From a virus, in the IMG/VR virus record IMGVR_UViG_3300030616_000052, positions 1 to 38,864 of that record: 38,864 bases of DNA; one strand, 5' to 3'. Position numbers and translations under genes: made by a program. Shown here piece by piece: positions 1-38,864 of the stretch. Each line of letters starts with the position of its first letter. The stretch's first letter is position 1. A model generated the notes under the pieces. The model had not been told where the DNA came from and searched no databases. It saw only the letters and a list, made by a program, of their open reading frames with translations.

Positions 1-108
1 AAAAACCTTGGCAGAAGCTTTATCTTGATAGAAAAAGAGCAAGAATACTGTGCCATTTCTGAAAAGAGGTTAAGCACAGTACATCGGTTTTTGGGGTTCA
101 TAACATGA
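1..108 (+). CDS. DNA methyltransferase, 3' end only (partial)
   Basis: Frame 1 is open from the first base and ends with TGA at 106-108, giving 35 residues. They include GRSFILIEKEQEYCAISEKR, which matches the C-terminal signature of the N6/N4 DNA methyltransferase family (pfam01555 type: G-R-x-[FY]-I-x-I-E-x-[ED]-x-x-Y-x-x-I-x-x-x-R-L). In that family this segment rebuilds the SAM-binding strand, and the enzyme methylates adenine or cytosine in a short DNA target. The catalytic DPPY/SPPY motif and the target domain lie outside the window, so the specificity cannot be read. It is one of only two plus-strand genes, convergent with the whole late block. The call rests on a short fragment, but the pattern is characteristic. 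Confidence 0.72.
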   Translation, partial: KNLGRSFILIEKEQEYCAISEKRLSTVHRFLGFIT

Positions 109-154
109 CCAAAAGTACTAAAACCACGTAATATTTAAGAGGAGGTGAAGTAAG

Positions 155-286
155 ATGCCTAAAAGAGACAAAACTGGTCCACCTAAAAACTCAGGAGGTC
201 CAAGAGATGGGCGTGGAGGAGGTAAAGGCAGAGCTACTGGGAAAGGTACTGGTAGCAAAACCGGAGGTAAGAAAGGAAGCAAATGA
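155..286 (+). CDS. 43-residue Gly/Lys-rich basic small protein
   Basis: ATG at 155 is preceded by a near-perfect Shine-Dalgarno (GGAGGTGA at 141-148, seven-base spacing), and the frame runs to TGA at 284-286. The product begins MPKRDKTGPPKNSGGPRDGR and continues as Gly/Lys/Thr-rich sequence ending in KTGGKKGSK. It has no hydrophobic segment, is very basic and low in complexity, so it is probably disordered and may bind nucleic acid. The opening M-P-x-x-D-x-T-G-P-P resembles small DUF5320-like proteins of the MPxGDGTGP type, but the cysteines and aromatics seen there are missing. Its stop touches the stop of the minus-strand DUF5675 gene (base 287). The strong ribosome site and codon-sized open frame make it a likely real gene; its function is unknown. 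Confidence 0.7.
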   Translation: MPKRDKTGPPKNSGGPRDGRGGGKGRATGKGTGSKTGGKKGSK

Positions 287-817
287 TTATAATCTAATTA
301 ACATAACCCTCAGCAGGAAAGAGTCATACATTTCCAATCTCTCCATAAAACGAGAGAAGGTGTTCCCACTATTTAGTATGGCTCTTTCCCCCTCCTTTAA
401 TTTACCTGGGTATTGCCCAAGGAGAACACACCCGCCTGTATCTTTTGGTGTATTCCCTGCATGAAATCTGCAGTATGTTCTGTTTGGCACATCACCTATT
501 TCAAATGTCTCTTTATGTTTTCCTTTACTTATCTTATATACCAGTTCTGAATAGACTCTATAACATTCGTATGTTCCTGTTGGGATACATGACACATTCC
601 TTTTATTATTTAACCAGGGTAGCTCTAATGTAGTACAGAATGATTCTCCGTTTACAAGCATTGTTCCTATAGTTCCTTTTTTCCATTCTTCAAGTCGTAT
701 AATATCAATAGTTATCTTCTTATCATTTCCAAACTGATATATCCCAGACATAGGTATGTTCCCCCAGGAAATAGCTTTAAATACCCCTACATCAATAAAA
801 ACATTACTGTGTGTCAT
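287..817 (-). CDS. DUF5675-family protein, possible peptidoglycan-active lysis protein
   Basis: The 176-residue frame carries a DUF5675-like domain from about residue 36: IRLEEWKKGTIGTMLVNGE, then CTTLELPW, IPTGTYEC, and a core H119-A-G-N...D-T-G-G-C130. His119 and Cys130 in an H-x-G-N...D-T-x-G-C setting recall the His/Cys active site of L,D-transpeptidase (YkuD) enzymes; that parallel is my inference, not an established family function. The first 22 residues fit the family poorly, so translation may start at Met23 (ATG at 751-749), which has a GGGGGAA stretch upstream. The 817 start overlaps the putative outer spanin by 14 bases. Placement right after the spanins suggests a role in lysis. 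No other obvious endolysin is present in the window. Confidence 0.8.
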   Translation of the reverse strand: MTHSNVFIDVGVFKAISWGNIPMSGIYQFGNDKKITIDIIRLEEWKKGTIGTMLVNGESFCTTLELPWLNNKRNVSCIPTGTYECYRVYSELVYKISKGKHKETFEIGDVPNRTYCRFHAGNTPKDTGGCVLLGQYPGKLKEGERAILNSGNTFSRFMERLEMYDSFLLRVMLIRL

Positions 818-1019
818 TCCTTAATCTGTCAAGCTCTGCTTCACACTCCATCCTCTGTTTGTACATCTCAAACCAAACAGCAGGATCAGCACACCAATCC
901 CCATTCTTTGTTTTATAGACTCCTGTAGCATTGTCTCCATATGTTGACATACTAACAGGAGGCTTAACGCTTACGCATGAGATCATTAAGCATGTTATTG
1001 ACAGTATCAGAATCACCAT
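804..1019 (-). CDS. Probable o-spanin (Rz1-like outer-membrane lipoprotein)
   Basis: Starting at ATG 1019-1017, the 71-residue product is MVILILSITCLMISC followed by a short polar tail. The hydrophobic stretch ends in M-I-S-C, an acceptable lipobox, with Cys15 as the lipidated residue. The mature protein would be about 57 residues, the usual size for Rz1-type o-spanins. An upstream in-frame start at 1133 would add 38 residues, but it would bury the signal sequence. Its reading frame differs from the inner-membrane partner at 964-1149 and overlaps it by 56 bases, the hallmark Rz/Rz1 nesting. With its partner it should fuse inner and outer membranes at the final step of lysis of a Gram-negative cell. 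The ribosome site is weak, consistent with coupling to the partner's translation. It lacks the proline richness typical of lambda Rz1. Confidence 0.62.
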   Translation of the reverse strand: MVILILSITCLMISCVSVKPPVSMSTYGDNATGVYKTKNGDWCADPAVWFEMYKQRMECEAELDRLRNDTQ

Positions 1020-1149
1020 CTTTAAGAGCGTTCTTGAAACCCTTGATCTTTTCACGATGCTCCACCTTTTCTTTTTTGTCTTTGTATTTAAAATACCTAG
1101 ACAATAACAGACTACCAAGCTGCAGAATAACACTTATTATACTCCACAT
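964..1149 (-). CDS. Probable i-spanin (Rz-like inner-membrane protein)
   Basis: ATG at 1149 follows AAGGAGG with a four-base spacer. The 61-residue product has an N-terminal membrane helix (about residues 3-17, IISVILQLGSLLL), then a lysine/glutamate-rich helical stretch (YKDKKEKVEHREKIK) and a polar C-terminus. One N-terminal membrane segment followed by a charged, coiled-coil-prone periplasmic tail is the i-spanin layout. It is shorter than most Rz proteins, which usually exceed 100 residues. The 3' end overlaps the start of the lipoprotein gene in another frame. The overlap and partner's lipobox carry the call; taken alone this would be only a small membrane protein. Confidence 0.58.
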   Translation of the reverse strand: MWSIISVILQLGSLLLSRYFKYKDKKEKVEHREKIKGFKNALKDGDSDTVNNMLNDLMRKR

Positions 1150-1158
1150 AAATCCTCC

Positions 1159-1401
1159 TTACTTTGGCTGAGTCTGGTCTGTCTCATCCTCCTCATCTGG
1201 GACATTGACAACCTGTCTTACTATGTTGCATATAGTAAGAGTGAAATAACTCTCCTTTACTGTAGCTTTGGCTTCGATAAAATCAAGGACACCATCTACA
1301 ACATCATCCTTACAGGATTTTGGGATGCTTTTGAAAAACGCAACAAGCCCCATTGCTCCATCGAAAGCCTTACCCATTGAACTGATATTTAGTTTCGCCA
1401 T
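1159..1401 (-). CDS. Small protein of unknown function, lysis region
   Basis: The 80-residue product starts at ATG 1401 with AGGAGG upstream. It has an amphipathic, mildly hydrophobic middle (GAMGLVAFFKSI, then DDVVDGVLDFIEAKATVKES) and an acidic C-terminus (PDEEDETDQTQPK). No segment is long or hydrophobic enough for a confident transmembrane helix, so I do not call it a holin despite its place between a one-TM protein and the spanin pair. I recognise no domain. A role in lysis timing is possible from context only. Confidence 0.65.
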   Translation of the reverse strand: MAKLNISSMGKAFDGAMGLVAFFKSIPKSCKDDVVDGVLDFIEAKATVKESYFTLTICNIVRQVVNVPDEEDETDQTQPK

Positions 1402-1425
1402 AACAATTTCCTCCTATGTTGATTG

Positions 1426-1890
1426 TTATTGTCCATCTCCATCGGGGAGATGTGCTTTTGATATGGGCTTATCTTTATGTTGAGAAAGCCCACGCTGTAA
1501 TTCTCTAAGACCATTAACTATATCTTTTTGGCTCTGGGTTGTATCAAACCTTAAATCAGAACATTGCTTAGATACGTGTTGTAGTGCCTGTGCTGTTACA
1601 CTAGCCATAGTACCAACTTCTACTAGTTTTACTCCAGTCCATCCTAAGAACCCGACTATAAATATCATAGCAAGTGAGAATACAGTATAGCTCATTTTCT
1701 TTTTTAATTCACTCCTCACTTCTATAAAACCAGAGTCTACTCCCTGTCTCTTTGCTCTTTTATCAATAGCATCCCACATTCTGGTGTGCTCCCCCTCTGA
1801 ACAAGTCCTGTCTCTTTTTAATTCTTCTATTTCAACCTTGTTTTTTGTAACACATCTGGTTATGTCGCTGTGATCTGGGCAATGTGCCAT
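1426..1890 (-). CDS. Single-TM protein with cytoplasmic Cys/His head; holin-associated candidate
   Basis: 154 residues. The N-terminus has a C-P-x-H...C pattern (Cys4, His7, Cys13) followed by a charged helix (NKVEIEELKRDR) and Cys30. A basic patch (ELKKKM) leads into one clear membrane helix at about residues 68-91 (VFSLAMIFIVGFLGW). The C-terminal 60 residues are polar and helical (DTTQSQKDIVNGLRELQRG). A coiled coil followed by one TM helix resembles XhlA-type hemolysin/holin accessory proteins, but those usually have the membrane helix at the very C-terminus. The neighbourhood (spanins, DUF5675) supports a role at the membrane in lysis. The exact function is unknown. Confidence 0.7.
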   Translation of the reverse strand: MAHCPDHSDITRCVTKNKVEIEELKRDRTCSEGEHTRMWDAIDKRAKRQGVDSGFIEVRSELKKKMSYTVFSLAMIFIVGFLGWTGVKLVEVGTMASVTAQALQHVSKQCSDLRFDTTQSQKDIVNGLRELQRGLSQHKDKPISKAHLPDGDGQ

Positions 1891-1937
1891 TAGATTATTC
1901 CCTCTTTATAAAATTCTGTTTATATATACTTCTACTA

Positions 1938-2429
1938 CTATATACTCCTTGATATTGTTATAGCATAGTAATCGTCTCTGATGTCCTCTTCTGGAACCCA
2001 AACTCCATCAGAGCAAAGCACTATCACAAATTCATGAGATTTTATCTCACCAGAAGGCAACTTGAAATCCCCTGTTACCGGAATAATAGGGCATCTTGAC
2101 AATGTTCCTCCAATAGCCCACATACGATCTATGGAAATATCATCACAGTCAGAGTCAAAGAATTCATTGGGATCAGGGTTTCTCTTTTGATCTTTTGTTT
2201 GATCATATACCCACTGAACCTGTTCGATAGTATAGACCTTGTACTCTCTATCCTTTATCCTTCCCCAGTTATCAAATACAGGCACATTCCAATAGTCAAA
2301 GAAGTTCTCAAACTGTTCCCTTAATGTGAATACACCTTTTATAATCCCATCTGTTATGGGAGGAGGGAGAGTGAATATCCTCTGCCCTTTGAAGAATATC
2401 TGTAAGAGTAGCTTTTGAAAACTGGTCAT
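1938..2429 (-). CDS. Transglutaminase-like (papain-fold) cysteine protein
   Basis: The 163-residue product contains S-D-C95-D-D-I-S-I, matching the [GS]-D-C-D-D-x-A/S motif around the nucleophile of transglutaminase-like cysteine peptidases. It is followed at a fitting distance by H132 (SHEFVIVL) and a D-G-V-W-V-P-E-E-D segment (141-149) that could supply the acidic third residue. The N-terminal 50 residues are hydrophobic to amphipathic with no clear signal peptide. Proteins with this fold cut or ligate amide bonds; substrates may be peptidoglycan peptides or virion proteins. The start overlaps the stop of the S74 fibre gene by four bases (ATGA), so the two are coupled. The family call comes from motif spacing only. 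Confidence 0.6.
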   Translation of the reverse strand: MTSFQKLLLQIFFKGQRIFTLPPPITDGIIKGVFTLREQFENFFDYWNVPVFDNWGRIKDREYKVYTIEQVQWVYDQTKDQKRNPDPNEFFDSDCDDISIDRMWAIGGTLSRCPIIPVTGDFKLPSGEIKSHEFVIVLCSDGVWVPEEDIRDDYYAITISRSI

Positions 2430-4210
2430 GGAGTTGGCTCCTTTGGTTGTGCTTTCTCAAGTGCAGTAACTCTTGTTATCAGATCATTTATCTGCTGTTG
2501 CTGAGTTAGGTTCTGATTTAGCAAGGCTGTTTTGTCGGCTTGAAGTTGATCAACTTTGTCTGATAACTGTTGAACTGCTTTAACAAGTGGAGCAATGAGT
2601 CGAGTTTTTGCTATCCCTAATAATGGTTCTTCTTGCTCTTTCCCTTGTAAAGTTTCTGTTATTGTAAGTGGTTTTACAGGAGCAAGAACCGATACAGCTT
2701 CTGGGAACACTTCCTGTAATTCCTGTGCGACAAACCCTGTCATGTTATCAGCATTTAGTTTATTATAATCTCTTACCTTTATTGCATTAATGATCTCTAA
2801 ACCATCTTTTACCGTATCTCTTATATCTGTTTTAAGCCGTGCGTCTGATGCATTAACTACTTCAAAATCTCCGCTGTGTTGCAAATGTCCTATGACATCT
2901 CCACTTCCATCCCTGCCTGTTAAGTAGTAAGTTGTTCCACTTCCATCATCTGCTCCTGCATCTATTCTAATTCCATACCTGTTAGCATTATTCCCATCAT
3001 TAAAAAAGGCTGATACATAATCACTAGCAGCGTCATCTTTTACAAAGAGTTTTGTACTGGGAGTGTCATAACCAATACCAACGTTGCCAGAAGAGTCTAT
3101 GGTCATTGCTAAAGTACCAACCTCGGTATCAATAGCAGATGCAGTATAGAATGAATGTAATGTGGCTGCATTAAAACCAGCAAACCCACCGCCATAAAGT
3201 ATCTGATTAGCTCCTGCTCCTGTACTCCCAAACAGGATTGACATATCTTCCTCTGACGTGTCTCTACTCTGAACAGATATACCGAAATCTTTATTTGTTG
3301 CGTCTGCTTCTGTGGTTTGCAATTCTAGTTGTGGACGAGTCCCGACAAGCGATAGGAGCCTATCTGGACTCGCAGTACCTATGCCTACGTTGCCAGTTAC
3401 ATCTTGAATAAAAAAATCAGGGGCAGCCGATGTGCCGGAATCCATCATCTGAAAATCACCGTCTGCATTTACTCCCATAAACCAACTTTCCCCACCACTA
3501 TTTTCCAGTAACTGAATGGCTGAATGATATGTTCCCTCTGCTTCTGATACAACGCTTAAAGAAGATAAAGGAGTTACAGTACCTATGCCAACATTGCCAG
3601 TATCCCCCTCAACAACCAGCTTATCCGTATCCACCGTGAAATCATCCCCTGCATCACTACCAAGATCAACATTCACACTCGTGTCAGCGTCACTCGCAAT
3701 CGTGGCAAGGGCAATGCTACCGACATTGGTAATGTTGTTGTCACCAAAAGAAGTCGTGGCTCCAAGCAAATTGATAGTGCCAGCCGTATCAAACACAATC
3801 CGTTCATCTGCATTGCTGATACCAATCCACTTATCATCAGCCATGTCGATATTGCCAGTCAGGTTAAGTCCTGCAAATGTGGGGGATACAGATGAAATAA
3901 GTGATTGATCTAAAGCACCGAGATACCCAAACTGAACATCAGATATAGTTGTAACATCTCCTATATTACATAACTCTCCTATCTCATGAGCAGTAAGATT
4001 TTTCAAGCTGTCAGAAAATCCGTCCACATCAGTTTTCAATGCAGACACATCCACTCCATCTACATTACCATCAGTTGCCAAGTTTGCAACTGTAGCATTG
4101 TCCTCCACAGTAAGGGAGCCGTCTATGTAAAACCCGTATGTAAGGTCTCCCCACAGAGCAACAAGAGCAAAGGTGAGGAACATTAATATTGGTACAATCA
4201 ATCGTTTCAT
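2426..4210 (-). CDS. Fibre protein with C-terminal S74 intramolecular chaperone and N-terminal signal peptide
   Basis: 594 residues, with AAGGAGG upstream of the ATG. The C-terminal 140 residues are a classic peptidase S74 domain: N-A-S-D-A-R-L-K-T-D-I with the self-cleavage Ser-Asp, then MTGFVAQELQEVFPEAV, and a final coiled coil rich in Leu/Gln. In this family the domain drives trimerisation of a beta-helical fibre and then cuts itself off. Upstream, G-N-V-G-I-G-T-x-x-P repeats (about residues 203, 274, 376) mark beta-structured shaft segments. Unusually, the protein starts MKRLIVPILMFLTFALVALW, which looks like a Sec signal peptide; phage fibres are normally assembled in the cytoplasm. S74 proteins with signals are known from bacterial genomes, so this may be a host-derived or secreted form. 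Confidence 0.85.
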   Translation of the reverse strand: MKRLIVPILMFLTFALVALWGDLTYGFYIDGSLTVEDNATVANLATDGNVDGVDVSALKTDVDGFSDSLKNLTAHEIGELCNIGDVTTISDVQFGYLGALDQSLISSVSPTFAGLNLTGNIDMADDKWIGISNADERIVFDTAGTINLLGATTSFGDNNITNVGSIALATIASDADTSVNVDLGSDAGDDFTVDTDKLVVEGDTGNVGIGTVTPLSSLSVVSEAEGTYHSAIQLLENSGGESWFMGVNADGDFQMMDSGTSAAPDFFIQDVTGNVGIGTASPDRLLSLVGTRPQLELQTTEADATNKDFGISVQSRDTSEEDMSILFGSTGAGANQILYGGGFAGFNAATLHSFYTASAIDTEVGTLAMTIDSSGNVGIGYDTPSTKLFVKDDAASDYVSAFFNDGNNANRYGIRIDAGADDGSGTTYYLTGRDGSGDVIGHLQHSGDFEVVNASDARLKTDIRDTVKDGLEIINAIKVRDYNKLNADNMTGFVAQELQEVFPEAVSVLAPVKPLTITETLQGKEQEEPLLGIAKTRLIAPLVKAVQQLSDKVDQLQADKTALLNQNLTQQQQINDLITRVTALEKAQPKEPTP

Positions 4211-4224
4211 ATCTTTTTACCTCC

Positions 4225-4752
4225 TTATTTTACTACTTCCGTTGATTTTTCCAAATCACTTATCTTTGTATTTATTGTATCAATTCCAAGTTTCTCCTTT
4301 AATTGCTCAATCGTAAGCTCACTTATGGGTGTGTCTTCGGGTATATCCTTCACCGCCATGATTGAAACAGGATGCTTACCCGTCCATTCCTGCTTTTCAA
4401 TCGTGCTGTTGTCGGGATTGACTACCCCTGCCTGTATCCATTTTTCAATGCAGTCCAGTTTGTCGGTGCAGTCTTTAACGGCTGATATATCAAGTCCCCT
4501 GTACTGTATGTTTTTAACTCCATATAAGTATCGTCTTTCTCGCTTTTCGATGTAGGCTTGTAACTCAGCACCACTTAACTTTTCGCTTGTGTCACCATTC
4601 CATGGCTGAACAGTTGTATATTGGTATGTATCTTCACCATCGGTCAGTGTGATGTAAACCCACTGTTTGGTGCCATCAATGTCTTTTGCTCCATCAACCG
4701 TTACACCGGCGAAACAAAGCATGAAGACAACTAAAAGGGTAATATATTTCAT
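4225..4752 (-). CDS. Predicted secreted protein of unknown function between fibre genes
   Basis: 175 residues beginning MKYITLLVVFMLCFAGVTVD, a textbook Sec signal with likely cleavage near VDG-AK. No lipobox fits the internal Leu-Cys. The mature part has a YITLTDGEDTYQYTT beta-like stretch, a pair of cysteines (C-T-D-K-L-D-C) that could form a disulfide in the periplasm, and a C-terminal helix with coiled-coil character (LKEKLGIDTINTKISDLEKS). I recognise no family. It lies 11-14 bases from both neighbouring genes, which also encode signal-bearing fibre-like proteins, so it may be an export partner, fibre cap or assembly factor. Confidence 0.7.
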   Translation of the reverse strand: MKYITLLVVFMLCFAGVTVDGAKDIDGTKQWVYITLTDGEDTYQYTTVQPWNGDTSEKLSGAELQAYIEKRERRYLYGVKNIQYRGLDISAVKDCTDKLDCIEKWIQAGVVNPDNSTIEKQEWTGKHPVSIMAVKDIPEDTPISELTIEQLKEKLGIDTINTKISDLEKSTEVVK

Positions 4753-4763
4753 GGTTGTTCTCC

Positions 4764-7070
4764 TTATCTTAAATGTGCGCCCACAATTGGCATATAAATA
4801 TCTGTAAAGGCATCATTTATATAAATCAAAAAAGTATCATCATCGTTTAGGCGTAACCAACCACATGCCCGATTTAAAACACCATTAACCTGTGAATAAA
4901 GACCAACATTAATAGGATAACTGGTATTGCCAAAGGCTAGGGTTTTTGCAGGCGTAGTACATTTTCCACTAAAAGATAAATAAACTGCCGATGCTCCAGA
5001 AATCTTACCTTCTGTTTGGGCTTCTAAACCAAACGAATCAAGATTGTTACCAGCATCATACGAATCACCCCAAAAATCTGAAAGTTGCACTTCATCATCC
5101 AACCAAATCACCTTATCCGCACTCCTGCAATAGTTGCCCTCTCCAATGTGGGAGCCGTAAACGAGCATGGGTTGGGAGATGTAAGCTACACCGGGGGATG
5201 CATTTTGGTGTTGAAATCTTACAGCAAAATATATAATATCCGATGGAAGTGCTACAGTTTTTTCAAGCCATTCATAAGCACCACCACCAGTATGGGAACT
5301 AGAATCTTCATAATGGTGACTACCATCATAATAATAAATTCCCAGACAAATATCCTCTGCTGTTGATGATTTTATCCAAGATCCAAAAGTAACTGTTCTC
5401 CCTGCAAACTTTGAAACATACTCCCATTTAATTCTTAAATCATAAGCATAATAAAGATAATCATCTTGATTAGTTGGTGAACTTTTAAGTGCAAAATATT
5501 CACCCTCTTTTGTATTAGTACCATTTGGTTCACGGTATAAATCAAGTGAGGAATCTTTATACCACCCATCTGGTGCAATGCCGGTTCCCCCTTCCCACCC
5601 TGGGGTTTTCTGATACGCCGTTTGCGTAACGGTTCCCATAGTGATTGAGGTGTCATGAAGGGTGAAAGACGTGTCGTTTACTACTGCCGTTACTTTGTAA
5701 TAATTCCCACCAATGGGAGCAGAGCCGGTGAAGTATATAAGTGACCCTGCGGTAAGGGAGTTTGTTTCTGTACATGCCACCACACCATTAGAGATACTTG
5801 CCATGCTTGCTGCTGTGAACTGGCTTCCATAGTCCTTGCTTACATCAGCCGTACTTGCAACATTCCACCCTGTATTCTTGAGAAGGTTGACTCCGTAGGT
5901 GGGAGTAACAGTAAGTGTATACGTCCCACCTGCTTCACTCCCCCTTGCAGGAGAACCACTTGCTATGGAGATGGTGTCAATAACTTGGTCACTATTTTGT
6001 GTTACGGTGTCAGCTTCCATAGCAGTAAGATCAATACTGGCATCAAGAGTAACGGTTGCCGTACTTCCACTACCAGAGGTTGTTATATTGCTCCCACCCT
6101 CTATAGTAAAAGAATGTCCACTAGGGGTAACGGGATCTCCGTCTGTGCTGATACTTCTTACCGTAGTATCCTCAATAGAAACTACTCCGCTGGAAACATC
6201 AAAATCATCTGCCGTAAAACTGGCTACTCCTTTATTAGAAGTGCTTGCTTCTTCCCCCGCTACCGTTAAAGTCACCCCCGTTACAGAAGTATCTATCCCC
6301 TCACCACCAACAACCACATATGTTTCTCCTAAACTAACTGAACCGGAACCACTGTCTGCACCAAGAGAAACACTACTGTTTTCAAGCTGTGTGTTGCTTA
6401 CCCCTCCTGATTTTATTGTTACAGCACCATCAGTTACAGAAAAATCATCACTACTGAATGATGCTATGCCCTTGTTGGTATCAGAGGCATTTTCTCCTGT
6501 TATAGTTATTGTATCAGCAGTAACAGCCGTATCTATCCCCTCACCACCGACAACTGCTATGCTGTCAATAGGGTCACTCGCTGAAGTCGATCCACTATCA
6601 CCAGTAAAGGTAAGGTACTTATCCTCATTTGGTGTACCTCCTCCTGATATAACCCCTACCCTGATGCTAGATGGGTTCGTAGCAAATTCTAACCTAATGC
6701 TGTTACTATCTATTACTTTGAACTCATCTGGGAATATAACCTTCCCTGTAGGGGTAACGTCCCAAACTATAGGGTCAGGGAACCATGTCCCAAGAGCATG
6801 GGTAACTGTTACCACTTCAACAGCCCCCTCAGTTACAAAATCAGAATAGGTTTTGGTACAACTATATACCCCTGCTCCCCATATACTGGTAACATAATCA
6901 ACCACAGCACCAGAGGTTGCAAGCTTTGTATCACTGTCTGTAACAGATTCTTCAATTTCAATAATAGGACTTGTCGGTGTTCCTCTTATTTGCAAATCAA
7001 ACATTGGGGTTGCATTAGATACCCCCGATAAAACAAATAAAGTAAGAATAATATAAATTAGTTTTTTCAT
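4764..7070 (-). CDS. Repetitive fibre-like protein with signal peptide and a C-terminal carbohydrate-binding-like region
   Basis: 768 residues starting MKKLIYIILTLFVLSGVSNA, a good signal peptide with an A-type cleavage site (SNA-TP). Residues 160-310 hold two copies of a module: V-V-G-G-E-G-I-D-T..., then NKGIASFSSDDFSV or NKGVASFTADDFDV, a pattern common in phage tail fibres. The middle is Thr/Ser/Gly-rich. From about residue 390 the sequence changes to an aromatic-rich globular region (NLLKNTGWNVAST, then YYYDGSHHYED) resembling carbohydrate-binding modules of fibre tips. Together with the N-terminal GTPTSPIIEIEE segment this suggests a receptor-binding or surface-exposed fibre. The signal peptide is odd for a virion protein. 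The gene is followed closely by another signal-bearing gene. Confidence 0.78.
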   Translation of the reverse strand: MKKLIYIILTLFVLSGVSNATPMFDLQIRGTPTSPIIEIEESVTDSDTKLATSGAVVDYVTSIWGAGVYSCTKTYSDFVTEGAVEVVTVTHALGTWFPDPIVWDVTPTGKVIFPDEFKVIDSNSIRLEFATNPSSIRVGVISGGGTPNEDKYLTFTGDSGSTSASDPIDSIAVVGGEGIDTAVTADTITITGENASDTNKGIASFSSDDFSVTDGAVTIKSGGVSNTQLENSSVSLGADSGSGSVSLGETYVVVGGEGIDTSVTGVTLTVAGEEASTSNKGVASFTADDFDVSSGVVSIEDTTVRSISTDGDPVTPSGHSFTIEGGSNITTSGSGSTATVTLDASIDLTAMEADTVTQNSDQVIDTISIASGSPARGSEAGGTYTLTVTPTYGVNLLKNTGWNVASTADVSKDYGSQFTAASMASISNGVVACTETNSLTAGSLIYFTGSAPIGGNYYKVTAVVNDTSFTLHDTSITMGTVTQTAYQKTPGWEGGTGIAPDGWYKDSSLDLYREPNGTNTKEGEYFALKSSPTNQDDYLYYAYDLRIKWEYVSKFAGRTVTFGSWIKSSTAEDICLGIYYYDGSHHYEDSSSHTGGGAYEWLEKTVALPSDIIYFAVRFQHQNASPGVAYISQPMLVYGSHIGEGNYCRSADKVIWLDDEVQLSDFWGDSYDAGNNLDSFGLEAQTEGKISGASAVYLSFSGKCTTPAKTLAFGNTSYPINVGLYSQVNGVLNRACGWLRLNDDDTFLIYINDAFTDIYMPIVGAHLR
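6166..6554 (-). repeat. Two direct copies of a ~240-base fibre module
   Basis: Two consecutive units, beginning at the codons for VVGGEGID (6531-6554 and 6291-6314), are spaced 240 bases apart inside the 768-residue fibre gene. They encode similar 80-residue modules that end in VTIKSG and VSIED. The copies differ at many synonymous and some coding positions, so the duplication is old. Such repeats lengthen or shorten fibre shafts by recombination. Confidence 0.7.
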
Positions 7071-7082
7071 AAATATCTCCTA

Positions 7083-9764
7083 TTATCCTAAACAAACAAC
7101 TTCAATAGTTACTGTGTTTGACCACCATCTAACTCGCAAAGTGTCTGTATCAGGGAACTCTATATTCGGGCTTACCACACTTTCACCACTCATGCAAGTA
7201 TATAATAATGGTCTATTATTAAAATGGTGTTTACAATCTGCATAATAAGTTCCATCAGAAGCAGTCCATTCTGATAATGTAAACCTCTGAGGAACCTTTG
7301 TAAATGTAGTATCTACATAAGCCCTGTCTGACTTTATAGATACTTCACCAGATATATTATCTGAACTCCAAGTTTTATCAGAAGCAGTTCCTGTATCATC
7401 TATCCTCTCTACAGGACGTACATGATTACCAGCATCCTGCTCAAAATAAGAGTCATTTAAGTAGTCTGCTGTTCCTGCATCACCAACTTTTACAAGTTCA
7501 TCTGTAGTAGAGAAGGTAGAGAACCTGTCATCCACATATGATCTATCAGATTTGATAGATACTTCACCAGATATTTTAGTAGAAGACCATAATTTATCAG
7601 CAGCTATTCCAGTATCGTCAACCCTTTCAATAGTACGTATGTGGTTTCCTGCGTCCTGCTCAAAATAAGAATCATTGAGATAGTCTGCTTCACCAGCAGC
7701 ACCAACTTTAACATTCTCATCAGTAGTAACAAAACCAGAGAACCTGTCATCTACATATGATCTATCAGATTTGATAGATATCTCACCAGATATTTTACTT
7801 GCAGACCACAAATCTGAACTGGTTGTTCCTGAGTCATTTATAAGATTGGCAACAGCAACATCTATATCTACTTCATTATCATCTGTATCATCGGTTACTG
7901 TTATTTTAGTTGACCCAGCATTTATATTTTTAAATTCAAGATCAAGTCCTGTTTTTTGTTTATAGACTCCTACCCCACCAGACCCCACATTGCTTGCAGT
8001 TGTGCCTTCCTGAACAATACCCTGTATCTCACCAGATATTTTACTTGCAGACCATGTTTTATTTGTAGCCGAACTTGTATCATCTATTCTCTCTACTGGG
8101 CGAATATGATTAGCAGTAGACTGTTCAAAATAAGTTGGGTTAAGATAATCAATCTCTCCGCTATTGCCAACTTTGACTTTTTCATCTCGTGAGAAGTCAA
8201 TTTTAAACAACCTGAACTTATCTCCAGCTACCGGAGTATATGTGTACGCTTCACCTGAAGTAAAGGAAAATTCACCACTCAGGGGGGAGAATGTCTGCAG
8301 TTGTTTTAACTCTCCTGCATTTGCCCCTGTTTGGAATCGACAATACCATTCACCACTACCATTCAGATTAAAGAAATCAGTAGCACACTGGTCAAACGTT
8401 ACATCTTTAAACTGCCAGTTTGTTGTAGAATAATCAACATAACCATCTATTATTGCAGAAGCATCTATCCTTGCTTTTATTTCATTAATAGCCTCTTCTA
8501 CAGTATTTGAAGATATAGCATATGTAGTTGCTCCATCATCAGAGAAAGTTATTGCCCCACCAGGGTGTGCTGCTTCTCCTGTATTTATATGAGCAGTAAG
8601 ATTAGCCTGTACTTCACTTACAGCATCATGTACTGTCTCACCGGAAACACCACCAACACTTATGGGGATATCTGATGCATCTACTTGATTATTCCCAAAA
8701 CCAAAGTCTATATGCTCAGTCTTTACAGCATCAGTGCCTATGCTACTACGTGCTCCATACTTTACAGAATGGATATCACTATCAAGGTTAGCAAGCTCCG
8801 TTTTGATTTGAGACCGAATTGTGTATACAATATCATTATCAGACCAATCATCAGAGGAAGACTCTGTTTGGACTACCTGTGATTCACCAGAGGTGATGAC
8901 CCTATAATTATGTCTGTTATAATTATATAAATAATCACCATTCTTAAACTCTGTGAGGGTAAGAGCTTCTCCACTAATTGCATATAAAGGAACTGTTGTA
9001 GTTGTTAGACTCTCTCCAGATATATAAGCAATCCCTTTTGTTTTACCATAAACACGTATTGTATCATTATCCTGCCAGGCAGCAGTATTATTCTTCAACT
9101 CACCAGAATAGGTAACTATATTATTGATAACATCTATACTCTCGACAAAAGCATAGTTATTCCTGTTCACATTCCATAATACATCCCACTGTGCTACAGA
9201 AGATTCACCAGATGTTTCATTATCATAGCTTACTGTGTGTGTACTGGGTGTAGAGTTTATAGAAGCTTCATATAATTTATTGTCATCTATAACATCAACA
9301 CAAGAAAGCTCTCCAGATACATCAAATACTTCCACTACCCTTCCAATAGCAAGTTCATCAGAATAGTAATTATTCCTGATATAGAAGCACCCCTCCCCTG
9401 AGTAATCTATATTATCAAGTGTTTGGAAGCTTAAGAAATCTCCTGCCTGTTTATCAATCAGAGATAGAGCAATATTTACAACCCTTGAGGAGTCAGGATC
9501 ATTAGGATTAATTAAAGGCAGACCAAGATTAGGTGTTCTATCCAGTGTTATTGTATATACAAGGTTTGTTCCTGTAGTTCCTTTGTATGGGTTAGTAATA
9601 GTGAATTCCGTATTAGATATAACATTCTGGAGTACATAGAAATCAGTATCCCCATATATCTTGAAGAAAGCTCCAGAACTGACATACTTCAAGAACTCAG
9701 TATTTATCCCAGTGACTACATTAGAGCCATGAGTTACATTTACTCTACCTGTGTTGTAGATCAT
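7083..9764 (-). CDS. Long tail fibre / baseplate fibre protein with tandem repeats
   Basis: 893 residues. The N-terminal 75 residues (GRVNVTHGSNVVTGINTEF, then GDTDFYVLQNVISNTEFTI and NPYKGTTG) match a beta-domain common at the virion-attached end of tail fibres. The C-terminal half has repeats built on YLNDSYFEQDAGNHIR, RIDDTG, W-S-x-x-K-I-S-G-E and KSDRSYVDDRF, a typical fibre module. No signal peptide is present, unlike the next three fibre-region genes except the transglutaminase-like one. The tripeptide Ser-Gly-Glu recurs 17 times by my count with varied codons. The C-terminal 70 residues (HHFNNRPLLYTCMSGES, WWSNTVTIEVVCLG) form a small globular tip that may bind a receptor. It lies just after the J-like gene, as side or tip fibres often do. 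Confidence 0.83.
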   Translation of the reverse strand: MIYNTGRVNVTHGSNVVTGINTEFLKYVSSGAFFKIYGDTDFYVLQNVISNTEFTITNPYKGTTGTNLVYTITLDRTPNLGLPLINPNDPDSSRVVNIALSLIDKQAGDFLSFQTLDNIDYSGEGCFYIRNNYYSDELAIGRVVEVFDVSGELSCVDVIDDNKLYEASINSTPSTHTVSYDNETSGESSVAQWDVLWNVNRNNYAFVESIDVINNIVTYSGELKNNTAAWQDNDTIRVYGKTKGIAYISGESLTTTTVPLYAISGEALTLTEFKNGDYLYNYNRHNYRVITSGESQVVQTESSSDDWSDNDIVYTIRSQIKTELANLDSDIHSVKYGARSSIGTDAVKTEHIDFGFGNNQVDASDIPISVGGVSGETVHDAVSEVQANLTAHINTGEAAHPGGAITFSDDGATTYAISSNTVEEAINEIKARIDASAIIDGYVDYSTTNWQFKDVTFDQCATDFFNLNGSGEWYCRFQTGANAGELKQLQTFSPLSGEFSFTSGEAYTYTPVAGDKFRLFKIDFSRDEKVKVGNSGEIDYLNPTYFEQSTANHIRPVERIDDTSSATNKTWSASKISGEIQGIVQEGTTASNVGSGGVGVYKQKTGLDLEFKNINAGSTKITVTDDTDDNEVDIDVAVANLINDSGTTSSDLWSASKISGEISIKSDRSYVDDRFSGFVTTDENVKVGAAGEADYLNDSYFEQDAGNHIRTIERVDDTGIAADKLWSSTKISGEVSIKSDRSYVDDRFSTFSTTDELVKVGDAGTADYLNDSYFEQDAGNHVRPVERIDDTGTASDKTWSSDNISGEVSIKSDRAYVDTTFTKVPQRFTLSEWTASDGTYYADCKHHFNNRPLLYTCMSGESVVSPNIEFPDTDTLRVRWWSNTVTIEVVCLG
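7318..7810 (-). repeat. 219-base tandem repeat (about 2.3 copies) in the fibre gene
   Basis: Nearly identical stretches such as gtcatccacatatgatctat (from 7527) and gtcatctacatatgatctat (from 7746) lie exactly 219 bases apart, a 73-residue unit. A partial third copy begins near 7318 and a more diverged one lies around 8020-8170. Identity is high enough between the two best copies that recombination could change the copy number. Confidence 0.8.
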
Positions 9765-9778
9765 TGCTTACATCTCCT

Positions 9779-9988
9779 TTACTCTTTTGGAGGAGATACC
9801 TTTCGAGTTATATAGTTTGCAGTTGCCTGTAACCTAACTGAACCGTCATCATGGTATCTCTGTAACTCTTCTGCAACTACTTTAATAGTATAGTCTCGCA
9901 TAAGCTGCTTTTCCTCCTCTAAAACAGCTTTAAATTCCTCTACTTGGTCAGCACTCAGATTTTTCAAAAACTCTTCTTTCTTGGACAT
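9779..9988 (-). CDS. Small helical protein of unknown function
   Basis: 69 residues, almost all charged amphipathic helix (EEFLKNLSADQVEEFKAVLE, then MRDYTIKVVAEELQRYHDD), with a short basic end. It starts at ATG 9988 after a good AGGAGG. No domain is recognised. It sits between the J-like gene and the fibre gene with 14-17 base spacers, a slot often used by small baseplate or fibre accessory proteins. It has no membrane segment or cysteines. Confidence 0.7.
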   Translation of the reverse strand: MSKKEEFLKNLSADQVEEFKAVLEEEKQLMRDYTIKVVAEELQRYHDDGSVRLQATANYITRKVSPPKE

Positions 9989-10005
9989 TTTGAGTCCTCC
10001 TTCTA

Positions 10006-13000
10006 TTAGGTTACACTTACTATTAATCCTTCAACTACTGTAATTGTATGATGATTCCCATCATCAAAACTACCATTATATGTAGTCTTGTAAGAACCAT
10101 CATAAACATAAATATCGCCTTTCAAATATATTTGATTTGTACTAGCATCAATAGTAATATCTCCTTCTGAATCTATAGTCAATCCCCCATTCATATCAAG
10201 TGTACACAATCCATCAACTTCAAGCTCAAAAGTGTTACCAAAATCAAATTTTGAAGCAGCATCAGCATCTATATCAACATGCCCTGTACCTCCATTTCCT
10301 GCTGTTATATCTATATTACTATAAGAAATTATATCAATATCAGAACCAGACAGATTTGTATCTATTGCTATTCCATCATTATGCACCCTGATATAGTTAG
10401 CAGTTATCCCACTGTATGCTTCAAGATTTATTTCATCTTGAGACATTATATTGATATCATCAAATTTTGTACTGCTTCCTATGTTAAAATCACCACCACC
10501 AGCAGAAGAACATTGAAAGCTATACCCAGCTCCAGAACCAGTTATAGATGTCCCATACAAAGCAACAGTAGCAAACCCTTTTGCTGCTGAACCCAAATTA
10601 AGAGTTCCGACACCATTAGAAGCAGCAAGGAGATCAATACTTGGGCTAACAATATCCACACTTGTAGAGAAATCTAATACACCAGCCACAGAATCAATAT
10701 TAAAATTCTGCCATTCTGTTACTTTACCAAACCAAACGTTTCTTTCTCCAGAATCACTACTTGCATGTGGGTCTATTTTAAAATAATCTGTAGCTGGGTC
10801 TCCGTAAGAAGTAGCTGTAATAACATACTGAGTACCAAACAATATTTGAGCTGGGTCAGAAGCATCAGGAGTAAGGTAAATATCCCCACTATTTTTTATT
10901 AGTAGCCCATTTGAATCAGCAATAGCAACTTTCCCTTTGAAATATCCATCCCCCTCCACATATATTCCATTTATGCCAGACAAATCACCAAAATCAGAAT
11001 CATTAACTCCGGTAAGATTCCCTATTTTTATTTTAGGAGTAGATGTATCAAATTGATTGTATGAAGAAGTCCCACTACGTTGAGCCATTTCAAGATATGG
11101 ACCATTATTATCTACATCTCCCTCAAGCATAAATCGAACATCGCTGGCTGAATAACCAAGACATACTATAACAGTACCTTTTGTCCATGCATATTTTGTT
11201 GTGCTATTAACACCACGAGTGACATTCATATAGTAGTCATCACCCTCAGTTCCGGTGTCTACAACTTGCATGGCTTCTAACTGTGCAGCACTTGTCTGTG
11301 CAAGAATGAAGTCATTCGTAGCAAAACCACCTATTGTGTCTACATAAATCTTGGTCGTATCAGTAGTTATGTCTTCAGATGTAATGGTAACTGCCCCGAC
11401 ATACAGTTTTGTTCCTACTGCATTTACCATATCATTGAAATATGCAGTACCATGCAATGCCCCTGATACATATACATTGTGAAACCATGCTGTACCAGAA
11501 CCATTCATTCTATACCCAACTCCTGAAGCATAGTTAGATGAAGATATGGTTCCTGTGCTACCATCAAGAGTAATATACCCAGATGCTCCTATTTGTATAC
11601 TTGGAGTACTGCCATTAATTAGCATTGCATCACTATTTATTGAAAGAGTATCAGCACTTGTATCAAATACAAAATTATCTCCTATAGTAAAAACAGCAGC
11701 AGTAATAAAATTGACATTTCCAGAAGTAACATTAAATGTAGCTCCTGTTATAGATACAGTTCCAGTTGATCCAAAACTGAGGGTTTTTGTTCCTGTTATT
11801 GCAAGGGATGTATCAGCGGTAACCGATACAGCAGAACCGGAAAGACTAAGAGTTCCCCCAGATAGATTCATATTTCCAGTAGTAAGGGTAAACGTTCCTG
11901 AGTTTATATTAATACTGGTTCCTGAGTTTACTGTAAGAGAGCCACTTGTATTCAGAGACATGCTTGATGCTGTAAGACTCAATGTACTGGAAGCAGTCAA
12001 TGCTAATGTACTTGCATTAAGATTAAGAGAACCACTTGAAGATATATCAATACTTCCTGCATTTACATCAATAGAACCACCAGAAGTTACGGTTATTCCA
12101 TCATCCGCATCTATTTGTATAGTTCCTGCATTTACTTCAATCTTTGCATTTGCTTTTTCAAGATTTATATAAGCATTACCTGAAGCATTGTTGCCAATTA
12201 CAATATCTTCAGCAGAATCTCCTATAGAGATTGCTTTTCCATCTCCAGTAACTTCATATGTGCCTTTTGTTTGATCAGATGTTGTTATTATTTTATGAGT
12301 AACATTGTTTACATTTTGAATTACAGTAACCCCAGCATTTCCAGACCCAGATTCAGCATCAAATCTGAATGTCTCCTTCCACTCACTATCCCAAATATAT
12401 CCTATTAGTCCTTTATTACTCAGCCATACAGCAGACTCATCTTTTGTTACAACACCCAACCCATCAGAACTAGCCCTTACTACAGGCGAAGTCCTAGTTC
12501 CCCCAAAAGCACTATCTTTTGTCCATAATATAGGGTCTTGCTCAGCAGATGGATCAGCTTTGAGTCCTGTTGCCCCAGCATCTAACTTAAACTTAGGGTC
12601 ATCACTCCAACCAGTATTCTGAATCACACCAGAAGTAAGTGTTCCCATATTTGCTGTGAAAGCAGAAAGATAATCGACAAATACTTCCTCAGCAACAATC
12701 CTACGGCAGAATTTAATAGAATGGACTGTAAGCTTCTGTGAACTGTCAAGGGGCTGTATCCATATTCTAATGTACTTCGTCTTTATAGTAGTAGGAAATA
12801 TGCCTGTATTAAGTCCCTCAGACACATGCCACATATTATTATATACAGATGCCTTATCGTCATAGGCTTGCATTTCTCCATCTGAATCAAGGGTATGTGT
12901 TCCAGAGATAGCCCCCATACAACGCCAGTATTCCCTCAAGTATGTATATGGTCCAATACCCTGAAGGAGTGAAGCATCTTGGGCATCTTCATCTGTCTCT

Positions 13001-16000
13001 CGGCTCAGGTATTCAATAAATATCCTACACTCTTTATCAACATTAAATATTACTTTAGTAAATTCAGACTGTGTTGGAGCATAATAACTCAGCTTAAGAT
13101 AATCAGCATTGTAACTCAGATTTTTAAACGTTTCGCCATTAGTATCATAATAAAGATACCCGCCCTTACCAGCTAAAGCATTCTCCCTGCTTGTTTGTGA
13201 TTTAGTTTGGATATTTGTATATATCCTGGAGTCTCTGATAGAAAAATCATTACTAAGTCCGTTCCACCACCACCCGCTTATGTTATCATAAAGCTCTATA
13301 TCCGTAGCATTAGGTTGAAGCAGGAAATCAGGTACAGTAAAATTCCCATTGTTATCTTCTTCATTATTATCTGTAGAACCTGTACTGTTATCCGTTTCCG
13401 TATCCTCAGTCCCAAAAGGATCAAGCCCTATTGTAGTAGCTCTACTTGTTCCCGAACTAAGCGATCCAACTTTAGTTAGTGCTGCAACCTTAGCAGTTAC
13501 AGTAGCAAATATAGGAAGGGTAAAGGCTCCCTGTAGCTTCTCCCATTGAGCAGTTGTAAATGGGATAAACACAAAAGGTAAATATGCTGTAGTTGGGCTA
13601 CCCTCAGTATTGAAAAGCTCGTTGCCGTCTCTATCCTTAACATATATTGTTACAACATAATGTGACAAGTCAATCCAATCAGAAGGAACGCTCCACCACA
13701 CCAGAGCACCACCTAATATACCACGTGCGTTTACCTGTAGGCTTGCTGTGGGGATAGCTGGCACAAAAGCATTCCAACCCACTTCTCCGGTTTGCCCGTT
13801 TCCAGCCTTACCTTTTATCTTCACAAAAACACACTTCAAGTCTTGTACATCTAAATAAGAAGACAGCCCCATTTCATTATAGGTTATATAATGTGTCCTT
13901 TGTAGGGAAGATACGGTTATCGTATTATTTGTATAAGCTCTACCAACATCATCATCATTTTTTCTATATGTCAGTAGCTGTATTTCATAATAAGTAGTTT
14001 GGTTTTCAGGAGATAGATTAAAGAAATCATCAGAGTTTACGCCACCGCCTGTCCATTCTACCCAGAAACCATTACCTACAAAACTCTTATCCTGAGAAGA
14101 GTCTCCTGTATAGAAAGATTGCCTACTAGCCCATCCAAGTCTTACATCAGTAACTGCTGTTGGGGTCAAGACAAGTTCATCCTCCTCCTCTGGGTCTGTA
14201 GAGTCAGATGCTGTTGGTGTGTCACTCAGCTTTATGCTAGTAATATTAACTGGTCCTGTAGAATCCCCATAATATTTAGGGGTAAGGCGAAACACATACA
14301 GGACTTCCCTATCAACATCCCAAGGAGTAATCCATGATGCGTCCTGTTTCCCTAATTCTGTTGTATATGTGTAAACAGAATCATCCCCCTCTTTCATATC
14401 AAGGATAGTTCCATTGTATGCAAAGTTATCTGGTATAGTAAAGGATACTCTTATCTTATTAGTTCCTGGAGGATAATTAGATAGAGTACCATTAGTAAGT
14501 GGATCACAATTAAATAATGTAGGCAAAACCTGTTCACTCAGGTTGTCTATCTCCCTTAGTGTTGTATCATCATAAGTAGTGAAATTTCCGGTGTTCCCCT
14601 GCCCTTTGAGATACCTCTTTGTTCCATATACATCTTCACTATATTTTACAGCAGTAATCTCTACTGTACTGCAGTCATTTGATGGTATAACAGATATTGC
14701 CCTGTATCGTTCACTCAGGATATTTACTGTACCTATTATATAATTATCATATTGTGAGGGGCTGTTACCAGACCCAAAGGAGCTTATTGTTACCTCTTTC
14801 CCATTTATTTCATCTATTGTATGAGTAATAGTCCATTCATATGCTTCATCTCCAGCACCAGAAGCTACATGCTTCAGGGTTATCCTGGAGTTTGCTGCAG
14901 TAAGAGAAGATACGTCCTGATCAAGTGTAATAATACCTGGATATGGAAAAGTACTACTCAGTCTGTATCCTAAGACCCTACCACTATATCCAGAATCTTC
15001 AATAATATCATCAGCAAAGTCAAACAGATCGCCAGCAAGCATAGTCAGATTCTCAAATGCAGTCTCAAATGTTATCATCTTGGTTCTGTCTGAATAACAA
15101 TTAAGACGGTAATTGAGTTCCCTACTAAGCTGTGATGGACGAGTTATTCCAAGTAGCTTTATATTATCCTTACGGATAGTCCTTGTAATTTCAGGAGCAT
15201 CTATTGTATCAGCATCACTATCCATAATTTGTCTGGTATCTTTTTCATAATACCTTTCTTCATTATTAAACTGACACTCTATTACATTGGGAGAAGCTGA
15301 AAGTGGAGTATATGTTATCTTTAACGAGCCAGGTATGATATTGCCCCTACCAATTACTGCTACAGGAGTCCCAGGTTTATCTATAATAGGTTTTATGCCT
15401 CCCTGAGTCCAAACTGGGTAACACCTGAATGTGTCACACATCATCTTTATTATATCAAGAGCACTAGTCCTATCATCAAGAACGATGTCTAATTTAAACC
15501 GCTTCTCACCAAGCTGATACTTAACTCTTGAAGAGATACTTGCATCTGGATTATTATTAGTCCAATACTTGTTATCATAATCTTTCAGGAAAGAGAACTT
15601 AACATGGCTTAGATTAGTAACAGTACCTATTATACCAAAGTCGCCACGATCCAACCTTGATACAACAGCTTTAGTCCATGAATCATCATCATTCTTTACA
15701 AATAAGGCTTTCCCTAAAGGACGTACTTTGTATGTATAATATGCTGAATCGTTAGTATAACCGGATATGAGTTCATTTACTTCGCTAATTATCTGCCCAG
15801 TTTCAGCATTGAGATTAAGAATATCAGTTGAGAAATAGTCTTCATCATTGTCAATAAGATAGCTTATTCCGTAATTATTATCAGCACTCCACAGAGCATA
15901 CCGCTGAGTACCATCAGGAACCATTTCATCACAATACTCAGCCATATCCATCCAATGATCCAAGTTATCATTTATATCAGCAAATTCAACATAGTTGCCG

Positions 16001-18804
16001 AGACCATAACGATCATTCATCAGGATATCATAAACACACCATATAGGGTTATTACAATATTCAGTACTCCAAACTATATTACCAGTACCATCCCCATTAG
16101 CATTATCATTTTTATAGGCACACTTAGCTCCTCCGTGGAGCATACTACGATAACAACCCTCATCTTCATCATACCATGCATATTCATGATAGACCTGTAT
16201 ACCATCAGTTGCCGTAGTTCCTTTATCACTTGCAAGCACAAGTTTTGGAACATCAATCTTAACTCCTTTTACTATTGCAGAAACCTTGGGAGCACCACCA
16301 GAAAGCTCTCCTGTAGCTTTAAAATTAACACCAAGAACAGCAGTATTTGGATAACGAAAACCCGAATAGCTAACCTCATCAAACCCCTCAATATACATCT
16401 TATCAGTATACCGGACATGATCAGTGGGCGGGGAAGTCCTGACAATACGCACCTTCAGCTGCCGTCTATTTTCAATAAAGAAATCACTATACCTATTGGA
16501 TATAGCATCATATACATCCTGTTTATAATCAGCTACAACAGAATTAGTATAAGATAACCCCCAATTATAAAACTTACTCCAATCAACAGGAGCACCATTG
16601 ACTAATATAGGATCATCTGGATCGTTGAAGAATTCTACTATAGCTTTTGCCCCACCAGGAAAGTACCCTATAACAGTATCCATAGTAGAATTAATAAGGT
16701 CTAAAATAGGGAATGCCCTAAACTGTTTATAGAAAGGCTCTTTTACACCACCATATATAGAATATGGCATAGCAATATACTGCCCAGAAAGGCAATCATT
16801 AAGGCTTACATTTACAGTACCGTTATCACTTACACTAACATTATCAAAGTTAGAATACTCCCAACCAGCAAGTATAAGGAATCGTATTGGGTTTTCATCT
16901 AGGTCTCTCAATCTTCCTTTACTATCAAGTCTGAAAGCATTAAACTTACACCTTATATAAACATTATTCGCAGGAAAGCCAGCAGTAGTAGTAAAATTAG
17001 CAAAGTCAAGTGCATCAGCAAGCTCTATGCTTCTACTGTGGGAAGTAACAGTTTTATCATAGAACTCCATTTCATCTATTGAGCCAAGATTATCTTCTCT
17101 GACCTCATTAAATGACTGCTCATTTGTACCTTTTAGATAACAAAACTGAGCACCATTGTAATTACTAATGAGATTATTATTGACAAATACTTTATCTATC
17201 CCCTGTATCTCTCCCTCACTTAATCCAAGTAATTGGTGAAGGTGCTGTTCTTCACTTTCATTCATCTGAATGTTAAGCCCAGGAATAGACAGCCCACAAA
17301 TATTAAGACTACCTGGAGCATGGATAGCTAACCCATGTATATCATGTATATACCACCTTGGTGTAAACAGAGCATCCCAATCAAATGGTATACACCCAAC
17401 CAAGTATATACCAAGGTTGTCGTCAAGATTCATCCAGGGATTCTCGTTACTCTCTATCCCCTCTTCACTAAATATCTTACCGTATATACCATCATTTAAT
17501 ATAGGAGAGAAGAACTCAAGGCTCCAAGCATTCTTCCAATCATCAACCAGGGTCTTTAGAAACTCACACAGCTGGTACTCAAGATATGCCTGAGATGTTG
17601 GGTCTGAAGATACAGCATAGTTTGGGAACATACTCTCATCAAAAGAAAGATTCCCAAAAGGAAAGACATCAGCAGGATCATGGTTGTTTATAAAGTCCTC
17701 TGCAGATTCCTCCCCACTTTGCATTGTTTCAAGATGCCCCTTCCATTTATTAAAGAAGTTCGTGTTGAATACATTAGCACGAATATAGTTCTGAACCATC
17801 GTTTTTAGTGTAGCTATTAGGTTATCCCAGTCATCCGTTGTCTGTATTACTTCTTTACCTAAAGCTACATTTATAAAACGCTTAAACTGTCCTAGTGTTA
17901 GTATCCGTATATGCCAGAACAAATATGCCCATATATTAGGATCACACTCACAATACCATCCCTTTATAGGAGGGTATAATCCCATCAAAACAGTATTCAT
18001 AGGGGGGCTGATAAGATTAGTAGCAAGAGCAACAGAACTGAATGCTTCCCCAAGCCAGCCAGGTAGAGCCTCCCCTAAACCACCAAATACTGCCTTTATT
18101 GTATCTGTGACATTAGGTACTGGGATAGATATAAAAGGACACCACTGATCCTGACTATTCTTCCAATCATACAGAGGAACAGGAACTGATTCAATAACAG
18201 ATGATATAATATTACCACCTACCTTATGCCTTCCATATATTACTGGTAGTGGTAGTCCCTCACTTGCTGTAGATTGTACAGTCCATCCGTGGGTGGGGGA
18301 GTCTTTACCTGGTCCTTCATCCTCACTACTTGAAGCAGACATCTTATGTGCTGAGTATGCAGATGTTATTGCTCCAAGTGCTCCTATAGCAGCAGTCTTT
18401 AAAAGGAAACCGCCAGCAGCAGTAGTAGTATAGCCAACAACATGAGACCCTAGTCCAGCAATACCTTGGACTGTTACTGGTGTAGCAAGACCTATAGCAG
18501 AAGCAGCTGCTCCAACCTTACCTCCTATAGTAGCAAGCAAGGCAGCGAGAGACATCGCTTCCCCTACTTCTGGGTAAATGATAATAGAATCATCAGGCTT
18601 CAGTGGATTAAACGCATCAAGCTTACTCAGATCAACCTTCTTACCATTAATCCTTATAGAAACATTCTCATGGAATGCATAATGAACGAAATCAGGATTT
18701 GCTGATATAAACTTCTCCACAACTCCAGATAGTGTGGTTTCCTTACAGGAAAACTCTATACACTCTCCGGTTATCGTGTTCTTTATGAGCTTCAGCTTGG
18801 GCAT
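10006..18804 (-). CDS. Giant J-like tail tip / host-specificity protein with fused I-like beta-grasp domain
   Basis: 2932 residues. Residues 1-80 look like a ubiquitin-type beta-grasp domain (VSIRINGKKVDLSKLDAF, then PLKPDDSIIIYPEVG) followed by a Gly/Ala-rich hydrophobic stretch (84-150), which is the layout of lambda gpI. The J core starts near 173 (GWTVQSTASEGLPLPVIYGR) and continues at 529 (SEGEIQGI), separated by an insertion of about 330 residues. Tip-attachment motifs follow at about 915-960 (NPIWCVYDILMNDRYGLG) and 1155-1190. Fibronectin-like beta domains fill about 1450-1735. Residues 2210-2390 are a Ser/Thr/Gly/Ala repeat typical of a beta-solenoid (NAGSIDISSSGSLNLNAS), and another beta-rich stretch ends the chain. 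J-type proteins plug the tail tube and contact the receptor. The ATG overlaps the NlpC gene by 13 bases. No frameshift is evident. Confidence 0.88.
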   Translation of the reverse strand: MPKLKLIKNTITGECIEFSCKETTLSGVVEKFISANPDFVHYAFHENVSIRINGKKVDLSKLDAFNPLKPDDSIIIYPEVGEAMSLAALLATIGGKVGAAASAIGLATPVTVQGIAGLGSHVVGYTTTAAGGFLLKTAAIGALGAITSAYSAHKMSASSSEDEGPGKDSPTHGWTVQSTASEGLPLPVIYGRHKVGGNIISSVIESVPVPLYDWKNSQDQWCPFISIPVPNVTDTIKAVFGGLGEALPGWLGEAFSSVALATNLISPPMNTVLMGLYPPIKGWYCECDPNIWAYLFWHIRILTLGQFKRFINVALGKEVIQTTDDWDNLIATLKTMVQNYIRANVFNTNFFNKWKGHLETMQSGEESAEDFINNHDPADVFPFGNLSFDESMFPNYAVSSDPTSQAYLEYQLCEFLKTLVDDWKNAWSLEFFSPILNDGIYGKIFSEEGIESNENPWMNLDDNLGIYLVGCIPFDWDALFTPRWYIHDIHGLAIHAPGSLNICGLSIPGLNIQMNESEEQHLHQLLGLSEGEIQGIDKVFVNNNLISNYNGAQFCYLKGTNEQSFNEVREDNLGSIDEMEFYDKTVTSHSRSIELADALDFANFTTTAGFPANNVYIRCKFNAFRLDSKGRLRDLDENPIRFLILAGWEYSNFDNVSVSDNGTVNVSLNDCLSGQYIAMPYSIYGGVKEPFYKQFRAFPILDLINSTMDTVIGYFPGGAKAIVEFFNDPDDPILVNGAPVDWSKFYNWGLSYTNSVVADYKQDVYDAISNRYSDFFIENRRQLKVRIVRTSPPTDHVRYTDKMYIEGFDEVSYSGFRYPNTAVLGVNFKATGELSGGAPKVSAIVKGVKIDVPKLVLASDKGTTATDGIQVYHEYAWYDEDEGCYRSMLHGGAKCAYKNDNANGDGTGNIVWSTEYCNNPIWCVYDILMNDRYGLGNYVEFADINDNLDHWMDMAEYCDEMVPDGTQRYALWSADNNYGISYLIDNDEDYFSTDILNLNAETGQIISEVNELISGYTNDSAYYTYKVRPLGKALFVKNDDDSWTKAVVSRLDRGDFGIIGTVTNLSHVKFSFLKDYDNKYWTNNNPDASISSRVKYQLGEKRFKLDIVLDDRTSALDIIKMMCDTFRCYPVWTQGGIKPIIDKPGTPVAVIGRGNIIPGSLKITYTPLSASPNVIECQFNNEERYYEKDTRQIMDSDADTIDAPEITRTIRKDNIKLLGITRPSQLSRELNYRLNCYSDRTKMITFETAFENLTMLAGDLFDFADDIIEDSGYSGRVLGYRLSSTFPYPGIITLDQDVSSLTAANSRITLKHVASGAGDEAYEWTITHTIDEINGKEVTISSFGSGNSPSQYDNYIIGTVNILSERYRAISVIPSNDCSTVEITAVKYSEDVYGTKRYLKGQGNTGNFTTYDDTTLREIDNLSEQVLPTLFNCDPLTNGTLSNYPPGTNKIRVSFTIPDNFAYNGTILDMKEGDDSVYTYTTELGKQDASWITPWDVDREVLYVFRLTPKYYGDSTGPVNITSIKLSDTPTASDSTDPEEEDELVLTPTAVTDVRLGWASRQSFYTGDSSQDKSFVGNGFWVEWTGGGVNSDDFFNLSPENQTTYYEIQLLTYRKNDDDVGRAYTNNTITVSSLQRTHYITYNEMGLSSYLDVQDLKCVFVKIKGKAGNGQTGEVGWNAFVPAIPTASLQVNARGILGGALVWWSVPSDWIDLSHYVVTIYVKDRDGNELFNTEGSPTTAYLPFVFIPFTTAQWEKLQGAFTLPIFATVTAKVAALTKVGSLSSGTSRATTIGLDPFGTEDTETDNSTGSTDNNEEDNNGNFTVPDFLLQPNATDIELYDNISGWWWNGLSNDFSIRDSRIYTNIQTKSQTSRENALAGKGGYLYYDTNGETFKNLSYNADYLKLSYYAPTQSEFTKVIFNVDKECRIFIEYLSRETDEDAQDASLLQGIGPYTYLREYWRCMGAISGTHTLDSDGEMQAYDDKASVYNNMWHVSEGLNTGIFPTTIKTKYIRIWIQPLDSSQKLTVHSIKFCRRIVAEEVFVDYLSAFTANMGTLTSGVIQNTGWSDDPKFKLDAGATGLKADPSAEQDPILWTKDSAFGGTRTSPVVRASSDGLGVVTKDESAVWLSNKGLIGYIWDSEWKETFRFDAESGSGNAGVTVIQNVNNVTHKIITTSDQTKGTYEVTGDGKAISIGDSAEDIVIGNNASGNAYINLEKANAKIEVNAGTIQIDADDGITVTSGGSIDVNAGSIDISSSGSLNLNASTLALTASSTLSLTASSMSLNTSGSLTVNSGTSININSGTFTLTTGNMNLSGGTLSLSGSAVSVTADTSLAITGTKTLSFGSTGTVSITGATFNVTSGNVNFITAAVFTIGDNFVFDTSADTLSINSDAMLINGSTPSIQIGASGYITLDGSTGTISSSNYASGVGYRMNGSGTAWFHNVYVSGALHGTAYFNDMVNAVGTKLYVGAVTITSEDITTDTTKIYVDTIGGFATNDFILAQTSAAQLEAMQVVDTGTEGDDYYMNVTRGVNSTTKYAWTKGTVIVCLGYSASDVRFMLEGDVDNNGPYLEMAQRSGTSSYNQFDTSTPKIKIGNLTGVNDSDFGDLSGINGIYVEGDGYFKGKVAIADSNGLLIKNSGDIYLTPDASDPAQILFGTQYVITATSYGDPATDYFKIDPHASSDSGERNVWFGKVTEWQNFNIDSVAGVLDFSTSVDIVSPSIDLLAASNGVGTLNLGSAAKGFATVALYGTSITGSGAGYSFQCSSAGGGDFNIGSSTKFDDINIMSQDEINLEAYSGITANYIRVHNDGIAIDTNLSGSDIDIISYSNIDITAGNGGTGHVDIDADAASKFDFGNTFELEVDGLCTLDMNGGLTIDSEGDITIDASTNQIYLKGDIYVYDGSYKTTYNGSFDDGNHHTITVVEGLIVSVT

Positions 18805-19187
18805 ACTCTATAAAACCCCTCTATCCTATTCTTTAATACCGGAGTATTCATGCTACATAATATTACCCCAGATTTTGTCGCTTTTATTATCTTATCAGGC
18901 TTCTCTACAAATATCCCTAAATGGTTAGGGATACAGGTACAAAGATTAAGTGTAAACATTACAACATCATGTACTTCCAATGTAGTAACCTTTTCAGCTA
19001 TCCTCTCATAATTCTCAGCAATATAGTCTTTCCCATTCTTACTCCAATCCTCTTCATAATACCAATCAGGTAAATCCCTGTCAAATAGTTCTTTTTGGTA
19101 TAAAAACAATAACCCAAGGCAATCTACCCCATTAAAATCCCTACCGTGGTGTCTGTATGGAATACCTAAAAACTTCTCATAAAACAT
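18792..19187 (-). CDS. NlpC/P60 tail peptidase (lambda gpK C-terminal-like)
   Basis: 131 residues from ATG 19187, one base after the stop of the L-like gene. A longer upstream frame exists but overlaps that gene by 128 bases. The catalytic cysteine lies in F-N-G-V-D-C23-L-G-L and the histidine in N-H89-L-G-I-F-V, the standard NlpC/P60 order. In lambda-type tails this enzyme cuts peptidoglycan peptides or helps mature the tail tip. The JAB metallopeptidase domain that precedes NlpC in lambda gpK is missing, and there is no room for it between the L-like gene and this one. Confidence 0.85.
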   Translation of the reverse strand: MFYEKFLGIPYRHHGRDFNGVDCLGLLFLYQKELFDRDLPDWYYEEDWSKNGKDYIAENYERIAEKVTTLEVHDVVMFTLNLCTCIPNHLGIFVEKPDKIIKATKSGVILCSMNTPVLKNRIEGFYRVCPS

Positions 19188-19188
19188 A

Positions 19189-20157
19189 TTAATCACCAGA
19201 AGGAATAGCAGGAAACCCACCAAACCTGTCTCCATTATTGTGTGCAGTACAGCCATTTGGTCCATACAAGGTATGATCACAATTTGACTCACTTGCAAGC
19301 GGATAATCACTATCAAGTGATGTGCTACCTATACCAGTATGTCCATAACCACATTCAACAGAACCAAACTTAAAGCTGCAGAAGCTTCTGTTATACGTCC
19401 TGAGTGGTATCTTAACCCCAACTATATTAAACCTACTCTCAAGGGTGAAGTCTACAGATTCCTCAGAGATGGAAACAGAATCTATATACATAACATCTTT
19501 AATACAATAATCCTTATCCGCTCCATTAGGATTGTTATCATCAGCAGTATATCCATCGAATACCCTGAGATGTGTAACCCTGTTTCCCCTGAGACCGCCA
19601 GCTGATTGAACAGCATTACCTATTACACGATCTACATTAGACAGACTCGCATTTATATTAAGCACTTCCCCTGTAATACTCGTTCCTATTGGTTCTATAG
19701 AACAAGGGAAAGGAACAAATTCTACATCATAATTATAGGTAGCAGAACAGACATCAGGAAGCCAGAATCGGACAGGCTTATTCCAACAGGCAAGAAACAC
19801 ACACTTTGAAATTCGTATCTTGTCTGTATTGCTCGAACTATAACTATCATTAGGAAGTGGTTCTACACGTATCTCATTTCCATCCCTATACAGTATTTTT
19901 CTAAAAGACCCCGCATTATTCCCTTTTTCTATAGTAGCAACCCAAAACCAGCCATCCCCAGATTCAGTTATATCTACCCCATCAGTATCAAGCTGAGTAG
20001 ACAACGTATCGGATAAATAGAGACGGAAAGCAAGGCTACCAGCCCCATTCTGTGCAAGAGAGATATATGCTTTTGACACTTCTACTATGAGAAGGTCAAT
20101 CATTGTGCTTTGTTGTTTATTTTTTTCTTCTAATATATCAGCTGGGAGTAGCCTCAT
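19189..20157 (-). CDS. Minor tail protein L-like, with probable iron-sulfur C-terminal domain
   Basis: 322 residues in the L position of a lambda-type tail. The C-terminal domain has four cysteines in the expected order: F-C260-S-F-K...V-E-C269-G-Y, then S-N-C293-D-H...N-G-C303-T. The end GDRFGGFPAIP is typical for the family (the lambda form reads NFGGFP). Lambda gpL coordinates an iron-sulfur cluster through such cysteines and forms part of the tail tip. The body (CSIEPIGTSITGEVLNINAS) is beta-rich. The ATG overlaps the previous stop by one base (TAATG), so the two are coupled. Other in-frame starts exist at Met19, but the first has the coupled context. Confidence 0.85.
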   Translation of the reverse strand: MRLLPADILEEKNKQQSTMIDLLIVEVSKAYISLAQNGAGSLAFRLYLSDTLSTQLDTDGVDITESGDGWFWVATIEKGNNAGSFRKILYRDGNEIRVEPLPNDSYSSSNTDKIRISKCVFLACWNKPVRFWLPDVCSATYNYDVEFVPFPCSIEPIGTSITGEVLNINASLSNVDRVIGNAVQSAGGLRGNRVTHLRVFDGYTADDNNPNGADKDYCIKDVMYIDSVSISEESVDFTLESRFNIVGVKIPLRTYNRSFCSFKFGSVECGYGHTGIGSTSLDSDYPLASESNCDHTLYGPNGCTAHNNGDRFGGFPAIPSGD

Positions 20158-20816
20158 TATAAATCTCCAAGTTCTGTGTACATAGAAGCAACATCTTCTT
20201 TAAACTGTAAATCCTCTTCCCATACCCAGGGGCATTTAAAACCACGCTTAAGCTTATCATTAACAAACCTAACCTTGTATGCTTTTTGAACCCTTGCTCC
20301 ATTAGAATAATCATTCGTCAATGTGCCTACTATAGTTATATACCAGTTATCAGCATCAAACTTTGTTATCGCTGATATTCTTTTGACCTCATGGGAAATA
20401 GAGAAATCAGGATCAAAAGTAGTACAATACCTATTACAAACATACAGATAATTACCCTGATCCCCAGCTGTAGTAGTGAACCCAAGTAGCTCTGGGTCTT
20501 GTGTAAACCATAGTTCTGTTTTTGCATTTGCGGAACCTGTGGTTTTAAACTCAAGTTCCCAGGAAGGCAACCAAAAGTTGTCATACGCACCCTTTCTTGA
20601 ATTGAAAAAACTAAGTATGTCATCCTGCAATTTATTCTTGGTATACCCACATATTACAGCAGCCATATAATTAAACTTCCAATAACCTACTTCCCTGCCC
20701 CTACGGTTCCTCCTATGTTCAGTTCCATTTGAAAAACCTGTTATAATAGTATCCCACTCAGTTTCAACATCATAGTCAAGCATATGTGGCATCCATTTGA
20801 ATATCTCGTTACTCAT
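20157..20816 (-). CDS. Minor tail protein M-like / distal tail protein (DUF2460-like)
   Basis: 219 residues between the tape measure and L-like genes, where lambda M or Dit-type proteins sit. The segment FFNSRKGAYDNFWLPSWELE matches the F-x-x-R-x-G-x-x-x-x-F pattern of DUF2460/M-type tail proteins that cap the tube. The rest is beta-rich with a C-terminal GFKCPWVWEEDLQFKED. The start overlaps the tape measure stop by one base (TAATG). Position makes the role fairly safe; the subfamily is less certain. Confidence 0.75.
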   Translation of the reverse strand: MSNEIFKWMPHMLDYDVETEWDTIITGFSNGTEHRRNRRGREVGYWKFNYMAAVICGYTKNKLQDDILSFFNSRKGAYDNFWLPSWELEFKTTGSANAKTELWFTQDPELLGFTTTAGDQGNYLYVCNRYCTTFDPDFSISHEVKRISAITKFDADNWYITIVGTLTNDYSNGARVQKAYKVRFVNDKLKRGFKCPWVWEEDLQFKEDVASMYTELGDL

Positions 20817-23800
20817 TAATACCCCCTCCTTATAGTCTTACGAATAGGAGAATTATGTGAAAATTTACTTGTTATCACCTCTCCCATCATTGCCTGAGAC
20901 TGCTTTGAAGAAAGAAGCCTGGCAAAAGAGTTGGTATCAACTGCATGTATCTGATATATATTAACATTGGGTTGTCCTGCCCCAGCTCCTGCAGGAACCA
21001 TCTGCTGATTCTTCTGCATCCCAGCAAGCATCCCCATTATACCTTCTTTGTTCTGAGAACTTATTACCTCTTCTCCTTTATGTCCAAGGAACATTCCAGT
21101 ATTAGGTAAGATACCTCCTTCCTGAAACATACCCATAAACCCCCTACCTATAGCACCAAACCCCATTCCTTTAGCAGTATTAGCAAGCCAACCTTTAAAC
21201 CCTGTAGTATCCGCTTCAGTAGCTCCAAGTGCTGACTGTAGTGCTCTTATGATAAGAAGCTTGGTTATAATCCGCATCAGGTCTTTGACAATATCCTCTG
21301 CCATCTGACGAAAGGACTCACTTGCCGACTTAGCTCCAGAAGATAGATTTGCTACACCATCAGCAATACCATCAAGAACCTTAGACCCGTATATATCCCA
21401 GAGTTCTTTCTTCAACTCTCCGGTCTTCTTAGCTGCTGTTACCATACCAGAAGCAAGCCGTACCATTTTATCATTGATCATATCAATCTCTGTGGCAGTA
21501 AGCTCTACCTCTTCTCCGTTTATCAGTATATGCCCACGGTCTCTTATATCCTTTGCAATTTCTATTGAGGCTTGTTTAATAGCCTGTTTCAACTTGGCTA
21601 TCTTTTCCTGTTCATCCTCTGCTTGCTCCTGAGTCAGAGTGCTCCTATTAAGAGCAAAATTAATACTTGCTTCCTGGTAATCCTGCTCCAGTTTCTGTAC
21701 TTTAGCATTATTTTCAAGCCTATATTCTATAAAATCTTTTATAAGTTCTTCTCTTTCCTGCTCCAGTCTATTCTGCTCTTTTAGGTTATCTAATCTGTCC
21801 TTATCCTGCATACGGTTATTCTCATTATATTCAGCAGACTCCTTTTTTAAATCACTAAGCTCATCTTTAATATCTTGATATCTTTTGGACATAGCCATAA
21901 TTGGGTCGTCTTTCATAGCTGTCCTATAGGCTATCTCCTTATTTACTTTTCCAATCTCCTCTCTTACTTCTGCAAGCTCTAGTTTCTCCTTTTCAGTAAG
22001 TTGTCTAATTTTCATCTTGTTCAGAAGTCGCTCCTGATCAAGTTTATATATCTTTAGACTCAACTTTAGAGATTCATCTGATCTTTTCTTCGCAGATTCC
22101 CCCATAGTATCAAGCTTATATTCCAATCTGAGAATCTTTACCTTTACTCCATATACCCTATCCTCAAGATCAAGTTTCTTTTTAGTTTGAATCCCAGTTT
22201 TCTCCTCCTGTAGAGTTATCTTCTCCTGAGCAGTTTCCAGGTCTGTCAAAATCTTCTTCTGATAATTAATCTCCTCATTTAGACTTGTAGTTACCTTAAG
22301 CTGTTTCTCAAACTGGGCATTCTGTTTCTCCTGTTCTGCTATTAATACATTAAAGTATTTTTGCATTTTTGCCCTATGTTGAGGAGAAGAAAGTGGTCCA
22401 AGCTGATCAGCAACTTCAGCAAATGCTCCCCTCTTACCCATACCAGAATTATATGATTCAAAAGCAATCTTAGCTAATACCTTAAGATGGTTATCTATTT
22501 CAGTAGTTCCTTCTTCAAGAGCCTTATTTGTAGCCTTTACTTCCTTCTCCATCCATGCTGCTCTCCAATGTGTAGCCCCCATAGGATTAGTTGCCATTAG
22601 TTTAGAATTATATTCTACAGACTTATCAGATAGAGCTTTATACTCCTCCTTCAATGCTCGTACTTTAGCAAGAGTTTTATCAAACAAAGCAACTTGGGTT
22701 TGTATGTTCTCTCGAACCTTTGTTCTGACAACATTATTCATAGCTTTAACCAACTCTTCATAAGTTAAAGTAGTTTTAGATACTACTTCCTTCAACTCTT
22801 TATGGCTGGTAATAATACTATGTATAAGACGTTGCTTTTCTTTTTTTACATTGTTCCCCTTTAACTCTTGTTTCTCTAATTCCTTTACGGCACCAATATA
22901 AACACGAAGAGAATGTATATCAGATTCTAATTCTACACTTCTTCTCTTCAACTTCTTTATCGCTCTCTCCTCTGCCCCAGAATAAGCAATCAATGCAGTC
23001 ACAGCTGCAGATATGCCAGCAACAAGAAGCCACCAGGGGCTTATAGAACGAATCAAAGAAACAGTCATGGAACTCATAGCTAACTTCAAACCACCAATCC
23101 CAGCAGAAGCAGAGACTATCAACAAACAAAGCTTTTTTAGAATAAGATAAACTACACTTAAAGAACTAGTAAGTAATCCAAACTGAACTAGAGCAGTACC
23201 TACTCCAGAATCAACAAAATTAGCAAGAGCTAAGGTTACAGCACTAAGAGCCTGTATAAGTCCACGAATAGCTCCAGTAATCCCAGCATCTCCTAAAGCA
23301 ATAGCAAGTACCTTAGCACGGTCTTGGAGTCGCTTTGCTTGTATCCCTAACCCCTCAGCCTGTTTTGCAGCCATCCTTGCAGCAGCACCAAAGTCTTTGG
23401 TACTGTCTAACGCATTTTGAAAACTTGAATCTCTAACACTCTTTACTAAAATAGATACTGCCTGAGCACCACGGAGTCCAAACAAGGCATAGGCTTTTCC
23501 CATATCAACTACACCCTTCTCGTGGTCTAAAATAGCAGAAGTAAGATTTTTTAGTGCATTTTCAAAACCGACCATTGATGGATTGATCTGTTGTATATTT
23601 ATATTATATTCCATCAATGCTTCCTTCATACGGGATGTAGGAGCAACAAGCCTACGCAATACCTGTCTTAGACCAGTACCTATTGTACTTGCCCTAAGAC
23701 CATTATTAGCTAATGTCATCATAGCAGCAGCAGTCTGTTCAACAGATATCCCAGCCTGTGCAGCAGATGGAGCTACATAGTTAAAGGCTATTCGGAGCTT

Positions 23801-24520
23801 GTCTACAGTCAACTTAGAACCATTAATTGCATTAGCCATTACATCAGCAATCCTGGTAGATTCAACAGCATCAAGATTCCAAGCTCTTAATGCTGTAGTT
23901 AAAAGGTCAGATGTAACAGACATTTCAGACAAGGTTCCTGTAGCAAGAGTAGCAACAGCTTCTATAGCATGTATTGACTCCTTTGCGGAGAAACCAGCCT
24001 GACCTAATGTAACCATAGCATCAGCAAGTTCAGTAGTAGAGAACTTAGTGCGTGTAGCAATATCTATAAGAGTATTCCCCATTACAGCAAGCTCTGCATC
24101 AGTAGCTTCTGTAATAGCCTGTAGATTCTTCAAAGCCTGATCAAAATCAACTATCTCTTGAATCCCGCCACGCAAAGCTCTGGTAAACCCACCTATTATA
24201 AAACCAGCTACACCAAAAGCAGCTATAATTTTAAATGCTGTACCTACTCTATGCAGAGCACCACCAAACTTATCCGCAGCAGCCATACCAACAGTCATAG
24301 CAGAACTGGCTTTATGTAGCTGATTCCGCATGGTCTCAGCCCCAGCTGCTATATGGGTCATACTCGCTTTAGTTTTATGTGCTGCAGTGGTAAGCCCCTG
24401 CATAGGGGTTGATAGACTGGCTAAACGCATCCTTAATGAATCCAGCCTTCTCTCAAACCCTCTCGTTACCCTGACATTAAAATAAATACCAAGGGTAAGG
24501 TCTTTAGCCTGTGTTGCCAT
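20816..24520 (-). CDS. Tail tape measure protein
   Basis: 1234 residues. Residues about 110-360 are the PhageMin_Tail (TIGR01760-type) domain: FDQALKNLQAITEATDAEL, TKFSTTELADAMVTLGQAGF, GLRASTIGTGLRQVLRRL. Hydrophobic helices follow at about 94-112, 440-475 and 495-515, fitting membrane-active segments that leave the tube during DNA ejection. Residues 520-1000 are coiled coil (KEKQRLIHSIITSHKELKEV). The C-terminus has GGILPNTGMFLGHKGEEV, common in these proteins. The length sets the tail length, here suggesting a siphovirus tail longer than lambda's if lambda (853 residues) scales. No peptidase domain is visible. The start follows AGGAGC. Confidence 0.93.
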   Translation of the reverse strand: MATQAKDLTLGIYFNVRVTRGFERRLDSLRMRLASLSTPMQGLTTAAHKTKASMTHIAAGAETMRNQLHKASSAMTVGMAAADKFGGALHRVGTAFKIIAAFGVAGFIIGGFTRALRGGIQEIVDFDQALKNLQAITEATDAELAVMGNTLIDIATRTKFSTTELADAMVTLGQAGFSAKESIHAIEAVATLATGTLSEMSVTSDLLTTALRAWNLDAVESTRIADVMANAINGSKLTVDKLRIAFNYVAPSAAQAGISVEQTAAAMMTLANNGLRASTIGTGLRQVLRRLVAPTSRMKEALMEYNINIQQINPSMVGFENALKNLTSAILDHEKGVVDMGKAYALFGLRGAQAVSILVKSVRDSSFQNALDSTKDFGAAARMAAKQAEGLGIQAKRLQDRAKVLAIALGDAGITGAIRGLIQALSAVTLALANFVDSGVGTALVQFGLLTSSLSVVYLILKKLCLLIVSASAGIGGLKLAMSSMTVSLIRSISPWWLLVAGISAAVTALIAYSGAEERAIKKLKRRSVELESDIHSLRVYIGAVKELEKQELKGNNVKKEKQRLIHSIITSHKELKEVVSKTTLTYEELVKAMNNVVRTKVRENIQTQVALFDKTLAKVRALKEEYKALSDKSVEYNSKLMATNPMGATHWRAAWMEKEVKATNKALEEGTTEIDNHLKVLAKIAFESYNSGMGKRGAFAEVADQLGPLSSPQHRAKMQKYFNVLIAEQEKQNAQFEKQLKVTTSLNEEINYQKKILTDLETAQEKITLQEEKTGIQTKKKLDLEDRVYGVKVKILRLEYKLDTMGESAKKRSDESLKLSLKIYKLDQERLLNKMKIRQLTEKEKLELAEVREEIGKVNKEIAYRTAMKDDPIMAMSKRYQDIKDELSDLKKESAEYNENNRMQDKDRLDNLKEQNRLEQEREELIKDFIEYRLENNAKVQKLEQDYQEASINFALNRSTLTQEQAEDEQEKIAKLKQAIKQASIEIAKDIRDRGHILINGEEVELTATEIDMINDKMVRLASGMVTAAKKTGELKKELWDIYGSKVLDGIADGVANLSSGAKSASESFRQMAEDIVKDLMRIITKLLIIRALQSALGATEADTTGFKGWLANTAKGMGFGAIGRGFMGMFQEGGILPNTGMFLGHKGEEVISSQNKEGIMGMLAGMQKNQQMVPAGAGAGQPNVNIYQIHAVDTNSFARLLSSKQSQAMMGEVITSKFSHNSPIRKTIRRGY

Positions 24521-24536
24521 AGCAAGCTCCTAACTT

Positions 24537-24974
24537 TTAGCCTTCATACCCAAAACTAGTATTGGTCTTTCTTCCGTCAGGAGTAATTGTTTTACCAGAT
24601 GCCCATGATTTCATCTTAGTCATAAGCTCCTTAGTTTTTCTTTCTTTTTCTTCCTGAGACAAATTTTCATAGTCTTTGGGGTCTCCAAAAAGCTCTACCC
24701 CATCAAATTTTTCAGTAACTGGATTCCCAGTTTCTTTTTCTTTGCCTTTATCAAGGTCTACTCCCTGTAATGCAGCATTGAATTTCATAGTATCATACTC
24801 CCTCTTTTGTGCATGTTCAAATAACACAATTAATTGTCCGAGGGTGACTCCACCTTCTCTGAAGGACTTTCTTTGGAAGTCTTCAAGACGGTATCCTGGA
24901 TATCGCTCAAGGACATAGGTGACAGCCCCTCCGATGGAAACAGATTCTTCAGTTTCTCGAAGAGGCTCTTTGCG
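24537..24974 (-). CDS. Tail assembly chaperone T extension, read by -1 frameshift (gpGT-like)
   Basis: This frame has no good start of its own; a GTG at 24827 lacks a ribosome site. It is open without stops from the AAAAAAC heptamer at 24980-24974 to its stop at 24537. It encodes 145 residues that include VTYVLERYPGYRLEDFQRKS and LGQLIVLFEHAQKREYDTMK. That part lies inside the G gene in another frame and reads as real protein, so the long product would be residues 1-120 of G joined to this extension (about 265 residues). In lambda, gpGT recruits tape measure and tube proteins for tail assembly and is then lost. The C-terminal 60 residues are lysine-rich and polar. Confidence 0.85.
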   Translation of the reverse strand, partial: RKEPLRETEESVSIGGAVTYVLERYPGYRLEDFQRKSFREGGVTLGQLIVLFEHAQKREYDTMKFNAALQGVDLDKGKEKETGNPVTEKFDGVELFGDPKDYENLSQEEKERKTKELMTKMKSWASGKTITPDGRKTNTSFGYEG

Positions 24975-25333
24975 TTTTTTCCTGGTAAATCAAAATTCAC
25001 TTCCCAGATTATATTAGCAATTTCCGTTAACTGGTAATTGTCTATGTCTCTAAGAAGTGCTTCAATATCCTTTTCATCAGTTATTAATTCCATTATCCGC
25101 TTCATATTGTCTTTTATCTGTTTTACAACAAAGGATGTAAACGCATAATCATCCTTTGGTGCATCAGACAAAAAGAACTCACGCACCGCACTAGTTATAA
25201 CATCTATAAGCTGTTCCTGATCCGGTATCGACAATGGATAAATAGTGACCTTCCTCAGATTACGGATGCCAATATCAACATCCCTAATCCGAGGATTCAA
25301 CATCTTATTTTCTCTCTCCGCTGTTTCGTTCAT
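24830..25333 (-). CDS. Tail assembly chaperone, short form (gpG-like)
   Basis: 167 residues, the main product of the G/GT pair just before the tape measure gene. It is largely helical (DQEQLIDVITSAVREFFLSD, then DDYAFTSFVVKQIKDNMKRI) and ends in a Ser/Glu-rich tail (KTSKESPSEKVESPSDN) characteristic of a disordered region over-read by the alternative frame. The frameshift site occurs at codons 119-120. In lambda and relatives the short form binds the tape measure protein. The gene begins 25 bases after the tail tube gene. Confidence 0.85.
   Translation of the reverse strand: MNETAERENKMLNPRIRDVDIGIRNLRKVTIYPLSIPDQEQLIDVITSAVREFFLSDAPKDDYAFTSFVVKQIKDNMKRIMELITDEKDIEALLRDIDNYQLTEIANIIWEVNFDLPGKNAKSLFEKLKNLFPSEGLSPMSLSDIQDTVLKTSKESPSEKVESPSDN
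24974..24980 (-). promoter_or_regulatory. Programmed -1 ribosomal frameshift site, A AAA AAC
   Basis: On the minus strand the zero frame reads GGA AAA AAC at codons 118-120 of the G gene. That is a canonical X XXY YYZ slippery heptamer in the right register. Slipping back one base gives CGC AAA GAG..., open to 24537. I looked for another heptamer between this site and the G stop and found none. I did not identify a firm downstream pseudoknot or stem-loop by eye. Confidence 0.82.
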
Positions 25334-25358
25334 TAGTTGTATCTCCTTAACAGGTTAA

Positions 25359-25949
25359 TTACTGGAAGTAAATTCTTCCTAGTGGTTTACTATCCCAACA
25401 CGAATCACCGCCAGTAGAATCAGAGCTTGCGTTCTTGGACTCAAAAGTAACAGGAACACCAGCAGCATCCTCAGCCTGGAGGTCGATCTCAACAGTAGAA
25501 ATCATCTGTGCTCTTGGGAATATAATAGTCATCGTGTTCGTTCCGTTATGGAATGTGTAGTACGCTTCCATCCTTATGTAATCAGGAGAAGTTCGCCCAC
25601 CGAGAGCTATTTCACCAGAATGTGCAGAAGAATACTCACCGGAAGTAGATGTAGCAATACCGTATGCATATGCAAGGTTCAAAGGTTTGATTTCCTTGAA
25701 TACGCATTCGAGTTGAGCACCTTCACGAGTAGCTATAGTCAGGTCTTCTTCCAGAGGGAAACCAGATTCCAGTTTCCACCAGTCAGTAGTACCTGTAAAC
25801 TTAGTACTTGCCATTGCCCCCATTGAATGGGTAGAAGACAAAACAGGTTCAGTATGTGCGATATACGCAGGAGAATTACCAACCCTAATCTGAGCAAGTC
25901 CTAGAGCTACTGTAGAAGTATCAGTTGTAACAGGACCATATCTAGCCAA
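25359..25949 (-). CDS. Major tail tube protein
   Basis: About 196 residues starting at a TTG codon (M-A-R-Y-G-P-V). The GTG at 25958 is in frame but lies inside the ribosome site AAAGGGGGTGAT (25965-25954), which leaves four bases before TTG at 25949, so TTG is the better start. The protein is beta-rich with moderate hydrophobics, as in tube proteins: WWKLESGFPLEEDLTIATRE, then TVEIDLQAEDAAGVPVTFES near the end. It stands directly before the G/GT genes, exactly where gpV stands. A strong ribosome site suits a protein needed in hundreds of copies. Confidence 0.82.
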   Translation of the reverse strand: MARYGPVTTDTSTVALGLAQIRVGNSPAYIAHTEPVLSSTHSMGAMASTKFTGTTDWWKLESGFPLEEDLTIATREGAQLECVFKEIKPLNLAYAYGIATSTSGEYSSAHSGEIALGGRTSPDYIRMEAYYTFHNGTNTMTIIFPRAQMISTVEIDLQAEDAAGVPVTFESKNASSDSTGGDSCWDSKPLGRIYFQ

Positions 25950-25953
25950 TAAT

Positions 25954-25965
25954 ATCACCCCCTTT
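25954..25965 (-). promoter_or_regulatory. Strong ribosome binding site deciding a TTG start
   Basis: AAAGGGGGTGAT on the minus strand differs from the extended anti-16S complement AGGAGGTGAT at one position. It ends four bases before TTG at 25949-25947, which places the core GGGGG at the usual distance from that codon. It contains the alternative GTG, ruling that start out in practice. Confidence 0.7.
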
Positions 25966-26029
25966 ACTATTTAAAAATTTACGGAGAATTTCAGCAATGC
26001 TGATTAGGGTTCGGTTATCCGATTGGTTT
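25966..26029 (-). promoter_or_regulatory. Longest tail-module spacer, possible promoter before the tail tube gene
   Basis: This is one of the few gaps over 50 bases among the late genes. On the minus strand it holds TTGCTG and, 17 bases later, TTAAAT, a weak sigma70-like pair just ahead of the tail tube ribosome site, plus a short inverted repeat (TCAGC-ATT-GCTGA). No U-tract follows the stem, so it is not a clear terminator. An extra promoter for the tube gene would make sense, but the match is weak. Confidence 0.28.
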
Positions 26030-26299
26030 TTAATCTTGGTCTTTATCTTTCTTCTCCTCTATCTTAGGAGAAGGCATTAAATGAAACAAATTCCAATGCT
26101 CAGGATATTCCCTTCTACAAGATTTCCTGAGACACCGCATCTTTACAGACCCACAGATAATAAGTTCAACAGGAGGAGATTTACCATCTCCTGGTTTCTT
26201 GCCAAATATAAAGCGGAAGAAACCACCAGGTAGACGCTCTATAAGCCTTTTACCACATTTCTCACAAACCATAAACTTTCTTTTTTTATCATTTTCCAT
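26030..26299 (-). CDS. Com-like zinc-ribbon protein in the tail module
   Basis: 89 residues from ATG 26299, overlapping the previous stop by one base (TAATG). A GTG/ATG-type extension to 26317 would only add overlap. It has a C12-x-x-C15 knuckle (VCEKCGKRLIERL), a basic stretch with FFRFIFGKK, and then K-M-R-C56-x(4)-C61-R-R-E-Y, the four ligands of a small zinc ribbon. The arrangement resembles phage Mu Com, an RNA-binding translational activator of the mom DNA-modification gene. The C-terminus is acidic/lysine-rich. The similarity is at motif level only; here no mom gene is visible. It might regulate translation in the tail operon or simply be a small structural zinc protein. Confidence 0.62.
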   Translation of the reverse strand: MENDKKRKFMVCEKCGKRLIERLPGGFFRFIFGKKPGDGKSPPVELIICGSVKMRCLRKSCRREYPEHWNLFHLMPSPKIEEKKDKDQD

Positions 26300-26769
26300 T
26301 AGATTGTAGCCCCCCAACTTAGAGTTACCGTAAGAACTTTATACTTAGTCTGATCCGTAGCATCCAACTGTGGAGATTCATTTATCTCTATAACCTTAAA
26401 TGCTCCAAGCTCCGTCCATGCTCCAGAAGGTCTACTCTGATAAAACGTTATTCGCTTCATCCCATCAGACATAGTAGAATCAGTAAGATACCCCATAACA
26501 TTATCACATAGTTGGGCTAACCTAAATCCTTCACTATCAATTCTCGTACAACAGTAAACATCAAGCTCAACAGTAGAATGAAACTCTCTTTCAAGAGGAC
26601 CAATATGCACACTAACCCATCTATTAGTATCTTTCCCCTGTATTTTTGGAGCAGATAGATACCTATCAAATGATACATAAATACCTTCAATAGTTCTTAT
26701 GTTGTCTACAAAAAACTTCTTTATACTATCTCGCACATTGGCTTCACGAGCAGTAGGGTCAAGAGACAT
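26299..26769 (-). CDS. Tail terminator (gpU-like)
   Basis: 156 residues in the U position between the gp10/Z-like gene and the tail tube gene. The fold pattern fits: an N-terminal helix (NVRDSIKKFFVDNI), then beta strands (RWVSVHIGPLEREFHSTVEL, FKVIEIN...YKVLTVTLSW) and a helix (GFRLAQLCDNVMGYL). Terminator proteins stop tube growth at the end set by the tape measure and join the tail to the head. The sequence match is not strong enough for a named family, so position carries much of the call. Confidence 0.7.
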   Translation of the reverse strand: MSLDPTAREANVRDSIKKFFVDNIRTIEGIYVSFDRYLSAPKIQGKDTNRWVSVHIGPLEREFHSTVELDVYCCTRIDSEGFRLAQLCDNVMGYLTDSTMSDGMKRITFYQSRPSGAWTELGAFKVIEINESPQLDATDQTKYKVLTVTLSWGATI

Positions 26770-26983
26770 CTGTATTCCCCCCTAATATTCCACGATGAAG
26801 ATCATCTAAAGCTGGGTAAAACTCCTTTGTAAGATAGTCTGCAGCTTCCCTAATATCTGGATTCTCCTGTCCATCATACTCTAACTTAGCACAGGATAGA
26901 GCAGTAAGGAGCTTATCTATCTCTGTAATACTCAGATCAATAGTTACATAAATATCTTTAGACTGTATACTAACAACTTTCAT
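26759..26983 (-). CDS. Small protein of unknown function in the tail module
   Basis: 74 residues overlapping the U-like gene by 11 bases. It begins MKVVSIQSKDIYVTIDLSIT and ends with an acidic helix (DIREAADYLTKEFYPALDDL). I recognise no domain. The overlap with neighbours on both sides supports translation. It may be a tail or head-tail accessory protein. Confidence 0.65.
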   Translation of the reverse strand: MKVVSIQSKDIYVTIDLSITEIDKLLTALSCAKLEYDGQENPDIREAADYLTKEFYPALDDLHRGILGGNTDVS

Positions 26984-26984
26984 G

Positions 26985-27527
26985 TTATCTCCACCTGTAT
27001 CTTATTCTTTTAAGCGATTCTGCCCCAAGCTGTGGTAGACAGGTGTGCTTAAATTCTTCAGTAGTTGGAACAAACAGTGGGCGTTTAGGTACTCTATTCC
27101 CATACCAACTTTTCCACCCACGCTCGACCATCGTAGCATACATAGCAATTGGTCTCCCTCCGGTAGTATCATTTAAAAGAGAACTACCCTGAGACGCAGT
27201 AACCCCAGCAGGGATTCCTGCCATCCAACCACCACGATATTTAAATACACGCAAGTTATTGAGAACACTTTCCGTTAATACCCAGTATCTTGTTTTATTT
27301 ATCCCCTTATCCTTCAACCAGTTTAAATAAACATCACTATAACCAGCATACTTTGAAGCATACTTCTGTGAAATGATATTTTGAGCCAGCAGATCACGAG
27401 CCTTTAGTGCAAGATTCCTTGGTAAAGTCCTCTTGTATTCTTTAGTAATAATATTCTGAGTCTTTATTGTCGCATTTATTACTTTCACAAGGTCTTGTAA
27501 ATCTGCAACAAAGTCTAACTGCAACAT
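26985..27527 (-). CDS. Tail completion / head-tail joining protein (HK97-gp10 / gpZ-like)
   Basis: 180 residues. The C-terminal third has Y-A-T-M-V-E-R-G, then RVPKRPLFVPTTEEFK, matching the E-x-G...[IV]-P-x-R-P-[FL]-[FL]-x-P pattern of HK97 gp10-type proteins. The N-terminal half is helical (QDLVKVINATIKTQNIITKE). These proteins finish the tail end that docks to the head. It is the first tail gene of the run: its ATG overlaps the stop of the upstream, GT-like gene by one base, physically coupling tail and modification genes. Confidence 0.78.
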   Translation of the reverse strand: MLQLDFVADLQDLVKVINATIKTQNIITKEYKRTLPRNLALKARDLLAQNIISQKYASKYAGYSDVYLNWLKDKGINKTRYWVLTESVLNNLRVFKYRGGWMAGIPAGVTASQGSSLLNDTTGGRPIAMYATMVERGWKSWYGNRVPKRPLFVPTTEEFKHTCLPQLGAESLKRIRYRWR

Positions 27528-27934
27528 TATTCATACCCCTCAGTGGGCTTAATCCAACCATCAAGAACAGTTTCATATGCTATACCGCCTTCTTGAAAAG
27601 CAGGGAACAGAGAATTTGGCTGCAACTTCAAATGTTTTCTAAATATCCGTGGGCTTTTCTCATGTTTGTTATTCACTTTAAACCTGTGAAGTATAAGACA
27701 ATCATAATCTTCACAATCTATAAAAACAGGTATAGCAAACTGCACATCCTCATCTATATACTCATTATCATAAATAACCATATACCAATCACCATCTTTA
27801 TGGTGTTTATTTATATCTTCATACGTAGTGCAATCAGTATAGAAAGTACATGGTATTTTACCAAAAGACTCAATAGTGTCTTCCTGTGTTCTTCCCTCAC
27901 AAGAATGCGGGATTATAAAAACATCTAATTTCAT
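27527..27934 (-). CDS. Short glycosyltransferase-A-like protein, probably degenerate
   Basis: 135 residues. MKLDVFIIPHSCEGR opens like a family 2 glycosyltransferase, D-W-Y-M-V-I-Y-D-N-E-Y-I-D-E-D resembles the usual D-W-x-L-x-x-D-A-D-E-x-I-x-x-D metal-binding segment with DNE in place of DADE, and SPRIFRKHLKL...E resembles the acceptor-side motif (P-R-[IL]-F-[RK]). At half the normal length it lacks much of a GT-A fold. It may be a reduced enzyme or a protein that kept only the binding part. It overlaps the radical SAM gene by four bases (ATGA). Confidence 0.45.
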   Translation of the reverse strand: MKLDVFIIPHSCEGRTQEDTIESFGKIPCTFYTDCTTYEDINKHHKDGDWYMVIYDNEYIDEDVQFAIPVFIDCEDYDCLILHRFKVNNKHEKSPRIFRKHLKLQPNSLFPAFQEGGIAYETVLDGWIKPTEGYE

Positions 27935-29145
27935 CTCAAAAGCTCCTTACTCTTGTATGTGTGTTCGAGATAGTCTCTAAAATGGACAATCTCTGTTTCA
28001 TCAAGACTCTCGGTTCTCGATGTTGCTTTGTACTTTCCTGGTGTTCCTTTATACCACATAGAATCACCATTGTAATTAAACTTAAGTCCAAAATAATCTG
28101 GGTTTTCAAAAATAGCAGACCCAGGAAGTGGCTGAAGAATACTAATATCTACATCATCAGGCTCTGCTTCCTTTATCCAAGACTCTGTTTCAAGTATAGT
28201 ACTTGTCGTTTCCCCAGGAAGCCCCACAATAAGAAATGCTTTAGCTCTTATTCCATATTCATGTAATAGGCGTATTGCTTCAGTATTAACCGACCTTGTT
28301 GTACCCTTCATATTTTTCCTCAAGATAACATCAGCCCCACTCTCTACCCCTATACCAACCTCAACTACATTCATTCTCCTTAATTCCTGGCATATAGCAT
28401 CAGTAATCAAATTTGATCTACCAAAACACCGGAACTTAAAACCAGACCCATTAACACCATTAGCAATATGACTCAGGCGTTCTTTATTCAATATAAATGT
28501 ATCATCAAATATCATAAAAGCTTTGAAACCAAAGTCGTTATTCACACCAAATATTTCAGACACAGTTCTATTAGCAGACTGCTGTCTAAAAGTTTTATCA
28601 ATACGAGCACAAAAAGAGCAGTCATAACAACACCCCCTACTCGTCATGATCACCGTAGCTGGTTCATCATCAATGTAATACTCATACTCTTTTATTGGTA
28701 AAGCATTTCTATCAGGGAACGGGTATTCATCAATATTACTTTTTCGCTTCCTTTCTACCCCTCCTTCTCTCTTATATATAGTATCCATCAAATCAGTAAG
28801 CTTTTCTTCGCCATATCCAGTAACTACTGCATCAAACCCATTATCAAAACATTCTTTTGGCATGTGTGTTGGGTGAGGTCCACCAGCAATAAGATATTTA
28901 TCATCTTTACACTTACTCACTATTTCATAAGCTTCCTTCCTCTGTGGAGTAGTAAAAGAAATACCAACAACATCAGACTCAATATCATCTACAGTATGCC
29001 CTAAACCAAAGTCAAGACATTGTACACGATATCTGCTATCCTTAAGATAGGCAGACAAGTACATAATTCCTAATGGGGGAAACACCCCATCATTAATAAG
29101 GAATTGGCTCCTTGGAAATATAAGTGTTATATCACATTTCTTCAT
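27931..29145 (-). CDS. Cobalamin-binding radical SAM enzyme
   Basis: 404 residues. Residues 1-125 have the B12-binding Rossmann pattern (FPPLGIMYLSAYLKD, then AGGPHPTHMPKECFD and TGYGEEKL). The cluster motif is G-C172-C-Y-D-C176-S-F-C179, the C-x3-C-x2-C that holds the [4Fe-4S] cluster for radical SAM chemistry. G-I-G-V-E-S-G-A-D and LIVGLPGET follow, typical of the SAM-binding barrel. Members of this class methylate unreactive carbons or remodel sugars, lipids and peptides. It overlaps both neighbours by four bases, so it belongs to the sugar/sulfate cassette. Its substrate cannot be read from the sequence. Confidence 0.9.
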   Translation of the reverse strand: MKKCDITLIFPRSQFLINDGVFPPLGIMYLSAYLKDSRYRVQCLDFGLGHTVDDIESDVVGISFTTPQRKEAYEIVSKCKDDKYLIAGGPHPTHMPKECFDNGFDAVVTGYGEEKLTDLMDTIYKREGGVERKRKSNIDEYPFPDRNALPIKEYEYYIDDEPATVIMTSRGCCYDCSFCARIDKTFRQQSANRTVSEIFGVNNDFGFKAFMIFDDTFILNKERLSHIANGVNGSGFKFRCFGRSNLITDAICQELRRMNVVEVGIGVESGADVILRKNMKGTTRSVNTEAIRLLHEYGIRAKAFLIVGLPGETTSTILETESWIKEAEPDDVDISILQPLPGSAIFENPDYFGLKFNYNGDSMWYKGTPGKYKATSRTESLDETEIVHFRDYLEHTYKSKELLR

Positions 29146-29879
29146 AGTGCTTCCTTCAACAAATTGTCATAATGACTAACTACAGGATTAGTATTATACT
29201 TTAGCTCACACATTATCTTCTCATCAGAATACGTTTCCTTCTTAGGATTCGTTGCTCCAATCTTTCTTCCATCATTCAAGAAAGCATATTGCATAGCATT
29301 CATTTTTATACCAATCATATCATGCAATCTTTCAAATACAGCAATCTTTTTATCTACCCCACCACGACACATATCAACAACCACAAGCCTTGCTTTACTA
29401 TCATTCTTAATATAATTAACCGATTCAAGAGACTTTTGTAGATGCCCTAAAAAATAATCACCACCAGCCTGTTCCCCAAAAAAACGTTTGAAAGACCTAC
29501 AATGGTCTATTATTGGTCTTGCACAATATATAATTAAATGCTTCCCTGTAATACGCTCAAGGATAGATTTATAATGAAACTCCCCCCTATTATCCCAAAC
29601 ACAAGGTATTCCATCATACTTAGGCTTCTCCTTGAGATATGTATAATATTTATCATATCCTGGTTTCTTATTAATATTATGTTCAAATTCCCTTTCTGGA
29701 TGAGACTCCCAATGCTTTTTGATATCTGTCATTGTAAATACAGAAGCATTAGAATCTCGCATCCAACCAAACCCAGGACCACCATAAGACAAAATCATAT
29801 CATTAAGTGAAAATATAGTAGACGTAAAACCACTACCACACCGCCCTATTCCGAAAATAAATACAACATCATAATTCAT
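29142..29879 (-). CDS. Sulfotransferase-like P-loop protein 1
   Basis: 245 residues. F-G-I-G-R-C-G-S-G-F-T-S-T at 9-21 is the 5'-phosphosulfate loop of PAPS-dependent sulfotransferases (pattern [GP]-x-x-R-[ST/C]-G-[ST]), and the strand plus arginine and serine at about 114-133 (HLIIYCARPIIDHCRSFKRF) fit the 3'-phosphate site. Such enzymes move sulfate from PAPS to sugar or protein hydroxyls. No PAPS synthesis genes are seen, so the host would supply it. It is coupled by four-base overlaps to the radical SAM gene and the SGNH gene. A kinase-like P-loop role is a weaker alternative. Confidence 0.7.
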   Translation of the reverse strand: MNYDVVFIFGIGRCGSGFTSTIFSLNDMILSYGGPGFGWMRDSNASVFTMTDIKKHWESHPEREFEHNINKKPGYDKYYTYLKEKPKYDGIPCVWDNRGEFHYKSILERITGKHLIIYCARPIIDHCRSFKRFFGEQAGGDYFLGHLQKSLESVNYIKNDSKARLVVVDMCRGGVDKKIAVFERLHDMIGIKMNAMQYAFLNDGRKIGATNPKKETYSDEKIMCELKYNTNPVVSHYDNLLKEAL

Positions 29880-30562
29880 ATCTCAACCCCTAATACATTA
29901 TTTAGTTCCTCAACAGCATATGGATACATTTCCTGAGAAAGATGGAAATCATCAGGAGCATAAAACTTTGGTTCCTCATTCATAAAATATTCCATCATTC
30001 TATAATACAAAGTAGCAAAAACAAGCCGATCCCTCTTTTCACACTCATAAGCAAGAACATTATTAAATAAATACTCAATATAACAAACTTCATCATAAGT
30101 TCCAAAATGCAGATTAGACATCTTTTTCCATCCCTTTTTAAACTTAGTGCCAGGTAACATAGGAGGGTGTGGACCCCACAAAATTATGGGGTCTACTCTA
30201 CTATGCTTTATAAGCCAATCAATAAATTCCATATAATTTTTAATACACAAATGCACAGCATATATAAATGACTTTTCCATATTCTCTGCTTGTAATACCA
30301 AATGATTCCTACAATCAATCTCACCATACATCAAAATCAATGGGTTGCTTTGATTTATACGCCCTAAAATATTTTCAAAATCCCTTCTCCCTGGGTGTTG
30401 TTTATTATTTAAATTATAACAAAGATGTGCTCCCATAGGATAAGTTTCAAACTTCTCATTCCTATCTTTTGTGTTTCTCCATGTTTTTGGATCACCAATT
30501 GCCATATCATTTGTGCCAGAAAAGAACCCAACATGACTATTACCAACAACACTAAATTTCAT
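29876..30562 (-). CDS. SGNH-type hydrolase / acyl esterase-like
   Basis: 228 residues from ATG 30562, right after the previous TAA. The first strand ends in V-G-N-S9-H, the block I of SGNH/GDSL proteins with Ser9 as nucleophile. L-M-Y-G-E-I-D-C-R-N-H corresponds to the oxyanion block, and D-D-F-H207-L-S near the end gives the Asp-His pair. The family removes or transfers acyl groups, often acetyl groups on sugars. Block I reads GNS rather than GDS, a known variation in SGNH proteins. Context suggests a sugar O-acyl enzyme. An upstream start at 30583 would overlap the glycosyltransferase gene. Confidence 0.75.
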   Translation of the reverse strand: MKFSVVGNSHVGFFSGTNDMAIGDPKTWRNTKDRNEKFETYPMGAHLCYNLNNKQHPGRRDFENILGRINQSNPLILMYGEIDCRNHLVLQAENMEKSFIYAVHLCIKNYMEFIDWLIKHSRVDPIILWGPHPPMLPGTKFKKGWKKMSNLHFGTYDEVCYIEYLFNNVLAYECEKRDRLVFATLYYRMMEYFMNEEPKFYAPDDFHLSQEMYPYAVEELNNVLGVEI

Positions 30563-30563
30563 A

Positions 30564-31649
30564 TTAAAAAGGAACCTCCACACTCTGCATCTTCCTACCT
30601 TCCGCTACTTTACCAAGAAACCATTCCCATCTCCTGCCCATAAGATCAGCAGAAAACCTGTTTTCAAAATCTTCTCTACACCTCTTCCTGTCAATCTGAT
30701 CAATCTTTTTAAGCAGTTCCTTTCCTTGTTCTATAATTGGCTCAGGATCATTAGAATCCTGGTAATCCAATATATATCCAGTTTCTCCATGCTTAACAAT
30801 TTTATCAACAACAACAGCACAATCCTGCAGTATCCTGTTAAAAGCAAGCACAGGAGTACCCATTGCAAGAGATTCAGCATTCACTATACCAAAGTGTTCC
30901 TTCCACGTATTATCATTACTTGATATAAAAACTTTAGCTCTGCTCATTATCTTTTGTTTCATAGCATCATCAGCCCCACGAACCCAGAACACAGTTTCAT
31001 TATCAATATAGGGGCATACTTTATTCCAAAAGCAACCAGTATTATAAGGTGGACCAATAATAACTATCTTGAGTCCTGCTGCTTTAGCTACCTCAATAGC
31101 AAGGTGTGGGGCTTTCCCCCCCTCAATCTTACCAATCCAAACAGCATAATCATCAGGATCATAACACGGCTCATATAGCTCAGTTGGTATACCATAATGT
31201 ATCATAGTAGTAGGACACCCAACCCTCTGAAAATCCTGTTGCAAAACCTTGGAATAAGATACTGTATTATATGACACCTGTTTCATCTGCCAGACCATGT
31301 GACACCAGACACACCACGTAAGTTCTGTATACCCCCTAAACTTCTCAAGAATATCTGGGTTCCAACCATCTCCAAAATAATTACACATATACACATCAAA
31401 ATCTATTTTATTCTCTTCAACATACTTACTTACAGCTTCATAGTGGACATCCCTATCATTTTGTATTTCTCCAATAGGAATATAATCTTTTATATATTTC
31501 TTTGGAACAGTTGTTCCTTCTCTCGAAAACAGATAAATATCATGCCCCAGTTTAGAAAGCTCTTTAATAAGGTAATAAAGAATCCTTTCCCCACCATAAG
31601 CCATCCCTTCTCCAAACGGAAATTGATTTCCTGTAAAACATAGCTTCAT
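30564..31649 (-). CDS. Glycosyltransferase family 4 (GT-B fold)
   Basis: 361 residues. The N-terminal Rossmann half has GMAYGGERILYYLIKELSKL, the G-G-x-x-x acceptor-domain start, and the C-terminal half has YAVWIGKIEGGKAPHLAIEV and E-H-F-G-I-V-N-A-E-S-L-A-M-G, the E-x7-E donor-sugar motif of GT4. These enzymes transfer a sugar from a nucleotide donor with retention of configuration. It has a likely start with AGGAGG upstream. Its stop and the next ATG are one base apart. Which sugar is used cannot be told. Confidence 0.9.
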   Translation of the reverse strand: MKLCFTGNQFPFGEGMAYGGERILYYLIKELSKLGHDIYLFSREGTTVPKKYIKDYIPIGEIQNDRDVHYEAVSKYVEENKIDFDVYMCNYFGDGWNPDILEKFRGYTELTWCVWCHMVWQMKQVSYNTVSYSKVLQQDFQRVGCPTTMIHYGIPTELYEPCYDPDDYAVWIGKIEGGKAPHLAIEVAKAAGLKIVIIGPPYNTGCFWNKVCPYIDNETVFWVRGADDAMKQKIMSRAKVFISSNDNTWKEHFGIVNAESLAMGTPVLAFNRILQDCAVVVDKIVKHGETGYILDYQDSNDPEPIIEQGKELLKKIDQIDRKRCREDFENRFSADLMGRRWEWFLGKVAEGRKMQSVEVPF

Positions 31650-31669
31650 AAGAAGTCCTCCTTAAAAGG

Positions 31670-32524
31670 TTATTTAGGTCGAACATCACAGGGATACCCT
31701 ATACCCCCACAATGTGCCACGTATTTAATTACATTATCAAAAGACATATCATTAAGTTGTTTTATCAATCCCTTTTTATATCCTATCCAACAAAATATAG
31801 TATACAGATTAAAATTATGTGGTAAATAATATACCTTATCCTTACTACCAGTCATTATCCCCAATACGTGTTCCAACCAAGGACATCTCCTATACTTATC
31901 TCCATATTTTTTATACAGATACTCAGAGCTTTCAAGACACTTCTTAATTTCTTCATAGTCAAAAAAGTCTCTCCTACCAAAAAAGAAGCGAGTAGAAGCC
32001 CAATTATAATCCCATCCAGAATCACAATCAGCATGAGGACTCCATCTACTTGGATATGAGACAAAGTCATACTTACCAGAATCAAGCCATCCTTTAATAT
32101 CATCAATAATAGTACAATCATCTCTCCTAAAAGCCATTGTATCACAATCAAAATGCACAATATACTTTGACCTTGTACAAATAATAGGATTAAGAATGCT
32201 CAAACACAACCACTTAGGATAATATTCCATATCTCCAAAAGATTCATTATGTCTATTAATATATAAATTATCAATAACCCCCTGTCGTATCAAATCATTC
32301 ATCCTGACAAGTAAATCTCCAGTCAACATTTCATGTAGGTCAATATATACAGTAACCTCAGTATCATACCCACGAAAGAAGTCTACCTTATTTTTAACCC
32401 CATCTATAAAGTAGTCTGCAGATACAACCCCAGTTCCATTCTTACCTCCAGCAGAATGTTTTTCAGCATCAGAAAGATAACCAGCTCTTGTATCCAAATT
32501 TATGACTATTCCTATCTCCGACAT
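31670..32524 (-). CDS. Glycosyltransferase, GT-A type with DCD motif
   Basis: 284 residues from ATG 32524, which directly follows the methyltransferase stop. The 24-residue upstream extension would only overlap that gene. V-H-F-D126-C-D128-T-M is a DxD metal site, and the surrounding sequence (YIVHFDCDTMAFRRDD, then SGKYDFVSYPSRWSPH) resembles GT-A enzymes that bind a nucleotide sugar through Mn/Mg. The C-terminal third contains a cysteine-rich CRRCPWLEHVLGIM-like segment. Family assignment beyond GT-A is unsure. Confidence 0.7.
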   Translation of the reverse strand: MSEIGIVINLDTRAGYLSDAEKHSAGGKNGTGVVSADYFIDGVKNKVDFFRGYDTEVTVYIDLHEMLTGDLLVRMNDLIRQGVIDNLYINRHNESFGDMEYYPKWLCLSILNPIICTRSKYIVHFDCDTMAFRRDDCTIIDDIKGWLDSGKYDFVSYPSRWSPHADCDSGWDYNWASTRFFFGRRDFFDYEEIKKCLESSEYLYKKYGDKYRRCPWLEHVLGIMTGSKDKVYYLPHNFNLYTIFCWIGYKKGLIKQLNDMSFDNVIKYVAHCGGIGYPCDVRPK

Positions 32525-32525
32525 A

Positions 32526-33254
32526 TTAAACTCCCTTCGATATAAGTTCTCTATACATCTTACAAAATTCTGCTCCATTCGGACCAAGGAAGTCATTATT
32601 TATAATACCAAATGGTATACCTTCTTTCCAAAAGAAAGCAAGCTCATGCCAGTTATTGTTTTTATCTTTTCTTGTTATTCGATCAAAAGCTAACATACAA
32701 TCAACAAAACCAAGCTTAGGGAAACCAACTAATTTATCATCTATAATAGTAAATATCCACCTATGATGGAAAAACCCCCTATAGGTATATTCGTGTGTTA
32801 GCCCCCAATCAATCTGTTCTTCAGGAGTTACACACTCAGTTCCAGAAAACAACTCCCAAGTCTTACTTGGTATAGCAATAAAACCCTCCTTAGCAATATC
32901 TGGTAAATGCCTCAACACATAAACTGGGTTACGAATATCTTCAATAGTATGAGTACAAACAGCAAAATCAAACTTCCCATTTTCCTCTACATCCTTATAA
33001 ACTTCTCCCCATCCATCCCCATCATTAATATCCCCAATAAAAGACTTAGCTTGATCAATCTCTTCAGTATACATATCTGGATAATCTTTAATATATTCAT
33101 GTACATCCTTCAAATCAAAATATGCAGTAGCAAACCGATTAACCCAAGGATATATAGCACCACCAATATCTATAACTCTTTTAAACTTCTTCTCTCCAAG
33201 ATAAGCTAATGCCTTAGCTCGCATATCTTTCTGATTAGAATACTCAGTTATCAT
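32526..33254 (-). CDS. Class I SAM-dependent methyltransferase 1
   Basis: 242 residues. RVIDIGGAIYPW (27-37 region) is the SAM-binding motif I, CTHTIEDIRNPVYVLRHLPD is the motif IV/V region of Methyltransf_23/11 enzymes, and KEGFIAIPSK follows as expected. The C-terminal part has an unusual aromatic region (THEYTYRGFFHHRWIFTI) that may bind the substrate. In this setting a sugar O- or N-methyltransferase is likely, but protein or small-molecule targets are possible. Adjacent genes abut within two bases. Confidence 0.8.
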   Translation of the reverse strand: MITEYSNQKDMRAKALAYLGEKKFKRVIDIGGAIYPWVNRFATAYFDLKDVHEYIKDYPDMYTEEIDQAKSFIGDINDGDGWGEVYKDVEENGKFDFAVCTHTIEDIRNPVYVLRHLPDIAKEGFIAIPSKTWELFSGTECVTPEEQIDWGLTHEYTYRGFFHHRWIFTIIDDKLVGFPKLGFVDCMLAFDRITRKDKNNNWHELAFFWKEGIPFGIINNDFLGPNGAEFCKMYRELISKGV

Positions 33255-33563
33255 TTATGCCCCCTTGCAAACTAGTTGCATTATCCCTTTCTGAAAAGAT
33301 GAAAGAGTATCACCATTTGTAAAAATACTATCATTGAGCTTTCCATCATAAGGATCATATATATAATCCCCCATGAACTCTACTTCAATATTCCTACCAC
33401 TCTCAGTAGTAATGCTATGCACATCTGAGTTTAAGAATAAACCCATCTTTTTAGCATCCTCATCAGATACATTCTCAACATTACTCATCCGATCAAAGTA
33501 ACAATACTTGGGTTGTTCTTCTGCTTTTATGCTTCTCCCGCACATTTTACATACATAAAACAT
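33255..33563 (-). CDS. Small protein with N-terminal zinc-knuckle half
   Basis: 102 residues starting MFYVC5KMC8G, followed by C21, with a single further cysteine near the C-terminus (C100). The C-x-x-C-G start with nearby C-Y-F-D is like one half of a rubredoxin-type zinc ribbon. Much of the rest is polar (HSITTESGRNIEVEFMGDYI). AAGGAG precedes the ATG by about six bases. No known family; it may bind a metal or be a small partner of the neighbouring enzymes. Confidence 0.6.
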   Translation of the reverse strand: MFYVCKMCGRSIKAEEQPKYCYFDRMSNVENVSDEDAKKMGLFLNSDVHSITTESGRNIEVEFMGDYIYDPYDGKLNDSIFTNGDTLSSFQKGIMQLVCKGA

Positions 33564-34116
33564 TTTTTACTCCTTCCTCTTGGATTGTTTTTAGCCCTTC
33601 ATAGTGCTTCAAATTTTCATTAGTAATATGTATCAGCTGTGGGTCAAGCCTATAATCAATAAACTGTGAAATTGCTAAAATAGATTCATTTTTATTATGG
33701 ATTAAGCCTTCATAGCTAACAAAGTAATAATCCATATCATACTTTATTACATCCCCCATTATCTTCTTATATGCCCTCTTTATTGCAGATAAAGAAACCT
33801 CTTCATTTTTTATAAGCCCAGGGAAATGTATAGTCTGTGTCTTCTTTACAGCATACCAATCTCTTATCATTACTATAACCTGAACGGCATATCCATAATT
33901 CTCAAATACATCAGATATGTTCTTAAGGTTATACCAACCTATCCCTCCTTTTGGCATACTACCCCGCCAAACAATAGGAGAATTCCCCCTCTTCATATAA
34001 TCAAAACAATTCTGATTTCTCCCTATCTCTCCATAACACCCATTCACAATAAGGATATCTGTCATAAGATGATTACCAGAATTCTGTGCTCCGGTTATTA
34101 TAAAAGCTTTTTTCAT
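33547..34116 (-). CDS. Sulfotransferase-like P-loop protein 2
   Basis: 189 residues. T-G-A-Q-N-S-G-N-H at 8-16 is a 5'-phosphosulfate-type loop following a strand (KKAFIITGAQNSGNH), and V-I-V-M-I-R85-D-W-Y-A-V with nearby lysines matches the 3'-phosphate strand. It is shorter than the first sulfotransferase-like protein and diverged from it, so it is not a recent duplicate. It overlaps both neighbouring genes. A nucleotide kinase or another P-loop transferase is a possible alternative. Confidence 0.6.
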   Translation of the reverse strand: MKKAFIITGAQNSGNHLMTDILIVNGCYGEIGRNQNCFDYMKRGNSPIVWRGSMPKGGIGWYNLKNISDVFENYGYAVQVIVMIRDWYAVKKTQTIHFPGLIKNEEVSLSAIKRAYKKIMGDVIKYDMDYYFVSYEGLIHNKNESILAISQFIDYRLDPQLIHITNENLKHYEGLKTIQEEGVKNVLCM

Positions 34117-34580
34117 TTCTTCCTTCTTTTATAAATTCTCTGTTTCTTTGGTTTCTCTTTTTCTTTCTTCGGTTCCTCTTTAACAGAAACTCGTAGCTTA
34201 TCTGCATCAGGCTCTTTTATCCAAGCTGGAGCACCATGTTGGCAACCAGGAGTAGCTTCATCCCCAGAATAAATGTAACAAGGTATTTCATTTAAATCAC
34301 GAAGAGCACAAGCCATATACCGTTTATATCCATCAAGCCTTTCATATTTCCTATTCATACCAAAATAATCAATAACAGTCTCACGCACCGCTATCGGAGT
34401 TATTTCCCCACCACAACAAAGACCCCTACTTATGTACTCTATTCCTTTCTTGTGTGTATCCCAACTATAACTAGGATCAGGGTATTTCTTCTCTACCTCT
34501 TCCCATTCAGGTTCAGTTTTTGGGTGGTTATCATCATAAGGATTTATGTCAGCCATCTTCAACATACTAAACTTTTTCAT
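34113..34580 (-). CDS. ParB/Srx-like domain protein with a basic tail
   Basis: 155 residues from ATG 34580, with AAGGAGG six bases upstream; the longer frame start at 34619 is weaker. I-T-P-I-A-V-R-E then Y-E-R-L-D-G-Y-K-R-Y-M-A-C-A-L-R-D-L (80-97) followed by EIPCYIY matches the ParB N-terminal/sulfiredoxin-like motif (D-G-x-x-R-x-x-A...[LI]-P). The C-terminus is very basic (KKEKEKPKKQRIYKRRKK). ParB-fold proteins bind CTP or DNA, or act as small nucleotide-using enzymes. In a glycan cassette it may be a nucleotide-handling protein rather than a partition factor; no ParA or parS is visible. Confidence 0.62.
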   Translation of the reverse strand: MKKFSMLKMADINPYDDNHPKTEPEWEEVEKKYPDPSYSWDTHKKGIEYISRGLCCGGEITPIAVRETVIDYFGMNRKYERLDGYKRYMACALRDLNEIPCYIYSGDEATPGCQHGAPAWIKEPDADKLRVSVKEEPKKEKEKPKKQRIYKRRKK

Positions 34581-34962
34581 AATTCCTCCTTGCTTTTTCA
34601 AATAGATCACATAAAGCAATAAATGTATCTGGGATCATCTCTATCCTTATATCATTATAATGAAAATGGATGTTACCGTCTTGCTGTAATTCTATTTTCA
34701 ATTCATCCCTAAAAATAATATCAGAGTTAAACTCAAAGTGTGCTAAAACTTTGTCTTTATCTGGACTAAGATTCCCATCCCAATTATTAACCGCACTAGC
34801 TACAGCAGCAAAAAAAGTTCTGAACTGCTCAGGTTCCATTAGTATCCTTACATCATTCCAATGAATGTGTATTTTCTCTGCTTCTTCTATGCGAATCTGC
34901 TTGGCAAATAATTGAGTACATTTCATACAAGTACTAGCAAGCATAGCCCTTATTCTTCCCAT
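34567..34962 (-). CDS. Unknown protein with an internally duplicated IHxHxNDxRI motif
   Basis: 131 residues from ATG 34962, which overlaps the previous stop (TAATG); the 34983 frame start is a TTG. The motif IHIHWNDVRILMEPEQFRTF (31-50) recurs as IHFHYNDIRIEMIPDTFIAL (98-117): H-x-H-x-N-D-x-R-I-x-M-x-P-x-x-F in both. Two His and one Arg per copy could bind a metal or nucleotide. I know no function. The duplication suggests a pseudo-dimer. It sits between the ParB-like protein and a methyltransferase. Confidence 0.65.
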   Translation of the reverse strand: MGRIRAMLASTCMKCTQLFAKQIRIEEAEKIHIHWNDVRILMEPEQFRTFFAAVASAVNNWDGNLSPDKDKVLAHFEFNSDIIFRDELKIELQQDGNIHFHYNDIRIEMIPDTFIALCDLFEKARRNYEKV

Positions 34963-35624
34963 TATTTCACCCTCTCTGCCCAAAATGACCCATGTCCTAT
35001 ATCTGACTGTCTAGTTACCCAGTTTTTTTCATTCGTTTCAAAGTAATCAATAAAACCATTAGTACTTTTTATATCATCAAAACAGACTATACTGCCAACC
35101 CTAGAACTATTTTTATATAGTAGCCATTCTTCAATAATAAATTCTGGAATATGGACAGAATCCTGGAAACAAAAATCCCAATGCTCCATTTTATGTACAA
35201 CAACACCTAATATTTCACGACTCACACCCTCAAAATACTTTACTGCACACCTACAATTAACAGCTAAATGTTTATTTCTTCTTTCAACAACTCTTTCCCA
35301 TCCATCTGGATCATCTATCTTAACAGCCTCTTTCCCTACCCCCACAAGATCATAATTTCCACCAGAATCTATAGTATAAAGAACACAATCATCAGAGTAA
35401 TCCATAGTCAAAGCTATTTTTATAGTACCAAAACCATCAAAAGTACCAATCTCTAAAACCTTAATTGGTTTAAATAATTCAATGCACTTTAAAAGCATGT
35501 ACATACCAGCATTATCATGTGTCCAAGAAGCAACAGACGGTTCCCTAATACCCCCAACAGGAGCACCAACATAAACACCATAAGGTGGTTGTATATTATC
35601 CCAATTAGTTTCAAGAAAACTCAT
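34962..35624 (-). CDS. Class I SAM-dependent methyltransferase 2
   Basis: 220 residues. KVLEIGTFDGFG (55-66) is SAM motif I, and MEHWDFCFQDSVHIPEFIIE with V-C-F-D-D-I is the Asp-His-type region of Methyltransf_24-like enzymes that methylate sugar or catechol hydroxyls. DGFGTIKIALTMDY lies in the expected helix. It overlaps the next gene by one base and the previous one by four. The sequence differs clearly from the first methyltransferase, so the two are not paralogous copies. Confidence 0.82.
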   Translation of the reverse strand: MSFLETNWDNIQPPYGVYVGAPVGGIREPSVASWTHDNAGMYMLLKCIELFKPIKVLEIGTFDGFGTIKIALTMDYSDDCVLYTIDSGGNYDLVGVGKEAVKIDDPDGWERVVERRNKHLAVNCRCAVKYFEGVSREILGVVVHKMEHWDFCFQDSVHIPEFIIEEWLLYKNSSRVGSIVCFDDIKSTNGFIDYFETNEKNWVTRQSDIGHGSFWAERVK

Positions 35625-36367
35625 CTTACCCTCACTACTCCACCAACAAAATTAGGAATTAGATCAACCTTTGTCCTATCAGCATTAGGATTCTGCCAAG
35701 TATCATTACCTACTTCTGTTTTATAATCATTACAATATTTAAGAATAGTATCCCAATCAATATCAAGAAGCTCAAAATTATCAGTTTTAGCAAGTTCATT
35801 TGCAGCTATCTGTGGTTGTATATACTGATTACCAAAATCGTGAAACATCATTATCCCGCCAACAAGAAGCCTATCCTTAATGATCCCAACTTCCTTCTTA
35901 ACAAGCTCTTCCTGATGGTCATCACTATCTATAAAAACATAAGAGAAACGAAAATCTTTATAAAAATCAAGAAACTGTATAGAAGTCATGCCACGCAAAA
36001 TGTGAGTCAAATCAGAATATTGTTCAACCCTCCTAATGACAGTTTCCTTAAAATTATCATCCTTACAATATCCCCAAGGTATCTTAGTAGCTGACCCCTG
36101 AACCGTATCCTTCCAGGCTTCTTCATTAGTCAAATCATATAATGGGTCTACAAGACAAAAAAGATCGTTCCTCCCCATACTACTCAGGGTGTGTGAAGCC
36201 ATTATAGAAGACTTACCAGCATGAGACCCAAAATCTGCAGCAACAACAAACCGATCACATTTACACGTAACATACTTTCTAATACAAGAAGAAACAGCTA
36301 TCATTTCAGCAGTACTTACAGCCCCAGGTATTATTTTCATAAGATTTAATGCATCTACATAGCTCAT
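35621..36367 (-). CDS. Class I SAM-dependent methyltransferase 3 (TylF/Methyltransf_24-like)
   Basis: 248 residues. VAADFGSHAGKSS at 42-54 is motif I, Y-V-F-I-D147-S-D-D-H151 gives the metal-binding Asp and a His as in TylF/NovP sugar O-methyltransferases, and IIKDRLLVGGIMMFHDFGNQ supplies the last Asp. This set of residues is the recognised Mg-dependent sugar O-methyltransferase signature. The role in sugar methylation therefore has more support here than for the other two methyltransferases. It overlaps both neighbours by four bases. Confidence 0.83.
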   Translation of the reverse strand: MSYVDALNLMKIIPGAVSTAEMIAVSSCIRKYVTCKCDRFVVAADFGSHAGKSSIMASHTLSSMGRNDLFCLVDPLYDLTNEEAWKDTVQGSATKIPWGYCKDDNFKETVIRRVEQYSDLTHILRGMTSIQFLDFYKDFRFSYVFIDSDDHQEELVKKEVGIIKDRLLVGGIMMFHDFGNQYIQPQIAANELAKTDNFELLDIDWDTILKYCNDYKTEVGNDTWQNPNADRTKVDLIPNFVGGVVRVR

Positions 36368-36588
36368 AAGTTATCCCTACCACTTACTGGTTTATAATAA
36401 ACACGCTCTAAACTGGCAGCAGAAGTACCTTCTACATGTACTAACCGCTCTTTAAAATCACTAATAAAAACACCACACTCTGGGCATTGAGGACTGATCA
36501 TATTCTCCTTAGCATATACTGTAAAATGATTATGACAGTTAGGACACTCAACAGCTACGAGAGTATGGAAATCATTACAACAAGACAT
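36364..36588 (-). CDS. Small zinc-ribbon protein
   Basis: 74 residues from ATG 36588, preceded by GGAGGGGGT. C15-P-N-C18...C35-P-E-C38-G is a classical zinc ribbon of the rubredoxin/MJ0042 kind. The C-terminal part is polar. Proteins like this bind nucleic acid or act as small protein-protein adaptors. The longer frame from 36609 would overlap the GT2 gene by 19 bases and adds no conserved sequence. Confidence 0.72.
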   Translation of the reverse strand: MSCCNDFHTLVAVECPNCHNHFTVYAKENMISPQCPECGVFISDFKERLVHVEGTSAASLERVYYKPVSGRDNL

Positions 36589-36590
36589 AC

Positions 36591-37322
36591 TTACCCCCTC
36601 CAGTCCCAATAATTTGGGTCTGCATAATTAGCAAGTTCGGGTTTCACTTTTGTCTCAAACAAATCAGCAACAAGCCCTAACATCTTACGCCTTGCTTGGT
36701 TGCGTAACCACTTCCTCTCAATCCTTTGTCGATCCCTGTAATCATCTTTTTCATAGTGAAGGATATATGCATCTTCAGACAGCTTAAACTCAGACTCCAC
36801 CCCCCACATACAATGATGAGGACTATTAATCCAATGCATCTTGGGATCAAATTTTATAATCCTGCATTGGAAATCAGGGAACTGCCCTATCTGCCTTTCC
36901 TCTATAGGAAAACCATCTTCTCCAATAATAGCATGTGGGCTGTCCTCATACCTAAATACATCTATTGTTCGTCTTGCAACAAAACCAACATCATATTTTA
37001 GCCCCTCTTTATTAATAATAGAAAGACTCTTTTTGAGGTTATCCGTCATCCTTTCATCAAAATCCAAGATAAAAGCAATAGAGCCTTTAGGAAGATAAGA
37101 CAGGGCTATATTACTCTGGCATACCTCCATATTATGATACCAATCAAGCCAGGGATGAATATAAACCTCTACTTTGCTAAACCCCTTGAGTTCATGAATA
37201 GTGTAATCCGTACTTCCTCCATCAATAACAATTATCCTGTCTACCCAATCATCATCATGGAAATCACTTATACATCTTTTTACTATATTCTCTTCATTGA
37301 GACACTTCATGAGCACAATCAT
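36591..37322 (-). CDS. Glycosyltransferase family 2
   Basis: 243 residues. It has the opening of GT2 enzymes (MIVLMKCLNEENIVKRCISD), V-I-D-G-G-S-T-D at 32-39 and I-L-D87-F-D89-E-R-M, the DxD-like metal site, followed by QCRIIKFDPKMHWINSP, the acceptor-side segment with histidines (NSPHHC). The pattern P-x-x-x-x-[RK]-[IL]-[IF]-[KR] is typical for LPS-core GT2s such as WaaE-like enzymes. It lies two bases before the next gene and probably forms a pair with it. Confidence 0.88.
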   Translation of the reverse strand: MIVLMKCLNEENIVKRCISDFHDDDWVDRIIVIDGGSTDYTIHELKGFSKVEVYIHPWLDWYHNMEVCQSNIALSYLPKGSIAFILDFDERMTDNLKKSLSIINKEGLKYDVGFVARRTIDVFRYEDSPHAIIGEDGFPIEERQIGQFPDFQCRIIKFDPKMHWINSPHHCMWGVESEFKLSEDAYILHYEKDDYRDRQRIERKWLRNQARRKMLGLVADLFETKVKPELANYADPNYWDWRG

Positions 37323-37324
37323 AA

Positions 37325-38864
37325 TTAGTTCTCCTCTTCAGGTTGGTTTTTTCTGAACTTACTAAGAAGTTCTGTAACAGCTTTTTTCACCTTAACTGGT
37401 GAAATTGTATTTATACAAGGGGAAGCACAAGGCTGCTTACCATAAGGGATATTCCCCCAACAATGTGAAAGAGTATCACAAACTTTGAGCATATCAGGCT
37501 CAAATTTTATAATCCTATCATCAGCTAAACACGGTGCAGTCACCCTTGCTGGGGCTGGTCCAAAAAGAACCACAGCTGGTGTGTCTGTTGCTCCAGCAAG
37601 GTGTGAGCAGTAGCTGTCCACCACAACAGCAATAGTAGCATGTTTCATGACATAAGCACTCTCCCGCCAAGAAAGCTTCCCCCTCAAGTCATTAGCATAC
37701 TTGCACCGTGGGTCATCCTCCCCACCAATTTGAAATATAGGAATATTAAACCCCTTTAACACAAGATCAAAATGCTTGTACCTTCTATATTCAGACTGCC
37801 CACCAGAATTAAGTACAATATAATCCTCAGTCTCAAGATCAAATATTTCCTCTCCCAGTAACTTAAAATCCCCTTCTGGTTTAATACAGTCAATAAACAT
37901 CGGTTCTGGTTTTACATTACAAAAGTAGGGATACATAGTATACAATTTAACATCTAAATTATTCCATCCACCAGGAAGTATCTTCTCCTGATGCGGATTA
38001 TATACAACCTCATATGCACCCGCTAAACGTGGGTTCCAATCTATAATATCATCAATATATGGATTGCCCTCAACAATTCCCTGGAACTTAGGTTGAGTCA
38101 TATAAACAAGCTTCTTTTCTAGGTGTCTTTCCTTAAGCCCTTTAAAACATTGTGTTGACATAAGGACATCCCCAGCAGAAGAATGTTGTGCAAATAAAAT
38201 GGCATCAGTTATCTTTCCAGTATCAATCTCCTCCTTCCTCACCTTAGTGACATCAGAAAGAAGTGCGTTAACATCAGATACTTCAGAACGCCATTCTTTA
38301 GATCGAACAATACTAGCCCTTGCCATCTTTTCCCTAAGTTGTACACTAGAAGCAACATGCTTTATAGCTTCCGCAATATCATCTGCTCTGCAAGCACGAG
38401 CATCAACATGAGATATCCCATTCTTAGTCTTCATTGGGATATAACCAGAATCATTACAGGGAACAAGAACACCAGCCCCCTCTACAATTTCTGTTTGTGC
38501 TGTAGTATCAGATGCAATTACAGGACAACCACAAGCCATAGCTTCAATAGGAGTCCAACTCAAACCTTCCTGCATAGAACAGTTTACAAGACAGTCAAAT
38601 GTATTATACAATTTAACCATCTCTTCCTGTTTAAAAACTACACCTTCTGGTCTGGAAGTAAGATCACCACTTCTTAGATTACAATCAAGAGCATATTGCT
38701 TAAGGTTATATTGTCCTTTGGACAAACTTGTGTGCATATATAAATGTATATCAGGAACTTCTTTCTTAGCTAAAGCAAAACCACGTATAAGCTTCTGTGG
38801 GTCTTTTCTTACCTGATTTACCCCAACAAAACCGAATATCAGTTTATCTTCTGGGATCATACCA
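37325..38864 (-). CDS. GT4-GT9 fusion glycosyltransferase (heptosyltransferase-like C-terminus), 5' end outside the window
   Basis: At least 513 residues; the frame is open to the window edge and no start is visible, so the true N-terminus lies beyond. The first part (FGFVGVNQVRKDPQKLIRGF, then E-G-L-S-W-T-P-I-E-A-M-A-C-G-C) is the C-terminal half of a GT4 enzyme, including the E-x7-E motif. After a linker near residue 215 it continues as a GT9 heptosyltransferase-like domain: SSAGDVLMSTQCFKGLKE, VLNSGGQSEYRRYKHFD, VDSYCSHLAGATDTPAVVLF-GPA. Heptosyltransferases add heptose to lipid A core. Joining GT4 and GT9 in one chain suggests two successive sugar transfers. Confidence 0.88.
   Translation of the reverse strand, partial: GMIPEDKLIFGFVGVNQVRKDPQKLIRGFALAKKEVPDIHLYMHTSLSKGQYNLKQYALDCNLRSGDLTSRPEGVVFKQEEMVKLYNTFDCLVNCSMQEGLSWTPIEAMACGCPVIASDTTAQTEIVEGAGVLVPCNDSGYIPMKTKNGISHVDARACRADDIAEAIKHVASSVQLREKMARASIVRSKEWRSEVSDVNALLSDVTKVRKEEIDTGKITDAILFAQHSSAGDVLMSTQCFKGLKERHLEKKLVYMTQPKFQGIVEGNPYIDDIIDWNPRLAGAYEVVYNPHQEKILPGGWNNLDVKLYTMYPYFCNVKPEPMFIDCIKPEGDFKLLGEEIFDLETEDYIVLNSGGQSEYRRYKHFDLVLKGFNIPIFQIGGEDDPRCKYANDLRGKLSWRESAYVMKHATIAVVVDSYCSHLAGATDTPAVVLFGPAPARVTAPCLADDRIIKFEPDMLKVCDTLSHCWGNIPYGKQPCASPCINTISPVKVKKAVTELLSKFRKNQPEEEN

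Follow-up and report, generated by a model that had tools for sequence, protein, structure and literature searches.

We confirmed all 16 open reading frames (ORFs) that a sequence-only reading had recognized on the minus strand at positions 27527-38863 of the window, the whole 38,864-nt stretch of viral DNA analyzed here, each touching or overlapping its neighbor in a tightly packed series beside the first tail gene (Table 1). After TTG/GTG starts had been trimmed to internal ATG codons backed by relatives (in the HxHW, ParB-like, GT-A-like, SGNH-like and zinc-ribbon genes), the ORF junctions are mostly overlaps of 1-4 nt or gaps of 1-2 nt. The largest overlaps are 17 and 14 nt, in keeping with the upper limit of the 1-17 bases given earlier for the overlaps, although some junctions are the short gaps just mentioned and a single gap of 20 nt lies between the GT4 gene (30564-31649) and the GT-A-like gene at 31670. 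The cassette adjoins a siphovirus tail operon, and in the relatives that we read head-tail connector genes precede it; the enzyme block occupies one fixed place between head and tail genes in this uncultured tailed phage and more than 12 relatives.

Table 1. Genes of the locus and of the adjoining tail module, with supporting evidence (L numbers denote contigs of relatives; id, amino acid identity)
Feature	Position	Strand	Evidence
GT4-GT9 bifunctional glycosyltransferase, constant left end	37325..38863	-	Pfam Glycos_transf_1 8e-15, Glyco_transf_9 8e-8
GT2 glycosyltransferase, constant	36591..37322	-	Pfam Glycos_transf_2 1.2e-6
Zinc-ribbon protein	36364..36588	-	Zn_ribbon_TFIIB 1.9e-4, just under cut-off; L018 positional counterpart with similar C-terminus
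Class I methyltransferase (Methyltransf_24)	35621..36367	-	7e-7, above cut-off; 57% id L018, 39% L002
Class I methyltransferase (Methyltransf_24)	34962..35624	-	6.8e-5, just under cut-off; homologs L073, L085
HxHW protein, 131 aa	34567..34962	-	H-x-H-[WY]-x-[ND]-x-R unit (beta-hairpin + helix), present twice
ParB/Srx-fold domain protein, 155 aa, P motif D-G-[FYW]-K-R	34113..34580	-	Profile vs PDB: ParB 5e-4, SbnI 8e-4
Possible sulfotransferase	33547..34116	-	Sulfotransfer_1 E 0.0049, under cut-off
Small Cys-rich (zinc-binding-like) protein	33255..33563	-	45% id L018; homologs L070-L072
Class I methyltransferase (Methyltransf_23)	32526..33254	-	4e-6, just passes cut-off; homologs L071, L072, L076, L078-L080
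GT-A-like protein	31670..32524	-	H-x-D-x-D invariant in 8 homologs; motif-level
GT4 glycosyltransferase	30564..31649	-	Pfam 2.8e-11; 71% id L018
SGNH-like hydrolase	29876..30562	-	G-x-S-H, GEIDCR and D-x-x-HLS kept in L018, L002; motif-level
P-loop-like protein, sulfotransferase-like motifs only	29142..29879	-	GxGRCGxG and CARxxxxHxRSFKR kept in 3 sequences
B12-binding-domain radical SAM enzyme (CX3CX2C), constant right part	27931..29145	-	Pfam Radical_SAM 2.8e-17, B12-binding 1.3e-14
135-aa protein, unknown fold, constant right end, always beside tail genes	27527..27934	-	Homolog in 13/15 bait contigs + L004, L006
Tail module anchoring the locus	20816..27527	-	Tail completion genes, tail tube, tape measure
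Tail tube protein	25359-25958	-	PHROG major tail protein, Pfam Phage_TTP_17
Tape measure	20816-24520	-	tblastn

We used the radical SAM profile alone as bait and collapsed contigs 100% identical in this gene, obtaining 15 non-redundant contigs. A homolog of the 135-aa protein adjoins the radical SAM gene, with tail genes beyond it, in 13 of these contigs, and the tail-tube gene was matched in 11; the GT4-GT9 and GT2 genes are both present in all ten contigs with enough upstream sequence. When the contributors to the profile (L018, L020 and L002) are left out, the 135-aa protein is found in 11 of 12 contigs and both glycosyltransferases in 8 of 8. Four constant genes, i.e., those for GT4-GT9, GT2, the B12-radical SAM enzyme and the 135-aa protein, keep a fixed order in 10 of 10 informative contigs. 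The GT4-GT9 protein, whose 5' end is lost at the contig edge (the L018 ortholog has 689 aa), is 46-62% identical to its counterparts in L018, L020 and L004, and GT2 is 50-67% identical across the ten contigs. The B12-radical SAM enzyme, recognized as such in the sequence-only reading and now with both domains above the Pfam cut-offs, has OxsB as its closest solved structure, and its CX3CX2C cysteines are invariant in four sequences; among 50,697 isolated phages it returned only 24-28% identical matches, in three records. The suggestion that the 135-aa protein is a GT2 remnant was unsupported (an hhalign comparison with the GT2 family gave a probability of 5%). Of the glycosyltransferase or glycosyltransferase-like genes, GT4, GT4-GT9 and GT2 exceed the Pfam cut-offs and the GT-A-like protein is recognized at motif level, but the 135-aa protein is not demonstrably a glycosyltransferase.

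In L018, 12 of the 16 genes occur in the same order with 38-71% identity, a conservation that excludes chance. The sequence-only reading had declared beforehand that its case would fall if relatives did not share the genes, and in our comparative search they do share them; this supports the view that the cassette is a co-conserved, putatively sugar-modifying locus fixed in the head-tail operon. It is highly improbable that the cassette is instead a loose island of unrelated moron genes gathered at a permissive site with no joint function. The strong turnover of the middle genes would fit such an island, as would the lower GC content of the cassette (0.34-0.37, whereas the tail part lies mostly at 0.37-0.43) and its stronger GC skew, but the constant genes in fixed order, the collinearity with L018 and the nearly exclusive sugar chemistry of the recognizable cargo all argue against it.

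However, the gene set is not "locked" as the earlier reading had it, since only the ends are constant, the genes in the middle being swapped among relatives. All three class I methyltransferases in this middle part were recovered, the Methyltransf_23 and one Methyltransf_24 protein just passing the cut-off and the other Methyltransf_24 protein falling just under it. The GT-A-like protein found no match in PDB and Pfam searches. The SGNH hydrolase shows the conserved motifs but no Pfam match, and its PDB profile search gave nothing usable; it probably works on the glycan as an esterase. The two sulfotransferases of the earlier reading are unproven. The protein at 33547 falls under the cut-off (E 0.005), with no homolog in the relatives examined, and that at 29142 has neither a Pfam family nor a usable PDB profile match; its best hit in a fold search, TPST-1, is not significant (E 0.62), the AlphaFold model, built from two sequences, is poor (pLDDT 51), and no match was found to sulfotransferase-like cassette genes of relatives or, by tblastn, in the 50,697 isolated phages. 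Two related cassettes (L016 and L007) carry sulfotransferase genes that are clear or near the cut-off, and sugar-nucleotide enzymes occur in relatives as well, namely, a UDP-sugar dehydrogenase (L002) and a GDP-mannose dehydratase plus epimerase (L007).

The most novel element, missed in the earlier reading as a module, is the pair formed by the HxHW and ParB-like proteins. The internal repeat of HxHW is well supported (hhalign E 6.6e-13), and the protein matches no known family in Pfam, PHROGs, PADLOC or PDB; tblastn with HxHW and with the L016 fusion found nothing in the 50,697 isolated phages, and pattern scans with single proteins gave few relatives or none. The ParB-like protein, already named as such, belongs to the ParB/sulfiredoxin/serine-kinase fold class: the fold of a relative matches sulfiredoxin (2.6e-4) as well as Noc, SbnI and free serine kinase in PDB, and G84 and R87 of the GxxR P motif that defines the ParB/Srx superfamily (PMC12704722) are invariant in 17 sequences. 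An invariant Glu is absent from this alignment, in which D16 and H19 are conserved. The free serine kinases (SerK/SbnI) have a catalytic Glu; in the SerK structures, E30 is mutated.

DNA segregation being the best-known role of the ParB fold, and Pfam giving a weak ParB_N match (E 0.012), the protein might be a partition or transcription factor that entered the cassette by accident and is unrelated to HxHW. We consider this very unlikely, since in most viral relatives the ParB-like domain either adjoins HxHW or forms a fusion with it, with both orders of the domains occurring (the reversed one in a single case), and is fused to glycosyltransferases in L038; moreover, no helix-turn-helix (HTH) was found in the protein, the cassette genes include no parA, and the fold class includes ATP-using enzymes.

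The module, or its HxHW part, also occurs outside the siphovirus lineage. In a Sedimentisphaerales (planctomycete) metagenome-assembled genome, HxHW-ParB-GT9-GT2-GT2 forms a single polypeptide encoded between FlgK and FliD, and in a Desulfobacterota genome flgK-flgL-fliW is followed by an HxHW protein and then a WbsX/GT2 protein. In podovirus-like contigs, whose structural operon is of another kind, HxHW-ParB follows capsid/decoration genes and is flanked by methyltransferase and GT9-like genes. The recurrence of the module beside flagellar genes leads us to predict a role in protein glycosylation. On the other hand, the module is absent from most siphoviruses found with the radical SAM bait, and is therefore optional in the lineage; its appearance as an invariant core was an artifact of the first scans, which used HxHW-ParB itself as bait, and was ruled out by the radical SAM bait.

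In L002 and L007 the module lies near replication-type genes, away from structural genes, as might be expected if sugars or other groups were placed on phage DNA bases and the ParB-like protein acted on nucleotides or DNA. Such hypermodification is known for phage glycosyltransferases (Pyle 2024, as cited in PMC12619734), systems in which glycosyl- and sulfotransferases modify nucleotides have been mentioned (PMC10829341), and ParB-like domains are frequent in phages (PMC12704722). Nevertheless, it is a quite improbable explanation here, as Pfam, PHROGs and NCBIfam searches of the cassette, the rest of the genome being missing, found no genes for modified-base biosynthesis or base kinases, the cassette is placed in the head-tail operon, and a flagellar locus encodes a fusion of HxHW-ParB with GT9 and GT2.

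Gtr-type seroconversion relies on membrane proteins. A simple hydropathy scan detected no transmembrane segments in the 16 window proteins and two marginal ones among 104 ORFs from the same slot in relatives, versus 1-9 in the controls, the contig being a fragment whose membrane partners could lie elsewhere. Likewise, none of the 16 genes on this incomplete contig encodes a flippase, polymerase, lipid-carrier transferase or membrane-bound glycosyltransferase. The lack of transmembrane segments fits, without proving, glycosylation by soluble enzymes; it speaks for an acceptor in the cytosol and against an O-antigen system that depends on a flippase, and a protein acceptor is favored because membrane proteins are absent and the HxHW module occurs in flagellar contexts. 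These results bear on the possibility that the locus remodels the host surface, altering LPS or capsule during infection and so blocking superinfection or freeing progeny, as O-antigen modification clusters do. We regard this as unlikely, though deserving of serious attention: GT9 is the heptosyltransferase family, and GT2/GT4/GT9 together with O-antigen-type genes of other phages have been interpreted in this way (PMC7029224, PMC9723712), but, apart from the near absence of membrane proteins, the locus is fixed in the late structural operon and bacterial HxHW lies in flagellar contexts.

We favor, with slightly better than even confidence, the interpretation that this is a glycan-assembly locus of an uncultured siphovirus lineage, decorating a virion protein. 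The locus lies in the late operon, with head-tail connector genes on one side and tail genes on the other. Its constant end enzymes (GT4-GT9, GT2, B12-radical SAM and the 135-aa protein) would assemble a core sugar chain and modify it, and the swappable middle (extra glycosyltransferases, sugar methyltransferases, esterase, possibly sulfotransferases, HxHW and ParB-like) would turn it into a version particular to each phage. A structural protein is the most likely acceptor, since the enzymes all appear soluble and are made together with the virion proteins, and its glycosylation would take place in the cytoplasm, either ahead of particle assembly or while it proceeds. The occurrence of HxHW-ParB in flagellar loci implies that it may bind NTP and play an accessory part in protein O-glycosylation. 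More tentatively, bacterial flagellar islands and phages of unrelated structure could share, in HxHW plus ParB/Srx, an undescribed module that depends on NTP and is reserved for the O-glycosylation of extracellular or virion proteins that self-assemble; the siphovirus locus around it would be a glycan locus of serotype-like character, providing every phage with a particle coat of its own. This unnamed two-domain module offers a directly testable prediction for a domain family that lacks annotation.

The locus has its glycosyltransferases co-located with structural genes, as in virion glycosylation systems, and is best filed as a variant of phage virion glycosylation. Mycobacteriophages (Che8 and relatives) are tailed phages with their own glycosyltransferases too, and glycans have been reported on their capsid and tail-tube proteins (Freeman et al. 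2023, as related in PMC11256854 and PMC12619734); compared with that account, the present system, known from its genes, has a 16-gene locus with GT4-GT9, GT2, B12-radical SAM, SGNH and HxHW-ParB, a fixed head-tail slot and a swapped center, and its glycans are proposed to lie on structural proteins. Bacterial flagellin-glycosylation islands likewise hold HxHW (in one case with ParB/Srx), GT2 and GT9 beside flagellar filament and hook-associated genes, but are cellular and often fuse HxHW to an APH kinase domain; the phage set adds B12-radical SAM and SGNH genes. Constant ends, exchangeable middle enzymes and a fixed slot, chromosomal in that case, recall capsule/O-antigen (cps, rfb) loci, from which the phage locus differs in having no flippase, polymerase or lipid-carrier transferase. 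Members of the ParB/sulfiredoxin/free-serine-kinase class (PMC12704722) share the fold and the invariant GxxR P motif, whereas here no HTH or ParA partner is seen and the partner, HxHW, is not a Pfam family. The O-antigen-type genes of pelagimyophages and of methanogen and methanotroph viruses (PMC7029224, PMC9723712) also combine GT2/GT4/GT9 with radical SAM in environmental phages, partly in variable regions, but were interpreted as host-surface AMGs, whereas the present genes occupy a single conserved slot in an operon and include defined constant ones. If our interpretation is true, phages have serotype-like loci serving their own particles, much like the capsule loci of bacteria, and genetics would offer a way to explain why glycosyltransferases are retained among the structural genes of many environmental phages.

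There were no matches in Rfam and tRNA scans or in a DNA megablast search of the 50,697 isolated phages, and a host search with the tail-tube profile, run without a positive control, had none in about 600 genomes of two phyla. PADLOC matched a single protein, the radical SAM enzyme, which hit one candidate model.

All sixteen ORFs that the sequence-only reading had assigned to a modification cassette are present on the minus strand, with short overlaps or gaps between them, beside a siphovirus tail module (see Table). The record, a linear IMG/VR sequence of 38,864 bases, is an incomplete genome; the first cassette gene, GT4-GT9, has lost its 5' part at the contig end (in L018, a separate viral contig, the orthologue encodes 689 aa), the genes upstream of it lie outside the window, and only relatives reveal the left border of the locus. 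The GC content of positions 28000-37000 is 0.34-0.37 versus mostly 0.37-0.43 in the tail part, and the GC skew is about -0.35 versus -0.12 to -0.30, which is consistent with either foreign acquisition or a different codon demand. The central tail protein, lambda J-like, is very large (2932 aa).

Table. Coordinates of features in the window and in relatives
Sequence	Feature	Position	Remark
Window	lambda J-like protein	10006-18804	tail module
Window	tape measure	20816-24520	tail module
Window	tail tube	25359-25958	tail module
Window	B12-binding radical SAM	27931-29145	cassette
Window	SGNH-like protein	29876-30562	cassette
Window	ParB-like protein	34113-34580	cassette
Window	HxHW protein	34567-34962	cassette
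Window	GT4-GT9	37325-38863	cassette
L070	pyruvyl transferase look-alike	9295-10008	variable middle
L073	pyruvyl transferase look-alike	7947-8732	variable middle
L031	HxHW protein	8408-8791	
L025	homing endonuclease-like ORF	6022-6549	capsid gene region

The expectation that the cassette would be co-conserved in relatives was borne out in two ways. Twelve of the cassette's sixteen genes are collinear in L018 with 38-71% identity; it also has a positional counterpart of the zinc ribbon, and lacks methyltransferases 34962 and 32526 and protein 33547 (ORFs are named by start coordinate). Furthermore, we scanned viral contigs using as sole bait a radical SAM profile built from four sequences (the window, L018, L020 and L002), which returned 18 contigs, or 15 once contigs with 100% identical copies of this gene were counted as one. 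The radical SAM gene is followed by a 27527 homologue and then tail genes in 13 of the 15, and the tail-tube gene was matched in 11. GT4-GT9 followed by GT2 was found in all 10 contigs with sequence far enough upstream (L078, L080 and L085 are truncated there, and L002 and L084 lie outside the lineage). Without the three profile-contributing contigs, the figures are 11/12 for 27527 and 8/8 for both glycosyltransferases. Our first scans were biased towards HxHW, and the radical SAM scan corrects this for the siphovirus lineage only; the tail operon and the slot are also present in L004 and L006, without this radical SAM.

Between these constant ends the genes vary among relatives, including GT4, GT-A-like, MT23, MT24, SGNH, a small Cys-rich protein, the 29142 family and HxHW-ParB, together with further types recognized by visual inspection only: an epimerase, additional radical SAM genes and one gene resembling a pyruvyl transferase. 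The polysaccharide pyruvyl transferase look-alikes of L070 and L073 were recognized by eye from GGGGL ... VRD. L081 and L082 represent a minimal locus with one or two middle genes. In the relatives whose upstream sequence was examined, the locus lies downstream of capsid-region and head-tail connector genes. With its constant ends and differing genes between them, the locus is organized like those for capsule or O-antigen, but placed in a phage operon.

The GT4, GT4-GT9, GT2 and B12-binding radical SAM assignments are supported by Pfam, as are the methyltransferases, one of them just under its cut-off. The NCBIfam models nearest to the radical SAM are TIGR04013, BchE and HpnJ, none reaching a curated cut-off, and its closest solved structure by sequence is OxsB. 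The motifs G-x-S-H, GEIDCR and D-x-x-HLS are conserved among three sequences of the SGNH-like protein, as is H-x-D-x-D among eight of protein 31670. The proposed sulfotransferase identity is weak both for 33547, whose match lies under the Pfam cut-off, and for 29142, which has only motifs and drew no support from fold or profile searches; related cassettes do contain sulfotransferase genes (L016 above the cut-off, L007 just under).

The 131-aa HxHW protein has no family match in Pfam, PHROGs, PADLOC or PDB, and is an internal duplication of one unit (hhalign E 6.6e-13). Profile searches detected it in roughly twenty viral contigs as well as in some bacterial genomes. In most viral relatives a ParB-like domain adjoins it or is fused to it (fused in L006-L009, L011, L012, L014-L017 and L022); the order is reversed in L010, one gene intervenes in L020, and no ParB neighbour was detected in L029, L031 or L032. 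In podovirus-like contigs the fusion lies downstream of capsid/decoration genes, amid methyltransferase and GT9-like genes. For the L006 fusion, the best matches of a predicted structure (pLDDT 74) were to ParB/Srx structures (sulfiredoxin, E 2.6e-4; Noc; SbnI; free serine kinase), with no significant match for its HxHW half. GxxR, through which this fold is reported to bind nucleotide (PMC12704722), is invariant across 17 ParB-like sequences. The available text of that 2025 survey describes phage fusions of the fold to methyltransferases and DUFs, and does not mention HxHW.

In bacteria HxHW is rare (2/345, 1/343 and 10/349 sampled genomes, each including the genome used as centre). A Sedimentisphaerales MAG encodes a single 1211-aa protein combining HxHW, a ParB-like segment (DGQHR, read by eye, slightly unlike the phage motif), GT9 and two GT2 domains, flanked by FlgK/flagellin-family and FliD genes. 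A Desulfobacterota genome (the phylum of L041) has flgK, flgL and fliW, then HxHW, then a WbsX/GT2 protein. Elsewhere HxHW shares a polypeptide with an APH-family kinase domain, being N-terminal in proteins of 780-1120 aa in L033-L037, L039, L041 and L042, the last with an additional C-terminal radical SAM/SPASM; in some of these loci, genes for type I secretion or for Ser-Asp/Asp-rich repeat proteins lie nearby.

Glycosyltransferase and radical SAM genes of environmental phages are usually read as altering host LPS (PMC7029224, PMC9723712). Hydropathy predicts no transmembrane segment in any cassette protein, and among 104 ORFs in the slot of relatives 2 are borderline (controls score 1-9); this speaks for an acceptor in the cytosol rather than a lipid-linked O-antigen route. 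Together with the fixed late-operon place and the link to flagellar loci, it makes a virion protein the best candidate acceptor, onto which the cassette enzymes would put a glycan of their own making, the glycan, its structure and its acceptor all being inferred. Mycobacteriophages are reported to carry glycans on capsid and tail-tube proteins (Freeman 2023, as cited in PMC11256854 and PMC12619734). Within the accessible open-licence literature, which bounds the novelty, we found no description of a tail-linked phage locus with a B12-binding radical SAM and a glycosyltransferase, and megablast/tblastn against 50,697 isolated phages gave no match to the window DNA, 29142, HxHW or the L016 fusion. 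Among the viral relatives, L031, perhaps an archaeal virus, encodes MCM-like and zinc-binding replication proteins and has HxHW on its own, and in L025 a LAGLIDADG homing endonuclease-like ORF, identified by eye, splits the capsid gene region.
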